This document shows positions 1 through 64,000 of a stretch of 64,000 nucleotides of DNA, one piece after another (position 1 is the stretch's first letter; every line of letters starts with the position of its first letter). A model generated the notes under the pieces. That model did no database searches. It was not told the DNA's origin and worked only from the letters and a program-made list of their open reading frames with translations. The DNA is from Nitrospira sp. (GTDB lineage: Bacteria; Nitrospirota; Nitrospiria; Nitrospirales; Nitrospiraceae). Location of the stretch: positions 310,001 to 374,000 of the forward strand of contig JACOEL010000002.1 in assembly GCA_024998625.1 (NCBI GenBank), given 5' to 3'. The position numbers and the translations under genes are program-made.

Positions 1-9
1 CGCGAACGC

Positions 10-39
10 CTTGAGAGTAGGGGATCATCTGCTCTCAAG
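10..39. terminator. Stem-loop ahead of the first gene
   Basis: An 11-bp stem (CTTGAGAGTAG at 10-20 with CTGCTCTCAAG at 29-39, one G-U wobble) encloses an 8-base loop. No T-tract follows, so it may end a gene to the left of the window or act in the leader of the gene starting at 74. Confidence 0.5.
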
Positions 40-73
40 ACTTGCGTGAAACGACCGGCGTGAAAGGTGAAAC

Positions 74-1093
74 GTGCCGAGTTTTGCCAAGAAAGTTGCG
101 CTCACCGCCCTGCCGCTCCTGCTACTTTTCACCGGGCCGTCGGAAGCCCAGGTTGCCGTCCAATCCGTCGCCTCCGTCGGCTTCACCGTCTCGGATATGG
201 ACCGATCCATCGCCTTCTACCGGGACGTGTTGACGTTCACGCCGCTGAGTGACGTGGAGGTTGATGGGCCTGAATATGATCAATTCTGGAGCATGTTCGG
301 CGTGCGCGCGCGAGTCGTGAGGCTGCAACTCGGCGAGCAGCAACTGGTGCTGACCGAGTTTCTCTCGCCCCCGGACCTGCGACCGATTCCGATGCCGTCC
401 TACAGCCATGATCTCTGGTTCCAGCATTGCGCCATCGTCGTGCGCGACATGGAGGCCGCCTGGGCGCAGTTGCGGAAGCACCATGTCCGCCAGGTGTCGC
501 CGCGGCCGCAGACCATCCCGAGCTCGAATGTCGCTGCCGCCGGCATCAAGGCGATGAAGTTTCGAGATCCGGACGGACATAATCTCGAACTGCTCTGGTT
601 CCCGGATGGCAAGGGGCATCCACGCTGGCAGAGGAGCGGGACCGACCTGTTCTTGGGGATCGATCACACGGCGATGACGGTCCGGAGCACGGAGAACAGC
701 ACCAAGTTTTATCGCGACCTGTTGGGGATGACGGTCTCCGGAGGCACGCTCAATATGGGCGCGACCCAACAGTATCTCGACAGTTTGCCCGGCGCCCGCA
801 CCCGCGTCACCGGCCTGGTCCCGAAGCTGACCCCGCCGAGCCTGGAATTTTTGGAATATGAACTCCCGACGGCGGGACGGCCTTTCCCCATCGATTCGCA
901 CCCGACCGATCTCTGGCATTGGCAGACGACGCTTGTGGTGTCCGATGTGGAGGCAGCCGCATCAGCATTGCGAGACGCGGCGCAGTTCGTGTCATCCGGC
1001 GTGGTGACGTTGCCGGATAAGAGTGTGGGATTCGGGAAAGGCTTCCTGGTGCGAGATCCCGACGGACATGTGATGCAAGTGGTTTCACCATGA
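74..1093 (+). CDS. Exported protein with two VOC (glyoxalase-like) domains
   Basis: The 339-residue protein starts at GTG with AAAGGTG just upstream. Residues 1-25 form a signal peptide (KK then a Leu-rich core, ending near SEAQ), so it acts in the periplasm. Two vicinal-oxygen-chelate repeats follow, about 35-175 and 195-338. Each carries the typical features: a V-x-D-M/S-x-x-S-I/T-x-F-Y-R-D start and an R-D-P-D-G-H end. VOC proteins bind a metal and act as dioxygenases, glyoxalases or resistance proteins; the substrate cannot be told here. An exported tandem VOC is less common than cytosolic forms. The start codon lies inside a short intergenic repeat (59-76) that recurs at 38672. Confidence 0.8.
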   Translation: MPSFAKKVALTALPLLLLFTGPSEAQVAVQSVASVGFTVSDMDRSIAFYRDVLTFTPLSDVEVDGPEYDQFWSMFGVRARVVRLQLGEQQLVLTEFLSPPDLRPIPMPSYSHDLWFQHCAIVVRDMEAAWAQLRKHHVRQVSPRPQTIPSSNVAAAGIKAMKFRDPDGHNLELLWFPDGKGHPRWQRSGTDLFLGIDHTAMTVRSTENSTKFYRDLLGMTVSGGTLNMGATQQYLDSLPGARTRVTGLVPKLTPPSLEFLEYELPTAGRPFPIDSHPTDLWHWQTTLVVSDVEAAASALRDAAQFVSSGVVTLPDKSVGFGKGFLVRDPDGHVMQVVSP

Positions 1094-1120
1094 ACGCCGT
1101 CACGATGGTCTCCACAGGGG

Positions 1121-1879
1121 ATGTCGCGCACGATGACGACCTGGATCAAGCTGGGTTGTGGCGCCTTGGCGGTGGCCGCCGCTTGGTGGGGGCTCTCCTC
1201 ATTCGACTATGAGCGATATTTTTCGCCGACCGCGCTCGCGCAATGGCTCAATGACGCCGGCCCGCTGGGGCCGCTGCTGTTGATCGGAGGCATGGTCGGG
1301 GCGGTGATCGTCCCGCCGATTCCCAGTTTGCCGCTGGACCTCGCAGCCGGAGCGGCCTTCGGCCCGTTCTACGGCGCACTTTATGCCGTGATCGGCGCGG
1401 AGATCGGCGCGATCTTCTGTTTTCTCATCGCGCGCGTGTTGGGCCGCGAGGCGCTGTCGCACCTCATGAAAACGGAGCATACGTTTTGCCGGATGTGCAC
1501 GGATCATCAGTTGATGGGCGCCATGTTCATCGCCCGGTTCATCCCGATCTTTTCATTCGACGTGGTGAGTTACGGCGCCGGCCTCACGAATATGTCGCTC
1601 AAAGCCTTCGCACTGGCCACCCTGTTCGGCATGGCGCCGCCGACCTTCGCGTTCGTGTATCTCGGTAGCAGCGTCGTCAGCGCCCAATGGCCGTTGATCG
1701 CCGCCGGCGTCGTGATGGTCGCCTTCTTTCTGGCGATGCCCAAGATCCTCGCCAAGTACCGGACGAGTCCCTTTGCGCGGCTCTTCCTCGGACCCCCGCC
1801 GGCCTCGGCGGCGGTCCGAATGGAAATCCCTCTGCAGATTCGCTGTATAGGCTGTGGTGCGCCCATGCCTCCTGGATGA
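1121..1879 (+). CDS. TVP38/TMEM64 (SNARE-associated/DedA-like) membrane protein
   Basis: A 252-residue polytopic inner-membrane protein. Hydrophobic segments lie at about 8-25, 45-70, 80-105, 135-160, 165-185 and 190-210. The central region carries the family pattern: Pro-rich entry (PPIPSLPLDLAAGAAFGPFYG), G-x-x-I-G-A, then F-x-x-R-F-x-P near 140. The family is linked to lipid or small-molecule transport, but no substrate is set. The tail holds an unusual C-x-x-C (RCIGCG) near the C terminus, seen directly, of unknown meaning. It starts 28 bp after the VOC gene, so the two are probably co-transcribed. Confidence 0.8.
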   Translation: MSRTMTTWIKLGCGALAVAAAWWGLSSFDYERYFSPTALAQWLNDAGPLGPLLLIGGMVGAVIVPPIPSLPLDLAAGAAFGPFYGALYAVIGAEIGAIFCFLIARVLGREALSHLMKTEHTFCRMCTDHQLMGAMFIARFIPIFSFDVVSYGAGLTNMSLKAFALATLFGMAPPTFAFVYLGSSVVSAQWPLIAAGVVMVAFFLAMPKILAKYRTSPFARLFLGPPPASAAVRMEIPLQIRCIGCGAPMPPG

Positions 1880-1921
1880 TGGACTTCGAGCGACTCACAC
1901 TCCCTCCCGGCTTATCCTTAG

Positions 1922-1951
1922 TTGCGACACTTTCCCCTCCGGTGCTAGACT
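1922..1951 (+). promoter_or_regulatory. Possible sigma70-type promoter for the sigma54 activator gene
   Basis: TTGCGA at 1922-1927 and TAGACT at 1946-1951 are separated by 18 bases, each matching 4 of 6 consensus positions. It is about 40 bp before the start codon. Prediction by eye only. Confidence 0.35.
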
Positions 1952-1988
1952 TTACACGATTTTTCCTGCCCTCCACGGTCCTCAGTAG

Positions 1989-4811
1989 GTGAGTGCGATG
2001 GCATCTCCAGACCTTGAAGAAGCCCTCCGACGCAGCGAGGAATTGGCCACTCGCCTGATCGAAAGCAGTCGCGATTGCATCAAGGTGCCTGATCTCAACG
2101 GGCATCTTCTGTCCATGAACGCTCACGGCATGACGGCACTGGAGATCTGCGACTTCGGCCCGCTGGTCGGTTCGCCCTGGATTGAGTTCTGGGACGGACA
2201 AGATCGGGAGCACGCGAGGGCTGCAATCGAACAGGCGCGTCAGGGGGAGGTCGGCCGGTTCACGGGATTCTTCGCGACCGGACAGACCAAGACGCCGAAA
2301 TGGTGGGATGTCTCGGTGACCGCCATTCTCGATAAAGAAGGCAAGCCCGAGCAGTTGCTCGCGATTTCGCGTGACGTCACGAGGCTGAAGGAAGCCGAGC
2401 AGGCGATTCAGCAAGCCTACGGCCGATTGGAACAGCAGGTTGCCGCCAGGACGCGCGATCTTGCCCAGACCGGCCTTGTGCTTCGGCAGATCGTCGAAGG
2501 GGTCGAGTCGAAAATCGGTGAACAGTTTTTCCCCTCGCTCGTGCAGCAGTTGGCCACCGCGCTCGGCGTGGATTATGCCTATGTGTCCGAGCTCAGGGAG
2601 GATGGCATCAGCTTCCGATCCAGAGCGGGATGGGGCAAAGGGCAGCCGCTCCCCCAGTTCGACGTGCCGGCGCACGGCCCCTGCGAAACTGTGCTGACAC
2701 GCAAATGTGTCCACCATCCGGACCAACTGCGCGAGTTGTATCCTCACGTTCAACTCATCCAGAACATCGGCGTCGAGAGCTACTGTGGGGTGCCGATTGT
2801 GGATGGCTCGGACCGGGTCATCGGGCACTTGGCAATCATGGATTGCAAGCCGATGCTCGATCACGTGCGAACGACATCGATCCTTGGCATCTTTGCGATG
2901 CGAGCGGCTGCGGAGTTCGAGCGGTTACGGTTTGAACGAGCGCTACGCAAGAGCGATCTCACGTTGCGGAAGATCGATGAGGGGACGGCGGGGGCCACCG
3001 GCGCGGCCTTTTTCCCCTCATTGGTCAAAAGTCTCGCGGAAGCGCTCCAGACCAAATACGCCTTCGTCTCCAAGTTTGTCAGCGGTTCGCATACGCGCGT
3101 GCGCACGCTGGCGTTCTGGCATGGCGACGGCTTCCTCGACAACTTCGAATACGATCTGCCCCACACCCCTTGTGAGCGCGTGTTAGCGGGAGAAGTGTGT
3201 CTGTTCGCGGAGAAGGTACAGGACTTGTTCCCTGAGCATCGGGAGGATCTGGCGAAGCTGGGTGTCGAGAGTTACCTCGCCATTCCTGTGTCGGACCGCT
3301 CCGGCGCGGTCATGGGGCATCTCGCCGTCATGGATACCAAGCCGATGCACGACGACGCTCGGGTGCTGTCGGTGTTCAAGATTTTCGGGGTCCGGGCAGG
3401 CGCCGAGTTGGAGCGAGAACGCATGGATGCGCAGCTGAAAGAGAACGAGGAGCGATTGCGGGACCTGTTTGACGAGGCTCCCATTGCCTATGTGCACGAA
3501 GGATTGGACACCCGCTTTCTGCGGGCCAATCGCGCGGCGATGCGGAGCCTGGGCATCACGCCGGAAGAAGTCAACGGGACGTATGGCCGCAGTTTTATTC
3601 CGGACACGCCGGATGCCCAGCGCCGCTTGAAGGAAGCCTTCGATTCCGTCGGGCGTGGTGCCGACACCAGCGGCGTGGTGCTGGAATTGCGCCGTAAGGA
3701 CAACGGCAACCCGCTCTGGATCCAATGGTGGTCGAAGCCGGATCCCAGTGGAACCTACACCCGCACCATGTTCGTGGATATTACCGAGCGTGTGCTGATG
3801 GAGCAGGAAAAGGCCCGGCTCGAAGCCCAGAACGTCTACCTGCAAGAAGAAATCAAGGGCGCGCACAATTTCGAAGAACTGATCGGGTCGTCGACGTCGC
3901 TCAGAAAAGTGCTCAAGAACGTGGAGCGGGTGGCGCCGACCGATTCGGCGGTGCTCATCACCGGTGAAACCGGCACCGGCAAGGAACTGATTGCGCGCGC
4001 GGTTCATAATCTGAGCCCGCGTAAGGATCGCCCCTTGGTGAAGGTGAACTGCGCCGCCATCCCGGCCGGCCTGATCGAAAGCGAACTTTTTGGCCACGAA
4101 AAGGGCGCCTTCACCGGCGCGCTCACGAAGAAGATGGGCCGCTTTGAAGTGGCGGATAAGGGCACGATTTTTCTCGATGAGATCGGCGATTTGCCGCTGG
4201 ATCTGCAATCGAAGCTGCTGCGGGTGTTACAGGAAGGCGAATTCGAGCGGGTCGGCGGTACGCAGACCTTCAAAGTGAAGGTGCGGGTGATCGCCGCCAC
4301 GAACCGGGATCTGGCACAGCAATCGAAGGGCGGGCACTACCGCCCCGATCTCTATTACCGGTTGAACGTGTTTCCGATTCACCTGCCGCCGTTGCGTGAG
4401 CGGGAGAACGATATCCCGCTGCTGGTGCAGTACTTCGTCCGCAAGTTCGCCGCGAACTTCGGGAAGAAGATCGACCGGATTCCCGAACGGATGATGACGG
4501 CGCTCCAGCGGTATCCCTGGCCTGGCAACATCCGCGAACTGGAACATGTCATCGAACGGGCGGTCATTCTCAGCGAAGGACCGGAATTGGAACCAATTGA
4601 ATGGTTGTCGCCGTCTGACGGCAAGGCCGGTTGGGACAAGACGCGCACCCTTGAGGAAGCAGAACGGCAGCACATTGTCGACGTGTTGGAGCAGACCAGC
4701 TGGCGCGTGAGTGGTCCCAGGGGCGCGGCTGCCGTTCTTGGATTGAAACCGACGACCCTTGAGGCCAAGATGAAGAAGCTCGGCATCGAACGCAAGCAGC
4801 GTGAAGCGTAA
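1989..4811 (+). CDS. Sigma54-dependent activator with PAS-GAF-GAF-PAS sensor region
   Basis: 940 residues. Domains in order: PAS (about 10-130), a linker coiled coil, two GAF domains (about 165-315 and 320-475), a second PAS (about 490-605), an AAA+ sigma54-interaction domain with Walker A GETGTGKE at 659-666 and GAFTGA at 706-711, and a Fis-type helix-turn-helix at the C terminus. It has no receiver domain, so like FhlA it would sense a small ligand or redox signal directly. The two GAF domains are clear duplicates: both contain F-F-P-S-L-V near their start and G-H-L-A-(I/V)-M-D late. The annotated start is GTG at 1989. ATG at 1998 is an equally good or better start because TAGGTGAG lies 5 bases before it. 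Its target promoter is not identified. Confidence 0.9.
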   Translation: MSAMASPDLEEALRRSEELATRLIESSRDCIKVPDLNGHLLSMNAHGMTALEICDFGPLVGSPWIEFWDGQDREHARAAIEQARQGEVGRFTGFFATGQTKTPKWWDVSVTAILDKEGKPEQLLAISRDVTRLKEAEQAIQQAYGRLEQQVAARTRDLAQTGLVLRQIVEGVESKIGEQFFPSLVQQLATALGVDYAYVSELREDGISFRSRAGWGKGQPLPQFDVPAHGPCETVLTRKCVHHPDQLRELYPHVQLIQNIGVESYCGVPIVDGSDRVIGHLAIMDCKPMLDHVRTTSILGIFAMRAAAEFERLRFERALRKSDLTLRKIDEGTAGATGAAFFPSLVKSLAEALQTKYAFVSKFVSGSHTRVRTLAFWHGDGFLDNFEYDLPHTPCERVLAGEVCLFAEKVQDLFPEHREDLAKLGVESYLAIPVSDRSGAVMGHLAVMDTKPMHDDARVLSVFKIFGVRAGAELERERMDAQLKENEERLRDLFDEAPIAYVHEGLDTRFLRANRAAMRSLGITPEEVNGTYGRSFIPDTPDAQRRLKEAFDSVGRGADTSGVVLELRRKDNGNPLWIQWWSKPDPSGTYTRTMFVDITERVLMEQEKARLEAQNVYLQEEIKGAHNFEELIGSSTSLRKVLKNVERVAPTDSAVLITGETGTGKELIARAVHNLSPRKDRPLVKVNCAAIPAGLIESELFGHEKGAFTGALTKKMGRFEVADKGTIFLDEIGDLPLDLQSKLLRVLQEGEFERVGGTQTFKVKVRVIAATNRDLAQQSKGGHYRPDLYYRLNVFPIHLPPLRERENDIPLLVQYFVRKFAANFGKKIDRIPERMMTALQRYPWPGNIRELEHVIERAVILSEGPELEPIEWLSPSDGKAGWDKTRTLEEAERQHIVDVLEQTSWRVSGPRGAAAVLGLKPTTLEAKMKKLGIERKQREA

Positions 4812-5148
4812 AACATCGTTTGTGACGCGCGAACCGGTATAGCGACCCTTCTCTTATCCCGCCCTCTCTTTTTTCTGACCGTTCCCAATCCGTCACACCC
4901 ACGCTGCTGCTCCAGCCCGATTCTGTTCACGATCCACGAACGGCGGTCCTTTCTCCCAATATATCGTGACGGTCCCAATATTTGGGGAATCCATCCTGCG
5001 CTGACAGACGGCTGTTTCCAGCAACGTTCTTCCATTTCCCATCGCATTGATGAGCACTTAGCCTATCAGGCGGCACTGCCGCGCTGTGTGGCATCGCTGT
5101 TGCTGTTGAGTCTGTTCGGTGCAGGACGGCAAAGGAGATTCTGGAGCG
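4812..5148. other. Intergenic region with a direct repeat
   Basis: No convincing gene. The region holds two copies of TCCCAATAT (4954-4962 and 4973-4981), 19 bases apart start to start, the second merging into a near-palindrome (CCCAATATTTGGGG). It may contain the promoter and operator for the STAS/ECF operon that follows. Confidence 0.4.
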
Positions 5149-5418
5149 ATGTTGAAGATCACCAAAATTCAAGAAAGCGGAAGCGACGTCCTTCTCAAAC
5201 TGGAAGGAAAGATCATGGCGCAGTGGGCCTCTCTCCTCGACGGCGAGTGTCGCTCGTTCCTCCGGCAGAAGAAGGCCGTCTATCTGGACTGTTCCCATGT
5301 GGATTTTATCGATCAGCGAGGAGTGGAGGTGGTCAAGAACTTCCCTTCCACACAAGTTACCCTGATGAGCGCTCCCGGGTTTGTGACGGAGTTGCTGCAG
5401 ATTGGAGGCCAGTCATGA
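5149..5418 (+). CDS. STAS-domain protein (anti-anti-sigma-like)
   Basis: 89 residues, starting at ATG 5149 with AAAGGAG and GGAG upstream. An in-frame codon at 5119 would add ten residues without a better ribosome site. The fold pattern is that of STAS domains: two beta strands, then V-Y-L-D-C-S-H-V-D-F-I-D-Q-R-G near residues 46-60, where SpoIIAA-like proteins carry the phosphorylatable Ser after the Asp. Here Gln-Arg replaces the usual Ser-Ser, so classical serine phosphorylation is unlikely. Its stop overlaps the start of the ECF sigma gene (ATGA), so the two are translationally coupled and probably regulate each other. Confidence 0.7.
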   Translation: MLKITKIQESGSDVLLKLEGKIMAQWASLLDGECRSFLRQKKAVYLDCSHVDFIDQRGVEVVKNFPSTQVTLMSAPGFVTELLQIGGQS

Positions 5419-6146
5419 ATTCAGCCATCACCACCTATCACGAATCGCCGGGACAGTCCTTCCTGGCCGGAGAATCGACGGTCGTTTCGGCAGGCACGCC
5501 GCCTTCGGAAGCAGGGCGGACCCTCCTTGCCAGGCTCCGCGCCGGTGATGAGGGTGCGTTCGGCGAGTTGGTCGACAAACATCACGGCGCACTGATTCGG
5601 ATGGCTCTAAGCCACGTGGCGGATCGGGAGGTGGCCGAGGAAGTGGTGCAAGACACGTGGATAGCCGTGATCGAAGGGTTGTCCCGCTTCGAGGGACGCT
5701 CGTCGCTGCGGACCTGGATCTTCGGGATTCTGATTCATAAGGCGAAGGACCGGGGCGTGCGCGAGAAGCGGCACAGGACGTTCTCCGCCTTCGATTCCCA
5801 CGAGGACGACCACGATGAAGCGCTCGATCCCTCCCGTTTCCATCAATCGGGCGAGTGGGCCGGTCATTGGGCCTTCCCGCCGCAACCGTGGGACGACCAG
5901 ACCCCTGAGAAGCTCCTGGCCTCACAGCAGGCGGTCGCGGCAATGCAGCGGGCGATCGACGCCCTGCCGGTTACGCTGAAAGAGGTCTTGATTCTTCGCG
6001 ATGTCGATGGGCTGGAATCGCAGGAGGTATGCGAGTTGCTGAAGATCACGGAAACCAATCTGTATGTGCGCTTACACCGGGCCCGAGAGCGCGTGCGCCG
6101 GGCGGTGGAGGTCTATCTGGAAGGGATGGTGCCTGAGGCAGTGTAA
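5415..6146 (+). CDS. ECF-type RNA polymerase sigma factor
   Basis: 243 residues from ATG 5415, which overlaps the stop of the STAS gene. Sigma region 2 lies at about 35-105 (E-E-V-V-Q-D-T-W and the R-T-W-I-F-G-I-L motif), and region 4 at about 175-235 (L-P-V-T-L-K-E-V-L-I-L-R-D-V-D-G-L). The linker is long and Trp-rich (GEWAGHWAFPPQPW). The same G-H-W feature occurs in the ECF factor at 57658-58254, so the two belong to one subfamily. A small zinc-finger protein follows, as is normal for an ECF factor and its anti-sigma partner. Confidence 0.9.
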   Translation: MNSAITTYHESPGQSFLAGESTVVSAGTPPSEAGRTLLARLRAGDEGAFGELVDKHHGALIRMALSHVADREVAEEVVQDTWIAVIEGLSRFEGRSSLRTWIFGILIHKAKDRGVREKRHRTFSAFDSHEDDHDEALDPSRFHQSGEWAGHWAFPPQPWDDQTPEKLLASQQAVAAMQRAIDALPVTLKEVLILRDVDGLESQEVCELLKITETNLYVRLHRARERVRRAVEVYLEGMVPEAV

Positions 6147-6201
6147 GAAATGCCTGAACGGGGAGACTGAGGGATGAGTACCATCACTGGAGGTCCTCCC
6201 C

Positions 6202-6483
6202 ATGGCACACGATGCGTTTGAACGCACGGCACCGGACATCACGTGCCGTGAGGTGGTCGACCGGACCTCGGCGTACCTCGATGAGCATGTGGGTGATCCG
6301 ATAAAAGTTCGCCTGACCATGCATCTGTCCAGCTGTATCGGTTGTGGGACGTATGTGAAACAGATTGCGTCCATTCGGAACCTGCTCGGATTGCTGCCGG
6401 GAGCAGTCGAGGAACCGGCCCGGCGTGACCGTTTGTGCCGGATATTCTCGGCGCGACAGCAGCGGCTGTCGTCGGCCACATGA
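6202..6483 (+). CDS. Small zinc-finger (zf-HC2) protein, probable anti-sigma factor
   Basis: 93 residues, with GGAGGT 7 bases before the ATG. It carries the zinc-binding H-x-x-x-C-x-x-C signature (HLSSCIGC) near residues 41-48, preceded by a possible first ligand at Cys15. Anti-sigma domains of this type hold their ECF sigma factor and release it on a stimulus. There is no membrane segment, so it is a soluble form. It lies 55 bp after the ECF gene in the same direction. The equivalent gene at 57380-57661 is a paralogue in the same context. Confidence 0.8.
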   Translation: MAHDAFERTAPDITCREVVDRTSAYLDEHVGDPIKVRLTMHLSSCIGCGTYVKQIASIRNLLGLLPGAVEEPARRDRLCRIFSARQQRLSSAT

Positions 6484-6494
6484 GCGCAGCACGC

Positions 6495-6509
6495 CCTCGT
6501 GAGACGAGG
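6495..6509. terminator. Short hairpin after the anti-sigma gene
   Basis: CCTCGT and ACGAGG flank a three-base GAG loop about 12 bp after the anti-sigma stop. There is no T-tract, so it is a weak terminator candidate at best. Confidence 0.3.
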
Positions 6510-6640
6510 CAATCGACCGATTCCTGACGGACACAAGCGGCAGCCATCGGGGGCCGGTAGAGTGTAACCTGGTTCCATTTTGCAGGACCATCCGATGGGC
6601 TCAGGTCTCTCGGGAGCGATTCGTCAGCACGAGGAGGCGC

Positions 6641-7987
6641 ATGGAGAGCGCATTACTTTACGACCGGCTGCAGTTTGCCGTTACCTCCACCTTTCACTAT
6701 CTCTTTCCGCAATTGACGATGGGTTTGGCTCTGCCGCTGGTCTATTTTCGGACCAGGGATCTCCTGAGTGCCGACGATCATTTTCATCATGTGGCCCGGT
6801 TCTGGACCAGTATCTTTGCCCTGAGCTTTGCCTTTGGCGTCGTGACCGGCATTCCCTTGGAATTTCAATTCGGCACGAACTGGGCGAAGTTCTCCAATTA
6901 CGCGGGGGGAGTCATCGGGCAAACCCTGGCGATGGAAGGGGTGTTCGCATTCTTCCTGGAGTCTTCTTTCTTAGGGCTGTTGCTGTTCGGCGAGAATCGA
7001 TTCAGCCGCCGCGTGCAGTGGGTTGCCGCGCTGATGTTGTTCCTGGGCTCCTGGCTGTCCGGGTATTTCATCTTGGCCACCAACGCCTGGATGCAACATC
7101 CTGTGGCCTATCGTGTGGCCGAGGATGGTCGCTTGGTCGTGGACAGTGTGATCGGGTTGCTCAGCAATCCCTGGCTCTTCTGGCAGTTCGCCCACAACAT
7201 GACTGCTGCAGTGGTGACCGGGTCCTTCGTGATGGCGGCGGTCGGCGCCTTCTATCTATTGGCTGGTCAGCACCGGTCCCATGCCAAGACCTATCTACGC
7301 ACCGGGGTGGTCGTCGGGGCCGTCGCTTCCATGTTGATGATCTCGCCGACAGGACATGAAAACGCCAGGCAGGTGTTCGAGTATCAGCCGATCAAGGGTG
7401 CCGCCTTCGAGGGGCTGTTTCGCACCGAGCGGGGAGCCGATGTCGTGTTAGTCGGCCAGCCGAATGTGGAAACCATGACCATCGATAATCCACTGGTGAT
7501 CCCATCCGCCCTGAGCCTGCTCGTGTATTACGACCTCTATGCCAATGTGAAGGGACTCGATGTGTTCGCGCTGCGAGAGTGGCCTGACAACATCCCGCTT
7601 CTCTACTACTCGTACCACATCATGGCTGGACTGGGGACCATCCTGGTGGCCGTGATGGGGCTTGCACTCCTCTGGTTGTGGCGGGGGAGGCTCTTCCAGG
7701 CAAACTGGTTGCTCTGGTTGCTCATGCTCAGCGTCCCGTTTCCCTATATCGCCACCACCGCCGGGTGGATGACGACCGAACTGGGTCGCCAGCCGTGGCT
7801 TGTGTATGGGTTGCTCCACACGGCCGATGGCGTCTCCCCCTTAGTCCATTCGGGGAACGCGCTGTTCACGCTGATCGGATTTCTCGGTCTCTACCTGTTC
7901 CTTGGCCTGCTCTTTCTGTTCCTGCTGGCCGAGACGGTTCGACATGGACCGGCAGAGCCAGCCACTGCGGGCGTCGTGTCGGGCTGA
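6641..7987 (+). CDS. cydA: Cytochrome bd-type quinol oxidase subunit I
   Basis: 448 residues; GAGGAGG precedes the ATG. The protein oxidises quinol in the inner membrane and passes electrons to oxygen through hemes b558, b595 and d. His19 lines up exactly with the E. coli heme b595/d ligand, and His185 (F-A-H-N-M) with the b558 ligand. The Q-loop lysine/glutamate pair is recognisable (QPIKGAAFEG), and G-R-Q-P-W is present. The protein lacks the long Q-loop insertion, placing it in the short-loop (CIO-like) class. About nine membrane helices are visible. cydB follows after 18 bp, forming one transcription unit. Confidence 0.93.
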   Translation: MESALLYDRLQFAVTSTFHYLFPQLTMGLALPLVYFRTRDLLSADDHFHHVARFWTSIFALSFAFGVVTGIPLEFQFGTNWAKFSNYAGGVIGQTLAMEGVFAFFLESSFLGLLLFGENRFSRRVQWVAALMLFLGSWLSGYFILATNAWMQHPVAYRVAEDGRLVVDSVIGLLSNPWLFWQFAHNMTAAVVTGSFVMAAVGAFYLLAGQHRSHAKTYLRTGVVVGAVASMLMISPTGHENARQVFEYQPIKGAAFEGLFRTERGADVVLVGQPNVETMTIDNPLVIPSALSLLVYYDLYANVKGLDVFALREWPDNIPLLYYSYHIMAGLGTILVAVMGLALLWLWRGRLFQANWLLWLLMLSVPFPYIATTAGWMTTELGRQPWLVYGLLHTADGVSPLVHSGNALFTLIGFLGLYLFLGLLFLFLLAETVRHGPAEPATAGVVSG

Positions 7988-8005
7988 TCGGAGAACGGTC
8001 ACGCG

Positions 8006-9094
8006 ATGGAAACCTTTTGGTTTGGCGCCGTCACGTTGATGTTGGCGGTCTACGTGGTGCTCGACGGCTACGATTTCGGGGTCGGCATGGTATCCCCCCT
8101 TGTCGCTCGGACGGACGAAGACCGCCGGCTGGTCCTGGCGGCCATCGGTCCGGTCTGGAGCGGCAATGAAGTATGGTTGATCGCCGCAGGAGCCGTCCTG
8201 TTCCTGGCCTTTCCCAAGGCCTATGCCGCAGGGTTCAGCGGTTTCTATCTCGCGCTGATCATCGTCCTCTGGTTGCTGATGGGGCGCGGTTTGGCCATTG
8301 AACTGCGCGGGCACCTGGACCATCCTCTCTGGAGACAATTCTGGGATGTGGTATTCGCTGTCACCAGCGCATTGCTGGCGGTCGTGTTCGGGGCCGCACT
8401 GGGCAACCTGGTTCGCGGTGTGCCGTTGAATGCCGAGGGCTACTTCTTTGTGGCACTCTGGACCAACTTCCTCCCAGGTCCTGAGCCGGGCATCCTCGAT
8501 TGGTTCACGCTGCTGCTGGCACTCACCAGCGTCGTGCTCCTAACCCTGCACGGAGCCAATTTCCTGGCCATGAAAACCATGAATGAGGTGCAGGCCAGGG
8601 CCCGGCGCGTCGCTCGCTTGACCGGGTATGCCACAGTCCTGCTGGTCGCGTCGGTTCTGCCGGTGCTTTCCCTGGTGCAGCCGTCTCTTCGGTTGAACTA
8701 CGATGCCCATCCGATCGGGTATGCTCTGCCGTTGATCGCGCTCGCCGCGCTGACAGCCATGCAGGTATTCAGAGCACAAGAGCGAGACGTGGCGGCGTTC
8801 ACCTCCTCAAGTCTGCTCCTGTTCGGCCTGCTCACCGGTATCGCCTGGGGCTCTTATCCGAACATTTTAATCGCCACCACCGATCCGGCCCACAGCTTGA
8901 CGGCTACCACTGCGTCGGCTGGAAGCTACGGTCTGCAAGCGGCCTTCTGGTGGTTTACGATCGGACTGACCGTCATCATCGCCTATCAAGTCTGGATCCA
9001 CAGCCTCTTCTGGGGGCCCGTCAAGCCGGAGTCCGGCGACTCCTCCGACCACTACTCAGCCCGTAAGATTGTCCCCTCTTCGCCGACGAAGTAG
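8006..9094 (+). CDS. cydB: Cytochrome bd-type quinol oxidase subunit II
   Basis: 362 residues with about eight to nine membrane helices. The N terminus carries the family signature: V-L-D-G-Y-D-F-G-V-G-M near residues 18-28, then G-P-V-W-S-G-N-E-V-W-L near 49-59. CydB packs against CydA and stabilises the hemes. Length and spacing to cydA are typical. No cydX-like small subunit or cydDC assembly genes are seen here. Confidence 0.93.
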   Translation: METFWFGAVTLMLAVYVVLDGYDFGVGMVSPLVARTDEDRRLVLAAIGPVWSGNEVWLIAAGAVLFLAFPKAYAAGFSGFYLALIIVLWLLMGRGLAIELRGHLDHPLWRQFWDVVFAVTSALLAVVFGAALGNLVRGVPLNAEGYFFVALWTNFLPGPEPGILDWFTLLLALTSVVLLTLHGANFLAMKTMNEVQARARRVARLTGYATVLLVASVLPVLSLVQPSLRLNYDAHPIGYALPLIALAALTAMQVFRAQERDVAAFTSSSLLLFGLLTGIAWGSYPNILIATTDPAHSLTATTASAGSYGLQAAFWWFTIGLTVIIAYQVWIHSLFWGPVKPESGDSSDHYSARKIVPSSPTK

Positions 9095-9130
9095 TAGGTC
9101 CACCATTTGTTGCATTCATGGAGCAGAATC

Positions 9131-10297
9131 ATGAAGGCCGTTGCCGTTATTCCCGGACAACCGGATTCCATCCATCTTGCCGAGTTGCCGAAACCGTCTG
9201 TCCATGAGATCCCGAATGGGCGGGGCGTGCTCGTGCAAGTGTTGCGCGTCGGGGTCGACGGCACGGACAAGGAAATCAATGCCGCCGAGTATGGGATGGC
9301 ACCTCCCGGTGACGACTTTCTCGTGATCGGTCATGAGTGTCTGGGCCGGGTGCTGGAGGTCGGCCCCGCTGTCAGCGAGTTCGCGCCGGGTGATTATGTG
9401 GTGCCGACGGTGCGGCGGCCGGGCGGCAGTTTTTACGATCAGATCGGCCAGTACGATATGACAACCGAGGACACGTATTTCGAACGGGGCATCAACCTTC
9501 GGCACGGCTATTTGACGGAACGGTTCGTGGACGAGCCGGAATACCTCGTGAAGATTCCGAATGGGCTCAAGCACGTGGCCGTGTTGTTGGAACCGGCGTC
9601 GATCATCGAGAAGGGCCTCATCCAGGCCTATGAGGCACAGCGGCGTTTTAAAATCTGGCGGCCGAGGAAAGCCGCCGTGTTGGGCGCCGGAACCGTGGGA
9701 CTGCTTGCCGCCCTTTCGTTGAGGATGAAGGGGTTCGACGTGACCAGCTTCGGCAAGCAGGGCGGGCTGTCACGTAATCGCGACCTGTTGGCGGAACTCG
9801 GCGTGCGCTATGTTTCTACGAACGAGCTGTCGATCCGAGAGGCGGCAAAGCACTTTGGCCCCTTCGATTTGATGTTCGAGGCGACCGGCTACTCTCCGGT
9901 GGTGTTCGAAGCGATGGAATGTTTGGGCAAGAACGGTGTGCTGGTGCTGGCGAGTGTAACCGGTGGAGACCGTGAGCATCCGATCCCTGCCGACAAGATC
10001 AACTTGGATTTTGTGCTGGGCAACAAACTGGTCGTCGGAACGGTCAATGCCAACCGGGAATATTTTGAAGCGGGGGTCTATGATTTCGCGCGGGCGGAGT
10101 TGGAGTTTTCCGGCTGGCTCTCGAAACTCCTCACCCATCCGGTGGAAGGCCTCGACAATTACCGGGACATGATGCGGCTGCTGACGGAGGAGCGTAGCGC
10201 GATCAAGGTCTACGTGAATGTGGCCTACGACCAGCAGGGCCCGGCGCCTCGTCTTGGCCATGAGATGAAGCCGCGATGTACCCTCCCGAATGGATGA
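9131..10297 (+). CDS. Glucose 1-dehydrogenase-like zinc alcohol dehydrogenase
   Basis: 388 residues from ATG 9131 (GGAG 7 bases upstream); a TTG at 9107 would add eight residues. A medium-chain dehydrogenase fold is visible: catalytic domain with G-H-E-C-L-G-R-V near 68, Rossmann motif G-A-G-T-V-G-L-L near 187, and the C-terminal K-I-N-L-D-F-V-L-G-N-K stretch typical of archaeal and haloarchaeal glucose dehydrogenases. The usual first zinc-ligand Cys is Asp (G-V-D-G-T-D), the variant known in Haloferax glucose dehydrogenase. It would oxidise an aldose with NAD(P)+. It follows cydB by 36 bp and overlaps the next gene by 4 bp. Confidence 0.8.
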   Translation: MKAVAVIPGQPDSIHLAELPKPSVHEIPNGRGVLVQVLRVGVDGTDKEINAAEYGMAPPGDDFLVIGHECLGRVLEVGPAVSEFAPGDYVVPTVRRPGGSFYDQIGQYDMTTEDTYFERGINLRHGYLTERFVDEPEYLVKIPNGLKHVAVLLEPASIIEKGLIQAYEAQRRFKIWRPRKAAVLGAGTVGLLAALSLRMKGFDVTSFGKQGGLSRNRDLLAELGVRYVSTNELSIREAAKHFGPFDLMFEATGYSPVVFEAMECLGKNGVLVLASVTGGDREHPIPADKINLDFVLGNKLVVGTVNANREYFEAGVYDFARAELEFSGWLSKLLTHPVEGLDNYRDMMRLLTEERSAIKVYVNVAYDQQGPAPRLGHEMKPRCTLPNG

Positions 10298-10761
10298 GAA
10301 CAATGCGCGCAGCGCAACGCGTGATCACCGGGATGCTTCTGATGCTGCTGTTCGTCTCGCCTTCATGGGGCGGGCAGTTCTTTGAGCAAGACGGCATTGC
10401 GATTCGAGGCTACGACCCGGTTGCCTATTTCACGAGGGGGACACCCATGCAGGGTGTCCCCGAGTTCCAGGCCGTCTTTCAAGAATCGACCTTTTATTTT
10501 GCCTCGGCGACTCATCGAGACATCTTTCTTGCGAATCCGGAGAAATTCTCCCCCCAATACGGCGGTTTCTGCGCCTATGGCATGGCCAAAGGCTACAAAG
10601 CCTCCACCGATCCGGTCGCTTTTACGGTGGTTGGAGAGAAACTCTATCTCAATTACAGTGGCACCGTGCGGGCGCTCTGGATCTTCGATATTTCCGGCTA
10701 CGTGAAGAAAGCCGACCACAATTGGCCTGCCGTGCGGTTGACCACCCGGGTCACGCCATAG
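10294..10761 (+). CDS. Exported YHS-domain protein (first copy)
   Basis: 155 residues if started at ATG 10294, which overlaps the previous stop (ATGA); ATG 10303 is an alternative and 10276 a longer form. A signal peptide covers about the first 27 residues. The body is a YHS domain: G-Y-D-P-V-A-Y-F-T near 42, F-A-S-A near 74, and G-G-F-C-A-Y-G near 94. YHS domains are short metal-binding modules, often near copper or heavy-metal proteins. The protein at 56767-57228 is a clear paralogue with the same motifs and a similar C-terminal D-I-x-G-Y-x-K-K/A. Function unknown. Confidence 0.8.
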   Translation: MRTMRAAQRVITGMLLMLLFVSPSWGGQFFEQDGIAIRGYDPVAYFTRGTPMQGVPEFQAVFQESTFYFASATHRDIFLANPEKFSPQYGGFCAYGMAKGYKASTDPVAFTVVGEKLYLNYSGTVRALWIFDISGYVKKADHNWPAVRLTTRVTP

Positions 10762-10778
10762 TTCCGTCGCCCCTTCTC

Positions 10779-10807
10779 AACGTAAGAACTCCCCATCCGC
10801 ATCGACT
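10779..10807 (+). promoter_or_regulatory. Weak third match to the ECF-type bipartite motif
   Basis: CGTAAGAA, 11 bases, then CATCGACTCA. The first half matches 7 of 8 and the second 6 of 10 positions of the motif found upstream of the ECF gene at 58254 and the YHS gene at 57228. It is about 55 bp before the cytochrome b gene. Suggestive only. Confidence 0.25.
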
Positions 10808-10860
10808 CATGCACAGAGCGACACCATCTTCTCTGTTACGCGTTCACGCCGGAGGAGCCT

Positions 10861-11775
10861 ATGACACCGACATTACACGTTGATCCCCTTGTTCCCGAAA
10901 CGATGCCCGTGATTTCTGCGCCGCCGGTGGACCAGCCCGCGACAGCACCGGGGGCGTGGGGCACCGGCCAAGACCTGCCAGAGGAGCGGATCTATCGCCA
11001 CCGCCTCCCGGTGCGGATCGGTCATTGGCTGAATGTGCTCTGTCTCTTCATTCTCATCATGAGCGGGTTGCAGATCTTCAACGCCCATCCGGCACTCTAT
11101 TGGGGCGATCGATCGGACCGAGACCGACCCCTGCTTTCCATTCGCGCCGTCAAATCGGATGGGGGCCAAGTGAACGGCATCACCACGATACTGGGCTATC
11201 CATTCGATACCACCGGCGTCCTCGGTTATTCCAACAACAGTGCCAGGGCGTTTCCCGATTGGGCGACTGTGCCGAGCGCGAAATGGCTCGCGATGGGCCG
11301 TCAGTGGCATCTCTTCTTTGCCTGGCTGTTCGTCATCAACGGTCTGCTCTTTGCGACCTATGCCTTCATCAGCCGCCACTTCACGAAAGACCTGCTGCCG
11401 ACCGGCCGAGATCTGAAGCACATCCCACAGGCGGTGAAAGACCATCTCCGGTTGCGCCACCCGATGGGCAACGAAGCCAAGCGCTACAACGTGCTGCAGA
11501 AGCTGGCCTACATCGGCGTTCTGTTCGGCCTCGCGCCGCTGATCGTGTTGACCGGTCTGACGATGTCGCCGACGATCGATACCGCGCTTCCCTGGCTATT
11601 GACGATTTTCGGAGGAAGACAGGCGGCGCGGACGATTCATTTCATCGCCTGCTTCTCGTTCATCGGGTTCATCGTCATCCACGTCGCACAGGTGATGCTG
11701 ACCGGTTTCTTGAACAACATCCGATCGATGGTGACCGGATACTTCGTCGTACGGCATGAAGGAGTGAAGCGATGA
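10861..11775 (+). CDS. Cytochrome b561-type membrane protein
   Basis: 304 residues, with GGAGG before the ATG. After a Pro-rich N terminus, four membrane helices occur at about 60-80, 150-172, 218-240 and 255-280. The likely heme-ligand histidines sit in R-I-G-H-W-L-N near 55, R-Q-W-H-L-F-F near 148, R-T-I-H-F-I-A near 260 and V-I-H-V-A-Q near 275. This is the pattern of the diheme cytochrome b subunits of formate dehydrogenases, hydrogenases and thiosulfate reductases. The next gene overlaps (ATGA) and encodes an exported molybdoenzyme, so it probably passes electrons between that enzyme and the quinone pool. Confidence 0.85.
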   Translation: MTPTLHVDPLVPETMPVISAPPVDQPATAPGAWGTGQDLPEERIYRHRLPVRIGHWLNVLCLFILIMSGLQIFNAHPALYWGDRSDRDRPLLSIRAVKSDGGQVNGITTILGYPFDTTGVLGYSNNSARAFPDWATVPSAKWLAMGRQWHLFFAWLFVINGLLFATYAFISRHFTKDLLPTGRDLKHIPQAVKDHLRLRHPMGNEAKRYNVLQKLAYIGVLFGLAPLIVLTGLTMSPTIDTALPWLLTIFGGRQAARTIHFIACFSFIGFIVIHVAQVMLTGFLNNIRSMVTGYFVVRHEGVKR

Positions 11776-12542
11776 AGCACGAACAAGCCATGGAACGCCG
11801 CGGATTCTTGAAGGCCACGGTCGGCGCAGCGAGCCTCGTTGCACTCGCCGGTTGTGACAAGTTGACGCAGAGCAGTTGGTTCCCCTCGGTTCTCCACAAG
11901 GCTGAGGGCCTGACCGAACTGGCTCAGCGCGCGGTCACACCGGCCAATGCCATGGCCAAAGAGTATGGGGAGGGAGACATTTCGGACGTATTTCCGGCCA
12001 ACGGCAATACGGATCCTGGGACGGAAGAGTATGCTGAAATGGTGAAGAACGATTTTGCCGACTGGCAGGTACTGATCGATGGGCTGGTGACAACGCCCAC
12101 CATGTTCTCGCTCGGCGCAATCAAGGAGATGCCCGCGCGCACGCAGATCACTCGGCACGATTGCGTCGAAGGGTGGAGCGCCATCGGCAAGTGGACCGGT
12201 GTGCCGTTGGGCGATCTGCTGCGCAACGTCGAGCCGCTGCCGACGGCGAAGTATGCGGTGTTCTATTGCGCCGACATCGACGATGAAGGCTTGTCGTATT
12301 ATGAAAGTCTGGCGGTGGTCGATTGCTTTCACCCGCAGACGATCCTGGCGTATGAATTGAACGACAAAGCACTCGATATTTCTCATGGCGCCCCGTTGCG
12401 CCTTCGCTTCGAACGCCAGTTGGGCTACAAACAAGCAAAGTATGTGAAACGTATTGAGTTGGTCGAGTCGCTCGCCGACATCGGCGGGGGTAAGGGGGGC
12501 TATTGGGAAGATCAAGGGTATGAATGGTACGCAGGCATATAG
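11772..12542 (+). CDS. Exported molybdopterin oxidoreductase (sulfite oxidase/MsrP-like)
   Basis: 256 residues. The N terminus has a twin-arginine motif (RRGFLK) and a lipobox-like L-A-G-C, so it is exported folded, possibly as a lipoprotein. The body is an oxidoreductase molybdopterin-binding domain. Cys in R-H-D-C-V-E-G-W-S near residue 127 is the expected molybdenum ligand, followed by K-W-T-G-V-P-L-G-D-L-L and the late H-G-A-P-L-R-L-R. There is no dimerisation domain, as in MsrP (YedY). With the overlapping cytochrome b it forms a membrane-linked redox pair like MsrPQ, though the cytochrome is of another family. Substrate unknown. Confidence 0.85.
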   Translation: MKHEQAMERRGFLKATVGAASLVALAGCDKLTQSSWFPSVLHKAEGLTELAQRAVTPANAMAKEYGEGDISDVFPANGNTDPGTEEYAEMVKNDFADWQVLIDGLVTTPTMFSLGAIKEMPARTQITRHDCVEGWSAIGKWTGVPLGDLLRNVEPLPTAKYAVFYCADIDDEGLSYYESLAVVDCFHPQTILAYELNDKALDISHGAPLRLRFERQLGYKQAKYVKRIELVESLADIGGGKGGYWEDQGYEWYAGI

Positions 12543-12543
12543 G

Positions 12544-13851
12544 ATGTTGAAACAGGCTTCCAATGTCCCTCTCGCTCTTTCGCACCCTGCGACGTACATA
12601 CAAGCGTACGCCTTGAGTCCTCAATCGTTCGGGCCTTGCCGGACAACCTGTTTGAATAGCCTATTAGGTAGTTTGATGTTCTTCACCCTCTCCGGATGTC
12701 TCTCGCCCATCGCCATGCATCGGGCGGTGATCGAGTACGACCGGACGGTGAGTTATGTCGAAGCGGATCTGCTCCTCTTGAACATTGCGCGGGCCCGATA
12801 CCACCGGCCGGTGCATTTCACCGCGGTGTCCAGCGTCGCGGCCACGTTCGACTTTCGAACCAGCGCCGGGATCTCCGGAGGATTGGGACGTGCGCCGGAA
12901 GCGGTCGAGCGGGCGATCAATCTGGAGTATAGCGCGAGCGTCGCGGAGAATCCGACCATCACGATTGTGCCGATCACCGGCGAGGAATTTACGAAGCGTG
13001 TGTTGCGGCCGCTCGACGAGGGTAAGTTCGAGTTCCTGGTTCGGCAGGGCTACGACATCAATATGGTGCTGCGTCTTATGGCGCGGGGCATTGCGTTCGA
13101 TGACGAGCGCGGCCCTCTCGTGTTGTTTAATGCGCCGTCCCAAGGGGAGGGCTACAGAGAGTTTCGCCGGAGGCTGTTGCATTTGGCCGGGTTGGACACG
13201 GAGCGCCAACTCTTCGTCGGTCCGATTTTGTTCGAGGAGAGTCACACGGTCCGCACGAATCGTCCGCCGAATCCCGACGAAGTCGTCGCGGCACTGGAGA
13301 AGGGATTCCGTTGGGAAGGCGACGAAGAGGGAAAAGTCCACACGGTCCGCCGCAAGGCCGTCGGCAGGCTGATGATCGCAAATTACGACCCGGCCCGATT
13401 GTCCAACGAGGAACGGCGGCACCTGCATGAGGAAGCGCAACGGGCGCCGCTCGACTCCATCCTGGTCGATATCCGGCCGGGCCATCCGGGTGGCGACTAT
13501 CCGTGGCACGGCTCGATCTTGCTCCGCAGCATGAACGCGATCATCGGCTTCGTGGCCCGGAGCATCGAGGAGGAGCAGGAGATGATGGTGTCCCCCGATG
13601 TCAGAACAAAGACGGTCGTGCGGAACCCGGCTCGTACGCTCGAAATCGAGGAGTCCGACTCGAAGCCCGGCGATTATGAATTTTCCGTGCCGTTCGACGG
13701 CCGGTATTATTCGGTCCGCAAATATCCGGTCAGTCAGGGGATGGTTCCCAGCTGGAATCAGGAGGCCTTTGCCGTCCTGTCGAATCTGTTCCAGATGACC
13801 GTTACGGATCTCACGAAGTATCCGACCCCGGCCATTGCGATCGCCAAATGA
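12544..13851 (+). CDS. Large lipoprotein of unknown function
   Basis: About 435 residues from ATG 12544, chosen because it follows the previous stop directly; the open frame extends to 12454 and the true start is uncertain. A hydrophobic stretch ending in L-S-G-C (lipobox) lies near residues 45-57, so the mature protein is likely membrane-anchored. The body is mostly soluble, with no catalytic motif I recognise. It contains E-A-D-L-L-L-L-N-I-A-R-A-R-Y, a pattern also seen in other lipoproteins with a conserved L-L-N-I-x-R-A-R start. Position inside the redox operon suggests a support or assembly role; this is inference. Confidence 0.65.
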   Translation: MLKQASNVPLALSHPATYIQAYALSPQSFGPCRTTCLNSLLGSLMFFTLSGCLSPIAMHRAVIEYDRTVSYVEADLLLLNIARARYHRPVHFTAVSSVAATFDFRTSAGISGGLGRAPEAVERAINLEYSASVAENPTITIVPITGEEFTKRVLRPLDEGKFEFLVRQGYDINMVLRLMARGIAFDDERGPLVLFNAPSQGEGYREFRRRLLHLAGLDTERQLFVGPILFEESHTVRTNRPPNPDEVVAALEKGFRWEGDEEGKVHTVRRKAVGRLMIANYDPARLSNEERRHLHEEAQRAPLDSILVDIRPGHPGGDYPWHGSILLRSMNAIIGFVARSIEEEQEMMVSPDVRTKTVVRNPARTLEIEESDSKPGDYEFSVPFDGRYYSVRKYPVSQGMVPSWNQEAFAVLSNLFQMTVTDLTKYPTPAIAIAK

Positions 13852-13895
13852 ATCCATCGTTCGTCGACACGCGTAGATCAAGAGGGGAGGACAGC

Positions 13896-14414
13896 ATGTG
13901 TGGTCGAATCATGACCGGGGTTCTGGTCGTCCTGGCCGGGGTCCTGTTGAACTGGGCCGTCGCCAATGCGGGAGTCGGCATGAAGGCGCCCGAGATGACC
14001 AATGAGACGTGGTTGAACAGCATGCCGCTCCATCTCGCGGACCTGACGGGCAAGGTGGTTATGGTGGAGTTCTGGACGTTCGGCTGCTCCAACTGCCGGC
14101 ACGTCGAACCCTACGTGAAACAGTGGTATCAGAAATATGCCGATCAGGGGTTCGTCGTGATTGGCGTGCATTCACCTGAGTTCTCCCACGAACAGGAGGT
14201 CGAGAATGTGAAGCGCTATATCACGGAGCACGATATCCGCTTCGCGGTCCCCATCGATAATGATTTTTCGACATGGAATAAGTACGGGAACCGTTATTGG
14301 CCTACGATGTATCTGGTCGATAAGCAGGGCGTCATTCGCTTCGTACAAATCGGGGAAGGCCGGTATCGCGAAACAGAAGCAGTGATCCGGTCGTTACTGG
14401 CCGAGAAGGAATGA
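13896..14414 (+). CDS. Exported thioredoxin-like (redoxin) protein
   Basis: 172 residues from ATG 13896, which has a strong AGGGGAGG site; an upstream ATG at 13848 overlaps the previous stop but lacks one. Signal peptide about 1-25. The thioredoxin fold is clear: V-E-F-W-T-F-G-C-S-N-C near residues 54-64 holds the C-x-x-C active site, and W-P-T-M-Y-L holds the cis-Pro region. It resembles the redox domain found in TlpA/DipZ-type proteins. In the periplasm it could keep cysteines of the neighbouring molybdoenzymes or cytochromes reduced. It overlaps the next gene by 4 bp. Confidence 0.85.
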   Translation: MCGRIMTGVLVVLAGVLLNWAVANAGVGMKAPEMTNETWLNSMPLHLADLTGKVVMVEFWTFGCSNCRHVEPYVKQWYQKYADQGFVVIGVHSPEFSHEQEVENVKRYITEHDIRFAVPIDNDFSTWNKYGNRYWPTMYLVDKQGVIRFVQIGEGRYRETEAVIRSLLAEKE

Positions 14415-15421
14415 GTCTTATGCGACGACTATCCCGTCGATCCCTGCTGTCTGTGACCGGCGCCGCGGCCCTCTCCTTCAGCTTGCGGCCCTTCTCTGCC
14501 TTCGCGGGCTTCTGGCAACAGTTGGTCGGTCAACAGGAACCAAAGCCGACGAAGCCGATCACCCCCAATCATGAATTCTACGTCACGTCCTATCGCAGTC
14601 CGCCCTCTATACGGGTCGGCGAGTGGTCGCTTTCGATCGCCGGCCTGGTCGACCGACCGGTCACCTTGACCTATGAACAGCTGATCGCGCAGCCCAAGGT
14701 CACGCAAATCGTGACGCTGGAATGCGTCGGCAACACGGTCGCGGGGGAACTGATGAGTACGGCCGAATGGGAAGGAATCTCCTTGCGCTCGCTCCTGCAA
14801 GAGGTGGGCGTGGACGCGATGGCCTACGATGTCGTCTTTCGCGCAGCGGACGGTTATTCAGACAGCATTCCTGTGAACCGGGCGATGGCCGGTGACGTGA
14901 TCATTGCGCACACGATGAACGGTGTGGCGTTACCGCAAGGTCACGGTTTCCCCGCTCGCGCGATCGTGCCGGGCCACTACGGGATGAAAAGCGTGCAGTG
15001 GCTGACGGAGATCGAGGTCGTCGCTCACGATCACAAAGGTTACTATCAGCAAAAAGGATGGACTGAAGCCGCGATCGTCAAGACGATGTCGCGTATCGAT
15101 GTCCCTGGTCACGGAGCGACGGTTCATGGATTACGGCAGCAGGTCGAAGGGATTGCATTTGCCGGTTCGAGAGGTATTCGGCTGGTCGAGCTCAGCACCG
15201 ACGGAGGAGAGCATTGGACTGCGGCCAGGCTAGCGGCGCCCCTTTCTCCCTATGCCTGGACCTTCTGGAGTTACGATTGGACCGTTCCTACTCCCGGCCG
15301 ATATACGCTGCGCGTTCGCGCCACGGATGGAGATGGGGTGCTCCAGACGACACTCGAACAGGACCCCGCGTCTGATGGTGCGGCGGGGCTTCATGAAATC
15401 ACGTTTGCAGTCGTAGGCTAA
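14411..15421 (+). CDS. Tat-exported sulfite oxidase-family molybdoenzyme
   Basis: 336 residues (ATG 14420 is an alternative). A Tat signal is present (RRLSRRSLLS, then a hydrophobic core to F-A-G). The molybdopterin domain spans about 55-210, with the molybdenum-ligand Cys in L-E-C-V-G-N near 98 and P-G-H-Y-G-M-K-S-V-Q-W near 190. A Mo-cofactor dimerisation domain (E-L-S-T-D-G-G-E-x-W near 260) follows, as in true sulfite oxidases. It is the second molybdoenzyme of the operon and probably oxidises sulfite or a related compound in the periplasm. The operon ends here; a tRNA 3' fragment begins within about ten bases. Confidence 0.88.
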   Translation: MSLMRRLSRRSLLSVTGAAALSFSLRPFSAFAGFWQQLVGQQEPKPTKPITPNHEFYVTSYRSPPSIRVGEWSLSIAGLVDRPVTLTYEQLIAQPKVTQIVTLECVGNTVAGELMSTAEWEGISLRSLLQEVGVDAMAYDVVFRAADGYSDSIPVNRAMAGDVIIAHTMNGVALPQGHGFPARAIVPGHYGMKSVQWLTEIEVVAHDHKGYYQQKGWTEAAIVKTMSRIDVPGHGATVHGLRQQVEGIAFAGSRGIRLVELSTDGGEHWTAARLAAPLSPYAWTFWSYDWTVPTPGRYTLRVRATDGDGVLQTTLEQDPASDGAAGLHEITFAVVG

Positions 15422-15426
15422 CCCCG

Positions 15427-15471
15427 ACTGTAAGGCGCGGGTGCCGGGTTCGAATCCCGGCCGATTCACCA
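15427..15471 (+). other. 3' end of a tRNA gene (fragment, possible att site)
   Basis: A perfect T arm is visible: CCGGG (15444-15448), loop TTCGAAT, CCCGG (15456-15460). It is followed by CCGATTC, discriminator A and an encoded CCA ending at 15471. The matching 5' acceptor strand (GAATCGG) is absent upstream, so the gene is not intact. CTGTAAG upstream resembles the anticodon loop of tRNA-Tyr, but its stem does not pair. Such remnants commonly mark where a genomic island or phage recombined into a tRNA gene. Confidence 0.6.
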
Positions 15472-15816
15472 TCCATTCATCATTCGCGCAAGCCCGCTCC
15501 CGCTGGTTCGGCTTCGCAGGACAACGCCTGTTCCAATGTTGTAAGTGTCGCCGATGGCGCCAGGCCTCCTTGCCCTCGTTGTTCCTCTCCGGCCGTTCGC
15601 CGTATGTCGCACATTCAGTCACCTGTCGGCCTTGTGCTTTTTGGGGTTGAGGATGGGGCGAGAGACGTGCAAGATTGCAACAGGCTCTCTTAGTGTACCC
15701 TCTGCTCGGTCACTCTCAGTATCGATTCTCTGAGGCCTCAAAACATTGGTGCTCCTAACGTGGGCGTCACACTGTGCGGTCGGTGGCGGCCGTGCACACG
15801 AAAGGAATGACATGTG
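15472..15816. other. Intergenic region after the tRNA fragment
   Basis: About 345 bp with no open frame I believe. A 10-bp palindrome TGAGGCCTCA lies near 15731. No clear promoter could be set. Confidence 0.4.
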
Positions 15817-16182
15817 ATGGTGAAGCAACATTCGAAGAAGTGGTGGATGAGGGGCTGGACATTCGCGGCGCTGTCGGCGGCGACCTTGGCCGTCGGCTGT
15901 ATGCATCATCCCGGCGGGATCGCGCCTTCGACCAAACCGCTCGCCCCAGGAGGGTACACGGAACTGGGCAAGGTGCGCGGGCAGGATTGTGTCTATCACC
16001 TGCTGGGCCTCATTCCGGTGACCGGTGGCAATGAGATGAGAAATGCAGTCGAGGATGCGCTTCGTACGAAACCGCTTGCGGATGCGCTGGTCGAAGTCAC
16101 GGTGGACGGCTATTACCAGTATTTCATTTTGTTCTCGCGAGCCTGTACGCAGGTGTACGGCACGGCCGTCGAAACGAAATAG
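15817..16182 (+). CDS. Small TRL-like lipoprotein
   Basis: 121 residues from ATG 15817; GTG at 15814 directly before it is also possible, and AAGGAA lies upstream of both. A lipoprotein signal is present: positive N terminus, hydrophobic core and A-V-G-C near residue 28. The mature part has C-V-Y-H-L-L-G-L-I-P followed by G-N-E-M-R-N-A-V-E-D-A-L, the pattern of small TRL-like or DUF6567-like lipoproteins. Function unknown. Confidence 0.65.
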   Translation: MVKQHSKKWWMRGWTFAALSAATLAVGCMHHPGGIAPSTKPLAPGGYTELGKVRGQDCVYHLLGLIPVTGGNEMRNAVEDALRTKPLADALVEVTVDGYYQYFILFSRACTQVYGTAVETK

Positions 16183-16284
16183 GCGCGGCCGGGCTCTTCC
16201 CGAATTCGACAGCAAGATCCGGAGTGTTGCGCGGGCTTCTGCCTGGTACCCTGTAGTGACTCCTGCAAGGTGAACGGAGTGCCT

Positions 16285-17421
16285 ATGACCTCCCTGGCCT
16301 CAACGACACGGCGGATCAACCGGAACATCAGGCAGGACCCGCGTTGGGCGGCCATCCTGGCCCGCGATCCTGCCGCGGACGGCACCTTCTTCTATTCCGT
16401 CAGGACGACAGGCGTGTATTGTCGTCCTTCCTGTGCGGCGCGGCGGCCTCTGCGAGAGAACGTCAGGTTTCACGCGGCCTGTGCGGATGCCGAGGAGGCT
16501 GGGTTTCGCCCGTGCAAGCGTTGCCGGCCCGATCAGCCCTCTTCTGGTGATCGGCAAGCGGCAGTGGTCGCCATCTGCCGATACGTCGAGCAGGCCGAGC
16601 ATCTGCCGTCTCTCGATGAGTTGGCGCAACGCGCGAAGATGAGCCCGTCCCATTTTCATCGGGTCTTTACCTCCGTCACAGGTCTGACACCGCGTGGGTA
16701 TGCCGCTGCGCATCGCGCGGCACGCGTACGGCGTGAACTCGGGCGTGATCGTCCGGTGACGGAGGTTCTCTACCAGGCTGGGTTCAATTCTTCCGGGCGA
16801 TTCTATGAAGTGTCGAATGCCCTTCTGGGGATGACCCCGTCACGCTACCGGGCTGGGGGCGCGCAGACCGAGATCCGATTTGCTGTAGGAGACTGTTCGC
16901 TCGGCTCGATCCTGGTGGCCCGAAGTGAACGTGGGGTCTGCGCCATTCTGCTGGGTGATGATCCGGATGCATTGACGCGGGATCTTCAGGCCCGGTTTCC
17001 CCGGGCGAACCTCACCGGTGGGGATGCCGCGTTTGCGCGGCTGGTCTCAACCGTGGTCGGCTTCGTGGAAGCTCCGAGGCGAGGATTGAACCTTCCGCTC
17101 GATATCCGGGGCACGGCGTTTCAGCAGCTGGTGTGGCAGGCCTTGCAGCGGATTCCCGTGGGCTCGACGGCGACGTATACCGAAATCGCGACTCGCATCG
17201 GATCGCCGAAGTCCGCGCGAGCGGTCGGGCGGGCTTGTGGAGCGAATCCCTTGGCGGTCGCCATTCCCTGTCATCGAGTGGTGCGACAGGACGGTGACCT
17301 CTCGGGCTATCGTTGGGGCGTTGCGCGTAAACGCGCGTTACTCGCTCTCGAGGTGAACCCTGCTCGACAACCGTTACCCTCTTCCCACATTGCTCAGAAC
17401 GACATCGTAACCAAGAGATGA
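16285..17421 (+). CDS. ada: Ada: DNA alkylation repair methyltransferase and regulator
   Basis: 378 residues from ATG 16285 (GGAG 6 bases upstream). The N-terminal Ada zinc domain has Cys46 and Cys50 (T-G-V-Y-C-R-P-S-C) and a second pair (P-C-K-R-C). These repair methyl phosphotriesters and switch the protein on. An AraC-type helix-turn-helix follows (about 95-190; L-A-x-x-A-x-M-S-P-S-H-F-H-R-V-F). The O6-methylguanine methyltransferase domain (about 205-365) has the acceptor Cys in P-C-H-R-V-V. The fused arrangement is the E. coli type, so it probably activates its own gene. No alkB or alkA lies next to it. Confidence 0.95.
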   Translation: MTSLASTTRRINRNIRQDPRWAAILARDPAADGTFFYSVRTTGVYCRPSCAARRPLRENVRFHAACADAEEAGFRPCKRCRPDQPSSGDRQAAVVAICRYVEQAEHLPSLDELAQRAKMSPSHFHRVFTSVTGLTPRGYAAAHRAARVRRELGRDRPVTEVLYQAGFNSSGRFYEVSNALLGMTPSRYRAGGAQTEIRFAVGDCSLGSILVARSERGVCAILLGDDPDALTRDLQARFPRANLTGGDAAFARLVSTVVGFVEAPRRGLNLPLDIRGTAFQQLVWQALQRIPVGSTATYTEIATRIGSPKSARAVGRACGANPLAVAIPCHRVVRQDGDLSGYRWGVARKRALLALEVNPARQPLPSSHIAQNDIVTKR

Positions 17422-17422
17422 T

Positions 17423-17436
17423 GGTGCATTTGCACC
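17423..17436. terminator. Hairpin directly after ada
   Basis: GGTGCA and TGCACC are separated by TT, starting 2 bp after the ada stop. No T-tract follows, so termination here is uncertain. Confidence 0.3.
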
Positions 17437-17616
17437 TGACTGGTGTGGTTCCACCACCCGAATCTCCCCAATGCCGCCGCTGGACTTTGTCCCGACGGCT
17501 AACCAGCTGATTTTGGCACGCTCTTGCTCCATTGTTCCTCAGGCCCCGTCTTTGCATTTCTTTGCATTATTGGACGATGCGCGGAAAACAAGGCTGGGGG
17601 GCGAGGGGAGGTCACC

Positions 17617-18057
17617 ATGGGAATGGCATGGCCGTTCGGACTGGTCGCAGACGAGAAGGTTTGTCTAGGGCGTGTGCTGGTGGTGGACGATGAGGATTCT
17701 ATTCGCAGCCTGCTACGCATGACGCTGGCACAGGCGGGATACGACGTCGAGGAGGCGGAGGACGGCGGGAGGGCGGTTGAGGTCTTGAACAGCGGCGACA
17801 ATCCGTTGATGGTCGATGTCATCATTTGCGATATCTGGATGCCGCGCATCAACGGGGTCGAGGCCATTGCCTATTTCCGTGCCCAATATCCTTCCCTCCC
17901 GGTCATCGTGTTGACGGGGTATCACGATGAGCAGTTGGCCAGTTCGCTACGCAAGCAAGGTGTGGTGGAGTGTTTGGAGAAACCGGCGGAACGGGAGCAG
18001 ATTCTCACGTCTGTGGCGCAGGCTATAGCCGGACGACGGATCAGTTTTTATCCGTGA
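17617..18057 (+). CDS. Receiver-only response regulator
   Basis: 146 residues from ATG 17617, which has GGGGAGG at good spacing. After an 18-residue lead, a CheY-like receiver fills the protein. Acidic pair D24-D25, phospho-acceptor D72 (I-I-C-D-I-W-M-P), the Thr in V-L-T-G-Y and Lys in C-L-E-K-P are all present. There is no output domain, so it acts by binding a partner, for example in a phosphorelay or as a single-domain regulator. No kinase gene is adjacent. Confidence 0.88.
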   Translation: MGMAWPFGLVADEKVCLGRVLVVDDEDSIRSLLRMTLAQAGYDVEEAEDGGRAVEVLNSGDNPLMVDVIICDIWMPRINGVEAIAYFRAQYPSLPVIVLTGYHDEQLASSLRKQGVVECLEKPAEREQILTSVAQAIAGRRISFYP

Positions 18058-18199
18058 GGTGCGGTCTGGCGAAGGAGCGAACCCCGTCGCGTCTCGCCAG
18101 GTCTGTTCGGTTCACGTCCTTCCTGTTTGATTTTCCACCGGCAGCTTCTTAGAATCCTCCGTGCGCACACACATCGCTTGATCAGGAGGACCAGCATCC

Positions 18200-18868
18200 A
18201 TGTTTCACTTCATCGTCCGATCGTCTCCTCACATCCCGCTCCGTCACCTTGTGACAGCAAGCCTGGTCGGCCTGCTGTTCATCGGTCTGGCCCCTTCGCC
18301 TCTCAACGCAGCCCGCGGGGGTGGCAAGACCGAGGTGTTGCCGGTGCAAAAAGCCGCGCCGGCGGCGGTGATCATTGAAGGACTCGGCAACGAAGCGGAG
18401 TTGCGACGCCAGATGCGCGCCAAGAACGGGGTGGCTGAACTCGAGGCTTCGACCGCGCAAGTGATGTTTTCGCAAGCGCCGACTGGGACGTTTGGATTCA
18501 TTGTGCCGAAGCTCCTAGGCCTGGCCTTAGTGACGCAGAGCCCGGATCTCGCCGTCGCTCGCGTGGCGCCCGCGGAAAATGCCTACGAGATTCACAAGCT
18601 TGCCGATGGGAGTGGAATGTTGGTCGGCTTCATGGGCGCGGAACTGATGACTCAGGTGGCGCCGAGCCAACGCCCGAAGAATGTCCGTATCGCGCTCTAT
18701 TCTAATCCGTCGGAAAAGGCGCCACACATTGTCGCGGTGCCGCTGGTCAAGCTGGTGGCGGACCGGATGCCGATCCGGCTCGACGCAAAGAATCCGAATG
18801 GTCCGGTCTTGCTGGATATGGATCTACAGGGCAGCTCGACGCGTGCGTCGACCCAGGGTGGGCAGTAG
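18200..18868 (+). CDS. Exported protein of unknown function
   Basis: 222 residues; AGGAGG lies about 10 bases before the ATG. A signal peptide covers about 1-37 and ends near L-N-A-A. The mature protein is Ala/Val-rich with many short hydrophobic strands. It has few charged motifs and ends in a low-complexity Ser/Thr/Gly tail. I recognise no domain. It ends at a shared terminator facing the DUF4399 gene, so it is probably monocistronic. Confidence 0.7.
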   Translation: MFHFIVRSSPHIPLRHLVTASLVGLLFIGLAPSPLNAARGGGKTEVLPVQKAAPAAVIIEGLGNEAELRRQMRAKNGVAELEASTAQVMFSQAPTGTFGFIVPKLLGLALVTQSPDLAVARVAPAENAYEIHKLADGSGMLVGFMGAELMTQVAPSQRPKNVRIALYSNPSEKAPHIVAVPLVKLVADRMPIRLDAKNPNGPVLLDMDLQGSSTRASTQGGQ

Positions 18869-18885
18869 ACAGGTAGGCTATTGGC

Positions 18886-18924
18886 GGGGAGGCGCATCGT
18901 TGCGGCCTCCCCGATCGCTTTTCT
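18886..18924. terminator. Rho-independent terminator between convergent genes
   Basis: GGGGAGGC (18886-18893) pairs with GCCTCCCC (18905-18912) across an 11-base loop. It is followed on the + strand by a T-rich stretch (CTTTTCT). It lies between the gene ending at 18868 and the one ending at 18942, and so probably serves the former and perhaps both. Confidence 0.75.
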
Positions 18925-18941
18925 CGTGACGCACCCCGGTC

Positions 18942-19280
18942 CTACTCTCCCACCTTCACGGTAATGCTATCCGTAGCGGTTCCGGCGTCCTTATGATCGT
19001 GGTCGGCGATCTTCACCGTAATCGTATGCTCCCCCTTGGCCACGCTGGTAAACGTGCCCTTGAAGCCCTTCTGGTACGCGCCGTCGAGGTAGACGTGCGC
19101 GTGATTGCCTGCCGGCGCGTTCAGGATTTCATACTTGATGTCGAAGGTCTCCGAGACCTTCTCGCCATTGCGCGGGGAGAGGATATTGATGGTAGTCGTA
19201 TTTTCAGCGGCACACCAGGAATTCAGGGCGAGGGTGGCGCCGATGGTCAGTGCACAGGCGGAGAGAAGCACACGTGTCAT
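18942..19280 (-). CDS. Exported DUF4399-like protein
   Basis: 112 residues; GAGGAGG precedes the ATG. Signal peptide about 1-25. The mature part is one Ig/cadherin-like beta domain: I-L-S-P-R-N-G-E-K-V near 32, then N-H-A-H-V-Y-L-D-G near 58 and K-G-E-H-T-I near 83. DUF4399 proteins share this N-H-x-H-L-x-x-D/G motif. The paired histidines and a later D-H-D-H could bind metal, which is inference. It starts 10 bp after the MOSC gene on the same strand and is probably co-transcribed. Confidence 0.78.
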   Translation of the reverse strand: MTRVLLSACALTIGATLALNSWCAAENTTTINILSPRNGEKVSETFDIKYEILNAPAGNHAHVYLDGAYQKGFKGTFTSVAKGEHTITVKIADHDHKDAGTATDSITVKVGE

Positions 19281-19290
19281 GGTAACCTCC

Positions 19291-20025
19291 TCAGAATGAT
19301 GATGGCGAAGAATGAGTAGTGCCGAATCGTCGGTGCTGCGGATCAGGCCCCGCTTGACTGTCGCATCGCTGCCGCAAGGTGTGCTGCCAGCTTGCGGAGA
19401 GTAAGGGGCAGAGGCTCAAGCGTTCGGCTGCGACCCGGTTCTTCCGTTCATGGTGCATGATCCGATTGGCGGTCGCGACCGTCCATTCAGGGCAGGGGCG
19501 CTCGATGAGTTGAAGTCGCGCGCCAGGTTCGACCGTGCCTTCCTGGATGACCCGGAAATACCAGCCTGTGAAGCCGGTGCGTTCCATTTGTACCGCCAGA
19601 TCTTTGATCTGCCAGCGACGGGCGAGTTTCCAGCAGGGCTGCCTGGGTTGAGAAATCTGCACGACGGCCGCGCCGACTGAAAAGACGTCGCCGATGCAGA
19701 CATCGGCTTCGGTGAGCCCTTCCAGCGTGAAATTTTCGCCGAACGCGCCACCGGTGAGACGATGCGGCGGCAGGATGCCGTGCCAATACATCCAGTGTTC
19801 CGACGGATAGGCGCAGACCGCCTTGTCGACGCCTCCGTGATGGACGAGATCCGCTTGTCCATCTCCTGCCAGATTGTGCCGGCCGAGCCGGACCGGGCCC
19901 GGAGTAGAGCACTTGAACATCCCGGTCGTCCAAGGCTTTGAGTCCGGATCGTCCGCACAGTCGCTGTGCTCACTGGACGGGAGCCCCACCTGGATCGATC
20001 GTATGAGCCCGGTCGTCCTCCGCAC
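19291..20025 (-). CDS. MOSC-domain protein (YiiM-like)
   Basis: 244 residues from a GTG start with AGGG upstream. The MOSC core spans about 25-165: G-D-G-Q-A-D-L-V-H-H-G-G-V-D-K-A-V near 54-70, G-G-A-F-G-E-N-F near 92-99, and the conserved Cys in P-R-Q-P-C-W-K near 127-133. MOSC domains carry sulfur or molybdenum-cofactor chemistry; YiiM reduces N-hydroxylated compounds. A 3-alpha-type tail follows. It is divergent from the LysR gene, with 131 bp between them. Confidence 0.85.
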   Translation of the reverse strand: MRRTTGLIRSIQVGLPSSEHSDCADDPDSKPWTTGMFKCSTPGPVRLGRHNLAGDGQADLVHHGGVDKAVCAYPSEHWMYWHGILPPHRLTGGAFGENFTLEGLTEADVCIGDVFSVGAAVVQISQPRQPCWKLARRWQIKDLAVQMERTGFTGWYFRVIQEGTVEPGARLQLIERPCPEWTVATANRIMHHERKNRVAAERLSLCPLLSASWQHTLRQRCDSQAGPDPQHRRFGTTHSSPSSF

Positions 20026-20117
20026 GCGTTCGTCCCTTCGTTATCAAACGGGTCTATCGCACCGCTCGCCTTATTTAACCTAGTGTCTGGTCGGATGAGC
20101 GGTCAAAGCGTTTGTTC

Positions 20118-20129
20118 TGATTAGTATCA
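20118..20129. promoter_or_regulatory. Candidate operator in the LysR/MOSC divergent region
   Basis: TGAT-TAGT-ATCA is a small inverted repeat 28 bp before the LysR start. LysR regulators often bind such AT-rich palindromes near their own divergent promoter. By eye only. Confidence 0.3.
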
Positions 20130-20156
20130 TCACTTCCATTTATGATAAAAAGCGGC

Positions 20157-21053
20157 ATGGAATTTCGCCATCTCCGCTATTTTCTCGCCGTGGCCGATGC
20201 GCTGCATTTCACCAAGGCTGCCGAGGGGCTGCCCGTATCTCAACCGGCCTTGTCCGCGCAAATCAAGCAGTTGGAGCAGGAAGTAGGGGTGCCGCTGTTC
20301 GATCGTGTGGGACGCTCGGTTCAATTGACGCGGGCTGGATCGATTTTTCGCGAGCATGCCCGTCGAGCCTTGCGGGAGATGGAGCTGGCGCAAATGGCGA
20401 TCGCCGAAGAAGAGGGACTCCAGCGGGGGACCCTCACGGTCGGCGTCGTCCAAACCGTGAACGCCTATTTGATTCCCGAAATCGTCGGCCGCTTCTCGAC
20501 CTTGCATCCGCTGGTATCGCTCAAGTTCGACGAACTGTCCGGTCCGGACATCGAGGCCGGCGTCAGGAGCGGGTCGCTGGAAGTCGGTATCGGGTTCGTG
20601 CCGGTGTCGTCGGACCGCATTCAGAGCCAGCCGCTGTTTGAAGAAGATTTTGTGTTGATCGCCTCCCCCAGGCACCGGTTTGCCCGGCGCCGGCATCTGC
20701 CCCTCTCGGCCCTGGCAAAGGAGTCGTTGATTCTCCTGCCGAACATATTCTGTACGCGACGCTTGTTGGATGAGAACTTCGAGCAGGCCGGTGTCCAGCC
20801 GAAAATTATCGTGGAAATGAATTCCATCGAGGGGATTCTGGCGACCGTTCGCCGGAGCAACTTCGCCACGGTCTTGCCTCGCTTGTCTCTCGGGCTGACG
20901 CGTAACCAGACGCTCAGAGCCATTACGCTGAAGAACCCCACACCTCGCCGAGGTATCGGACTCTTATGGAAAAAGGGAGGCTACAGGAGCGCGGCGGCCA
21001 AGGCGCTGACCGATCAGGTACGGGCCGTCGTGAGCGAGTATTGGCGATCATGA
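20157..21053 (+). CDS. LysR-family transcriptional regulator (CynR-like)
   Basis: 298 residues if started at the usual M-E-F-R-H-L-R-Y-F (ATG 20157); ATG 20142 adds five residues. Winged helix-turn-helix about 1-60 (F-T-K-A-A-E-x-L-x-V-S-Q-P-A-L-S-A-Q-I-K-Q-L-E). A substrate-binding domain about 90-290 begins with G-T-L-T-V-G-V-V-Q-T. It is divergent from the MOSC gene and lies 354 bp upstream of the RND efflux operon in the same direction, so either could be its target. Confidence 0.9.
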   Translation: MEFRHLRYFLAVADALHFTKAAEGLPVSQPALSAQIKQLEQEVGVPLFDRVGRSVQLTRAGSIFREHARRALREMELAQMAIAEEEGLQRGTLTVGVVQTVNAYLIPEIVGRFSTLHPLVSLKFDELSGPDIEAGVRSGSLEVGIGFVPVSSDRIQSQPLFEEDFVLIASPRHRFARRRHLPLSALAKESLILLPNIFCTRRLLDENFEQAGVQPKIIVEMNSIEGILATVRRSNFATVLPRLSLGLTRNQTLRAITLKNPTPRRGIGLLWKKGGYRSAAAKALTDQVRAVVSEYWRS

Positions 21054-21307
21054 GCGCGATCGCCGGCCCCCGTTAACTCGCGGGCTTGTCAAAGTCGGCA
21101 GGGAGTCGTCTTCAGCCCACCTGGAATCAGCCTCCCGGTACAGACTGCCGGCTATCTGCCGGTATCCCTGTTCCTGTGTATCGACACGTGCTCCATGGTC
21201 TTGCCGGCAGGGGCGTCGAGGCGCAATATCTGTGGTCCCGCGGTCGGATAGGGTATGATAGCAGGGGGAGATCAGCCGGCATGACACGTCTCACATGAGG
21301 AGGGCTC
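21054..21307. other. Leader region upstream of the RND operon
   Basis: No gene seen. TATGAT at 21254-21259 is a plausible -10 element, but no good -35 lies upstream, so an activator may be needed. Confidence 0.3.
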
Positions 21308-21388
21308 ATGTCTGTGCGCGACGATGGAACGACGACCTGGCTGTTCGCGAGCGTGGGCGGTGACAGGCGGCGCAGCGGGCGCAGGTGA
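21308..21388 (+). CDS. Possible 26-residue leader peptide before the RND operon
   Basis: An ATG at 21308 with a very strong GAGGAGGG site opens a 26-codon frame. It ends in an Arg-rich run (about seven Arg in the last nine residues) at the TGA 21386-21388, 19 bp before the efflux adaptor start. It could be a regulatory leader peptide. It could also be chance, since no homologue can be checked here. Confidence 0.3.
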   Translation: MSVRDDGTTTWLFASVGGDRRRSGRR

Positions 21389-21407
21389 CCAAGAAGGAAT
21401 AGCGGCG

Positions 21408-22646
21408 ATGGCTGAATCCGTGCGATTTGCAACCCTGGTGAAGCGATGGATGATCGGGCTGTGTGCGGCCTGCCTGCTTGCGGTGGGGGTGTACCTGTTG
21501 ATGACTCGGTCCGGTGAGGCGCAGCCACGCCAGGCGGAGAAGCGGCCCGCCATGGGGGCGCGGAGCACGCCGGTCGTGGCGGTTGCAGCCAAGACCAGCG
21601 AAATCAATATCTACCTGAACGGTCTGGGGTCGGTGATCCCGATGAACACCGTCACGGTGAAGAGCCGGGTGGACGGCCAGTTGATGCGGGTGCTCTTCAA
21701 GGAAGGACAGCTCGTGCAGAGCGGTGAATTGCTGGCGCAGATCGATCCGCGGCCGTTCGAGGTGCAGCTGATTCAGGCCGAAGGACAAATGGCGCGCGAT
21801 CAGGCGCAAATGAAAAATGCGCAGCTGGACCTGGAGCGTTACCGGGATCTCTACACACAAAACTTCATTCCCAAGCAGCAGCTCGACACGCAGGAAGCGC
21901 TGGTGCGTCAGTATGAGGGTATCGTCAAGGCCGATCAGGGCCAAATCGACAATGCCAAACTGCAATTGACCTATTCTAGCATTACCGCGCCGATCAACGG
22001 GCGGGTGGGGTTGCGCCTGGTGGATGCCGGAAATATCGTCCATGCCAACGATCCGAACGGGTTGCTGGTGATTACGCAATTGCAACCCATCACGGTCGTG
22101 TTCGCCCTGGCGGAGGACCATTTGCCGGCTGTCTTCGAGCGGCTCAAGGCTGGGAAGCAATTGATCGTGGAGGCCTTCGACCGGGAGCAAAAGCGAAAGT
22201 TAGCGACGGGCACCCTGCTTACCGTCGATAACCAGATCGATCCGACGACCGGCACCGTCCGTCTGAAAGCGGTGTTTCCAAACGATGACAGCGCGCTATT
22301 TCCCAATCAGTTTGTGAATGCCCGGTTGCTTCTGGATGTCAAGCAGGGTGTCACGGTGGTGCCGTCCGCCGCCGTTCAGCGCGGGCCGAAGGGGACGTTT
22401 GTGTATGTGGTGAACGAAGCGGAGCAAACGGTCAGCGTGCGAGCCGTGACAGTGGGGGTGGCGCAGGGTGAAGAAGCCGCTATCGATACGGGTCTAGCTT
22501 CAGGCGAGGTGGTGGTCGTGGACGGGACCGAAAAGTTGCGCGAAGGCAGCAAGGTGGAGCTACGTCCCGCTGCCGGAGCGGTCCCAGCCGCTCAGGAGGC
22601 GCCGGCGCCCGGCGGTGACGGGCGCACACGAGGGAATCGGACGTGA
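21408..22646 (+). CDS. RND efflux periplasmic adaptor (MdtA-like)
   Basis: 412 residues from ATG 21408 (AAGGAAT upstream); the open frame extends to 21324. One N-terminal membrane anchor at about 12-33. Next come the barrel-sandwich half ([11 protein letters not shown] near 82), a helical hairpin (about 110-170), the second lipoyl half ([10 protein letters not shown] near 190) and the beta-barrel and membrane-proximal domains. It links the inner-membrane pump to an outer-membrane channel. It overlaps the first pump gene by 4 bp. MdtA, which serves two different pump subunits, fits the two pumps that follow. Confidence 0.9.
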
Positions 22647-25600
22647 ACCCGTCGCGGCTGTTCATCGTCCGGCCTGTGGCGACGGTCCTGACGATGATCG
22701 CCATTCTCCTGGCCGGTGCGCTGGCCTATCGCCAGTTGCCTGTCTCCGCCCTTCCGCAAGTCGATTACCCAACCATTCAGGTGATGACGTTTTATCCCGG
22801 TGCCGGACCGGATGTCATGACCTCGTCGATCACCGCGCCGCTGGAACGGCAGTTCGGGCAAATGCCCGGGCTGAACCAGATGACCTCCACGAGCTCAGGC
22901 GGCAGTTCGGTCGTCACCCTGCAATTCAGCCTCGATATCGATCTGGATGTGGCCGAGCAGGAAGTGCAGGCGGCGATGAATGCGGCAGCGACTTTCCTGC
23001 CGCGCGATTTGCCGGCACCCCCGGTCTATAGCAAGGTCAACCCGGCCGATGCGCCGATCCTCACCCTGGCCCTGACTTCGGCCACGCTGCCCCTGCCCCA
23101 AGTGCGTGATTTCGCGGAAACTCGGTTCGCGCAAAAGATTTCACAGTTGTCTGGTGTCGGCCTGGTGAGCATCAGCGGTGGGCAACGTCCTGCCGTCCGC
23201 ATCCAGGCCAATCCCCGCGCCTTGGCCGCCTATGGATTGACGTTGGAGGATCTGCGCACCGTCGTGGCCGCTGCGAACGTCAATCAGGCCAAAGGCGGAT
23301 TCGACGGACCCCGGCGCGCGTCGATCATCAACGCCACCGACCAATTGTTTGCCGGCAAGGATTACAAGGCGTTGATCGTCGCCTATCGCAACGGCGCGCC
23401 GGTTCGTCTCTCCGAGGTCGCCGAGGTGATCGACGATGTCGAGAATACCAAGCAGGCGGCATGGATGAATGAGACGCCGGCCGTGATCGTCAACATCCAG
23501 CGCCAGCCGGGGACGAATGTCATCGAAGTCGTCGATCGGGTTAAGCGGCTGTTGCCGCAATTGCAGGGGACCCTGCCTTCCTCCGTGCAGGTCTCGGTGC
23601 TGACCGACCGCACCACCTCGATCCGTGCGACGGTTCGCGATGTGCAGTTCGAGTTGGTGCTTGCGGTGGCGCTCGTCATCCTGGTGATTTTCCTGTTTCT
23701 GCGGACGTTACCCGCCACGGTGATCCCGGCGGTGGCGGTGCCGTTGTCCCTCATCGGCACGTTCGGTCTCATGTATCTGATGGGCTTCAGCTTGAACAAC
23801 CTGACGTTGATGGCGCTCACGATCTCGACCGGCTTCGTGGTGGACGATGCCATCGTGATGATCGAGAACATCGCGCGGTACATCGAACAGGGGGAGTCGC
23901 CGCTTCAGGCTGCGCTGAAAGGATCGAAGCAGATCGCCTTTACCATCCTGTCGCTGACGGTGTCTTTGATCGCCGTGCTCATTCCCCTGCTGTTCATGGG
24001 CGATGTAGTCGGACGCCTGTTTCGTGAATTTGCCGTCACGCTCAGCATCACCATCCTCATCTCCGCGATCGTGTCGCTGACCCTGACGCCGATGATGTGC
24101 GCCCGGTTGTTGCGCGAGCGGCGGGTCGAACAGCCTGGCCGGTTTTCGCAGGCATCGCAACGGATGCTGGATCGTATCATTGCCGGGTATGGGCGAAGTT
24201 TGCAGTGGGTACTCCGTCGTCAGCGTGTCACGTTGGCCGTGACAGGAGGCACTCTGGCGCTCACCCTGCTGCTCTTCCTGCTTATTCCCAAGGGCTTCTT
24301 TCCGCTTCAGGACACCGGTGTCATTCTCGGGATTACGGAAGGCCCGCAAGCGGTGTCTTTCGGCACCATGGGAGAGCGGCAACAGGCGTTGGCGCGCGCG
24401 ATTCTCGAAGAGCCGGCCGTGGAAAGCCTCTCCTCCTTCATCGGGGTCGATGGGACGAACAGCACCCTCAACAGCGGGCGGATGTACATTAATCTGAAGC
24501 CGCTGGGGGAACGGATGGCCGGGGCGGGCGAGATCATCCGGCGAATTGAAGCACGCGTGGCGGAGGTGGATGGGATCACCCTGCACATGCAGCCGGTGCA
24601 GGATCTCACCGTGGAAGATCGGGTCAGCCGCACCCAATTTCAATATACGCTGGAAGACGCCGACCCCGAGGAACTGAATCGCTGGGCGCCGAAATTGCTG
24701 GAGAGCCTGCAGATGCGGCCGGAGCTGCGGGATGTCAGCAGCGATCAACTGAATCAGGGGCTGGCGTCGCTGGTGGAGATCGACCGCAATACCGCCTCCC
24801 GTATGGGCATCACGCCGCAACTCATCACCGACACGCTCTACGATGCGTTCGGCCAGCGGCAGGTTTCCACCATGTTCACGCAATTGAACCAGTACCGCGT
24901 CATTCTTGAAGTGATGCCGGAATTTCAGAAAGGGCCGGAGGCGCTACAGCAGTTGGAGGTTCGAGGGAGCGGCGGGTCGGTGCCGTTGAACGTCTTTACG
25001 AGGGTCACCGAAACCATGGTGCCGTTGGTCATCAGCCGGCAGGGCCAGTTTCCTGCCGTGACGATCTCGTTCAACCTTGCGCCGGGCGGGTCCCTCGGTG
25101 AAGCGGTGGCGGCGATCCGGCAGGTGACGCAGGAGCTGGGGTTGCCCGCAAGCATCCGCGGGAGTTTCCAGGGCGCCGCGCAAGCCTTTCAAAGCTCCTT
25201 GGAACATGAACCCCTGCTGATTCTGGCCGCCTTGATCACGGTCTACATCGTGCTCGGGATCTTGTATGAGAGTTACATCCATCCGCTCACGATCCTGTCC
25301 ACGTTGCCCTCTGCGGGAGTCGGCGCGCTGCTGGCCCTGATGTTGTTCCGCATGGAATTCAGCATCATCGCGCTGATCGGGATCATTCTCCTGATCGGCA
25401 TCGTGAAGAAGAATGCCATCATGATGATCGATTTCGCTCTGGATGCGGAACGCAATGAGGGTAAGCCGCCGGAACAGGCCATCTACGAAGCCGGACTCCT
25501 GCGTTTTCGCCCGATCATGATGACGACCATGGCGGCGCTCTTCGGGGCGTTGCCTCTGGCGATGGGCTCGGGGGTCGGCTCGGAGTTGCGGCAACCACTC

Positions 25601-25756
25601 GGGATCGCCATCGTCGGTGGCCTGGTCGTGAGCCAGTTGCTGACTCTCTACACGACCCCGGTCGTGTATCTTGCCCTGGATCGAGTGGCCGCCCGATTTC
25701 GGCGCCATCCTGAGCAGGTGCCTATGACTGAGGCGGTTCCGGTAGGTCAGCGATGA
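22643..25756 (+). CDS. RND efflux pump inner-membrane subunit (MdtB-like)
   Basis: 1037 residues, GTG start overlapping the adaptor stop. The HAE1-type pattern is complete: twelve membrane helices and two large periplasmic loops. Residues V-V-D-D-A-I-V in helix 4 (near 400) hold the proton-relay aspartates, and [12 protein letters not shown] is in helix 10. It exports drugs, detergents or bile-salt-like compounds using proton flow. The next gene encodes a close paralogue and overlaps by 4 bp, as mdtB-mdtC do, so the working pump is probably a heterotrimer. Confidence 0.92.
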
Positions 25757-28700
25757 ACCTATCTGCGCCCTTCGTGCGACGGCCGGTCGCCACGACCTTG
25801 CTCACCGTCGGTGCGACGCTGGTGGGCATCGTGGCGTTTCAATTCCTACCTGTAGCCTCTCTCCCGCAAGTCGAATTTCCCACGATCAATGTGTCGGCCT
25901 CGCTGCCGGGGGCGAGCCCTGAGACGATGGCCTCGTCCGTCGCCGCTCCGTTGGAGCGCCAGTTTACTCGCATTGCCGGCGTGACGGAGATGACTTCCAC
26001 GAGTACGATCGGCGGGACCAACGTCACGCTTCAATTCGAACTGAGCCGCGATATCGACGGGGCAGCACGGGATGTGCAAGCGGCCATCAATGCGGCGCGC
26101 GCCGACCTGCCGTCGAATCTGCCGACCGTTCCACGGTATAGCAAGGTGAACCCGGCCGACGGCCCCATTCTCATCCTCGCCTTGACGTCCGAGCTCGTGA
26201 GTCGCGGGCAGATGTACGATGCCGCATCCAGCATCCTGCAGCAGAAACTGTCGCAGGTCGAAGGCGTCGGTCAGGTCGCCGTGGGAGGCGGGTCCCTGCC
26301 GGCGATCCGGGTGGATCTCAATCCTACCGCCTTGAATAAGTACGGCATTGGATTGGGAGACGTGCGCCAGGTCCTGACCAGTACGAATGTGAATCGTCCG
26401 AAAGGGCAACTGACCAGCGGCGACCGCACCTGGGAAATCCGTACCAACGATCAACTCACACAGGCGGAGTCGTATCTGCCCTTGATCGTGGCCTATCGAA
26501 ACGGGCGGGCGGTGCAGCTGTCCGATGTGGCCTCGGTGGAAACGTCCGTCGAAGATCTCCGGACCATGGGCGTGGCCAATGGGACCCCTGCGGTGCTGGT
26601 GATCATTTATCGCCAAGCGGGCGCCAACATCATCGAGACGGTGGATCGGCTGCGTGCGCAACTTCCTCAATTGGAGGCCTCGCTGCCGGGGAGTATGTCG
26701 CTGTCCATCGTCATGGACCGAACGCCCGTCATCCGCGCCTCGTTGCACGACGTCGAACGCACCCTCGCTATTTCCGTCGGGCTGGTGATTCTGGTGGTGT
26801 TTGTGTTTCTCCGGAATCTGCGCGCCACCTTGATCCCGGCGGTGGCGGTGCCCGTGTCGCTGATTTCCACGTTCGGCGTGATGTATCTGTTCGGGTACAG
26901 CCTCGACAATCTTTCCCTCATGGCGCTGACCATCGCCACCGGCTTTGTGGTGGACGATGCCATCGTGGTGCTCGAAAACATCACGCGGTATCGTGAGCAG
27001 GGGCTATCGCCGATGGATGCGGCGCTCCGCGGCGCCAAGGAGATTGCGTTTACGGTCGTGTCGATGACCCTCTCGTTGGTGGCAGTGTTCATTCCGATTT
27101 TTTTGATGGGCGGCATGCTCGGCCGGCTGTTTCGTGAATTTGCGGTGACGCTCTCGACCGCCATTCTGGTGTCGTTAGTGGTGTCGCTCACGACGATCCC
27201 GATGCTCTGCGCGCGTGTGTTGAAATCAGAACCGGCGGAGGCTCATGGCTGGTGGTATCGCATCAGTGAGCAGGGGTTCGGCCTATTGGCCGGTGGATAC
27301 GCGACCAGCCTGGCCTGGGTTCTCCGCCACCCGCGCACGATGTTGGTGGTGACATTGGGCACCATGGGGCTCACGGTCTATTTGTATATTCTCGTGCCGA
27401 AAGGCTTTTTCCCTCAGCAGGATACGGGGCGGCTCTTCGGAAATATTCAGGCCGCGCAGGACATCTCGTTTCAGGCGATGCGTCAGAAACTGACCGATGT
27501 GGTGGAGATCATCAAGAGCGATCCGGCCGTGGCGAGCATCACCGGGTTTACCGGAGGCGGCGGCCATGCGGGTACCACCAATACGGGACGCATGTTCATC
27601 GCGCTCAAGCCCCTGGAAGAACGTGGCCTCAGTTCGGACGAGGTGATTGCCCGGTTGCGCCCCAAGCTGGCCAAAGTGCCGGGCGCGCCGACTTATTTAC
27701 AGGCGATTCAGGATTTGCGCATCGGCGGCCGGGCGAGCAGCGCACAATATCAATATACCCTGCAGAGTGTGGATCTGGCCGAACTCAACACCTGGGCTCC
27801 GAAGGTCGAGGCCAAGTTGCGGACCGTCCAGGAGATTGTGGATGTGAACAGCGATCAACAGGATCGAGGACAGCAATCGCTGGTGGTATTCGACCGGGTC
27901 ACGGCATCGCGGCTCGGCCTAAGTCCTCAATTGATCGACGACACGCTCTACGATGCCTTTGGCCAGCGGCAGGTCTCGATCATGTATACGCCGCTCAACC
28001 AGTACCATGTGGTAATGGAGGTGGCGCCGCAATATTGGCAAAACCCCTCTGCGTTGCATGATATTTACGTCCGCTCGCCGAACGGCGGGCAGGTGCCGTT
28101 GAGCGCCGTGACGCGATACGAGCCGGCCAACACCATTCTCTCGGTGAATCACCAGGGGCAGTTTCCCGCCGTGACGTTGTCGTTCAACATGGCGCCGGGC
28201 GCATCGCTCGGCCAGGCTGTGCTGGCTGTCGATCAGGCGATGCACGACATCGGCCTGCCCGCGACTGTGCGCGGTACCTTTCAAGGCACGGCGAAGGCCT
28301 TTCAATCGTCGGTCGAGAATCAGCCCTGGCTGATCCTGGCGGCGCTCGTCGCGGTGTACATCGTGCTGGGGATTCTCTACGAGAGTTACGTCCATCCGAT
28401 CACGATTCTTTCGACGTTGCCCTCAGCCGGCGTCGGCGCGTTGCTGGCCCTGCTTCTCTTCAAAACGGAACTGAGCATGATCGCGTTGATCGGGATCATG
28501 TTGCTGATCGGCATCGTGAAAAAGAACGCCATCATGATGATCGACTTCGCATTGCACAGCGAACGGATGGCGGAAGGGAAGTCCCCGCAGGAGGCGATCT
28601 ACGAGGCCTGCCTGTTGCGGTTCCGTCCGATCATGATGACCACGGCGGTGGCCCTGCTGGGCGCGCTCCCTCTGGCCGTGGGCATGGGGGTGGGATCGGA

Positions 28701-28854
28701 GTTGCGGCGTCCGCTCGGCATTGCGATCGTCGGCGGCCTGCTCGTGAGCCAGGTCCTCACCCTCTATACGACTCCTGTCGTATATCTCTTCCTCGATCGC
28801 CTGCGGCTTCGATGGGTACGAGCCCGGGCGGCCGCGTTGCACCCTGCCGCCTAA
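25753..28854 (+). CDS. RND efflux pump inner-membrane subunit (MdtC-like)
   Basis: 1033 residues, ATG overlapping the previous stop. Same twelve-helix architecture and proton-relay motifs (V-V-D-D-A-I-V near 400; [10 protein letters not shown] near 925). It shares most motifs with its neighbour, for example [14 protein letters not shown], showing a tandem duplication. No TolC-type outer-membrane gene follows within the window, so the channel must be encoded elsewhere. Confidence 0.92.
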
Positions 28855-28860
28855 CGGGCC

Positions 28861-28876
28861 GATAATCAATCTTATC
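28861..28876. promoter_or_regulatory. Fur-box-like palindrome or weak terminator
   Basis: GATAA, six bases, TTATC lies 7 bp after the RND operon and about 170 bp before the FecI-type sigma gene. The half-sites resemble Fur boxes. The same sequence, flanked by GCC and GGC, could also form a terminator stem for the pump operon. Both readings stand. Confidence 0.35.
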
Positions 28877-29044
28877 CGGCTCGATCCTCACAATCGCTTT
28901 CTCGCCTGGGATATCCGGAATCCGATCATTCTCTTTTTGTCCGAGAGACCCTAGGCTGGCCCCTCAGAAACCACAAGATCCCGGCATTACCGGCGGCGGA
29001 TATGTGTACCTCTGCCGCGCCGATTGCCCCTGAGCAACGATGAC

Positions 29045-29566
29045 ATGAGCGCCTCACCTTCGATCGATCTGGAACGGTTGTTTCACGAGCATCAGCGCGA
29101 CCTCCTGGCCATGCTCCGGCGCATGGTGGGATGCCAGGAAACGGCAGCCGACCTGGCTCAGGAAGCGTATATTCGTCTCGCCGATGTTCCCACATCGCAG
29201 ATCATTGCGTCCCCGCGCGCATTCTTGTTTCGGACCGCCACCAATCTCGCCCTGGACCATTTTAGAAAACAAAAATTCCGCGGCCAGCGGCAAACCTCGC
29301 TCGAAGAAGCCGAGCAGGTTCCGACCGACACGAGACCGATCGATGCCCAGGCGCATGACAAGCAGTTGGTCGCCACGCTTGAGAAGGCGCTGTCCGCGCT
29401 CCCGGACCGCACGCGGGCCGTCTTTGCCATGCGGCGAGTGTACGGGTATTCCTACCAGGAAATCGCGGCGCAATTGGGGATGTCGGAACGCGCAGTTGAA
29501 AAACATCTCGTCAAAGCGATGACCTGCTGTCAGGAAGCGCTGCTTTCCGAAGACCTGCCGGCCTGA
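29045..29566 (+). CDS. FecI-type ECF sigma factor
   Basis: 173 residues from ATG 29045; a TTG at 29024 adds seven. Region 2 at about 12-80 (A-A-D-L-A-Q-E-A-Y-I-R-L and A-F-L-F-R-T-A-T-N-L-A-L-D). Region 4 at about 110-165 (L-P-D-R-T-R-A-V-F-A-M-R-R-V-Y-G-Y-S-Y-Q-E-I-A). The FecI group responds to a substrate-loaded TonB receptor through a FecR protein, and both partners follow here. It would drive transcription of the receptor and the downstream metal genes. Confidence 0.92.
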   Translation: MSASPSIDLERLFHEHQRDLLAMLRRMVGCQETAADLAQEAYIRLADVPTSQIIASPRAFLFRTATNLALDHFRKQKFRGQRQTSLEEAEQVPTDTRPIDAQAHDKQLVATLEKALSALPDRTRAVFAMRRVYGYSYQEIAAQLGMSERAVEKHLVKAMTCCQEALLSEDLPA

Positions 29567-29618
29567 TGGAGGTGAGGGGGAAAAGAGCGAGCTGACACGT
29601 CGGACATAAGAGACTATA

Positions 29619-30668
29619 GTGCGTCGATCGCTTTCATGTTTCCGGTTTGCCGAGCCGCCATGGGCCACAATGCGACCTGAAGACAACCGTTCGCCTGAGC
29701 CGTCCGGGCTCCAAGCGCCTGATCCGCAACTGATGAAAGAAGCGACTGCCTGGTTTCTGCGACAGGGCGCCGACGATTTTTCCGGCGTCGAGCGACGCCG
29801 CTTGGACATGTGGCGCGCGCAAAGTCCGGCGCATGCGCACGCCTATCACCAGGTTCAGGCGTTGTGGAATGCGCCGGAATTGCAGCAGGCCGCGGCCTGC
29901 TGCGTGGCGAGCGATACGATCGATGCGTTGCGTCGGCAGGCGCATCATTCCTGGCGCAGGGGAAGCATGGCGGCCGCAGCCGTCTTCTTGCTCGTCGGCA
30001 TGGCTCTCTGGAGCGATGCGGTGTTGATGTGGCTCACATCCGACTATTCGACGGGAATCGGAGAACAGCGGGTCGTGACCCTTCCTGATCGATCGATGGT
30101 CACCTTAAATACGGACAGCTCGATTGCGGTGCGGTATGAGTCCGATCGGCGTCGTGTGGAATTGTTGCGAGGCGAGGCGTCCTTTGCCGTTCAGCCGAAT
30201 CCGGAACGGCCGTTTACCGTTGAGAGCCGCGGAATCGCCACGACGGCCGTCGGCACCCAATTTTTGGTCAAGGATCGCAAGACGGACGTACAAGTCACCG
30301 TGTTGAGCGGTTCGGTCCTGGTTACCGACGGGAAGGGACGATCGGATCAGGCCGTTCGTTTGGCTGCCGGCGACCAGGTCTCCGTGGGGCCGCAAGGCGC
30401 AGGTGCGGTCGATCGCGTGGACACGGCTGCCGTCGCCGCGTGGATGCAGGGTCGCCTGGTGTTCGTTCGCACTCCCTTGGCCGATGTCGTTCACGATCTG
30501 GCTCGCTACCATCGCGGGTATATCGTCATCTGGAATCCAGCCCTGCAATCGCTTCCAATCACCGGGATCTATAATTTGTCCGATCCTTCTCATATCTTCA
30601 CCACTCTGGCGGACACGCTGCCCATTCGTATGGTTCGGCTCACGGACCATCTGATCGTCATTCGCTAG
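29619..30668 (+). CDS. FecR-type transmembrane anti-sigma regulator
   Basis: 349 residues with GTG 29619; ATG 29670 gives 332 residues and neither start has a clear ribosome site. The cytosolic N-terminal part (about 35-90) has the DUF4880 pattern A-x-x-W-F-x-R...E-R-R-R-L-x-x-W. One membrane helix at about 110-132. The FecR domain spans about 145-245 (L-P-D-R-S-M-V-T-L-N-T-D-S), and a C-terminal secretin/TonB-like short domain ends in D-H-L-I-V-I. It carries the signal from the TonB receptor to the sigma factor. Gene order sigma-FecR-receptor is the usual one. Confidence 0.92.
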   Translation: MRRSLSCFRFAEPPWATMRPEDNRSPEPSGLQAPDPQLMKEATAWFLRQGADDFSGVERRRLDMWRAQSPAHAHAYHQVQALWNAPELQQAAACCVASDTIDALRRQAHHSWRRGSMAAAAVFLLVGMALWSDAVLMWLTSDYSTGIGEQRVVTLPDRSMVTLNTDSSIAVRYESDRRRVELLRGEASFAVQPNPERPFTVESRGIATTAVGTQFLVKDRKTDVQVTVLSGSVLVTDGKGRSDQAVRLAAGDQVSVGPQGAGAVDRVDTAAVAAWMQGRLVFVRTPLADVVHDLARYHRGYIVIWNPALQSLPITGIYNLSDPSHIFTTLADTLPIRMVRLTDHLIVIR

Positions 30669-30998
30669 CCGGCTGTTGGCAACGGCGGCCGGCGGCGTTC
30701 TCGCGCCGTTCACTCCTTCAACGCACCGGGCAGGACACCTCAGTCGTTCGCTGGCTGCGGCCTTGCTGGACGGCTTGTCTCAACATCGGCAGCAGATTCA
30801 GGAAATACCTGCGGCTTTGCCGGGTCCCGCACTGCTGGCATCCCTTTCTGATTTTCCATGCCTGCAGCGAATCAATCCGTTTCCCTTTTCATTCTGGCGG
30901 GGGGATTTTCTCTTTGCCATACGTCCAGGCACAGGGAGAACACCACGATCGAGGAAACGGACTCCCCAATCCTTGATAGTCCACCGACGGAGGTTTGA
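30669..30998. other. Spacer between FecR and the TonB receptor
   Basis: 330 bp. An open frame exists (30676-31074) but its Arg/Pro-rich product overlaps the receptor start and looks like chance. A FecI-dependent promoter for the receptor would be expected here; none could be set by eye. Confidence 0.4.
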
Positions 30999-33497
30999 AT
31001 GCGGAATAGTGCCTGCTGCCGACGCGCATCTATGCTCTCATGGAATCGATGGCGTGACGTCTTTTCCACCATGAATCCACGGATCCTGCTCCTGTTCGCC
31101 CTGCTGGCATTCACGTCGGCTGGTGTGGAGCACGCATTCGCGCAGGGCGATGGAACGAATGCCGGCGCGGAGCCCAGGCAGAAAATCCACTATCAGATTT
31201 CTCCGCAGCCCTTGAACAGAGCGTTGCGAGACTTTGCGTTGACCTCCGGCTTGCAAGTCAGTTTTCCAGACGATATGGCACTCGGACATACGTCGCGCGA
31301 GGTGGCCGGGTCCTATACGCCTGAAGAGGCCCTGTCGGAATTGCTGGCTGGAAGCGGACTCTCGTTCCGGTTTACCAGCGTCGATACGGTGACGCTGGCG
31401 CGGGTACAGTCATCGGGCATCTCACAGGCACCGGCAGGAGAAGATCGCCATTCCGCCCCTGCAGCGGGCCACACCAGATCAGCGACATCCTCATCCAGCG
31501 TCAAGCCCGTGGTCGTGCCGGAAATCGTGGTCAAAGATGTTCATGAACAGAACGAGCCGGACCAGGAATTGGTGAAGGACATCGCCGGAACGGTCAATGT
31601 CGTCACACGCGAGGAAATCCGGCGAGCCAGGCCCAAAAATGCGGATGAAATGTTGCGGCGGGTTCCCGGTGTCAACGTGTTGGATGAATATGGTCAGGGA
31701 TTAAGACCGAACATCGGCATACGGGGCATGGATCCCCGGCGCAGCAAGAATATTCTGTTGCTGTTGGACGATATCCCGATCCAACCGGCCCTCTTTGGAG
31801 ATGCCTCGACGTACTACATGGTGCCGATCGAACGCATCGATCATATCGAGGTGATCAAGGGTGGGGCCACGGTTCTCTATTCGCCGAATACCCAGGGTGG
31901 CCTGATTAACTTCATTCAGAAGCGGATTCCCACCACTCCGACCTTCTCTACCACGAATACGTTCGGCAGCTTCAATCTGTTTCAGTCGGACACGCAGTAC
32001 GGCGGCTATTTCGGAAATTTCGGGGCGCAGCTCGGATACGTCCGGCGCCAATCGGACGGATTCAGAGACCGTAGTCAATCGCAGTTGGATGATTTCACTA
32101 TGCGGTTCGAAGCGAACCCTGATGACAGGACCCGCATTACGACCAATATCTCCTGGTATGACGAAACGACGCAGACGCCGGGCAGTATCACGCCCACTCA
32201 ATATCGAAACGATCGCACGCTGGCGGGAAAGCCGCAGGATGAGTTTAAGGGGCAACGGGGAGCGATCGATGTGACGGCAAGCCGGGAGATCGATGCGCAT
32301 AATACGGCCAGGGTGATTGTGTACGGTAATGTGTTCGAGCGGAATTGGTATATCCAGGATCAAGCTGCCAACGGCACGCTGCTCTCAAGCAGCACGAACT
32401 TTTTGCGTAAGTTCAATGTTTTCGGCGTCATGCCGCAACATCAGTTCAACTTTTCGCTCTTTGGTTTGGATCAAAAAATCACGTCCGGGGTTCGTTATCA
32501 CGCGGAACGTCTGACCGACATCACCGGGGTCGGCACAGCTGGGTCGAAGATCAGCCGAACGACCAATAACGCCGATCTGGAGTCGGTAGCCTATGCGGCC
32601 TATACGGAGACCGCCATTCGCTTGACCGAAGCCCTCACCATTTCCCCCGGCATTCGCTGGGAGCAGGTCAATCAAAGCCGCGAGACGATGCATGCCGTTC
32701 CCCCTGCGGGAGGGAATTTCAAGGGCTATAAGACGACGCAAGGGCTGATCTACGGAACGGGAGTGAAGTATCAACTGACTCCGGACAGCATGTTATTCGG
32801 GCATGTGCACACCACGTTCCGGCCGCCCACCTTTGCGAACGCGGTCGATCCGACGAGCGGAACCACGCAAGACCTCTCGGCTGAGCGCGCGTTGAGTTCG
32901 GATATTGGTGTCCGTTCGAATCTCCATCCCGGCGTGAGCGCGGAAGTCGCCCTGTTTCGAACCGAATTCAGCAATCAAATTGTGCAGCAGGGCAGCCAGT
33001 TCGTCAACGCCGGCAAAACACTGATGGAAGGAGTCGAGAGTACCGTCAGTCTCGATTGGGGCGAGATCGTCCGCCCTCTGCAAGGTTTCGTCACCAGGGG
33101 CAGCATCACGCTCTTGCGGCCGAAATCGCTGTTCGGATCGACAGACGGGAAAGACCTTCCCTATGCCCCGCGTATGACATTCTACGGATTAGTGGGGTAT
33201 TACCATCCGACCGGGGCCTCAATCGAGGCCGATGCCCTGTTCGTCGCCCAGCAATTCACCGATGGCGTGAATACGCAAACGGAAAATGCCCTCGGCACCA
33301 CAGGCGCAATCCCGTCCTATACCATTTGGAATCTCAGGCTCAATTATGCGCCGCCCAAGGCCCGATGGGCGGTCTTCGCCGGCGTGCGCAACCTCAGCGA
33401 CGAATCGTTTATCGCGCAACGGACAACCGGCAGCTTCATCGGCATTCAGCCCGGAGAAATCCGGAACTTCTACGGCGGCGTCTCATGGCGATTCTAA
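30999..33497 (+). CDS. TonB-dependent transducer receptor (FecA-like, STN domain)
   Basis: 832 residues. GGAGG lies 5 bases before ATG 30999. The true hydrophobic signal core lies at about 27-48, so ATG 31071 would give a more standard signal peptide but has no ribosome site. The STN signalling domain (about 60-112) talks to FecR. The plug (about 170-290) carries P-G-V-N-V and G-I-R-G-M, and a 22-strand barrel ends in the C-terminal Phe (G-G-V-S-W-R-F). This is the transducer class that imports a siderophore or metal chelate and reports its arrival. The downstream DUF4198 and PepSY genes suggest metal handling. Confidence 0.92.
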   Translation: MRNSACCRRASMLSWNRWRDVFSTMNPRILLLFALLAFTSAGVEHAFAQGDGTNAGAEPRQKIHYQISPQPLNRALRDFALTSGLQVSFPDDMALGHTSREVAGSYTPEEALSELLAGSGLSFRFTSVDTVTLARVQSSGISQAPAGEDRHSAPAAGHTRSATSSSSVKPVVVPEIVVKDVHEQNEPDQELVKDIAGTVNVVTREEIRRARPKNADEMLRRVPGVNVLDEYGQGLRPNIGIRGMDPRRSKNILLLLDDIPIQPALFGDASTYYMVPIERIDHIEVIKGGATVLYSPNTQGGLINFIQKRIPTTPTFSTTNTFGSFNLFQSDTQYGGYFGNFGAQLGYVRRQSDGFRDRSQSQLDDFTMRFEANPDDRTRITTNISWYDETTQTPGSITPTQYRNDRTLAGKPQDEFKGQRGAIDVTASREIDAHNTARVIVYGNVFERNWYIQDQAANGTLLSSSTNFLRKFNVFGVMPQHQFNFSLFGLDQKITSGVRYHAERLTDITGVGTAGSKISRTTNNADLESVAYAAYTETAIRLTEALTISPGIRWEQVNQSRETMHAVPPAGGNFKGYKTTQGLIYGTGVKYQLTPDSMLFGHVHTTFRPPTFANAVDPTSGTTQDLSAERALSSDIGVRSNLHPGVSAEVALFRTEFSNQIVQQGSQFVNAGKTLMEGVESTVSLDWGEIVRPLQGFVTRGSITLLRPKSLFGSTDGKDLPYAPRMTFYGLVGYYHPTGASIEADALFVAQQFTDGVNTQTENALGTTGAIPSYTIWNLRLNYAPPKARWAVFAGVRNLSDESFIAQRTTGSFIGIQPGEIRNFYGGVSWRF

Positions 33498-33548
33498 CCA
33501 GCAATGCGCCGTCCCCTCCGGGGATTCTCTATCAAAGGAGTGTTGACG

Positions 33549-34358
33549 ATGGACAGGAAAAGATGTGCGGTCGGTCTGTGGAGCGTGATGGTGCTGTCGA
33601 TCCTTGCGGGGCCCTCACCGGCCAGTGCCCATTTCGTGTGGGTCGAAGCCGATGCCACGGCGCCGGCTGAAACCGGTCAGCCACTCAGAGTCTATTTCGG
33701 CGAATACAGCGAATTTTTGCGTGAAGAGCGCGGTGCGCGTTTGGACTCCATCGATGGCGTCACGCTTCGTGTACAGGACTCTAAGCAGGGGACAAGCGAA
33801 GTGCCACTGACGAAACAGGTTAATCACTTTGCCGGGGCGCTGCCGTCCTGTCAGCCGGGACGAAACGCGGTGGTGGCGCAGCAGGCGCAGGCCCCGGTTC
33901 AGGACTTGCGAAAACACGACATCGGCCTCGTCAAACCGATGTTCTATGCGCGGACCTATTTTATGTGCCTGGAAGAGGGCCGCATCAACGAGCATGAACG
34001 GGAGCAGGCCTCGCCGATGGCCCTCGACATGATTCCCCTGACCAAGGGGCTGAATCTGGCCACCGGGCGAGTCAGCCATGTGCCGGGCGGTGAAATCGTC
34101 GTCAAGGGCTTCTTCAAGGGGCAGCCCCTTCCGAATGCGACGATCTTGGTCCATGCGCCAATTGGGTGGGACAAGGAGTTAAAAACGGATGGGGAAGGGA
34201 TTGTGGCCTTCACCCCGCTCTGGCCGGGACGGTATGTCCTGGAATTGATTCACGTCGAAAAAACGCCGGGTGAATTTCAGGGGAAGCCCTACGAGGCGCT
34301 TCGGCATCGGAGCACGCTGGCGATTCAGGTGCGGGCTGAGCGCTCAGAGGAGAAGTAG
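33549..34358 (+). CDS. DUF4198-like periplasmic protein with mature N-terminal His
   Basis: 269 residues from ATG 33549 (AAAGGAG upstream). The signal peptide ends A-S-A after residue 27, so the mature protein would begin His28-Phe-Val-Trp. DUF4198 proteins, including the NikK part of nickel transporters, often start with a metal-binding His in this way. The C-terminal half is a beta-sandwich with V-K-G-F-F-K-G-Q-P-L-P-N-A-T-I and G-R-Y-V-L-E-L-I-H. Only two Cys are visible. It lies 51 bp after the TonB receptor and directly before a PepSY protein, so it probably binds the imported metal. Confidence 0.8.
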   Translation: MDRKRCAVGLWSVMVLSILAGPSPASAHFVWVEADATAPAETGQPLRVYFGEYSEFLREERGARLDSIDGVTLRVQDSKQGTSEVPLTKQVNHFAGALPSCQPGRNAVVAQQAQAPVQDLRKHDIGLVKPMFYARTYFMCLEEGRINEHEREQASPMALDMIPLTKGLNLATGRVSHVPGGEIVVKGFFKGQPLPNATILVHAPIGWDKELKTDGEGIVAFTPLWPGRYVLELIHVEKTPGEFQGKPYEALRHRSTLAIQVRAERSEEK

Positions 34359-35162
34359 ATGGGGCGCGGGGGAGCCGAGCGGATCGTCAGGCGGGCGCAT
34401 CGATGGCTCGGCATAGGGGCGCTTGGTTTTCTCCTGCTGTCCGTCGTGACGGGGCTGCTCTGGGCGGATGCGAAGTTTCTCTATTGGGATGAGCACTACA
34501 AGGAAAAGGTGCGACCGCTCACGGGGCCGCCGGTGGATTCCGCGACCCTGCCGCTCGATCGGGCGCTGGTCCTGGCGAAGGAGGCAGTCGGCGGTCTCGC
34601 GTTGGTCGAGCAGGCCACCTTACGCACTGACTTTGGCCGGCTCCTCTATGAGGTGAAACTCCTGGGGGAAGGGGGCTCGACGACTGTGCTGTTGGATGCC
34701 ATGAGCGGCGAGCGGCTGTCGCCGATTACGCCGGACCTTGCGTCGACGGTGGCTGCGCAATATGTGCGAAGCCCGGCGGCAGTGGTGGGCGTGGAGATGG
34801 AACGGTACCAGCCCAGGAAGAAAAAGCGCGCCTACGATGCCGTGCGCGTCCGGTTCGATGATGCTGATGCCACGGAAATCGTGCTGGACCGGCAGACCGG
34901 CGAGATTCTTGAAGATGAGGGCCGCTGGCGAAAAGTGCATTTTGCCGTGATGCAATTACACCAGCTGAATTTTTTCGGTTTCGAGAAAACCCTACTCAAT
35001 ATTCCGGGTGTCCCGATTCTGCTGATGAGTCTGTCCGGCCTGCTCTTGTGGGGATTCCATCGTGCCAGGGCGCGGCGGGCCATGCAGGCGGCTGCCGACG
35101 TCCCGACGGCCACTGTGCCGTCCCGATTGCCGGCGGCGCCGAAGGAAACCACCCGCGCCTGA
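34359..35162 (+). CDS. PepSY-domain membrane protein
   Basis: 267 residues, starting on the base after the previous stop. Helix 1 at about 12-35 begins R-R-A-H-R-W-L-G. Two PepSY-like periplasmic stretches follow (about 65-115 and 145-190, the second ending in L-D-R-Q-T-G-E-I-L). Then comes a helix at about 222-240 preceded by L-H-Q-L-N-F-F-G. PepSY-associated proteins with conserved His near their helices often act as ferric reductases or heme-linked partners in siderophore uptake. The coupling to a FecA-type receptor fits that. Function is inferred. Confidence 0.78.
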   Translation: MGRGGAERIVRRAHRWLGIGALGFLLLSVVTGLLWADAKFLYWDEHYKEKVRPLTGPPVDSATLPLDRALVLAKEAVGGLALVEQATLRTDFGRLLYEVKLLGEGGSTTVLLDAMSGERLSPITPDLASTVAAQYVRSPAAVVGVEMERYQPRKKKRAYDAVRVRFDDADATEIVLDRQTGEILEDEGRWRKVHFAVMQLHQLNFFGFEKTLLNIPGVPILLMSLSGLLLWGFHRARARRAMQAAADVPTATVPSRLPAAPKETTRA

Positions 35163-35237
35163 TCCCATCGGCACAGGGGCGAGGTCCTGTGGCGTTTTCT
35201 TTCGCCGCTTGTTTAGAATGTCACGCAGGAGGTCGGC

Positions 35238-37271
35238 GTGACGATTCGCACTATCAAAGGCCGTATTGTGCTCGCCATCGTGCTGGTGGGCTGTATCCCG
35301 CTGGTGATCGGCCTGGTGCTGGCGTCGATGTCCGGTATGCGTTCCCTCCGCGATGTGATCGGCGGGAATTTCCAGGCGATTGCCGAACAGGCGGCCGATC
35401 GTTTGACCATGCTGGTCCAGGGCGAAGTGCAGGGGGTGCGGTTACTCGCCTCTGCGCCTTTACGGGTTCGCCAGCCGGTCGAGGCCGCCAACCTGTCGTA
35501 CAAAGGCGAGTGGGCCGATACGCAGCGCCTGATTCAGGAACGCGCGAAGGAGTGGGAAAAAGGGCATGGCAGCGCCGCCGGCCTGCTGAATTTAGAATTG
35601 TCCCGCTTTCTGCTGGAGATCAAAGTCCGCGACGGCGACAAGATGGTGGGGCTGCTGATCACCGACCGCTATGGGGCGCTGGTCGCAGCCAGTTCGGAAC
35701 CGGACCATTATTCCCTCAGCCAGGAACCCTGGTGGGAGGCCTTGCAGGCCGGGGGCCTGGACCGGGTCTACGTCAGCGGGTTGATTCCCGGACAGGAAGG
35801 CTCCTTCCGTTCGCCTGAAGAAACCATCGATATCGCCGTCCCCATTCTGGACGACCACCAGCATGCAGTCATCGGCGCCATCAAGGCGTCCTACCGGTTC
35901 GATTCCCTCTTCGCGATGATCAAAGAGATCCGCATCGGGCAGACCGGCCATGCCATGTTGTTCGATGCCGCGGGTCAGCCGCTCGTGTGTCCTATCCTTC
36001 CCCGGCGTGCGCATCGGATTCCCAGTCAGTTGATGGCCATGATCGTCTCGTCGAATCCCGGCTGGGGTATTGCCGAGGACGACGGCCATGGTGCCACCGA
36101 TACGGTGGTGGGGTATGCGCCCGTCACGGGGCTGAGCCTGCCGGATAACTCCTGGCACGTCTTCGTACGGCAACAACCGGAGGAAACCTATGCGCCGATT
36201 CGCGACCAACTGCGGAATCTCGCGGTGATCGGGGTAGTCATGCTGTGCCTGCTCTGGGCCATCGGACGGTATGTGGCGGCACGGATTGCCCGCCCGATCC
36301 AGGTGTTGAAATCGGGGGTGGAGGCCATCAGCCAGGGTACGTACGATGGTCCGCTCGACATCAAGACGGGGGATGAGTTTGAGGAACTCGCCGTCGCTGT
36401 GCATCGGATGGCGGACCGCTTGCAATCTTCGCGTACCGAACTGGAATCGTTGAACGCGGAGCTGGTGCATCGAGTGGAGGAGAAGACCGCGGAGATTACC
36501 CGTCAAATGCGGAAACTGGAGTTGTCCGAACGTCTAGCCACGCTCGGCAAAGTCGCCAGCGGCATCGCCCATGAGATTAATAATCCGCTCGGGATCATTT
36601 TGAACCGGATTGAATGCATGGAGGCCGATGCGGCGCAGACGGGCGTGCCGGAGGAAGTCGGGCGGGATTTGGTGACGATCCGCACGCAGGCGGAACGGAT
36701 TTCACGGGTCACCCGCAGTATTCTCACGTTCTCCCGCGGCACCGTCTCGATGCTGAAGCCCCTGGATCTCAACTGCATTGCGAGGACCTGTGTCGCCATG
36801 GCGGGTGAACGGGTCGCGGCGCTGGCAGTCCGGATTGACGCGCAATTGGCGCCCGAGGTATCACCCGTGATGGGCGACCGCGATCGCCTGGAAACGGTCC
36901 TGCTCAATCTGATCAACAATGCCATCGATGCAGTCACCGGCTCCGACACTCAAGGGATCATCACAGTAAGCACCTCGCGGATGCCGATCGACGGAGAGGA
37001 GTGGGTGCGGATCAGCGTGTCCGATAACGGGCCCGGTGTGCCGGCCGAGATCCTCGATCGCATCTTCGATCCGTTCTTTACTACCAAACCGGCCGGTCAA
37101 GGGACCGGGCTGGGCCTGTTTCTGAGTTATGGAATTGTCTCGGACCATCGTGGTCGCATTGAAGTGCGGAACAACGCCGTCGGCGCCGTCTTCGATGTGT
37201 ATCTGCCTGCGGTGGCATTCGGGAACCGGGTTCATGAGGGAACATCATGGGGATTGCAGGAAAAATCCTGA
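35238..37271 (+). CDS. Membrane sensor histidine kinase (dCACHE-HAMP)
   Basis: 677 residues, GTG start with AGGAGGT upstream. Helix 1 at about 10-32, a double-CACHE-type periplasmic sensor at about 40-310, helix 2 at about 325-345, and HAMP at about 345-400. Next come a coiled coil, the His-kinase dimerisation domain with H445 in G-I-A-H-E-I-N-N-P-L, and an ATPase domain with N-x-x-x-N-A, D-N-G-P-G and G-T-G-L-G-L. It senses an external ligand and phosphorylates the regulator, whose gene overlaps its 3' end by 25 bp. Confidence 0.93.
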   Translation: MTIRTIKGRIVLAIVLVGCIPLVIGLVLASMSGMRSLRDVIGGNFQAIAEQAADRLTMLVQGEVQGVRLLASAPLRVRQPVEAANLSYKGEWADTQRLIQERAKEWEKGHGSAAGLLNLELSRFLLEIKVRDGDKMVGLLITDRYGALVAASSEPDHYSLSQEPWWEALQAGGLDRVYVSGLIPGQEGSFRSPEETIDIAVPILDDHQHAVIGAIKASYRFDSLFAMIKEIRIGQTGHAMLFDAAGQPLVCPILPRRAHRIPSQLMAMIVSSNPGWGIAEDDGHGATDTVVGYAPVTGLSLPDNSWHVFVRQQPEETYAPIRDQLRNLAVIGVVMLCLLWAIGRYVAARIARPIQVLKSGVEAISQGTYDGPLDIKTGDEFEELAVAVHRMADRLQSSRTELESLNAELVHRVEEKTAEITRQMRKLELSERLATLGKVASGIAHEINNPLGIILNRIECMEADAAQTGVPEEVGRDLVTIRTQAERISRVTRSILTFSRGTVSMLKPLDLNCIARTCVAMAGERVAALAVRIDAQLAPEVSPVMGDRDRLETVLLNLINNAIDAVTGSDTQGIITVSTSRMPIDGEEWVRISVSDNGPGVPAEILDRIFDPFFTTKPAGQGTGLGLFLSYGIVSDHRGRIEVRNNAVGAVFDVYLPAVAFGNRVHEGTSWGLQEKS

Positions 37272-38668
37272 TTGTCGATGACGAACAGGATGCGCTGGAG
37301 AATTGCCGCCGGATTTTGAGTCGTGTGCCGTATGACTGTCTCACCGAGTGTGATCCCGCCCGTGCGCTGGATGTCATTCAGCGAGAGCGCCCCGGTCTGA
37401 TCCTCACGGATTTGCGCATGCCCGATCTCGACGGGATTGAAGTCCTGGCGGCAGCCAAACGGTTCGATCCTTCCGTGCAGGTGGTGCTGTTGACGGCCCA
37501 CGCGACCGTGCAGACTGCGGTCACGTCGATGCGGTCTGGCGCCTTCGATTACATTACCAAGCCGTTTACAAGTGCAGACCTCTTGTCGGTTGCCCGTCGC
37601 GCGTTTGGGGAGGATGGGGCGGGGCCTGTCGCCGGTGCCGTCGATACACGCGAGCCCCTCGAACCTCCTGAGCGGGCGCGTCCCGGGAAGCCGGTCGGCC
37701 TGTCACGAGTCATCGGCGAGAGCCCCGCCATGCAGTCGGTGTTCAATCTGATTGAAAAGGTCGCGCCGACCCATTCCAACGTACTGGTCTACGGCGAAAG
37801 TGGAACAGGCAAAGAGCTCGTGGCGCGCGCCATTCACGACGCCAGTCTGCGGGCGGACCGGCCCTTCATTCCGGTGGATTGCGTGTCTCTGCCCGATACC
37901 CTGCTGGAATCCGAACTGTTCGGCCATGAGAAGGGGGCGTTTACCGGCGCCCATGTCTCGAAGCTCGGCCTCTTCGAAGTGGCGGCGGGTGGAACGGTCT
38001 TCCTCGACGAAGTCAGCGGGATGAGCCAGACCCTGCAGTCCCGTCTGTTGCGGGTGTTGCAGGAACGGCAGATGCGACGGGTGGGCGGCATTCGGTTTCT
38101 GGAGGTGGATGTGCGGGTGATTGCGGCTTCCAATCAGGATCTTGAATCGGCCTGTCGCCGGGGTGAGTTCCGCGAGGATCTGTATTACCGGCTGAACGTC
38201 ATCCCCATTGTGTTGCCGCCCTTGCGGACTCGCGAGGGGGACATCCTCATCCTGGCGCGGGAGTTTCTGCGGAGGTTCATGAACCAACAGCGACTGGGCC
38301 AGGCGTTCGTGCCGGAGTTGGATGCCTCGGCGAGGGATCTGTTGTGCGGGTATTCCTGGCCGGGGAATGTACGGGAACTGCAAAACGTCATCGAGCGGGC
38401 CGCGGTGCTGGCCGATGGGCCGGTCATTACGAGTGCGCACTTGCCCGACCGTTTGCGGGAGTGTGGGGGTGAGGAATCAGCCTCCGCCGAAGCCGGTTCC
38501 TTCAAGCATGCCAAGCAGGCGGCCGTGACGACCTTTGAGCGCAGCTTTTTGATCGATCTCCTCAAGCGTCACGACGGCCACATGGGGCGAGCGGCGCGGG
38601 AATCCGGCGTCGATCGAAAGACGATCGAACGGATGGTGAAGAAGCACGGCCTGCGCGAACTGTTCTAG
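37247..38668 (+). CDS. NtrC-family sigma54-dependent response regulator
   Basis: 473 residues. Receiver about 1-120 with phospho-acceptor D55 (L-T-D-L-R-M-P). AAA+ domain about 155-390, with Walker A GESGTGKE at 183-190 and the sigma54-contact GAFTGA at 230-235 intact. A Fis-type helix-turn-helix forms the last 45 residues (M-G-R-A-A-R-E-S-G-V-D-R-K-T-I). It overlaps its kinase gene. Two near-identical 20-bp palindromes and a well-formed sigma54 promoter lie just downstream, ahead of the multicopper oxidase gene, which is the obvious target. Confidence 0.93.
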   Translation: MGIAGKILIVDDEQDALENCRRILSRVPYDCLTECDPARALDVIQRERPGLILTDLRMPDLDGIEVLAAAKRFDPSVQVVLLTAHATVQTAVTSMRSGAFDYITKPFTSADLLSVARRAFGEDGAGPVAGAVDTREPLEPPERARPGKPVGLSRVIGESPAMQSVFNLIEKVAPTHSNVLVYGESGTGKELVARAIHDASLRADRPFIPVDCVSLPDTLLESELFGHEKGAFTGAHVSKLGLFEVAAGGTVFLDEVSGMSQTLQSRLLRVLQERQMRRVGGIRFLEVDVRVIAASNQDLESACRRGEFREDLYYRLNVIPIVLPPLRTREGDILILAREFLRRFMNQQRLGQAFVPELDASARDLLCGYSWPGNVRELQNVIERAAVLADGPVITSAHLPDRLRECGGEESASAEAGSFKHAKQAAVTTFERSFLIDLLKRHDGHMGRAARESGVDRKTIERMVKKHGLRELF

Positions 38669-38672
38669 CAGG

Positions 38673-38729
38673 CGTGAAAGGTAAAACGTAAGACGCGAGG
38701 CGTGCCCCTTCAGACCTTTCACGTCTTAC
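38673..38729. repeat. Inverted intergenic repeat of the GTGAAAGGTAAAACGT type
   Basis: CGTGAAAGGT (38673-38682) pairs with ACCTTTCACG (38714-38723), and GTAAGACG (38688-38695) pairs with CGTCTTAC (38722-38729). Further partial copies follow up to about 38760. The left unit matches 59-76 of this window in 17 of 18 bases. It may end the kinase/regulator transcript. Confidence 0.6.
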
Positions 38730-38812
38730 TCTTTCGTCTTTCGTTTCACGTTTTACCCTTCGTTCACCGTTTCCAGCCACGCCGTCACCGTGTCCGTTCA
38801 CGGTGCGATTGA

Positions 38813-38835
38813 TGATCAGCCATCAGCTCTGATCA
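38813..38835. promoter_or_regulatory. Inverted repeat TGATCAG-N9-CTGATCA
   Basis: Perfect 7-bp arms at 38813-38819 and 38829-38835, directly touching the first 20-bp palindrome. It may be an extra operator for the multicopper oxidase promoter. Confidence 0.45.
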
Positions 38836-38855
38836 ATGGGGCATCGGTGTCCCAT
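38836..38855. promoter_or_regulatory. Upstream activator palindrome 1 (ATGGGGC-N6-GTCCCAT)
   Basis: Inverted repeat, extended to 8-bp perfect arms at 38833-38840 and 38851-38858. It has the same layout as palindrome 2. Its centre lies about 175 bp before the -24 element, a usual enhancer distance for an NtrC-type activator. Confidence 0.65.
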
Positions 38856-38926
38856 TGAGACAAATTTTTCTGACACGTCACATTCGCTTCTAAATTCAAT
38901 ATCTTTTCGTCTTGCAGTCCGTTTCG

Positions 38927-38946
38927 ATGGGGCGTCTGCGCCCCAT
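38927..38946. promoter_or_regulatory. Upstream activator palindrome 2 (ATGGGGC-N6-GCCCCAT)
   Basis: Perfect 8-bp arms (ATGGGGCG/CGCCCCAT) around TCTG. Its centre is 91 bp from palindrome 1 and about 84 bp before the -24 element. Two matching sites fit two dimers of the adjacent response regulator. Confidence 0.68.
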
Positions 38947-39018
38947 TCGTCAACGCGGCCGCCCCCTCCGTGGTGTGAAATTCCAAATGAAAGTGCGTTT
39001 TTCTTACGTTGATCTTGT

Positions 39019-39034
39019 TGGAACGGGAGTTGCT
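39019..39034 (+). promoter_or_regulatory. Sigma54 (-24/-12) promoter of the multicopper oxidase
   Basis: TGGAACGGGAGTTGCT matches the sigma54 consensus at the -24 element (TGG-AC) and -12 element (TTGCT), with exactly ten bases between GG (39020-39021) and GC (39032-39033). Transcription would start near 39045, about 180 bp before the gene. Confidence 0.75.
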
Positions 39035-39224
39035 CTATGGGTGCCCGTCTTTATACGCGCAGTGGGGGACGCGCCATCGTGACAATGATCGCGAGCAAGG
39101 AAGTGGAAGACGATGGACCGGCCTCCTGAGTTTTCCACTCCATGAGGTGCAGGTCCCCGTGGACCTGCACCGCTCGCGGCAGTCTCGTGGTGCGGTGTTT
39201 ATGGTTTCAAGAGGAGGTAGGTCA

Positions 39225-42200
39225 ATGAGATCGGTACGAAGCGGGCCTAAGAAGTACAGTCAGCGAAGGTCCCGGGCGGCCTGGAAGTATGTGCTGGGGG
39301 CGATGCTCCCGACGGTCTGCATCGGGGCGTTCCACGTCGCGTCGGCGGAGCCGACCGACCTGCATGCCGCGGCGCACAACCAGCCGGCCTGGGCGGAGCA
39401 GCTCAAGGGGCAGACCATTGTCGAGGATGCCAAGGAGGGGCATGTCGAGCGGACGGCCATGATGGAGCGGCAACACCAGCGCATCATGGAGAAGATCAAC
39501 GAGCAGATGGTGCATGATGCCGCGGTGCAGCGGACCGGCGGGCAGTACAACAACGTCAACATGATGCATCAGTACGGCGCGGGTAATCAGGACATCCTCC
39601 TGATGTCCAATCCCTCCGCCGAGCCCGTGTCGATGGGAGGCGGGCGTTGCCCGGCTAGTGCGCCGGTGCGCGCGTACGACGTCTCTGCGATCAACGTCGA
39701 GATCACGCTGAATATGTGGCTCGATTTTTATCCCGGCTATATGTACGTGCTGACGGAAAATATCGACAAGGTTCGCGCGGAAGAAACGAAGAACAAAGAA
39801 GCGCGTGACGTGGAAGGGTACAACCCGGGCGGGGTGACGAACGGGTTGCAGAATCAATGGATTCAGCCGTTGGTCCTCCGCGGGAACCAGGGCGATTGCG
39901 TGAAGCTCACGCTCCGCAACCAACTGGAAGGCACTGAAGAAGTGAGCCTCAACATTCACGGCTCCAGCATGGTTATGACGGCCACGGGCCAGCCGGCCAG
40001 CACCACCAATCCGGACAGCATTGCCGGGCCGGGAAAAGCCGTGGAGATGGAGTGGTACATTCCGCCCACGCAGCAGGAAGGCAGTCGCCAATTCCATTCC
40101 TACAGCAACGACCGTGAATTGACCGTGATGGGCCTCTTCGGCTCGTTCGTGATCGAACCCAAAGGCTCGGAGTATCTGGAGCCGCTGGGAACCGGTGATC
40201 CTCAGCCCGCCAAGAGCGGCTGGCAGGCGATCATCAAGAACGGAGCCGGTCCGGACTTTCGTGAGTTCGTGCTGTTCTATCATGAGGTCGGCGATGAAGC
40301 GTTCCGTCCTTTGAACAAAAAGGGCGACTTCATTCCGCAGCGGGATCCGTTGACCGACGTCTATCGCCCGGTGGCCCGCGCGTTGAACTACCGCAGCGAG
40401 CCGTTCGGCGTGGACAACATGCAGACCCAGCATGAATATTTCGGCTTCGAAGATGAGTCGATGGCCTACAGCGCCTACACATTCGGCGATCCGGCCACGA
40501 CCATTCCACGCAGCTATCTCGGTGACCCGGCCAAGTTCCGGCTGGTGCACGGTGGATCGGAAGTGTTCCACTCCCACCATCCGCACGGGGGGTCGATCCG
40601 GTGGCCGCGCAGCCCGCGGGCGATCGATGAAATGCCGCTCTGGCATACGGCGAAAAACGGCCCGGTGAAATATCCGGTGATCCGGACGAAGTCTGATCGT
40701 GTGGACGTGGAAGTGATCGGTCCGTCTGAGACCATGGACCTCGAAACGGAGTGCGGGTCCGGGCTCTGTCAGCAGCTGGCCGGAGACTTTCTGTTCCATT
40801 GCCACGTGGCCCATCACTACATCGCCGGGATGTGGGGCTACTGGCGCGTGTACAACACCATTCAGCAGGGCGCGAACCACAACGATGTGATGCCGGATCT
40901 GTTGGAGTTGCCGGACCGGAAGGGCCGGATCAAGGTGGGGATCACCTCCGACGAGTTGATCGGCAAGACGGTCGATTGGTTCGGGAAGCAGTTCACGATC
41001 ATCGAGAAGGGCAAGACCGATTGGAAGGCGAGCCCGGCGCTGGTGACCTTGAAAGACTGGGTCGAGATGCAGTTCCCGCCGCAGGGCCTGCCTGGTCACA
41101 AAAAAGATGAGCGCGAGCAGACCCGGTCCTACGACGCCAGCGTGCTGAACTGGGGCTGGCAGGGCAATCGCGCCATGACCGAGCCGGAAAACACGGTACC
41201 GAATCCGCGCTATCAGTCGGCCCATCCGGGTGAGCGTCTGCCGATCGTGTTCGAGCCGTTGACCGGCAAGGTATCGTGGCCGCACTTGAAGCCGCATTTC
41301 GGTCGACGGGTGCCGTTCTCCAAAGGCCACAATCCTTCTCCGTGGCTGGAGATGATCCACTTGGAAGAGGACGGGTTGCCGAGTTCCTATCCGGCCAAGC
41401 CTGGAGAGAACGGGCGATGGAGCCTCTGTCCGGAAAATGCCGGATCGAAGAAATACAACGTGCATTTCATCCGCACGCCCATGATGTTGGCCGATAAGCA
41501 GGGCAACACGCCGGCGATTATGGATGAAGGCGGGATGATTTATGTCCTGCATGAGGAAGAAGCCGCCATTCGGAAGAACAACGACCTGAAGTTTCCGTTG
41601 GTCGTGCGGTCGAACATCTATGATTGCGTCGATTGGATGTTGACCAGCGAATGGGACGACGATGACTACTCGAATTTTCATGCGTCGAAGGTCAATACTC
41701 ATTGGCATTTCCTGCAGTTCGACAATCAGTCGTCGGACGGCGTGATCACCGGCTTCTCAAACGAACAGTCGGTGCGCCCGTTCACGATGCTGGAGAAGAA
41801 GACCGACAAGGGGTTGCCGTTGCCCTTGAACACCACCTTCACGAAGGCGGCGAAAAAGGGCGATCGAGTCATTACCGTCAAGAATGCCGCGCAGTATCAT
41901 CCGGAGATCGAAATCCTGATCGGTGCGGACAATGTCGGTGGAAACGAAGTCGGCCGGATCAAGTCGATCAAGGGAAACGAGATTACCCTGGTTCGTCCCT
42001 TGAAGAACGATCATCCGGTGAAGGATATTGTCACGGTCGAGTTTGTTCGGCAGCGGTTCTGGGTCGATTCCGATGTGGGCACCGTGTTCTGGCACGACCA
42101 TGCGTTGGGCCGGATTACCTGGGGCCATGGCGGGTTCGGTACGATGATCGTCGAGCCGGTCGGTTCGACGTATCACAATCCCAAGACCGGGGCGCCGATT

Positions 42201-44108
42201 CGAAGCGGTCCGCTGGCGGACATCCGCACGGCGGAGCCGGTCGGCTATGGGGTGAACGGAAGCTTCCGTGAACTCCTGGTCCAGTTAAACGACAGCGTGC
42301 CGCACACGATCAATATCGTGACGGCCGGTAATCCTCCGGGGCAGCCGGTCGAGGTGGCGTTGGAAGCGGGTAAGACGATTTCCTTCCCGATTCCGGACCA
42401 TATCAAGATGACGCCGATGCCGTTCCTGAACGGCGGAACTCATACGACGGGCGGCAGCCTCAACTTCCGGGCGGAGCCGATCTCCGGCCGTATGGCGGCC
42501 AATCCGGATATGTCGAAACTCTTCAGCAGCGCGGTGCACGGCGATCCGTACACGCCGATGGTACGGGCGTACCTGGGCGATACGGTCGTCTTCCGGTTGT
42601 TGCAGACCATGACCAACGAAAGCATGGTCTGGACGCTGTCCGGACATACCTATCTGACTGAGCGGTATGCCGGTGACGCGAACCGGAAGAACTCGATTCA
42701 TGTCGGCATTGCGGAGCGATACGACTTGGTGGTGCCGCAAGCGGGCGGACCAAGACTGCAGGCGGGCGACTACATCCACTTCAACGGACGTTCGTCCAAG
42801 TTCTCGGAAGGTGCCTGGGGCATCTTGCGGGTCCTCGATAAGGATGTGTCGGATCTGCAGAAATTGCCGGCCGGGTACAGTGGCCGGAATGAAATTCCCA
42901 AGGCGCCGGCCGTGTGTCCTGCCGAGGCGCCGGTGAAGACCTTCAACGTCGTGGCGATCGATTTCCCGTCCATGAAGTTGAATCCGAAAGCGCCGGATGC
43001 CATCGAGGTCGATTTCGAGCGGACAATTCAGATGGTCAATCCAGAAGCCAAGATCTTCATCTTGGAAGAGGATGTGTCGGCCGTGGCGTCCGGTGCGCAA
43101 CCGATGCCGTTGACGTTGCGGGCGAACGTCGGTGACTGTCTGAAGGTCAAGCTGACCAACAAGATGAAGCAGGGTCGGGCGTCCTTCTCGGCGCTGGGCC
43201 TGGCCTTCGATCCGAAGGATTCGCTGGGTGCAAACGTCGGCAACAATCCGGGCGAGCAAACGGTCGCTCCGGGTGAGAGCCGCGTCTACACCTACTACGC
43301 CGATCCGTTCATCGGGGAGACTGCGTCCCTGGTGTGGGATTGGGGCAATGTGATGACCAATCCGCGCAACGGGTTGTACGGCGGTATCGTGATCGGCCCG
43401 AAGGGTGCCACGTATCGCGATCCGAAGACCGGTGCGGATATCTCCCTGAAGAACAGCTGGGTCGCCGATGTCATTGTGGATCGGACGATTCAGGGCTACG
43501 AGAATCGCCAGAACTATCGCGATGTGGCCCTGTTCTTCCAGGATGAAGACAACATCATCGGGACGAGCTTCATGCCCTACGTGCAGAACACGGCGGGTCT
43601 GACGGCCGTCAACTATCGCTCGGAACCGTATAAGTTCCGGGAGTCCAACGGTTGTACGTTGGGCAAGGTCTTCCAGCCTTGCTCGGTAGATAAGCCGGAG
43701 AGCATTGCCACGCCGCTCATCGAAGCGCATGCGGGAGATCCCGTGCGCATCCATGTGTTCGGTGCGAGCAATGAGCAGAACGGCATGTTCAGTGTCGAGA
43801 AGCATGAGTGGCCGATCGAGCCATTCATGCGCGGCGCCGACCAGATCAGCGTCGTCGAGTTCTCCGCTTCGGAGAGCCTCGATGCCTTCATCCCGGCGGC
43901 CGGCGGAAGCTTCCGCCTCCCGGGTGATTACGTCTGGAGCAATCAGCGGTTGCCCTATGCCCAATCTGGGCAGTGGGGATTGATGAAGGTGTTGCCGCAT
44001 GACGATCAACGGATCCTCCCGTTGAGTCAGCAGGCGCCTTCGATCAAGCGGGCGGAAGTCGAGTCTGGAACACCCACTGTCTCCAGAATGTCGAATCCGC
44101 TCCGATAG
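39225..44108 (+). CDS. Giant periplasmic multicopper oxidase, MnxG-like
   Basis: 1627 residues from ATG 39225 (GAGGAGGT 6 bases upstream); the frame runs open to 39009 but that overlaps the promoter. Signal peptide about 1-45. Copper motifs, seen directly: H449-x-x-H452-x-H454; H525-C526-H527 with H531 and M536 (complete type 1 site); H826-W-H828; H957-D-H959. Their order is the reverse of laccase, where the two H-x-H motifs come first. As I recall, the Mn(II) oxidase MnxG is similarly permuted. The last third repeats the plan of the first, opening again with C-P-A-x-A-P and G-D-C, but lacks copper ligands. Likely substrates are Mn(II), Fe(II) or Cu(I); this is inference. It is monocistronic. 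Confidence 0.88.
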   Translation: MRSVRSGPKKYSQRRSRAAWKYVLGAMLPTVCIGAFHVASAEPTDLHAAAHNQPAWAEQLKGQTIVEDAKEGHVERTAMMERQHQRIMEKINEQMVHDAAVQRTGGQYNNVNMMHQYGAGNQDILLMSNPSAEPVSMGGGRCPASAPVRAYDVSAINVEITLNMWLDFYPGYMYVLTENIDKVRAEETKNKEARDVEGYNPGGVTNGLQNQWIQPLVLRGNQGDCVKLTLRNQLEGTEEVSLNIHGSSMVMTATGQPASTTNPDSIAGPGKAVEMEWYIPPTQQEGSRQFHSYSNDRELTVMGLFGSFVIEPKGSEYLEPLGTGDPQPAKSGWQAIIKNGAGPDFREFVLFYHEVGDEAFRPLNKKGDFIPQRDPLTDVYRPVARALNYRSEPFGVDNMQTQHEYFGFEDESMAYSAYTFGDPATTIPRSYLGDPAKFRLVHGGSEVFHSHHPHGGSIRWPRSPRAIDEMPLWHTAKNGPVKYPVIRTKSDRVDVEVIGPSETMDLETECGSGLCQQLAGDFLFHCHVAHHYIAGMWGYWRVYNTIQQGANHNDVMPDLLELPDRKGRIKVGITSDELIGKTVDWFGKQFTIIEKGKTDWKASPALVTLKDWVEMQFPPQGLPGHKKDEREQTRSYDASVLNWGWQGNRAMTEPENTVPNPRYQSAHPGERLPIVFEPLTGKVSWPHLKPHFGRRVPFSKGHNPSPWLEMIHLEEDGLPSSYPAKPGENGRWSLCPENAGSKKYNVHFIRTPMMLADKQGNTPAIMDEGGMIYVLHEEEAAIRKNNDLKFPLVVRSNIYDCVDWMLTSEWDDDDYSNFHASKVNTHWHFLQFDNQSSDGVITGFSNEQSVRPFTMLEKKTDKGLPLPLNTTFTKAAKKGDRVITVKNAAQYHPEIEILIGADNVGGNEVGRIKSIKGNEITLVRPLKNDHPVKDIVTVEFVRQRFWVDSDVGTVFWHDHALGRITWGHGGFGTMIVEPVGSTYHNPKTGAPIRSGPLADIRTAEPVGYGVNGSFRELLVQLNDSVPHTINIVTAGNPPGQPVEVALEAGKTISFPIPDHIKMTPMPFLNGGTHTTGGSLNFRAEPISGRMAANPDMSKLFSSAVHGDPYTPMVRAYLGDTVVFRLLQTMTNESMVWTLSGHTYLTERYAGDANRKNSIHVGIAERYDLVVPQAGGPRLQAGDYIHFNGRSSKFSEGAWGILRVLDKDVSDLQKLPAGYSGRNEIPKAPAVCPAEAPVKTFNVVAIDFPSMKLNPKAPDAIEVDFERTIQMVNPEAKIFILEEDVSAVASGAQPMPLTLRANVGDCLKVKLTNKMKQGRASFSALGLAFDPKDSLGANVGNNPGEQTVAPGESRVYTYYADPFIGETASLVWDWGNVMTNPRNGLYGGIVIGPKGATYRDPKTGADISLKNSWVADVIVDRTIQGYENRQNYRDVALFFQDEDNIIGTSFMPYVQNTAGLTAVNYRSEPYKFRESNGCTLGKVFQPCSVDKPESIATPLIEAHAGDPVRIHVFGASNEQNGMFSVEKHEWPIEPFMRGADQISVVEFSASESLDAFIPAAGGSFRLPGDYVWSNQRLPYAQSGQWGLMKVLPHDDQRILPLSQQAPSIKRAEVESGTPTVSRMSNPLR

Positions 44109-44177
44109 AGGTGAGGGGGCGGCGCAGCCCTGTATAAGTGCCGCCACATGGATGCAGTGCCGGTCCTAATCACCAAG

Positions 44178-44209
44178 ACTGCGGGAGAGCCCAGGTGCTC
44201 TCCCGCAGT
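44178..44209. terminator. Strong stem-loop between convergent genes
   Basis: ACTGCGGGAGAGC (44178-44190) and GCTCTCCCGCAGT (44197-44209) form a perfect 13-bp stem with a six-base loop. It is between the multicopper oxidase and the DsbA-like gene. There is no T-tract, but position and strength point to a terminator. Confidence 0.7.
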
Positions 44210-44305
44210 TGCGTGTAGGGCTTGAACGGTAGAATGTTTCCCTCTGCCTGCGGTCGATCTCTCTCTGCCCGTCACATGTCAGGCAAACCGGCAGGGCGCG
44301 TGGAA

Positions 44306-45067
44306 TCACTGCTTACGCTTGTGAGCGACCAATTCCTGGAGTGTCTTCAGATCCAAGGCACCCGGTACGAGATCGTTGCCGACGATGAAGGCCGGTGTGC
44401 CGGTGATGCCGAGGGTCTTGGCGAGGGCACGGTTGCGATCGATGATCGGTTGCCAGTCCGGTCGTGTGATGTCCTGATCAAGTCGATTCACGTCTAGCCC
44501 GGCCTCCTCTGCGATGCGGAAGAGATGCTCTTTGGTGAGATCGTCTTTCGCCGCCAACAGGCCTTCATGAAATGCCCGGTGTTTGCCCTGCAGGTTCGCG
44601 GCGAGTGCCGCCTTGGTCGCCAATTCTGATGTCTCTCCAAGAATCGGAAAGTCTTTGTACACAACACGCACTCGGGCGTCGCTCTGTTGCAGTTGGGTCA
44701 GGGCCGAGGCAGCTTTTTTACAATACCCGCAGCGATAGTCGAAGAACTCTACGACGGTCACATCCCCGGCTGGATTTCCGCTTGCCGGGGAGCCCGGATC
44801 GTTGAGCAGTTCTGGCTGATGTGTCGCGAGGGCGGCCTTCTGCCGTTCTTGCTCCTCCGCCACCCGTTTGTTTTCCAGCGACTGCAATGATTGCTCGATG
44901 ACTTCAGGATGGGTTCGAATGTACTGCTCTATCATCTGCTCAAGGGCTTGCCTGGTGACCGGCTCGCCGGTCGGTTCGGCTGCCCGGACCTCGAGAGACG
45001 GGTGGAGCGCGTACCCGGTGACTGCGAAGACGAGGGAAAGGAGAAGGCGGTCGCTGCCCGGTTTCAT
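44306..45067 (-). CDS. DsbA-family exported thiol oxidoreductase
   Basis: 253 residues from the ATG at 45067 (GGAGG upstream); the frame runs open to 45133. Signal peptide about 1-28. An N-terminal helical part (about 35-85, I-E-Q-Y-I-R-T-H-P-E-V-I-E-Q-S-L) precedes a DsbA-type thioredoxin domain with F-F-D-Y-R-C-G-Y-C near 115-123. The inserted helical region follows, and the cis-Pro motif G-T-P-A-F-I-V-G is near 220. This layout is that of ScsC/BcfH-like and Com1-like proteins, which shuffle disulfides in the periplasm. It is convergent with the Cys-containing copper oxidase. Confidence 0.9.
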   Translation of the reverse strand: MKPGSDRLLLSLVFAVTGYALHPSLEVRAAEPTGEPVTRQALEQMIEQYIRTHPEVIEQSLQSLENKRVAEEQERQKAALATHQPELLNDPGSPASGNPAGDVTVVEFFDYRCGYCKKAASALTQLQQSDARVRVVYKDFPILGETSELATKAALAANLQGKHRAFHEGLLAAKDDLTKEHLFRIAEEAGLDVNRLDQDITRPDWQPIIDRNRALAKTLGITGTPAFIVGNDLVPGALDLKTLQELVAHKRKQ

Positions 45068-45216
45068 TCGGCCTCCGTTTCGGATGAGGGTGAAGGTGTG
45101 TCGCTCGATGCGAGAACGCGCGGCATTATACAAGAATCCTCCATAAGAGAAACCGGAGGAACGCGTTGTCTGATTCTCGGGCGTCGCAGGGCGGGAGTCG
45201 CAGTGGTCGGATCCGG

Positions 45217-45510
45217 TCAGTTGGCCGGATCGATCGGCAGTTTAGTGATCTTGATCAGCCGGTTCTCTTCATCCAGTTCAAAGCTCACATGGTCGCCGAT
45301 GCTGAGGCCCTGCAGGAGACGACGGTTGATGACCGGGAGGGCTTGTGATTCCCCGGATGGCATTCGGATGGTGAGGGTCAGGGCGTCCTGATCGATCGAG
45401 AGAATCGTGCCGCCCAGTAGGGCGGCCTCCGTCGGCGGAGCGGCGGTGAAACCGGAAATGGCCGGAGAACTGAGGAGCAGCAGGACTATGGTCAGGATGT
45501 GCAGACCCAT
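45217..45510 (-). CDS. Small exported protein with an OB-like beta domain
   Basis: 97 residues. Signal peptide about 1-22. The mature part reads as one small beta barrel: G-G-T-I-L-S-I-D-Q-D-A-L-T-L-T-I, then G-L-S-I-G-D-H-V-S-F-E-L-D. This resembles exported copper-binding CusF-like or general OB-type folds, but the CusF metal ligands are not evident. The AGGGG site touches the ATG, so the start is uncertain. Confidence 0.6.
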   Translation of the reverse strand: MGLHILTIVLLLLSSPAISGFTAAPPTEAALLGGTILSIDQDALTLTIRMPSGESQALPVINRRLLQGLSIGDHVSFELDEENRLIKITKLPIDPAN

Positions 45511-45718
45511 CCCCTATGATAGCCGATGCCAATGCCTGTGCGGAACTAGCACTCTTCCCTGGAGTGCATGGACAGAAGACCTAGCCCTCTTCGACGGACT
45601 GCAAATTCACCTGCGTCGGCCTTACGGGCGAGAAATCCCGGCGGGGGATACTGAGGATTTTACGGTTGCGCTGAACTCATGCTCGCTCTATCTTGAAGCG
45701 GAGAGGAAAAGGTCAAGA

Positions 45719-46924
45719 ATGTCAGAAGCCGGAGCAGCTGCAGTCCTCACCCTCAACGCCGGATCCTCCAGTGTGAAGTGGGCCTTGTTTCGTATTGGGG
45801 CAGTGCCGGTTCGGACGGCAGCGGGACAGATCGAGCGGATCGGGCTTCCGGATGGCATCGTCACCGTCACCGATGTTGCGACCGGACAGCGTGAGCGGCG
45901 GACTGTTCCCGTGACGAGCCATGCTGCTTCCCTCCGGTTGCTCATCGACCAACTCGCGCAGAGCGGGAAGGGATTGTCCGTTCAGGCGATCGGTCATCGA
46001 GTCGTGCACGGAGGCAGCCGTTACGCAGACCCCCAGGTGATCTCCACTGAGGTGATGGATGAGTTGCGGCGGCTGAGCCCCTACGATCCGGAACATCTTC
46101 CCGCCGAATTGACGTTCATCGAAGCATTCGGCATCGAATATCCGCAGGTGCCGCAGGTGGCCTGCTTTGATACCGGGTTCCATCAACATCTACCGCCGGT
46201 GGCGCGTCTCCTGGCGCTCCCTCGCCGGTATGAAAAACTGGGCATCCGGCGATATGGGTTTCATGGCCTCTCGTATGCGTTTCTGATGGAGGAATTGGAA
46301 CGGGTGGCCGGTCGTGACGCCGCGTGCGGCAAGGTGATTCTCGCCCATCTGGGAAATGGGGCCAGCCTGGCTGCGGTGCGGGACGGCGTCAGTATCGATA
46401 CGAGCATGGGTTTTACTCCGGCTTCCGGTTTACCGATGAGCACCAGGTCCGGCGATCTGGACCCTGGCCTGGTTTCCTACCTGGTTAGGACCGAAGGCAT
46501 GACGGCGGAGCAGTTTCACCACATGGTGAATGCGCAATCCGGTTTGCTGGGGCTGTCGGAGATCAGTCCGGACCTTCGCGACCTGTTGGCGCAGGAGGGC
46601 CGCGATGCCCGCGCCGCTGAGGCAGTGGCCCTGTTCTGCTACCAGGGGAAAAAGTGGATCGGAGCCTATGCGGCGGCGCTGGGTGGCGTGGAGCAGCTCG
46701 TGTTCAGCGGAGGCATCGGCGAACATTCTCCCATCGTGCGGGCCCGTATGTGTGAAGGCCTGGATTTTCTCGGCCTCCATCTGGATCCGAACCTGAACGA
46801 GGCCAATGCCGCCGTGATTTCCAGCCCCGCGAGTCGGGTGACCGTGCGGGTGATCCGTACCGACGAAGAAAGTCAGATTGCACAATCGGTCTGCCGGTTG
46901 CTGGCATTGACTGCGGGCCGTTGA
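45719..46924 (+). CDS. ackA: Acetate kinase
   Basis: 401 residues from ATG 45719 (GAGAGGAAAAGG upstream); the open frame extends to 45407 without support. All family signatures are present: V-L-T-L-N-A-G-S-S-S-V-K near 9-20, G-H-R-V-V-H-G-G, F-D-T-G-F-H, G-F-H-G-L-S-Y, G-N-G-A-S and F-S-G-G-I-G-E-H. It converts acetyl phosphate and ADP to acetate and ATP. The phosphoketolase that makes acetyl phosphate is encoded 73 bp downstream, so the pair forms a short substrate-level ATP pathway. Confidence 0.95.
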   Translation: MSEAGAAAVLTLNAGSSSVKWALFRIGAVPVRTAAGQIERIGLPDGIVTVTDVATGQRERRTVPVTSHAASLRLLIDQLAQSGKGLSVQAIGHRVVHGGSRYADPQVISTEVMDELRRLSPYDPEHLPAELTFIEAFGIEYPQVPQVACFDTGFHQHLPPVARLLALPRRYEKLGIRRYGFHGLSYAFLMEELERVAGRDAACGKVILAHLGNGASLAAVRDGVSIDTSMGFTPASGLPMSTRSGDLDPGLVSYLVRTEGMTAEQFHHMVNAQSGLLGLSEISPDLRDLLAQEGRDARAAEAVALFCYQGKKWIGAYAAALGGVEQLVFSGGIGEHSPIVRARMCEGLDFLGLHLDPNLNEANAAVISSPASRVTVRVIRTDEESQIAQSVCRLLALTAGR

Positions 46925-46997
46925 CAATGCAGGACGGCCGGCCACGCCGGTCGTGGGCGATTGGTGACGGACAGTCCAAATCCGAGAAAGGGAACCC

Positions 46998-49373
46998 ATG
47001 AATCAGACGACCCAGGCGAATCGGCCGCTGAGCCAGGAGACAGTGCAACGGATTGATGCCTACTGGCGAGCGGCAAACTATCTTTCCGTCGGACAGATTT
47101 ATTTGTTCGACAATCCGCTGCTGAAGCAGCCGTTGAAACGGGAGCATATCAAGCCGCGCCTGCTCGGCCATTGGGGGACGACGCCGGGGTTGAATTTTAT
47201 CTATGCCCATCTCAACCGCATCATCAAAGCCCAGGATCTTCCCGTGCTGTATATCGCGGGTCCCGGACACGGCGGTCCCGGCCTGGTTGCGAACGTGTAC
47301 CTCGAAGGCACGTACAGCGAGGTCTATCCGAACATCTCGCAGGACGAAGCAGGCTTACAGCGCCTGTTCAAACAGTTTTCTTTTCCCGGAGGTATTCCGA
47401 GCCATGTCGCGCCGGAAACGCCCGGCTCTATCCACGAGGGCGGTGAGTTGGGCTATTCCCTGGCCCACGCCTATGGAGCGGCCTTCGACCATCCTGAGTT
47501 GCTGGTGGCTTGTGTGATCGGAGACGGCGAAGCCGAAACCGGTCCCCTTGCGGGGAGTTGGCATGGGAACAAGTTCTTGAATCCCGTGCGGGACGGGGCG
47601 GTGCTGCCGATTCTGCATTTGAACGGGTACAAAATCGCCGGCCCGACGGTGCTGGCACGTATGCCGCCGGACGAGCTCGAATCCCTGTTGGTCGGGTATG
47701 GTCATCAGCCGTTTTTCGTCGAAGGTGATGATCCGGCGACGATGCATCAGCTGATGGCGTCCACGCTGGACGAAATCGTCGCGACGATCCGGCGCATTCA
47801 ACAGGAGGCCCGGTCCAAGGGATTTACCGGCCGGCCGCGCTGGCCCATGATCGTCTTGCGAACCCCAAAGGGCTGGACCGGGCCGAAGGAAGTGGATGGC
47901 AAACCGACGGAGGGCACGTTCCGTTCCCATCAGGTGCCGATGGGCGAGATGGACAAGCCCGGCCATGTCGAGTTGCTGGAAGCCTGGCTGAAGAGTTACC
48001 GGCCGGAGGAGTTGTTCGATGAAGCGGGAAGGTTGATGCCGGAGCTGGCCGAACTGGCGCCGACCGGGGAGCGACGCATGGGGGCCATTGCCTGCGCGAA
48101 CGGGGGCGGCCTTCTCCGCGACCTTCAGATGCCGGACTTCCGACAGTACGCGGTGCCGGTGGTGAAACCCGGCGTCGAGGATGCCGAGGCGACGCGGGTG
48201 CAGGGATTGTTCCTGCGCGATGTCCTGAAGATGAATCCCCACAACTTTCGGCTGTTCGGGCCGGATGAGACGGCATCCAACCGTTGGGGCGGAGTGTTTG
48301 AAGTAACCGATCGCTGCTCGACCGAGCAGATCCTCCCCACCGACGAACATGTGGCGCATGACGGGCGTGTCATGGAGATCCTGAGCGAACACCTGTGCCA
48401 AGGGTGGCTCGAAGGATACCTGCTGACGGGACGGCATGGGTTCCTGAATTGTTATGAAGCGTTCATTCACATCGTCGATTCCATGTTCAATCAGCACGCG
48501 AAGTGGCTCAAGACCTCGCGCGAGATTCCCTGGCGGCGGCCGATCGCCTCGCTCAATTATCTGCTGACGTCGCATGTGTGGCGTCAGGACCACAATGGTT
48601 TCAGCCATCAGGATCCCGGCTTCATCGACCATGTGGTGAATAAGAATGCGCAGGTGATCCGTGTCTATCTGCCGCCTGATGCGAACACGCTCCTGTCGGT
48701 CACGGACCACTGTTTGCACAGTCGTGACTACGTGAACGTGGTGGTGGCGGGAAAACAGCCGGCTCCGCAATGGCTGGATATGGACGCCGCCGTGCTGCAC
48801 TGCACCGCCGGGATCGGGATTTGGGAATGGGCGAGCAACGACCGCGGTAGCGAGCCCGACGTCGTGATGGCCTGTTGCGGCGATGTGCCGACGATGGAGA
48901 CGCTGGCGGCGGTGGAGATCTTACGCATCGCCCAGCCCGACTTAAAGGTGCGCGTGGTCAATGTGGTCGATCTCATGAAGTTGCAGCCTGCGAGCGAACA
49001 TCCGCACGGGATGTCCGACAAGGAATTCGATGCGTTGTTCACGACCGACAAACCGATCATTTTCGCCTTCCACGGGTATCCGTGGCTGATCCACCGGCTC
49101 ACCTACCGCCGGACCAACCATGACAACCTGCATGTACGTGGCTACAAGGAGGAAGGCACGACCACCACGCCGTTCGACATGGTGGTGTTGAACGATCTGG
49201 ACCGGTTCCACCTGGTATCCGATGTGGTGGACCGCGTGCCGCAGCTCGGGGCGCGTGCCGCCTATCTCAAACAGGAGATGCGCGACAAACGCATGTTGCA
49301 CAAGCAGTACATCGAGACCTATGGAACCGATATGCCGGAGATCAGAAACTGGAAGTGGAGCGGGAAGCGCTAG
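46998..49373 (+). CDS. xfp: Phosphoketolase (xylulose-5-P/fructose-6-P)
   Basis: 791 residues, GAGAAAGG upstream, normal length for the family. A thiamine-diphosphate enzyme: G-P-G-H-G-G-P-G near 87-94, [14 protein letters not shown] near 147-160, [10 protein letters not shown] near 176-185 with the cofactor-binding motif ending at N-G-Y-K-I, and H-Q-D-P-G-F near 540. It splits xylulose-5-phosphate or fructose-6-phosphate into acetyl phosphate and a shorter sugar phosphate. Paired with ackA it gives acetate plus ATP; reversed with acetyl-CoA chemistry it could bypass glycolysis. The substrate preference cannot be set by reading. Confidence 0.95.
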
Positions 49374-49532
49374 CCCGGATTATTCATGAATGCCGTCGCG
49401 AGGCGTTCGAGACGGAAGCCCGCCGAGGTTGCTCACACGTGAGGCCGACGCAGGCGTACATGCAGTCCGTCGAGGAGGCCGAGCGAGAACAGCCTCGCCG
49501 GGCGAGAGGATCGGACGCCGGAGCAGGGATTC

Positions 49533-50237
49533 ATGAATAGTCCTGGCAAGGACATGGCTCTTCCTACTGTCGTCGTGTTGTTCGATGTCGACAATACGTT
49601 GCTGGACAACGATCGGATCACGGCCGACCTCACGCAGTATTTGGACCGGGAAGTCGGCCCGGCGCACGAGCGGGCATATTGGCGCATCTTCGACGAGCTG
49701 CGTGAAGAGTTGGGGTATGCGGACTACCTCGGGGCCTTGCAGCGGTATCGCCTGGCCTATCCGCACGACTCGCACCTCTTGGCGGTTTCGCATTTTCTGA
49801 TGAACTATCCATTCGCCGACCGGCTGTTTCCACGGGCGCTGGACGTCGTGCAGCACGCCAGGCAATGGGGCCGGACGGTGATCCTTTCCGATGGCGACGC
49901 GGTCTTCCAGCCGCGCAAGATCGAACAATCCGGTATCCTGTACGCCGTCGAAGAACAGGTCCTCGTCTATGTGCATAAGGAACAGGAGCTGGAGGATGTC
50001 GAGCAACGGTATCCTGCCGACCACTATGTGCTGATCGACGACAAGTTACGCATCCTGAGCGCGGTGAAAGCCCGGTGGGGGGCGCGTGTCACGACGGTGT
50101 TTCCGCGTCAGGGGCACTATGCCAATGATCCTGAGGCGCTGCGGACATTTCCGTCGGCCGATCTCACCATCGATTGTATCGGTGATCTGTTGACGGTCGA
50201 TCAGTCGCGGCTCTTCCAGGCTGCAGGCCATCGGTGA
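49533..50237 (+). CDS. HAD-family hydrolase
   Basis: 234 residues; ATG 49557 is an alternative start giving M-A-L-P. HAD motif I is D-V-D-N-T-L-L-D-N-D near 19-28 (two catalytic Asp), motif II is V-I-L-S-D-G-D near 113, and the motif IV region is Y-V-L-I-D-D-K near 168. A cap domain with many aromatic residues lies between motifs I and II. It probably removes phosphate from a small molecule. It starts 159 bp after the phosphoketolase gene and may act on a sugar phosphate, which is inference. Confidence 0.8.
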   Translation: MNSPGKDMALPTVVVLFDVDNTLLDNDRITADLTQYLDREVGPAHERAYWRIFDELREELGYADYLGALQRYRLAYPHDSHLLAVSHFLMNYPFADRLFPRALDVVQHARQWGRTVILSDGDAVFQPRKIEQSGILYAVEEQVLVYVHKEQELEDVEQRYPADHYVLIDDKLRILSAVKARWGARVTTVFPRQGHYANDPEALRTFPSADLTIDCIGDLLTVDQSRLFQAAGHR

Positions 50238-50319
50238 TGCCGGCGCGTTGCGGCAGGATTGACAATGTCGGGGGCTGGTCGTAGCCTACGCACTCCATAT
50301 CCAACAGGGCAGGTCATTG

Positions 50320-51381
50320 ATGACGCCCAAGAAACCTGACAACTCGATCTGGTCTACCACCCTCGACCGTCGCCAGCTGTTGAAAGGGCTCGGCGTTGCG
50401 GGATCGGTCATGGCGCTTGGCGGGCCCGGTCGCTTGGCCGAGCTGCTGGCCGCAGACACTCCTCCCTCGGGGGCCTCCACAGGTGACATCCCGCGCCGCC
50501 CGTTGGGCAAGACAGGAGTACAGGTTTCGGCGCTCTGTTTCGGGGGCGCGCACTGGGGCCGTATTCAGAACGATGCTGAAGCCATCCGGCTGCTGCATGC
50601 CGCCATCGATGCCGGGGTGAATTTTCTCGACAATGCCTGGGAGTACAACGGCGGGCGATCGGAAGAACTCATGGGCAAGGCGTTGCAAGGCAAACGACAG
50701 CAGGTTGTGCTCATGACCAAGGTCTGTTCGCACGGACGCGATAAGAAGGTGGCCCTGCAGCAGCTTGACGAGTCATTGCGTCGGTTGAAGACCGACTATC
50801 TGGATCTCTGGCAGATTCACGAAGTCGTCTACGAAGACGATCCCGATCGGCACTTCATGCCCAATGGCGGGGCCGACGCGTTGCTCGACGCCAAGCGGCA
50901 GGGCAAGGTGCGGTTCATCGGTTTCACCGGGCATAAACATCCGCAGATCCATCTCAAAATGTTGGCGCACGAGTTTCCGTTCGATACCTGCCAGATGCCC
51001 TTGAATGTCTTCGACGGCACGTATCGGAGTTTTGAGAGAGAGGTGCTGCCGGTTCTGAACCAACGCGGGATCGCTCCGCTCGGCATGAAGAGTCTGAGCG
51101 GCAATGCGGAGCCGATCAAACAAGGGATCGTGACGCCGGAGGAAGCGATCCGGTATGTATTGAGCCTGCCGATTGCCTCGCTCGTGAGCGGCATCGATTC
51201 GCCCCAGGTCCTCAGGCAAAACCTCGACGTCGCGCGCCGCTTCACGCCCATGACCGTCGCCGAGATGGATGGCCTGCGCACCAGAGTCGCGCAGTATGCC
51301 ATGGATGGCCGATACGAACTCTTCAAATCCACCAATCGCTACGACGGCGGCATCGGCCGCGCCCAGCACGGAATATCCTAA
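50320..51381 (+). CDS. Tat-exported aldo/keto reductase
   Basis: 353 residues from ATG 50320; TTG just before gives one more. A twin-arginine signal lies at about 17-42 (D-R-R-Q-L-L-K-G-L-G). The body is an aldo/keto reductase barrel: P-L-G-K-T-G-V-Q-V-S near 61, the catalytic Asp and Tyr in N-F-L-D-N-A-W-E-Y near 103-111, Lys in V-L-M-T-K-V near 133, and His in W-Q-I-H-E near 169. Tat export of an NADPH-type enzyme is unusual, since cofactor must be loaded before export. TTGACA (50259) with a weak -10 about 17 bp on may be its promoter. Confidence 0.88.
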   Translation: MTPKKPDNSIWSTTLDRRQLLKGLGVAGSVMALGGPGRLAELLAADTPPSGASTGDIPRRPLGKTGVQVSALCFGGAHWGRIQNDAEAIRLLHAAIDAGVNFLDNAWEYNGGRSEELMGKALQGKRQQVVLMTKVCSHGRDKKVALQQLDESLRRLKTDYLDLWQIHEVVYEDDPDRHFMPNGGADALLDAKRQGKVRFIGFTGHKHPQIHLKMLAHEFPFDTCQMPLNVFDGTYRSFEREVLPVLNQRGIAPLGMKSLSGNAEPIKQGIVTPEEAIRYVLSLPIASLVSGIDSPQVLRQNLDVARRFTPMTVAEMDGLRTRVAQYAMDGRYELFKSTNRYDGGIGRAQHGIS

Positions 51382-51432
51382 GCTCTAGAAACGCAGGCCT
51401 ATTCGGCGTGGGTGCTGCCGGAGATTTTCACG

Positions 51433-51449
51433 GTTGCCGTTGCGGCAAC
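51433..51449. terminator. Small hairpin between convergent genes
   Basis: GTTGCC and GGCAAC flank GTTGC between the aldo/keto reductase and the minus-strand gene ending at 51460. No T-tract. Confidence 0.4.
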
Positions 51450-51459
51450 AACGAGAGCC

Positions 51460-52737
51460 TTACCGGCCTCGGCCGCCGCTGTTACTGTGTGAGTGTCCGC
51501 TGCCGCCATGTCTGGCAGAGCTGCCCAGAGGTCGGTTCATCGACGGGTGCGGTTGCGTCATGGAGGGCGCGGTGGGGATGTTCGGAGCGCTAGGCCGCCA
51601 GAAATGGTTGGGATGAAGCTGGTAGGGCTGCGGTTGTGGCGCAGACTGGTGGAGCACCGGCGGGACGGACCGCGGCGTGGGGATCACGACGATGTCCCCC
51701 ACCTTTGCCGGCAAGCCCTGTTGGTTGAGCAGAGGCGGTGCTTGATGGTGTGCATGGGGTGTGGCGGGTACGAGCAACGATGGCCGAGGCGTTGACGTGA
51801 CGCCCGGTTGGATCGGCGGCACCTGTCCCGGCAGGGTCGTGACCATCTGTTGCGCGAGTGGAAGATGACGATGCCGGGGGGAGAGGCGTTGCGCCTGCAG
51901 CAGCAGGCCGTTGATGCCGGAGATCCCGATCCAGGGATAGGAAGAGAATCCGGGAGTTGCGTACACCACACTCGTCCAAGCCTGTGACATGAGGCCATTG
52001 GCTTGCAGTTCGTTAAGCATGTCCTCACGCCGGCGGCTGAGCTGCAGAACCTCGTCAGGCGACGGGGCTGCGGCGAGGGCGCGGTTGGTGGCATCGAGCT
52101 GTTCCTGCAAGCGATCGGTCTTTGCGCGGAGCGCCATGAGTTCCTGTGCGGCGCTTTCGTTGTCCCGCAAGGCCGCGATGGCCTGCGTAACCTCATGCGG
52201 GTCGATCTCCGCCGTGATGTCGGCACGGATCACCACAGTCCCATCCTCAAGCCTTGTCGTGATCTCCTGACTCACGACCTTCACGATCCCCGCCGTATAG
52301 CTACGAATGTCATCCCGTGTGACGTTCATATCCTGCACTTCCGTGACGCTCTCCAGATAGGTCGCCACCTGTTCGAGCGCCCCTGTCTTCGCCGCCTCGA
52401 CCGCCAAGCGCACGGCATCGGTGCGCCTGTCGTGATCGCCCATACGGTACTCTCCGCCGGCCGTGACGATACGGGAATCGGCGGAGCGCGTCGGTGGTCC
52501 GGCAACCGTATGAGGCGGAGCAGAGGAAACGGCCGGAGGCCCGTCGAACTCCTGTGAGGTCAGCCTGTTTCGATATTGTTCAGGGACTGACTCGAATTGG
52601 TTGGTGAAGGTTTGAACACCGGCGTCGTCGGTGTAGGTATAAATCGAGGCCCGGCTGTCCGGTGCGGCAATGACGTGGGCGGAGACGCCGAGCAGAAAGA
52701 GAACCGACAGTGTCAGCCCGCTGCGGGAGAGAGACAT
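51460..52737 (-). CDS. Exported DUF4124/FlgT-N-like protein with Pro/His-rich tail
   Basis: 425 residues from the ATG at 52737, which has GAGAGGGGGG upstream; an in-frame start lies at 52761. Signal peptide about 1-25. Next comes a DUF4124-like stretch (I-Y-T-Y-T-D-D-A-G-V-Q-T-F-T-N near 32-46), then a domain at about 90-190 resembling the N-terminal domain of FlgT/LPP20 proteins (A-V-R-L-A-V-E-A-A-K...Y-L-E-S-V-T-E-V). A coiled coil at about 195-245 follows. The last 130 residues are low-complexity, rich in Pro, His, Ser and Gly. Function unknown; the His-rich tail may bind metal. Confidence 0.7.
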   Translation of the reverse strand: MSLSRSGLTLSVLFLLGVSAHVIAAPDSRASIYTYTDDAGVQTFTNQFESVPEQYRNRLTSQEFDGPPAVSSAPPHTVAGPPTRSADSRIVTAGGEYRMGDHDRRTDAVRLAVEAAKTGALEQVATYLESVTEVQDMNVTRDDIRSYTAGIVKVVSQEITTRLEDGTVVIRADITAEIDPHEVTQAIAALRDNESAAQELMALRAKTDRLQEQLDATNRALAAAPSPDEVLQLSRRREDMLNELQANGLMSQAWTSVVYATPGFSSYPWIGISGINGLLLQAQRLSPRHRHLPLAQQMVTTLPGQVPPIQPGVTSTPRPSLLVPATPHAHHQAPPLLNQQGLPAKVGDIVVIPTPRSVPPVLHQSAPQPQPYQLHPNHFWRPSAPNIPTAPSMTQPHPSMNRPLGSSARHGGSGHSHSNSGGRGR

Positions 52738-52935
52738 GGTAACCCCCCTCTCTTGGCTCATTCAGGATAACACAGCATCAGATTGGGATTCTGCACTGAA
52801 GGGGTTGGATAAGTTGGTGTGAAAAAGAGCGGGTTTGTCGAACCACAAGCCTGAGGATAGCCCCCGTCCTCACTTGTTTAAGACTGTAGCCCTCCATACA
52901 CTACAGCCTCGTCACAATAGAGGAGGGAGGATGCC

Positions 52936-53271
52936 ATGGCGTGGGGACCGGACGCGAATACAGAAGACGAACTGGAAAGGCTGGCGGCCGTGCGTGCTTA
53001 TTTCGAGGAGCAATTTCCGGGAAGCACGATCCGCGATTCCTACGATGTCGGCAGATTGGCGCAGGTGTTTCGGATCGAAATCGACGGCACCGGCGGCACC
53101 GGCGGCCTGCGTGATGTAGTCATCGCGACGGAGTTCCTTGATGAACATCCTCCCGGAGAAATGTTGGAGGCATTGAGCGGCTTGCAAGTTGCCGATCGCC
53201 TCCGCTCCGCGAAGGGTAGGGAGGTGCTGGTGACGACCTGGGGAGTGGAGGAAAAGGAAGAAGACGTATAG
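52936..53271 (+). CDS. Small acidic protein of unknown function
   Basis: 111 residues with an excellent AGGAGGGAGGA site. There is no signal peptide or membrane helix. The protein is acidic, ending in E-E-K-E-E-D-V, with a G-T-G-G-T-G-G turn near residue 55. The spread of strands and helices suggests a single alpha/beta domain. A CTGTAG-N11-CTACAG palindrome (52884-52906) lies just upstream and may be an operator. I do not recognise the family. Confidence 0.6.
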   Translation: MAWGPDANTEDELERLAAVRAYFEEQFPGSTIRDSYDVGRLAQVFRIEIDGTGGTGGLRDVVIATEFLDEHPPGEMLEALSGLQVADRLRSAKGREVLVTTWGVEEKEEDV

Positions 53272-53486
53272 TTCGCCAATCTTCTGCCTCAAGGAATAGG
53301 AGCAGGCAGCAACCAGGCTGCCCTCTTGCTCGTTGTCCGCGCGTACAATATCGCATCAAAGGTATAGGTTAGGGGCGGTGCTCGTTCAATGCGCGCAGTC
53401 AGGGCAGAATGAGCGAACTGTGGAGAGGGCATTAGATTTGAGGTGATGCTCGTCGTAGCCTGTTATGGTTCACCATCCTGACTCTT

Positions 53487-54434
53487 ATGCTGACGCAAGA
53501 AAGTAACTCGATGAGCGAGATGGCTGAGTGTACCTGTTTAGAATGCGAGGATCGGAATAACCAAGGGTCGTTGGAAAGATTCTCGGTCGTCCGGAAGGGT
53601 TGTCCTGCGCTAAACGAGATTTTTGTGCCAAATAATGTGTGGGAAGAATTCCACCGCTGGCATAGCCAACCGGATACAGAAGCCTTTCATCGGTCTATCG
53701 TGCTACTCGCGATGCAGCGTGGTTACTTGAGCCATATTACCTCTGCAGTGCATCGGTACTTAATTGTCAACGGACAGCCAAGGTCAAATATCAGACGACA
53801 GTATCGGCAGGATCTCCGTGAGCGCTGGATGTTCTACTCGGACCCAATCGAACGGCACAAGAAGTCCCGTATGTTTAGGGGAAAGCTGGTAGAACTTCAA
53901 TTCGCGGAGTGGTTAGAGTCAAACGGTTACAGAGTCTGCGGAATGGAAGCCTTTCGAGAGGGGCCAGATATTGAAGCGCAATCAGATGATGGCCGATGCA
54001 ATGCCTTTGAGGTCAAGTTCATCGGCACCCAGGATGATGACTTCGGCATCATCCTGAAAAGTTTGACGAGCCAACCGGTGGCGACATCCGTCTCCCCGTA
54101 TGATGCAGCGAACTACCTTCTTTTTAGAGTCTATGAGACAGCAAAGCAGTTGCAGCGAAGCTCCCGGGACAGAATTGCGGTTATGGTGGTGGAAGATCTG
54201 GCGTGGGACAGGTTTTCGACGCAGCTCAGTGATAGTTGGATAGACTGGGCCCATCCCCAATTCTTTTGTGGTCACGACTGGGGAAGATTTGTTGAGCAGC
54301 AGCTAACTCGATACCCTAATCTTCTATATGATTTACAACCTGCCTTACAAAGTCTGAGTGCGATTTGGATAATGAGGTTGTCGGAGGGATATCAATACCA
54401 TCGTGAGGTGGTGATCCTGCCTCGCTCCATGTGA
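53487..54434 (+). CDS. Orphan protein with a PD-(D/E)xK nuclease-like core
   Basis: 315 residues (ATG 53511 is an alternative start). A Cys-rich N terminus (C-T-C-L-E-C near 15-20) precedes an unassigned alpha-helical region. From about 125 the core reads like a restriction-endonuclease fold. A helix G-K-L-V-E-L-Q-F-A-E-W-L-E-S-N-G-Y comes first, then P160-D161, and 14 residues later E175-V-K177. D161, E175 and K177 are the expected metal/catalytic set. Base composition looks more AT-rich than the flanks, pointing to transfer. No methylase or toxin partner is seen. Could be a defence or repair nuclease; not shown. Confidence 0.65.
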   Translation: MLTQESNSMSEMAECTCLECEDRNNQGSLERFSVVRKGCPALNEIFVPNNVWEEFHRWHSQPDTEAFHRSIVLLAMQRGYLSHITSAVHRYLIVNGQPRSNIRRQYRQDLRERWMFYSDPIERHKKSRMFRGKLVELQFAEWLESNGYRVCGMEAFREGPDIEAQSDDGRCNAFEVKFIGTQDDDFGIILKSLTSQPVATSVSPYDAANYLLFRVYETAKQLQRSSRDRIAVMVVEDLAWDRFSTQLSDSWIDWAHPQFFCGHDWGRFVEQQLTRYPNLLYDLQPALQSLSAIWIMRLSEGYQYHREVVILPRSM

Positions 54435-54668
54435 TACCTGCGAGAAGGTCACGTACCTCGATGTCGCTGTAGTTGGAATGCCCCTCGGTGCTATGGTGAG
54501 GTGTGACGCGTCTCAGCGGACGTTCTCTTCGGCATTCCCGCCCACCGATTGGACCATCCAACGCATGAGACCTCGACCCCGTCCGGTTAGCATAGGGGTT
54601 CCTCCTCTACCTCCTTTCTTCATCAGCCGCTCTTGTTTATCATCGACACTGTTATCCTTTCCCACTGA

Positions 54669-56042
<1,374 letters not shown>

Positions 56043-56068
56043 AGGGGCTGAGGCATCCATCGAGGGAA

Positions 56069-56626
56069 CTACCTTGCGTCGGTCCTGCGCCTCATGAATT
56101 CCTGCCGGAGCATCCCATAAATCTCCACATCCACAAATTGGCCGAAGCGGATGTAATGCTCGCGCATGCGGCCTTCGTAGGTCATGCCGACTTTTCGTAG
56201 CACACGCCCTGAGGCCGGGTTGTTGTGAAAGTGCGGGGCGTAAATCCGATGGAGTGACAGGTGGGTGAAGCCGTAGTCGAGTATGGCCTGAACTGCTTCG
56301 GTGCAGTAGCCCTGGTTCCAGTAGGCGGTGCCAAGCCAGTAACTCAGACGCGCATGTTCGTGCGTGGTGGTTATCTCCATGCCGATTGAGCCGATGAGTT
56401 GGTGGGTCTCGGCAAGAACGATGGCAAAGGTGAGGGCGCTGCCCGCCGCAAAGCTCTCCTGCTGGGCGATCCATTTCGCAGCCGTCTCTGCCTCATATGG
56501 GTGAGGGAGAAATGTTCCAGCGGCGACTTCCTTCCCCCCGGCTAGGCGTTGCACGGTATCGGCATCGGAGGCCTGAAATCGCCGGAGGATCAACCGTGTG
56601 GTTCTGAGCGTCGGAAAGGCGTCCAT
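56069..56626 (-). CDS. GNAT acetyltransferase (RimJ/RimL-like)
   Basis: 185 residues if started at M-D-A-F-P-T-L-R-T-T-R-L (ATG at 56626); a TTG at 56662 gives 12 more. The N-terminal T-x-R-L-x-L-R-R-F is typical of the RimJ/RimL group. The acetyl-CoA loop region lies around N-Q-G-Y-C-T-E-A-V near 110, and N-x-x-S-x-x-V-L-R-K-V-G-M-x-Y-E-G near 142-158. It probably acetylates a protein N terminus or small amine. Confidence 0.88.
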   Translation of the reverse strand: MDAFPTLRTTRLILRRFQASDADTVQRLAGGKEVAAGTFLPHPYEAETAAKWIAQQESFAAGSALTFAIVLAETHQLIGSIGMEITTTHEHARLSYWLGTAYWNQGYCTEAVQAILDYGFTHLSLHRIYAPHFHNNPASGRVLRKVGMTYEGRMREHYIRFGQFVDVEIYGMLRQEFMRRRTDAR

Positions 56627-56723
56627 GGGCACGATCTCATCACAGTGCCGTACCGGAAACAACTGCCGTTGCGCCGCTCATCATCCGAACAGCCTCCGGT
56701 ACAGGCTGACTGTTTTCAGGCTT

Positions 56724-56755
56724 CGGGCCCGCCGCTCGCGTGAGCGGCAGGCCCG
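56724..56755 (-). terminator. Terminator-like stem after the second YHS gene
   Basis: CGGGCC...GGCCCG and CCGCTC...GAGCGG nest into one long stem with a GCGT loop, 12 bp past the YHS stop on the minus strand. It is a strong stem without a T-tract. Confidence 0.6.
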
Positions 56756-56766
56756 GGGTACTCACG

Positions 56767-57228
56767 TTACAGCGCGTCGGGAGACTTGTCCTTGATGTCG
56801 GACCAGTGTGTATTGCCTTTCTTGATGTAACCGGGAATGTCGCGTTGCCATTTCTCTTGAATGTCCTTGTCCAGATTCACATACAGAATGCCATCGACGA
56901 TCTCCCACACTTCGGGATCTGCCACGAATTTTTTCCCGACGGCGACGCCATAGGCACAGAAGCCTCCGAAGGCGGGGAGGTACTGTTTGGGATTGGCGAT
57001 AAACAGCTTTTTGTGTTCGGCGCTGGCGAAGGCGTAGGTCACGCCGTCCTGCACGACCACGTGATAGCCCGATCCCCGGACTGGTTTGCCATCGGTGAAG
57101 TAGGCGACGGGGTCGTACCCGCTGAGTCCAGGCGTGCTGTGGGTGACGTCTCCGGCGAAGACCGACGTGGCGACGATGCCGGCGATCAGCAACAAGCCGC
57201 CGATCAACAATTGCTTGAGTCCTGTCAT
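56767..57228 (-). CDS. Exported YHS-domain protein (second copy)
   Basis: 153 residues, AAGGAGGGGG upstream of the ATG. Signal peptide about 1-25. YHS features: G-Y-D-P-V-A-Y-F-T near 37-45, Y-A-F-A-S-A near 65, and G-G-F-C-A-Y-G near 89. It is a paralogue of the protein at 10294-10761. Its promoter (57289-57317) carries the same bipartite motif as the nearby ECF sigma gene, so it is probably a direct target of that sigma factor. Confidence 0.85.
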   Translation of the reverse strand: MTGLKQLLIGGLLLIAGIVATSVFAGDVTHSTPGLSGYDPVAYFTDGKPVRGSGYHVVVQDGVTYAFASAEHKKLFIANPKQYLPAFGGFCAYGVAVGKKFVADPEVWEIVDGILYVNLDKDIQEKWQRDIPGYIKKGNTHWSDIKDKSPDAL

Positions 57229-57288
57229 GGTCCCCCTCCTTGCGTAACGGTTGATGAATGGTGCGAGCTTGAATGGTTCCGCTGTTGT

Positions 57289-57317
57289 TGTATCGTTCGA
57301 GCACAGCGATTCTTACA
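57289..57317 (-). promoter_or_regulatory. ECF-type promoter of the YHS gene
   Basis: Read on the minus strand: TGTAAGAA, 11 bases, GAACGATACA. It is identical in sequence and spacing to the motif upstream of the ECF gene (58343-58371). It lies 61 bp before the YHS start. Confidence 0.65.
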
Positions 57318-57379
57318 GTGCCACGTCATAAAATGATGCGTTGTTCTGTACGCAGAAAAGGAGTTGCCGGAGGCGATGG

Positions 57380-57661
57380 CTAGGAGCGGCGGGAGTCGAG
57401 GGCGCGTTGAATGCGGGCCTTGGCTTCAGGCGCGAGGCCAGGAGCGTTTGCTCGGGTGTCGTCAATCAACGTGGTGCCGTTTTTACGGAGGACGTTGCGG
57501 ATGAGGGCTAACTGCTGTTTGTAGCGGCGGCAGAGGACGCAGATCAACAAGTGGAGCCGCATGCGGAGACGCGTGTGGAACGGGAGTGTCCGATCCATTC
57601 CATCGGAGAGCAGGTGCGACATGTCCCGGCAGGTGAACAACAACGGAGAGTGCCGCTTCAT
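57380..57661 (-). CDS. Small zinc-finger protein, probable anti-sigma factor
   Basis: 93 residues, overlapping the ECF sigma gene by 4 bp. It has the H-x-x-x-C-x-x-C zinc signature (H-L-L-I-C-V-L-C) near residues 37-44 and an upstream Cys11. It has no membrane helix. It is a paralogue of the protein at 6202-6483 and probably holds the sigma factor inactive. Confidence 0.8.
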   Translation of the reverse strand: MKRHSPLLFTCRDMSHLLSDGMDRTLPFHTRLRMRLHLLICVLCRRYKQQLALIRNVLRKNGTTLIDDTRANAPGLAPEAKARIQRALDSRRS

Positions 57662-58254
57662 AATTCACCCCCTTCCTGCGGCAGGCCGAAGTAGCGGTCA
57701 GCCAAACAGTCCCGGAGTTGTTTCCTCGCCCGATGCAGAATGACACTAAAGTTGGTCAGTGTGAGCTGGAGAAGTGCGCAGATGTTTTCTGTGTCGAGCC
57801 CATCCAGCTCTCGAAGCGTAAAGACCTGCGCCGCCCGAGGCGGAAGCCGCTCCATGCAACCGGCGAGGGTGTCCCAAAACTGGCGGCGTTCGACCAACCC
57901 GTCGGGCTGTTCCGGCCATGCCTGCATGGCAGCTGCGTTTGGTTTCCAATGGCCGTCGGCCAGAAAGTCCTCTTCTGTCGACTGGCCATCCGGTGCATCG
58001 GGATGTTGAATCGGCTCCTTGGATTGTTTCCGAAAATAATCGACGACTTTGTGCTTCATGATCCCGATCATCCATCGGCGTTCCGCTGCCGGTCCACTCT
58101 CGCGATAGGTGCCTTGCAGGGCGGCCAAAAAGGTTTCCTGCACGAGGTCTTCCGCAACATCCTGGTGGCCCACGCGCGCGAGGGCGAATCGATAGAGAAA
58201 GTCCCCATGAGCATCGATCATTGCGCGTGAGTCGATCAGGGTTCTCTCCGCCAT
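57658..58254 (-). CDS. ECF-type RNA polymerase sigma factor
   Basis: 198 residues from ATG at 58254 (AAGGAGCC upstream); the open frame runs to 58338. Region 2 at about 12-75 (D-V-A-E-D-L-V-Q-E-T-F and R-R-W-M-I-G-I-M-K-H-K-V-V-D-Y-F-R). Region 4 at about 135-190 (L-P-P-R-A-A-Q-V-F-T-L-R-E-L-D-G-L). The linker again holds a G-H-W motif (L-A-D-G-H-W), as in the ECF factor at 5415. The bipartite motif at 58343-58371 is shared with the YHS gene, so the factor probably controls its own transcription. Confidence 0.92.
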   Translation of the reverse strand: MAERTLIDSRAMIDAHGDFLYRFALARVGHQDVAEDLVQETFLAALQGTYRESGPAAERRWMIGIMKHKVVDYFRKQSKEPIQHPDAPDGQSTEEDFLADGHWKPNAAAMQAWPEQPDGLVERRQFWDTLAGCMERLPPRAAQVFTLRELDGLDTENICALLQLTLTNFSVILHRARKQLRDCLADRYFGLPQEGGEL

Positions 58255-58342
58255 GTTGCGGCTCCTTGCCTTACGGGCCCTTTCTGCAGGTGACGAAGTC
58301 GTCCTCAACGATCGGGGAAGCGAGTAGTCGACCCACATAGAA

Positions 58343-58371
58343 TGTATCGTTCAAGGCCCCAGTTTCTTACA
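58343..58371 (-). promoter_or_regulatory. ECF-type promoter of the sigma factor gene
   Basis: Read on the minus strand: TGTAAGAA, 11 bases, GAACGATACA, 89 bp before the sigma start. The same 29-bp layout occurs at 57289-57317. An ECF -35/-10 pair is the simplest reading. Confidence 0.65.
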
Positions 58372-58694
58372 CTCGATTAAAGCCACGGCTGAAATTATCG
58401 GATGCTTTCCTGGTGCCGGCACCCACGGAGGGTATGGGCTTCCCATGTGAACATCAAGGCCGAGATGATGCTGTAGGTTGAAACCTCCCGGGGCTGCCTG
58501 TGTCGCGAGAGTCCCATTCATGCCGAGTGCTTAGAGGGTAAGCCGGATTCCCTGGATGCTCGACGGGGTGCGCGTCTGTGCTCACGCATGGGTTTAGTCC
58601 GCCGTCTCTGCACGGTGCACTCTTTTTCACCGTTTCTTGACGCGTTTCCGATTCGCGAGTAGGGTTTTGTTGGCCTTCTACATAAGTGGAAACA
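58372..58694. other. Intergenic region upstream of the ECF gene
   Basis: About 320 bp without a gene I can support. It separates divergent units and probably holds the promoter of the small membrane protein at 58695. Confidence 0.35.
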
Positions 58695-58901
58695 ATGGAT
58701 GTTGCGCAGGTCTTGATCGCGATCGTCGGTCTGGGAGCGGCCGTGACGACCTATTGCCTGATGCGATTTCCCCACATGCGCCGTGAACGGTTTAGGCGCT
58801 ACGGGGCGTTTTCCATTGCGGTGTCGGTTCTCGGTGCACTGGTGGTCTTGCTGCTCTGTTTGACCCTGCTCATCGTGCAGAATGCCTGGCGAGTCGGGTG
58901 A
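58695..58901 (+). CDS. Small two-helix membrane protein
   Basis: 68 residues from ATG 58695 (GTG 58686 gives three more). Two hydrophobic helices (about 5-22 and 40-62) flank a basic loop (M-R-R-E-R-F-R-R-Y). No family recognised. A GGA a few bases before the ATG is a weak ribosome site. Confidence 0.5.
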   Translation: MDVAQVLIAIVGLGAAVTTYCLMRFPHMRRERFRRYGAFSIAVSVLGALVVLLLCLTLLIVQNAWRVG

Positions 58902-59242
58902 AGCGAGGGGCAATTGATGACCTTCATTCTCGGGACGATCGCAGATTGGCCTGTTCGAAAGTGAAGCACTGTCGCAGCGGCGCAACAGCTTCGCGCGCAG
59001 GATCATGAAAACTCCACGATGCGAGTCACGTTTCATCTGCCGAGGATTGATCTCACCGGGTCGCTCTGCTACGAATACAGTGTGACACCTGACAGGAAGC
59101 TCGTCGTTCTTCCCCAGCTGAGCCTCCTCTCCTAACGTCGAGCCCATCAGCGGGCTTGAGTCGTTCCATTCCAATCGACCGTTCCCCGCGCGGCTGTATA
59201 CGACGCGTGGCGGACTATTTTTCGCGGGACGTTGAAGCCATT
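58902..59242. other. Intergenic region before the membrane glycosyl protein
   Basis: No convincing gene. A TTG at 59156 extends the next frame, but the added residues are Arg-rich and unlikely to be translated. Confidence 0.35.
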
Positions 59243-61546
59243 ATGGGCCTTGTCAGAACCGGTCGTTCGCTTCAGTTGCTGCCACGGCGTGAAGCTGAGG
59301 CACGCGCGGATTGCCTTGAGTTCGCCGGGCTGACCTTCAAGCCGCCGCCTCACCCGATTTCCATAGACCGGGTCGATTGGGTGTTCGCCGGGTTGCTCGC
59401 GCTGTCGGTGACGATTGTCTGTTTGCTGCTCGCGCGATCCATGCCCTCGTTCCTGTTCCAGTCGATGGATTTCTGGTTCGAGGCCGACACGCTGCGCGAA
59501 ATCTCGAACATGAGCCGGGTGCACGACGACCACTATCGGACGTCCGTGCATCCGCTGTTTTCGTTGATCACCTTCATTCCGGTCTATCTTGCGAAGCATG
59601 CGTTGACCACCAGCCCGCTTCGCGCGGTGTTGCTCATCACCGGCCTGGTGGGCGGCCTGTGGGCCGGGATGGGGTACCTGCTGTTCCGCTTGCTTGGCTG
59701 CTGCAGAGTGGATGCCACGGTCTTCACGCTGCTCGGGCTTTGCAGTGCCTCGGCCCTGTTCTGGCTTCCGGTGCCCAATTCCTATTCCTGGGGATCGCTC
59801 TCGATCATGCTGGCCCTCGTGCTGCTATTATCCGCCGAGCAACGGACGTTCGGAGCTACGGCCTATGTGATCGCGAGCGCGCTGACGCTGAGCTTTACCG
59901 TGACGAACTGGATGGCGGGTCTGCTGGTGACGCTGGTTCGATGGCCCTGGAAGCAGGCGATGCAACTCTCCGTCAATGCGTTGTGTGTGGTGGTCCTGCT
60001 TTGGGGCGTGCAGAAGTTCATCTTTCCCACGGCCGAATTTTTTATCGGCCATCGCGAAGAGGCGGAGTTCATCAATCATCCCCAATCCGGGGGTGCCGCC
60101 AACGTCCTGTCGTCCCTGGTCTTCCACACGGTGGTTGCCCCGGATGTCCGGTTCATGAAAGACGATGCATACACCCAGGCGAAGTCCGATTCGTTTCGCC
60201 TGTCCGAACGTCTGACGTTTCAATTTTCTCGCCCGGGATCAGCCGGTCCCCTGGGGCTGCTGGCCGTCGGGCTCTGGTCGGCGTTGCTGTTGAATGGATT
60301 GTGGCGGTTGGTCACCCTCGATCACCATCTTCGGTTCCGCCTCGTCCTGGTCGGCCTGCTGGGGTTTGAGACTCTGCTGCACCTTCTCTACGGAGAAGAA
60401 ACCTTCGTCTACAGTCTGAACTTTCTTCCGCTCCTCCTCGCCGTTGTCGCTCTGGGGGCCATCGGTTCAGGCCGCCGGGTCGTCGTCGCTCTGGCCGCGT
60501 TGCTCGCGATCTGTGCCGGGCTGAACAACTGGCATCAGTTTCAGGAGGCCACGCGTTCGGCGACGCAGTTCACGCCGCAGCGGGAGCTGATGACGACGAT
60601 GGTGCAGCAGGATCCGGATCGACCTTGGCCCCGCTCGGTGGGACATGTGCCGTTGGCGGCCCCAGGGGCTCCCGAGGGCGGCACGGCCTATCACGAGCCG
60701 GGCGGGGATTTCAGTCCGCATGTTCCGAGCTTCGGCGTCTCAATCTGGCTCTGCGATGCCGACGGACTTCCGGTCGTCACCAGCCAGACGGTGCCGCTCA
60801 GCGATATCCAGCAACGGTTCGCGCCCGCTACGCATCCGAACGTTCCGGCCATCGTCACGAAGACACCCTATTATCAGGCGGCCTGGTCGCGTCTGGATGC
60901 CACGCATTGGGAGCTGCGGTTCAAAAATCATACGAACCATGCTCCTGCGATTCTCATTCGAAGCGTGGGTCCGGCCGGCGGGCCGGTGACCGCTTTGGAT
61001 TGGGACGGGGAGCAGCTCGGGATCAACCATCGTTGGGCGGTGAACGCGACGCCTGCTCCCAGCGCGATTACCTTAGGGGATGAGAATGCGTCCGATTGGA
61101 TGACGGCGCAGTCATCGACCAGGTCTTGGAGCGGCGCGTCCGGCTGGGGGTACGCGCGAATGAAGTTTGTGTCGGCCTCAACGAGGAAGGACGATGAAGT
61201 TCGTGTGGTGCTTGCCGATTTGCAGCCTGCCGTCGAAATTCAGACGCCCTACACATATCCCTCGAAGCGGGCTCGTCTCGCGCTGCCCGAGCCGCGCCTG
61301 CAGGCTTCCATGGATGCGCAAATCACGCATCTCATGATGAGTCTCGTCGACGACGAAACCCGGCCTGGCGATCCCACGTTTTACTACCGCGCCTGGCATC
61401 GACAGGGTGCATACATTACGGCGGCGCTGGCGCGGGCCGGCGACCCTCATGTCAGCCGGGTCCTGTCGCAATTTCTGGCCTCCCATGATTTCGCCGGTGG
61501 CTCCGGCCCCGAGGCCGATGCCCCCGACTGGCCATCTGGGCGTTGA
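59243..61546 (+). CDS. Membrane protein with GT-C-like N-terminal half; frameshifted
   Basis: 767 residues from ATG 59243 to a stop that appears to come from a frameshift. About ten membrane helices occur between residues 45 and 460, with a periplasmic loop carrying D-F-W-F-E-A-D near 83 and S-V-H-P-L-F-S near 107. The acidic pair and H-P-L-F are typical of GT-C glycosyltransferase-like proteins. Residues 480-760 are soluble and start a six-hairpin glycosidase-like domain (Y-Y-R-A-W-H-R-Q-G-A-Y near 720). The frame breaks at a C5 run (61521-61525), and the domain continues in the next open frame. Confidence 0.7.
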   Translation: MGLVRTGRSLQLLPRREAEARADCLEFAGLTFKPPPHPISIDRVDWVFAGLLALSVTIVCLLLARSMPSFLFQSMDFWFEADTLREISNMSRVHDDHYRTSVHPLFSLITFIPVYLAKHALTTSPLRAVLLITGLVGGLWAGMGYLLFRLLGCCRVDATVFTLLGLCSASALFWLPVPNSYSWGSLSIMLALVLLLSAEQRTFGATAYVIASALTLSFTVTNWMAGLLVTLVRWPWKQAMQLSVNALCVVVLLWGVQKFIFPTAEFFIGHREEAEFINHPQSGGAANVLSSLVFHTVVAPDVRFMKDDAYTQAKSDSFRLSERLTFQFSRPGSAGPLGLLAVGLWSALLLNGLWRLVTLDHHLRFRLVLVGLLGFETLLHLLYGEETFVYSLNFLPLLLAVVALGAIGSGRRVVVALAALLAICAGLNNWHQFQEATRSATQFTPQRELMTTMVQQDPDRPWPRSVGHVPLAAPGAPEGGTAYHEPGGDFSPHVPSFGVSIWLCDADGLPVVTSQTVPLSDIQQRFAPATHPNVPAIVTKTPYYQAAWSRLDATHWELRFKNHTNHAPAILIRSVGPAGGPVTALDWDGEQLGINHRWAVNATPAPSAITLGDENASDWMTAQSSTRSWSGASGWGYARMKFVSASTRKDDEVRVVLADLQPAVEIQTPYTYPSKRARLALPEPRLQASMDAQITHLMMSLVDDETRPGDPTFYYRAWHRQGAYITAALARAGDPHVSRVLSQFLASHDFAGGSGPEADAPDWPSGR

Positions 61547-62535
61547 CCGAATCGGCGGCTTATATCGCCGACCCGGTACACAATCAGTGGCTCTGGCCGC
61601 ATATCCTCCGGAAAGCCCAACGGATCGAAGGCATGCTGACCGCCCGCGCGCCGGTTGTGGAACCCTATTGGATTCCTTCGCCCCATGACTTCAACCATGG
61701 GCGGCAGACCAGGACGGCGCTGCTGGCCCAACCCGCGCGTGACGGCCTGATTGTCGGCCGCGTCGGAGAGGACTGGCCGTTATTCTATGTGAATGCCGTC
61801 AGTTATCGCGGGCTTCTCGCTGCGGCTGAATTCGCCGAGCGGCCGGGGAAGCGCCAACAGGCGGCTCGTTGGCGACAGCATGCCCGTGGGATGGAGGAGA
61901 GTTGGCAGCACCAGTTTCCGAACGGGTCTCCGGACAGTGTCACGTACCCCGTCAGTTTACGTGCATGGGCCGGGTCTGCCGCCCGCCGCACTCAGTTGGG
62001 ACAACCGATGACGACGTATCGTCCTCCTGCGCTGGTCCCGACGGCGGCCACTCAACTGACGCAGGCACATCGGGCATTGCGGCTTGGACGACCGGAAGCA
62101 GTCTGGGCGACGCTGCATCAGCCCTGGAGTCACCAGGCCTCGCCGGGCCTGTATACCTGGGATGCGCCGCGGCCGACGGAGGATGAAGTGGCGGATGGCT
62201 GGCAATACGCGCGGGGCTGGCACAATGAAACCGCCGTCTCGCCGGATTATGAAACGGCGGCGTTGCTGCTGTTATTGCAACAGGACATGCTGGCCTATCT
62301 CAATGACGCGGCGGCGGAGCCCACGGTGGTGCTCGGCGCCGGCATTACTCCGGCCTGGCTCTCACAACCGATGGCGGTGTCCAATCTCGCCCTTCCCGGC
62401 GGCTCTATTACATGGCAATGGGACGGGCGGAAGATGCGGGCGACACTCCGTGGACCCGCGCGGAAGATTCAATTGGGTTCGGCCTTTCCTCCAGGCACGG
62501 AACTTTCCGTCGTGCAGAAACCGCTGCGCCCATGA
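61543..62535 (+). CDS. C-terminal glycosidase-like part of the frameshifted gene
   Basis: 330 residues by the open frame, but its TTG start is an artefact: translation upstream in this frame reads L-A-I-W-A-L-T-E-S-A-A-Y, which continues the previous protein. The fold resembles the (alpha/alpha)6 glycosidases: L-T-E-S-A-A-Y, W-H-N-E-T-A-V-S near 223, and a closing beta domain (L-G-A-G-I-T-P-A-W-L near 265). Restoring one C at 61521-61525 would join both parts into about 1097 residues. Confidence 0.65.
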   Translation: MTESAAYIADPVHNQWLWPHILRKAQRIEGMLTARAPVVEPYWIPSPHDFNHGRQTRTALLAQPARDGLIVGRVGEDWPLFYVNAVSYRGLLAAAEFAERPGKRQQAARWRQHARGMEESWQHQFPNGSPDSVTYPVSLRAWAGSAARRTQLGQPMTTYRPPALVPTAATQLTQAHRALRLGRPEAVWATLHQPWSHQASPGLYTWDAPRPTEDEVADGWQYARGWHNETAVSPDYETAALLLLLQQDMLAYLNDAAAEPTVVLGAGITPAWLSQPMAVSNLALPGGSITWQWDGRKMRATLRGPARKIQLGSAFPPGTELSVVQKPLRP

Positions 62536-62570
62536 CTCGGTCGTCCGCCATTCACTTGAGTCTTCTGCGT

Positions 62571-64000
62571 TCAGAATCCCCGTCCACCGCCGCCGCCGAA
62601 CCCGCCGCCCGACGATCCGCCCCTGCTGAATCCAGACCCGCTTGAACTGCGCGGGGCCGAGGTCATGGTGGTGCCGGTGCGCGCGGCCATGTCGCCTATT
62701 CGGCTGGTGAAGCCCCGGGTGTTGAATTGTGTGAAATCGCTGCCCTGATACCAGGTCGGGGAGGCCACTACGATGGATTCGAAGGCCCGTGCCCAATTCT
62801 TCTCCACTCCGAGCGCCATCGCATAGGGAAGAAATTTTTCAAACAGCTGCGGGGTCTTGATGACTCGATCAAACCGGTCGGCGTCCACGCGAGTCAGAAA
62901 TTCTTCGAATCCCAAGACGCCTTCCAGCGCCCTGGTGCCGTGCAGGGTGCGTGCCGGCATGATGCGTCCGAAACCAACCACGATGAGTCCCGACAGGAAA
63001 CCCGCCGTGAGGAACGTCAGCGGCGCCATGCCCCATCGGTCGGCCAGCGCGGAGAGGGCAAACGTCAGCAGCATTCCCAGCGCGATTCCGCCCACCAGAT
63101 ACCCCTGCTTCACCCGATCGGGCCGCTGCGCATAGTACTTCCGTTGTAGGAGCGACTCGAAGATCGCGTCCTGAATAGGGGGGAGGGATCTGAAGAAGCG
63201 ATTTTGGAGTGCGCTCAGCGAGACGCCCTCAGTGGTGCTGTCTTTGAACAGGGCTTCCAGCAGGAGCCGTTCGTAGGCTGGTAAGGTCGTCCACTCCTGG
63301 GCGGGCTTGGTGCGATGAAAGCGATAGTCGGTACTCGACCAGAGGCCGAACAAGTGCTCGGCCTTCTGTTCGACAATCCGAAGGTATCCTCGCACGGCGA
63401 GGTCGACGACGGTGGCGGTGAGATCGCGAGTATCGGGACTATCGTCCACGAGCGTGCCGGCTTCGGCCGGGGTCAGTCGATCCGGTGGTTCGTAGAGTAC
63501 TGTGATGGGCCGGAGCCGCGGATCCCTACCTCGCGTGGCCCACAGCCGATACATCACGATGAAGACGAGCAGGGGAATCCCCAGCGCCCAGTTGCTTACG
63601 AGGAACGTGCGCGTCTGGTCCATCGCCGTGGGGGCCGCGATGACGCCCTTGTCCCAGCCGACGACGGCGGTGAGACCTTCACGAAAGCCGAGGGCGCGTG
63701 TCATGGTCATCTGGACACCGGCTCCAACGATCTCTACCGTCGCCGCAGCTTCGCGCGCGCCATAGGCGCCCGTGAAGGCCTGGGCGCGGATACCCGTGGT
63801 CTGCGGCGGCAGGGTAATTCGCGCGGAGGCCTGCTCGATGGGCACATCCCATTCGTCGCCGGTGACGTTCCAGTAGAGTTCGTCGTGATCTTCGAAGAAT
63901 TTCAGTCCGTTGCGCACGCGGTACTTCAAGACGAAGGTGCGGGTGGCGTCGGTGGCGCCGGGAATCCAGATCCGGAAGTTCCGGTAATGCCTCTCCCGGC
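62571..64000 (-). CDS. DUF2207 membrane protein (5' end outside the window)
   Basis: The frame is open to the window edge, so the gene is partial; the apparent start at 63929 is an internal TTG. The visible 476 residues begin in a DUF2207 beta domain (R-N-F-R-I-W-I-P-G-A-T, then Y-R-V-R-N-G-L-K). A membrane helix follows at about 135-155 of the region from 63929, then a winged-helix-like part and two more helices (about 275-320). It ends in a Gly/Ser-rich tail (G-G-G-F-G-G-G-G-G-R-G-F), the usual DUF2207 ending. Function unknown. Convergent with the glycosidase gene, 35 bp apart. Confidence 0.88.
   Translation of the reverse strand, partial: RERHYRNFRIWIPGATDATRTFVLKYRVRNGLKFFEDHDELYWNVTGDEWDVPIEQASARITLPPQTTGIRAQAFTGAYGAREAAATVEIVGAGVQMTMTRALGFREGLTAVVGWDKGVIAAPTAMDQTRTFLVSNWALGIPLLVFIVMYRLWATRGRDPRLRPITVLYEPPDRLTPAEAGTLVDDSPDTRDLTATVVDLAVRGYLRIVEQKAEHLFGLWSSTDYRFHRTKPAQEWTTLPAYERLLLEALFKDSTTEGVSLSALQNRFFRSLPPIQDAIFESLLQRKYYAQRPDRVKQGYLVGGIALGMLLTFALSALADRWGMAPLTFLTAGFLSGLIVVGFGRIMPARTLHGTRALEGVLGFEEFLTRVDADRFDRVIKTPQLFEKFLPYAMALGVEKNWARAFESIVVASPTWYQGSDFTQFNTRGFTSRIGDMAARTGTTMTSAPRSSSGSGFSRGGSSGGGFGGGGGRGF

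Follow-up and report, generated by a model that had tools for sequence, protein, structure and literature searches.

We find that a cytochrome b gene (cytb) and the gene of a short MsrP-like molybdoenzyme (Mo1) form a coherent unit in a Nitrospira genome, to which the genes of a lipoprotein, a thioredoxin-like protein and a second molybdoenzyme (Mo2) are add-ons. The stretch analysed, here called the window, comprises 64,000 nucleotides of contig JACOEL010000002.1, and positions are counted from its first letter. The cytb-Mo1 pair probably works in the periplasm as a methionine-sulfoxide reductase driven by quinol, of the YedY1/YedZ1 and BcrP/BcrQ type and switched by an ECF sigma factor, with the lipoprotein and the thioredoxin-Mo2 pair as optional parts. 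The core of this stress-controlled cluster most likely serves to repair proteins that bleach-like oxidants have damaged. As such it is a known kind of system, found here in a Nitrospirota genome, and it differs by its switch and by a further molybdenum enzyme that comes with a thioredoxin.

The five genes are co-directional open reading frames in the order cytb, Mo1, lipoprotein, thioredoxin and Mo2, where the original prediction had placed them. The tight packing claimed for them is seen in the 4-bp overlaps of cytb with Mo1 and of the thioredoxin with Mo2, but the two other junctions vary with start choice, and alternative starts would open gaps as wide as about 109 bp before the lipoprotein and 45 bp before the thioredoxin. 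cytb (10861..11775, plus strand) encodes a b561-type cytochrome b, probably two-heme, of family PF01292 (80.7 bits). Its His55, His150, His260 and His274 are conserved in 95 of 98 cytochrome rows, in an alignment that does not include locus L050 and in which three rows lack most invariant columns; the protein is proposed to carry electrons from quinol to Mo1. Mo1 (11772..12542, plus strand; 106.8 bits) and Mo2 (14411..15421, plus strand; 160.5 bits) both score above the cut-off of the sulfite oxidase fold superfamily (PF00174), with the Cys ligand aligned in both, and, as expected from the first reading, Mo1 is without and Mo2 with the dimerisation domain (PF03404, 27.2 bits, cut-off 22.7). 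Tat export of both enzymes is likewise suggested by a twin-arginine motif, read by eye, at the start of each. Mo1 combines this start with a lipobox-like L-A-G-C, and therefore may be a Tat-exported lipoprotein.

The association of the two core genes is close. A cytb gene lies upstream of Mo1 on the same strand, at a gap of at most 470 bp, in all 18 relatives from the phylum that have a full Mo1 (loci L056 and L057, with Mo1 fragments only, are excluded), and at most 261 bp upstream, again on the same strand, in 80 of the 80 loci kept from 589 found in a wider search; both figures depend on Mo1 as the query. The 80 are not all independent, because L098, counted among them, matches the L042 contig in length and gene content. 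Within the genus the whole core is present in 2 of 11 genomes sampled and absent from most.

In a profile search the top PDB match of Mo1 is E. coli MsrP (1xdq), and the MsrP core aligns with Mo1, the C-V-E motif included and C-V-E-x-W-S kept. Yet Mo1 reaches 91.8 bits against the MsrP profile NF003767, below the curated cut-off of 207 (E. coli MsrP, 504.2), and it has a lipobox-like motif and a shorter C-terminus. In a tree of 21 of the 80 loci, with own_C32 left out, Mo1 falls in its own clade apart from MsrP; the proteobacterial group included the Nitrospirota row L113, and joins of own_C22, own_C3, own_C34 and own_C18 with the Mo2 side are possibly false, as these carry a long-branch warning. 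The modelled fold of Mo1 ties between the sulfite dehydrogenase SorA (Z 18.2) and MsrP (17.7 to 17.9), thus the substrate is not fixed by the fold. The partner differs as well: cytb belongs to PF01292, whereas E. coli MsrQ belongs to PF01794 (Ferric_reduct), and no significant alignment of cytb with MsrQ was obtained. The analogy with MsrPQ drawn in the original prediction thus holds for cytb-Mo1 in that MsrP is the best solved relative by profile and in that part of the relatives have Met-rich peptides, and one annotated record has MsrA, MsrB and an ECF sigma factor, beside the pair, but not as to the MsrP cut-off or the family of the cytochrome.

An ECF sigma factor gene (5415..6146, plus strand; Sigma70_r2 and Sigma70_r4_2), its start set by comparison with relatives and its domains scanned from 5427, is present in the same cluster in 9 of the 18 relatives with the core. 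The gene that follows (6202..6483, plus strand; in the cluster in 10 of 18 relatives) encodes a 93-aa zinc-finger-like protein, in place of a DUF1109-type membrane anti-sigma factor. It is a putative zinc-type anti-sigma factor, similar to anti-sigma-E and RsrA, as judged from an H-x3-C-x2-C motif and from profile scores that are all below cut-off (anti-sigma-E 35.3 bits, cut-off 50; RsrA 23.8 of 62.5; zf-HC2 20.6 of 22.2). Between these genes and the core lie three recurrent neighbours, all on the plus strand: cydA-cydB, encoding a cytochrome bd quinol oxidase (6641..9094; cydA PF01654, 467.2 bits; in 4 of 18 relatives), a glucose-dehydrogenase-like zinc dehydrogenase (9107..10297; 6 of 18) and a YHS-domain protein with an apparent signal peptide (10276..10761; NCBIfam YHS_seleno_dom, 144.5 bits, cut-off 70; 6 of 18, in one of these in pieces only). 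A tRNA-like remnant follows Mo2, and a genomic island was considered; no tRNA was called there and no second copy was found within the genome.

Three plus-strand sites in the window resemble an ECF-type promoter, GTAAGA-N15-CGAC: one with a single mismatch upstream of the anti-sigma gene (6143..6167; exact there in 6 relatives), and two exact ones, 44 bp before the dehydrogenase reading frame (9063..9087) and 79 bp before cytb (10782..10806; a copy precedes cytb in 8 relatives). Before anti-sigma, dehydrogenase and cytb genes the motif occurs at 28 plus-strand sites and 1 minus-strand site, from 21 sources, where 0.4 plus-strand sites are expected, and at a spacing of 15 only; the related loci that carry it are not independent of each other. 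An initial count of hexamer pairs had mostly returned repeats in the YHS coding region, and the motif was spotted by eye in L038, L041, L051 and the window and tested afterwards; thus 4 of the 28 sites suggested it, and neither the remaining 24 nor the controls of spacing and strand played a part in that choice. The window alone is weak, with 6 sites at up to one mismatch against a mean of 2.36 and 3 of 100 shuffles as high. Over whole genomes the motif is no more frequent than its backward control, either in the window's genome (8 versus 18) or in 16 genomes of the genus (36 versus 59), and the case for the motif is made by position, strand, spacing and clustering. We infer that GTAAGA-N15-CGAC is used by the ECF sigma factor of the window. 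The arrangement of an ECF sigma factor with a zinc-type anti-sigma factor upstream of the core, together with this motif, is new.

Hypochlorite scavenging by YedY1/YedZ1-MrpX of Azospira suillum was reportedly described by Melnyk in 2015. Excerpts of PMC4623255 and PMC5748585 assign this function to a SigF/NrsF - YedY1/YedZ1 - MrpX system, which resembles the locus in having an MsrP-like enzyme with a membrane partner and a nearby ECF sigma and anti-sigma factor, and, in many relatives, an exported Met-rich peptide. Its anti-sigma factor is of the DUF1109 type according to parts of PMC9751292, whereas that of the window is of the zinc type; the window has no peptide, and has in addition the YHS protein, dehydrogenase, cydAB, lipoprotein, thioredoxin and Mo2. 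In Brucella, BcrS/AbcS and BcrXQP share with the locus ECF control and the order peptide, membrane partner, molybdenum enzyme (X-Q-P); the sections of PMC8315932 consulted describe the system as induced by HOCl and contributing to HOCl resistance, and give a promoter, TGTAAC..GCGAAA, that resembles the locus motif TGTAAGA-N15-CGAC. There the anti-sigma factor is of the DUF1109 type and the surroundings are different, and homology to the window proteins would run through an annotated Microvirga record, in which a DUF1109 protein, a sigma factor, an MXKDX peptide, a cytochrome b, a molybdenum enzyme, MsrA and MsrB follow one another. The Microvirga pair is alignable with that of the window over most of its length, at 52% identity for cytb and 56% for Mo1. 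Judged by its sequence, cytb-Mo1 fits the YedZ1-YedY1 or BcrQP type of pair, in which the gene of a PF01292 cytochrome closely precedes that of a short MsrP-like enzyme. An ECF sigma factor, an anti-sigma factor and a promoter motif before the operon are traits of YedYZ-MrpX and BcrSXQP that the window has; a Met-rich peptide and a DUF1109 anti-sigma factor are absent. None of the listed titles and abstracts from the PMC open subset gives an account of this locus in Nitrospira.

The link to a Met-rich peptide in relatives speaks against the reading of cytb-Mo1 as a respiratory module with a b561 cytochrome, unconnected with repair. In 23 of the 80 wider loci the pair has an exported Met-rich peptide gene next to it, while none of 1561 control reading frames (plus strand, no longer than 180 aa, over 2 kb distant) qualifies; no adjoining frame that passes the same test was found in the other 57. 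Among the Nitrospirota loci it stands beside the pair in 11 of 18, one of the 11 incomplete. It is absent at the window locus, and a search of the whole genome gave none convincing, the best 3 of 5 matches being Lys-rich, Met-poor proteins. For a respiratory role speak the nearest named families of cytb, the b subunits of hydrogenase, formate dehydrogenase and thiosulfate reductase, all below cut-off, as well as the nearby cydAB and dehydrogenase; no catalytic subunit of a hydrogenase, formate or thiosulfate reductase was found among the window genes scanned, and together with the peptide link this leaves the reading very improbable. Equally hard to sustain is one fixed repair machine of all five genes with the thioredoxin and lipoprotein as obligatory subunits. 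The window is tightly packed, the relative G153 has the same five genes in the same order, and 6 of 18 relatives have a near-full thioredoxin gene behind Mo1 or the lipoprotein; but G153 is the only one of the 18 with all five, the lipoprotein is present in 5 and Mo2 in 2, and in 9 not one of the three extra genes is found at an identity of at least 58%, a 46-residue thioredoxin fragment being counted as present. Conservation of the five-gene order, the check named at the outset, fails even within the genus, the two-gene core being kept wherever a full Mo1 was found. Thioredoxin-Mo2 occurs without cytb-Mo1 in G125 and G131, and the lipoprotein family, with members in 44 of 198 genomes, is more widespread than the core. 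On this distribution we reject the fixed machine as very improbable. The lipoprotein (12520..13851, plus strand, within the frame 12454-13851; start at 12520, 12544 or TTG 12652) is accessory. Pfam and NCBIfam gave no family for it, and its AlphaFold model (pLDDT 69) had no PDB match at E 0.001; an SH2-like fold was considered, its matches weak and judged chance.

The original prediction allowed for sulfite handling by the operon, and the best families and solved relatives of Mo2 are indeed SorA/SoxC-like, Mo2 sharing with SorA, SorT and SoxC a molybdenum domain and a dimer domain. At the positions aligned with SorA Arg55, His57 (which we take to be a sulfite-site residue) and Tyr236, however, Mo2 has Thr, Tyr and Trp, identical in four orthologues; the Arg55 and Tyr236 positions are anchored by R55M and Y236F entries. 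The paralogue C34 elsewhere in the genome, a positive control, retains all three, and its score against SorA is 250.4 bits, that of Mo2 being 96.1. Under the curated SorA, SorT and SoxC profiles Mo2 reaches 155.2, 95.4 and 146.4 bits (cut-offs 600, 570 and 420), and Pfam found no cytochrome c family among the five genes. Because the sulfite-site residues are lost, sulfite handling is unlikely; sulfite oxidation by Mo2 was rejected on these residues, and an operon built around a sulfite dehydrogenase is improbable.

The partner of Mo2 is a thioredoxin-like protein with an apparent signal peptide (188-aa frame, 13848..14414, plus strand; PF00578, 57.4 bits; C-S-N-C site), for which the ATG at 13896, with a good ribosome-binding site (AGGGGAGGACAGC), is a likelier start than 13848. 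It is closest to the DipZ C-terminal domain (2hyx; 140 residues aligned), with which it shares the C-x-x-C site, but it is free-standing, with no CcdA membrane part. The two genes are adjacent in the window, G153, G125 and G131 and form a separable module. Compatible with the repair reading of the core, though itself doubtful, is a second branch of repair subject to the same stress regulation, in which the exported thioredoxin would supply Mo2 with electrons or work beside it, and Mo2 would reduce an oxidised thiol or sulfoxide rather than oxidise sulfite. This is consistent with the adjacency and with the lost sulfite site, and with two other genomes: in G125 the ECF motif is followed by a DM13 protein that includes a stretch containing Met, then by thioredoxin and Mo2, and in G155 a true MsrP (414.3 bits, cut-off 207) has beside it the same thioredoxin type and a DM13 protein with a Met patch. 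However, adjacency is not electron transfer, and besides the window only four Mo2 orthologues of at least 65% were found in 198 genomes, two of which (G139, G193) have no near-full thioredoxin adjoining Mo2. We know of no thiol-fed enzyme of the sulfite-oxidase fold. Somewhat more speculative is an envelope repair branch of a new kind, with an enzyme of this fold that is served by the thioredoxin, has its sulfite site exchanged for another, stands in the place that MsrP takes beside the same thioredoxin type in another genome, and belongs to the ECF regulon of Mo1. One operon might then repair oxidised sulfur residues with quinol and thiol electrons, the Met-rich bait being dispensable.

For the core, the observed gene order, families, conservation and promoter motif are consistent with a model in which electrons would pass from quinol through the b561-type cytochrome to Mo1. 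Mo1, probably anchored as a Tat-exported lipoprotein, would repair envelope proteins by reducing their oxidised methionine once hypochlorite or a similar oxidant has attacked them. The exported Met-rich peptide, where relatives have it, may serve as sacrificial bait and substrate; in the window it is lacking, therefore Mo1 there would act on ordinary envelope proteins. The upstream ECF sigma and zinc-type anti-sigma factors, presumably sensing redox state, would switch expression through GTAAGA-N15-CGAC, a putative promoter that is also found before the anti-sigma gene, before the dehydrogenase gene and, immediately beyond the window, before further genes, and the lipoprotein and thioredoxin-Mo2 would be optional modules behind the core.

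To our knowledge no activity is known for any Nitrospirota member. Parts of PMC9751292 place Nitrospirae among the phyla likeliest to carry chlorite dismutase, and PMC4623255 describes chlorite dismutation as likely to yield hypochlorite on the side. A methionine-repair locus of the hypochlorite type that brings its own sigma factor, a definable promoter and an anti-sigma factor of another type makes survival of reactive chlorine in Nitrospirae directly testable, and GTAAGA-N15-CGAC offers a handle for reading out the regulon. Thioredoxin-Mo2, in turn, points to an uncharacterised group of the sulfite-oxidase fold, whose members might easily be mis-annotated as sulfite oxidases.

The locus lies on contig C17 of the 4.4 Mb genome and comprises five co-directional open reading frames, encoding a cytochrome b (cytb, 10861-11775; PF01292), a short MsrP-like molybdoenzyme (Mo1, 11772-12542; PF00174), a lipoprotein (12520-13851) that matched no family and in which a search for a domain or fold recognised none, a thioredoxin-like protein (Trx, 13848-14414) and a sulfite-oxidase-fold enzyme with a dimerisation domain (Mo2, 14411-15421; PF00174 and PF03404). 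The tight packing put forward in the original prediction holds for cytb/Mo1 and Trx/Mo2, each overlapping by 4 bp, whereas the Mo1/lipoprotein and lipoprotein/Trx junctions depend on the start codons chosen. The lipoprotein family has members in 44 of the 198 phylum genomes. Directly 3' of the Mo2 stop codon, positions 15427-15472 read by eye as a remnant resembling the 3' half of a tRNA (T-arm, acceptor strand, CCA); no tRNA was called there, and its 27-base core has no second genomic copy at three or fewer mismatches.

The core of the locus is cytb-Mo1. Full-length Mo1 at 53% identity or more occurs in this genome and 18 others of the 198. Among 11 other sampled genomes of the genus, two carry Mo1 whole and G121 carries fragments. 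Comparing flanks of up to 20 kb around the 18 full Mo1 genes and in two genomes with Mo1 fragments, we find that cytb precedes Mo1 in the same orientation in all 18 relatives, with 2-470 bp between aligned ends. Likewise, the arrangement recurs in 80 of 80 loci, at most 261 bp apart, these being the best 80 of at least 589 relatives among at least 595 pattern matches in a wider search. The named Mo1 relatives from that search with 72-77% identity come from metagenome genomes of Nitrospira, Nitrospirae or Nitrospiraceae, apart from one labelled Nitrosospira, which points to a Nitrospirota host, most likely from the Nitrospira lineage. Trx matching along most of its length with at least 67% identity is present in 6 of the 18 (two more have a 46-residue piece or a 47% match), the lipoprotein in five, Mo2 in two, and the upstream neighbours, a YHS protein, a dehydrogenase and cydAB, in six (one in pieces), six and four. 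The five genes are thus not conserved as a set, all being present in a single relative, G153. In G121, of the same genus, the locus survives as a degraded copy: fragments of Mo1, the dehydrogenase and possibly Mo2 lie beside near-full cydAB matches (L057, 9573-10561). G043 carries a second, truncated cytb (L041, 16647-17090), whose reading frame, read by eye, continues into transposase-like sequence.

The proposed analogy with MsrPQ applies to the cytb-Mo1 pair, though the pair is not MsrPQ itself. E. coli MsrP is the best solved relative of the Mo1 profile, with C-V-E-x-W-S aligned, but Mo1 scores 91.8 bits against an MsrP model whose cut-off is 207 and to which E. coli MsrP scores 504.2. The cytochrome is not of the MsrQ family (E. 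coli MsrQ is PF01794), and no alignment between the two was obtained. In a tree of 57 rows, the Mo1-type sequences (40 rows) and MsrP (four rows) fall into two separate groups, each at 100/99; the program flagged possible misplacement of long branches on the Mo2 side. As modelled, the Mo1 fold (pLDDT 70) is as close to SorA (Z 18.2, 2.6 Å, 177 residues) as to MsrP (Z 17.7-17.9, 182 residues). His55, His150, His260 and His274 of cytb, which fall in membrane segments as read by eye, are kept in 95 of 98 rows, in line with the needs of a two-heme b cytochrome.

A small, very Met-rich peptide is encoded upstream of cytb in 11 of the 18 Nitrospirota loci, with M-K-G-E-M-K type repeats in most; the G139 copy has no signal peptide and that of G129 differs in sequence. 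The wider set (best 80 of at least 589) was screened for ORFs reaching 15% Met or more across 60 residues: 23 of the 80 loci have one no farther than 900 bp from the pair, mostly upstream and in five downstream, and not one of the 1561 control ORFs, all located beyond 2 kb, passes the same test. Two further loci (L073, L074) have longer Met-rich ORFs. Against NCBIfam penta_MxKDx, two of four Nitrospirota peptides match below the cut-off (29.3 and 21.5 of 41 bits) and two do not match, while a Microvirga peptide exceeds it (64.6 bits). The window has no Met-rich peptide at the locus, and a genome-wide search for the peptide returned five weak matches, the best three being Lys-rich, Met-poor proteins.

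Farther upstream, still within the window, are genes for an ECF sigma factor and a 93-residue zinc-type anti-sigma factor that scores below every family cut-off; members of the same two clusters are present in 9 (sigma) and 10 (anti-sigma) of the 18 relatives. A motif, TGTAAGA, 15 bases, CGAC, was spotted by eye in printed upstream regions. As GTAAGA-N15-CGAC it has 33 plus-strand copies and one minus-strand copy in 32 sources (587,185 bases), where each other spacing from 8 to 25 gives zero or one per strand. In 21 sources (407,475 bases) the counts are 28 and 1, with 0.4 expected on the plus strand (first-order Markov), and the spacer bases vary. Nine of these 28 sites precede cytb, six the anti-sigma gene, four the dehydrogenase, one each the Met-rich peptide, the YHS gene and another ORF, and six none of the chosen ORF starts. 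The window has exact copies at 9063 and 10782 and a one-mismatch copy at 6143; its six sites at up to one mismatch compare with a mean of 2.36, and 3 of 100 shuffles reach as high. Genome-wide, the eight exact copies are fewer than in the backward control (9 + 9). Nor does the seven-base form exceed its backward control across 16 genomes of the genus, counting this one (36 copies against 59), so abundance alone is uninformative. Copies do cluster: five of seven in G139 fall within 30 kb, and four of the eight here occupy the same strand of a 21.3 kb stretch of C17. The two of these four that are outside the window, upstream of it (G000:C17:299480 and 308475; L175 7981 and 16976), precede genes for a GH63/MGH1-like glycosidase and a GMC oxidoreductase, which suggests that a stress regulon extends over more than 20 kb.

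The suggestion of sulfite handling fares poorly. Arg55, His57 and Tyr236 of SorA, two of which are marked by R55M and Y236F mutant entries, are Thr, Tyr and Trp in aligned Mo2. All four Mo2 orthologues share T-S-Y-R-S-P and the Trp, and two more distant relatives share Thr-Ser and the Trp. Mo2 falls below the curated cut-offs of SorA, SorT and SoxC; a control paralogue from contig C34 reaches 250.4 bits with SorA (Mo2, 96.1) and retains Arg, His and Tyr at the three positions. Judged by these residues, sulfite oxidation is an unlikely activity for Mo2. The Trx-Mo2 module can stand apart from the core, as in G125 and G131, which have no cytb-Mo1 orthologue. In G125 the promoter motif is followed by a DM13 protein with a Met-containing stretch and then by Trx-Mo2; in G155 a true MsrP (414.3 bits) is adjoined by a Trx of this type (53%) and a DM13 protein carrying a Met patch. 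Trx of one type is therefore found beside Mo2 in G125 and beside MsrP in G155, an association that supports, without showing, a repair role for Trx-Mo2. Against such a role, Mo2 in G139 and G193 has no adjoining near-full Trx, and Trx occurs without either enzyme in four other stretches (L163-L166). L158 (10752-11282) and L162 (8104-8589) each encode, 5' of the thioredoxin, a DM13-domain protein that has a Met-containing stretch close to its N-terminus and is possibly an alternative methionine bait.

Among the closest parallels are the hypochlorite systems of Brucella and Azospira. On an annotated Microvirga plasmid, genes for a DUF1109 protein and a sigma factor run opposite to a series encoding, in order, an MXKDX peptide, cytochrome b/b6, molybdopterin-binding protein, MsrA and MsrB; window cytb and Mo1 are 52% and 56% identical to its pair. 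A second plasmid record has the pair with no peptide annotated. In Brucella, BcrX-Q-P is co-transcribed, HOCl-induced and under an ECF sigma factor, its gene order equals that of peptide, cytochrome and Mo enzyme, and the BcrS promoter, TGTAAC..GCGAAA, resembles our motif (PMC8315932). The same component parts make up the Azospira sigF/nrsF-yedYZ-mrpX system (PMC4623255, PMC5748585). A search of the genome for the chlorite dismutase/HemQ family gave three matches, each of which could be Cld or HemQ. The phyla in which Cld is most likely to be found include Nitrospirae (PMC9751292). Chlorite dismutation, which probably yields hypochlorite as a by-product (PMC4623255), is a plausible source of the oxidant, not a proven one. 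Because its core is a known repair pair, the cytb-Mo1 locus is ordinary in kind; its moderate interest lies in what is distinctive here, a different switch, an absent bait peptide, a readable regulon and the Trx-Mo2 module.

Follow-up and report, generated by a model that had tools for sequence, protein, structure and literature searches.

Nitrospira are the most widespread nitrite oxidizers, yet how they transport electrons is poorly understood; to our knowledge, canonical heme-copper oxidases are missing from most of them. Multicopper oxidases (MCOs) of the laccase, CueO and CopA/PcoA kinds have their two H-x-H copper motifs first. MofA of Leptothrix and OmpB of Geobacter are large MCOs that have been linked to Mn or Fe (PMC5566968). 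In 2013, a putative periplasmic MCO of Nitrospina gracilis and Ca. N. defluvii was noted as MnxG-like and a role in Mn(III)/ROS defense was proposed; the MCO was also placed with NXR-cluster genes in Nitrospina and Nitrospira (PMC3578206). Ca. Manganitrophaceae encode two novel MCOs per genome (PMC9040806). Since 2013, the giant MnxG-like enzyme of Nitrospiria, with several copies per genome and its own copper carrier, has been almost ignored.

We analyzed a stretch of 64 kb (the window) from the 4.42 Mb genome of a Nitrospira close to Ca. N. defluvii (G000). On the forward strand the window encodes an exported MnxG-type MCO of 1627 residues (39225-44108), recognized by its open reading frame, homology and motifs. 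The initial annotation had proposed this frame and the locations of its copper motifs, and both were borne out. The ATG at 39225 fits as the start codon, being preceded by the Shine-Dalgarno sequence AGGAGG at 39212-39217 (+ strand). An in-frame TTG at 39009, which would give a protein of 1699 residues, is a very unlikely start because the conserved sigma-54 site (39019-39034; see below) comes only after it. The N-terminus is basic and continues into a hydrophobic stretch at approximately residues 19-40, with no membrane span after that, a pattern expected of a soluble protein that is exported. On the opposite strand, the two long ORFs at 39222-41708 and 42285-44147 were dismissed as mirror ORFs without other support. 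Note that in one relative an MCO copy is interrupted by six in-frame TGA codons (G020:C12:138443-143308), probably a decaying paralog or a misassembly.

Alignment placed twelve copper ligands (ten His, one Cys and the axial ligand) in four motifs on the + strand. The L3 motif, H449-x-x-H452-x-H454 (40569-40586), reads H449-S-H-H452-P-H454 and would supply T1 and T2/T3 ligands. It is followed by L4, H525-C526-H527-x3-H531-x4-M536 (40797-40832; T1 Cys, His and Met, and T3 His), by L1, H826-W-H828 (41700-41708; T2/T3 ligands), and by L2, H957-D-H959 (42093-42101; T3 ligands). Each ligand is kept in 88-89 of the 89 full-length relatives aligned, the exceptions being one row with P in place of H449 and another in which the HCH motif residues are unread. 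Judged from this alignment, ligand conservation is far beyond chance, and the ligands are invariant across the three paralog clades described below and in other Nitrospiria families. The ligand set thus places the protein in the multicopper oxidase superfamily, with the motif order L3-L4-L1-L2 and not the classical laccase/CopA order, in which L1 and L2 precede L3 and L4. An AlphaFold model of residues 135-1250, built with 29 relatives, had a mean pLDDT of 45, too low to be of use; an active site with one T1 and one trinuclear center is predicted from alignment to MnxG, and the sites are presumed to be occupied by copper.

The sole strong PDB match of the window MCO was MnxG (9bxa, E 8.8e-83). 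The NCBIfam MnxG profile NF041487 was matched with E 5.6e-37 and 126 bits, compared to an equivalog cut-off of 3100 bits. With this score, and an identity of ~28-31% in blocks, we rejected an assignment as MnxG proper. Membership in the MnxG-type superfamily is indicated by the permuted motif order and by homology that flanks the active site on either side. The order L3-L4-L1-L2 is common to a Priestia megaterium plasmid MCO (1700 bits to 9bxa), other plasmid homologs and long Nitrospira MnxG-like proteins, so that the permutation represents the MnxG-type order rather than a novelty. The motif alignment also agrees with the statement in the initial annotation that MnxG is itself permuted. The metal oxidase proposed there gains from the homology, the permuted order and the complete ligands, but the distance from the MnxG cut-off counts against it, and the sequence does not prove Mn(II), Fe(II) or Cu(I) to be the substrate. 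In the 9bxa chain, HCHLYPAFGIGM, residue 340 is Ala, at the place expected for the T1 His, which all other compared proteins have; the chain looks like a T1-site mutant.

Some other Nitrospira encode separate MnxG-like MCOs of 1940-2417 residues (L126 3216-10280, L127 3138-9887, L128 and L129), which reach up to 1706 bits to the MnxG profile and are much nearer to it than the window MCO. They form a separate clade, which is absent from this genome.

The genome contains three MCO paralogs, the window copy on contig C17 and copies on C16 (74% identity) and C34 (64%), and a tree resolved three supported clades (A, B and C) across Nitrospira. The best named relative of the window MCO is an N. defluvii copy (L071) that is 98% identical; the second N. 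defluvii copy (L051) is 73% identical. In a sample of the phylum, the MCO was present in 65 of 65 genomes of the class Nitrospiria, nearly all at ≥50% identity, while outside the class 5 of 133 genomes had distant, partial matches. A search with the MnxG profile found matches in 145 of 147 Nitrospiria genomes, none above the cut-off. Outside Nitrospirota, the nearest named homolog found was encoded on a Streptomyces plasmid (33%, full-length). The MCO family is class-wide in Nitrospiria and nearly absent outside, a distribution that is new here. A class-wide core gene in nitrite oxidizers would be odd for a niche enzyme of metal defense, and could equally be respiratory. Linkage to NXR was rejected for this genome, in which the NXR-size molybdoenzymes lie on contig C28, apart from every MCO.

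Most lineages have genes for an amicyanin-like cupredoxin behind the MCO gene, an arrangement that is also new here. One or two such genes, of ~300-350 codons, lie directly after the MCO in clade B, clade C and several clade A loci, the latter outside the N. defluvii group (e.g. L008, L010, L011, L012, L056 and L060), and the synteny recurs in Nitrospiria families f5, f7, f11, f12 and f14. Pfam recognized a C-terminal carboxypeptidase-regulatory-like domain in the partner and nothing else. Its middle part carries one His and a C-x2-H-x2-M motif, kept in 99-100 of 103 sequences and invariant in all 40 aligned rows of alignment A2. The predicted model (pLDDT 79.8) folds as a cupredoxin. Foldseek matched it with a probability of 1.00 to the NirK cupredoxin, amicyanin and plastocyanin, and VIA gave Z scores up to 11.2, with an rmsd of 1.9-2.5 over 84-89 residues. 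With a Greek-key beta barrel and the H...C-x2-H-x2-M pattern, the partner belongs to the cupredoxins, and this modeled fold and its ligands make it very probably a type 1 copper electron carrier. The genome has four partner genes, three at the C16 locus and one at the C34 locus. No cupredoxin gene was found near the window MCO, and the window-type MCO of the N. defluvii group likewise has no partner gene; the window copy has lost its partner. Since no cupredoxin gene lies beside it, any partner that it uses has to be supplied from somewhere else.

The extra electron source suggested in the initial annotation is conjectural; electron exchange between the MCO and the respiratory chain, in either direction, is plausible because the cupredoxin partner is conserved in most relatives. 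At the C16 locus, genes for a cytochrome bd-like oxidase subunit and cytochromes are clustered with the MCO paralog, and a rhizobial relative of the partner adjoins SCO and cbb3-oxidase genes. Both observations, together with the occurrence in every sampled Nitrospiria genome and the published placement with NXR-cluster genes (PMC3578206), would suit a MCO-cupredoxin pair that acts as a periplasmic auxiliary O2 sink in nitrite-driven electron transport, the MCO being fed by the cupredoxin, without a metal substrate. We regard this role as possible but rather doubtful, given that the window copy is partner-less and under predicted inducible sigma-54 control, that MnxG, its closest characterized relative, oxidizes metal, and that O2 reduction in the periplasm conserves little energy.

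The family f12 of Nitrospiria has two divergent tandem MCOs, 51% and 56% homologs of the window MCO. At these loci (L116 1338-13008, L117, L118 and L119) a protein of 390 residues and unknown nature is encoded between the two, and cupredoxin genes come after the second. The two novel MCOs of Ca. Manganitrophaceae (PMC9040806) are probably this tandem pair itself, f12 being, we infer, that family. Such a gene set would fit Mn(II)/Fe(II) lithotrophy, in which the cupredoxin, rather than O2, takes the metal's electrons from the T1 copper and they enter the respiratory chain; indeed, for Mn lithotrophy via MCOs the electrons would have to pass to a carrier in the periplasm (PMC9040806). For the window copy, which has no cupredoxin partner, we consider this most improbable: its complete trinuclear site favors O2 as acceptor, the same report favors Cyc2 and PCC_1, and the link of f12 to Manganitrophaceae is our own. 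It is a long shot that the MCO-cupredoxin pair forms an unrecognized class-wide module between metal and the respiratory chain, common to nitrite oxidizers, comammox and the manganese-lithotrophic Manganitrophaceae, and that, in the class ancestor, it served metal lithotrophy first, with nitrite oxidation coming later.

What sets the window copy apart is a private control that is new here and is predicted to comprise a kinase and regulator, two dyads, a sigma-54 promoter and a leader RNA. In the N. defluvii group, the MCO sits, without a partner gene, behind a dCache-HAMP sensor histidine kinase (35238-37271, + strand), kept beside the window-type MCO in this group, and an NtrC-type sigma-54 response regulator (37247-38668, + strand). 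Downstream of these are two dyads of the form ATGGGGC-N6-GYCCCAT, site 1 (ATGGGGC-N6-GTCCCAT, 38836-38855), a predicted UAS, and site 2 (ATGGGGC-N6-GCCCCAT, 38927-38946), with a spacing of 91 bp in most relatives. They are the only exact matches in the whole 4.4-Mb genome and probably constitute the binding site (UAS) of the regulator.

The predicted sigma-54 promoter, TGGAACG-N4-TTGCT (-24/-12), is located at 39019-39034 on the + strand. Compared to the consensus TGGCACG-N4-TTGCT, with GG at -24 and GC at -12, it has 11 of 12 letters and is the only such match in the 64 kb, where a match with a single mismatch is not rare (0.59 expected); the weight of the candidate site is therefore on its position and conservation. 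It is kept in 15 loci though the flanking sequence has drifted, and at 9 of 12 letters in five more. The site is absent from clade B copies, whereas clade C and the first f12 tandem copy have 9-10 of 12 letters. The MCO paralogs thus seem to be split into constitutive and inducible copies.

Between the predicted promoter and the start codon lies a leader RNA of two hairpins (39097-39179, + strand) with the near-invariant loop GGACCGGCCUCCUG, recognized by covariation. Across its alignment 97.4% of cells were paired and 8 pairs had changed on both sides. Shuffled controls gave 3.0 ± 1.2 changed pairs and slid structures were 40-54% paired; a chance origin was rejected on these figures. The leader is single-copy in this genome, and an Rfam search assigned it to no family, its sole match being IMES-5 with E 0.48. 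Note that in some relatives (G001, G007 and G014) it is duplicated in tandem. The loop contains CCUCCU (39122-39127, + strand), complementary to the AGGAGG of the MCO and a candidate anti-Shine-Dalgarno sequence. In a different family (L136), a leader loop GGCCUCC faces a GGAGGCC Shine-Dalgarno region. From this complementarity, the leader loop may sequester the ribosome site of the MCO.

The 14-base core of the leader, GGACCGGCCTCCKG, recurs in antisense orientation ahead of the C34 MCO paralog, at a distance of ~2.1 kb (G000:C34:75507-75520, - strand), and G022 and G023 have it at the corresponding place. We rejected the core as a widespread element: except upstream of MCOs, the other examined matches (L137, L138 and L139) fall within coding regions.

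Several other neighbors of the window MCO were noted. A convergent gene for a DsbA/ScsC-like thiol-disulfide protein (44306-45133, - strand) is kept in most genomes of the N. defluvii group and its product might possibly help the MCO to fold. Directly upstream of the kinase and regulator, a cluster at 29024-35162 encodes a FecI-like sigma factor, FecR, an STN-domain TonB receptor, DUF4198 and PepSY proteins; in related genomes, its DUF4198-PepSY part remains beside the MCO, which hints at a link to metal uptake. An MdtABC-like RND efflux operon at 21324-28854 encodes a membrane fusion protein and tandem AcrB-type pumps of 1037 and 1033 residues. On the other side, an acetate kinase gene adjoins that for phosphoketolase (XFP) at 45407-49373, a pair that is conserved beside the MCO in relatives and could represent a phosphoketolase bypass in an autotroph.

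We propose, with a probability of roughly 0.45, that the window MCO belongs to a Nitrospiria-specific clade of the MnxG superfamily, works with four coppers in the periplasm (or at the surface) as an oxidase of a reduced transition metal, and is induced for protection against metal or oxidative stress. The complete ligand set argues for O2 reduction at the trinuclear site fed by type 1 copper. In the predicted cycle, the type 1 copper (H449, C526, H531 and M536) would accept single electrons from a donor, which would cross the H525-C526-H527 bridge to the trinuclear cluster (H452, H454, H525, H527, H826, H828, H957 and H959), which would reduce O2 to water. The amicyanin-like cupredoxin that most relatives co-encode would dock with the MCO and ferry electrons to or from the respiratory chain, an exchange favored by the existence of the partner and by the respiratory neighbors of the C16 copy. 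The window copy would be an inducible, partner-less paralog: the adjacent dCache kinase would sense a signal and activate the NtrC-type regulator, which would bind both dyads and fire the sigma-54 promoter, and pairing of the leader hairpin with the Shine-Dalgarno sequence would add translational control. The electron route, substrate, inducer and translational control are thus all put forward conditionally.

MnxG kinship and the large size favor a metal substrate, and for this inducible, partner-less copy a metal oxidase protecting against metal or oxidative stress is the most likely role. Its likeliest job would be the periplasmic oxidation of Mn(II), Fe(II) or Cu(I), serving protection and not as the main energy source. 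A narrower version, already published (Luecker et al. 2013; PMC3578206) and in line with the MnxG homology, holds that the MCO oxidizes Mn(II) to Mn(III), which removes superoxide in an organism that has neither SOD nor catalase. This seems unlikely to us, as it is Mn-specific without evidence of a Mn site and leaves the cupredoxin partner unexplained. If electrons pass between the MCO-cupredoxin pair and the respiratory chain, or if the pair oxidizes Mn or Fe, nitrification would be linked to metal cycling. The window copy offers a good handle: with one dedicated sensor, two unique sites, a single promoter and a single RNA leader, the signal that induces it can be tested directly.

How does this locus compare with known systems? 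Laccase, CueO and CopA/PcoA have the same four copper motifs as the window MCO, but their matches here are short and weak. MofA and OmpB resemble it in being large MCOs, a likeness drawn from their description (PMC5566968). The putative MCO of Nitrospina gracilis and Ca. N. defluvii very likely belongs to the same family; its report (PMC3578206) covers one periplasmic MCO and ROS defense, and describes neither the paralog clades nor the class-wide pairing with a cupredoxin gene nor how the window copy is privately regulated. Closest is MnxG of Bacillus (9bxa), likewise a giant, multi-cupredoxin protein with the same motif order and aligned ligands, from which the window MCO differs by insertions and an N-terminal extension. 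In the MnxG-like Priestia operon, two small genes lie just upstream of the MCO, at the mnxE/F positions. These are absent at the window locus, where no MnxE/F-like gene adjoins the MCO, and a search of the genome with one Priestia protein from the MnxF position, run without a positive control, gave no match. In place of these small genes, most relatives of the window MCO have a cupredoxin partner.
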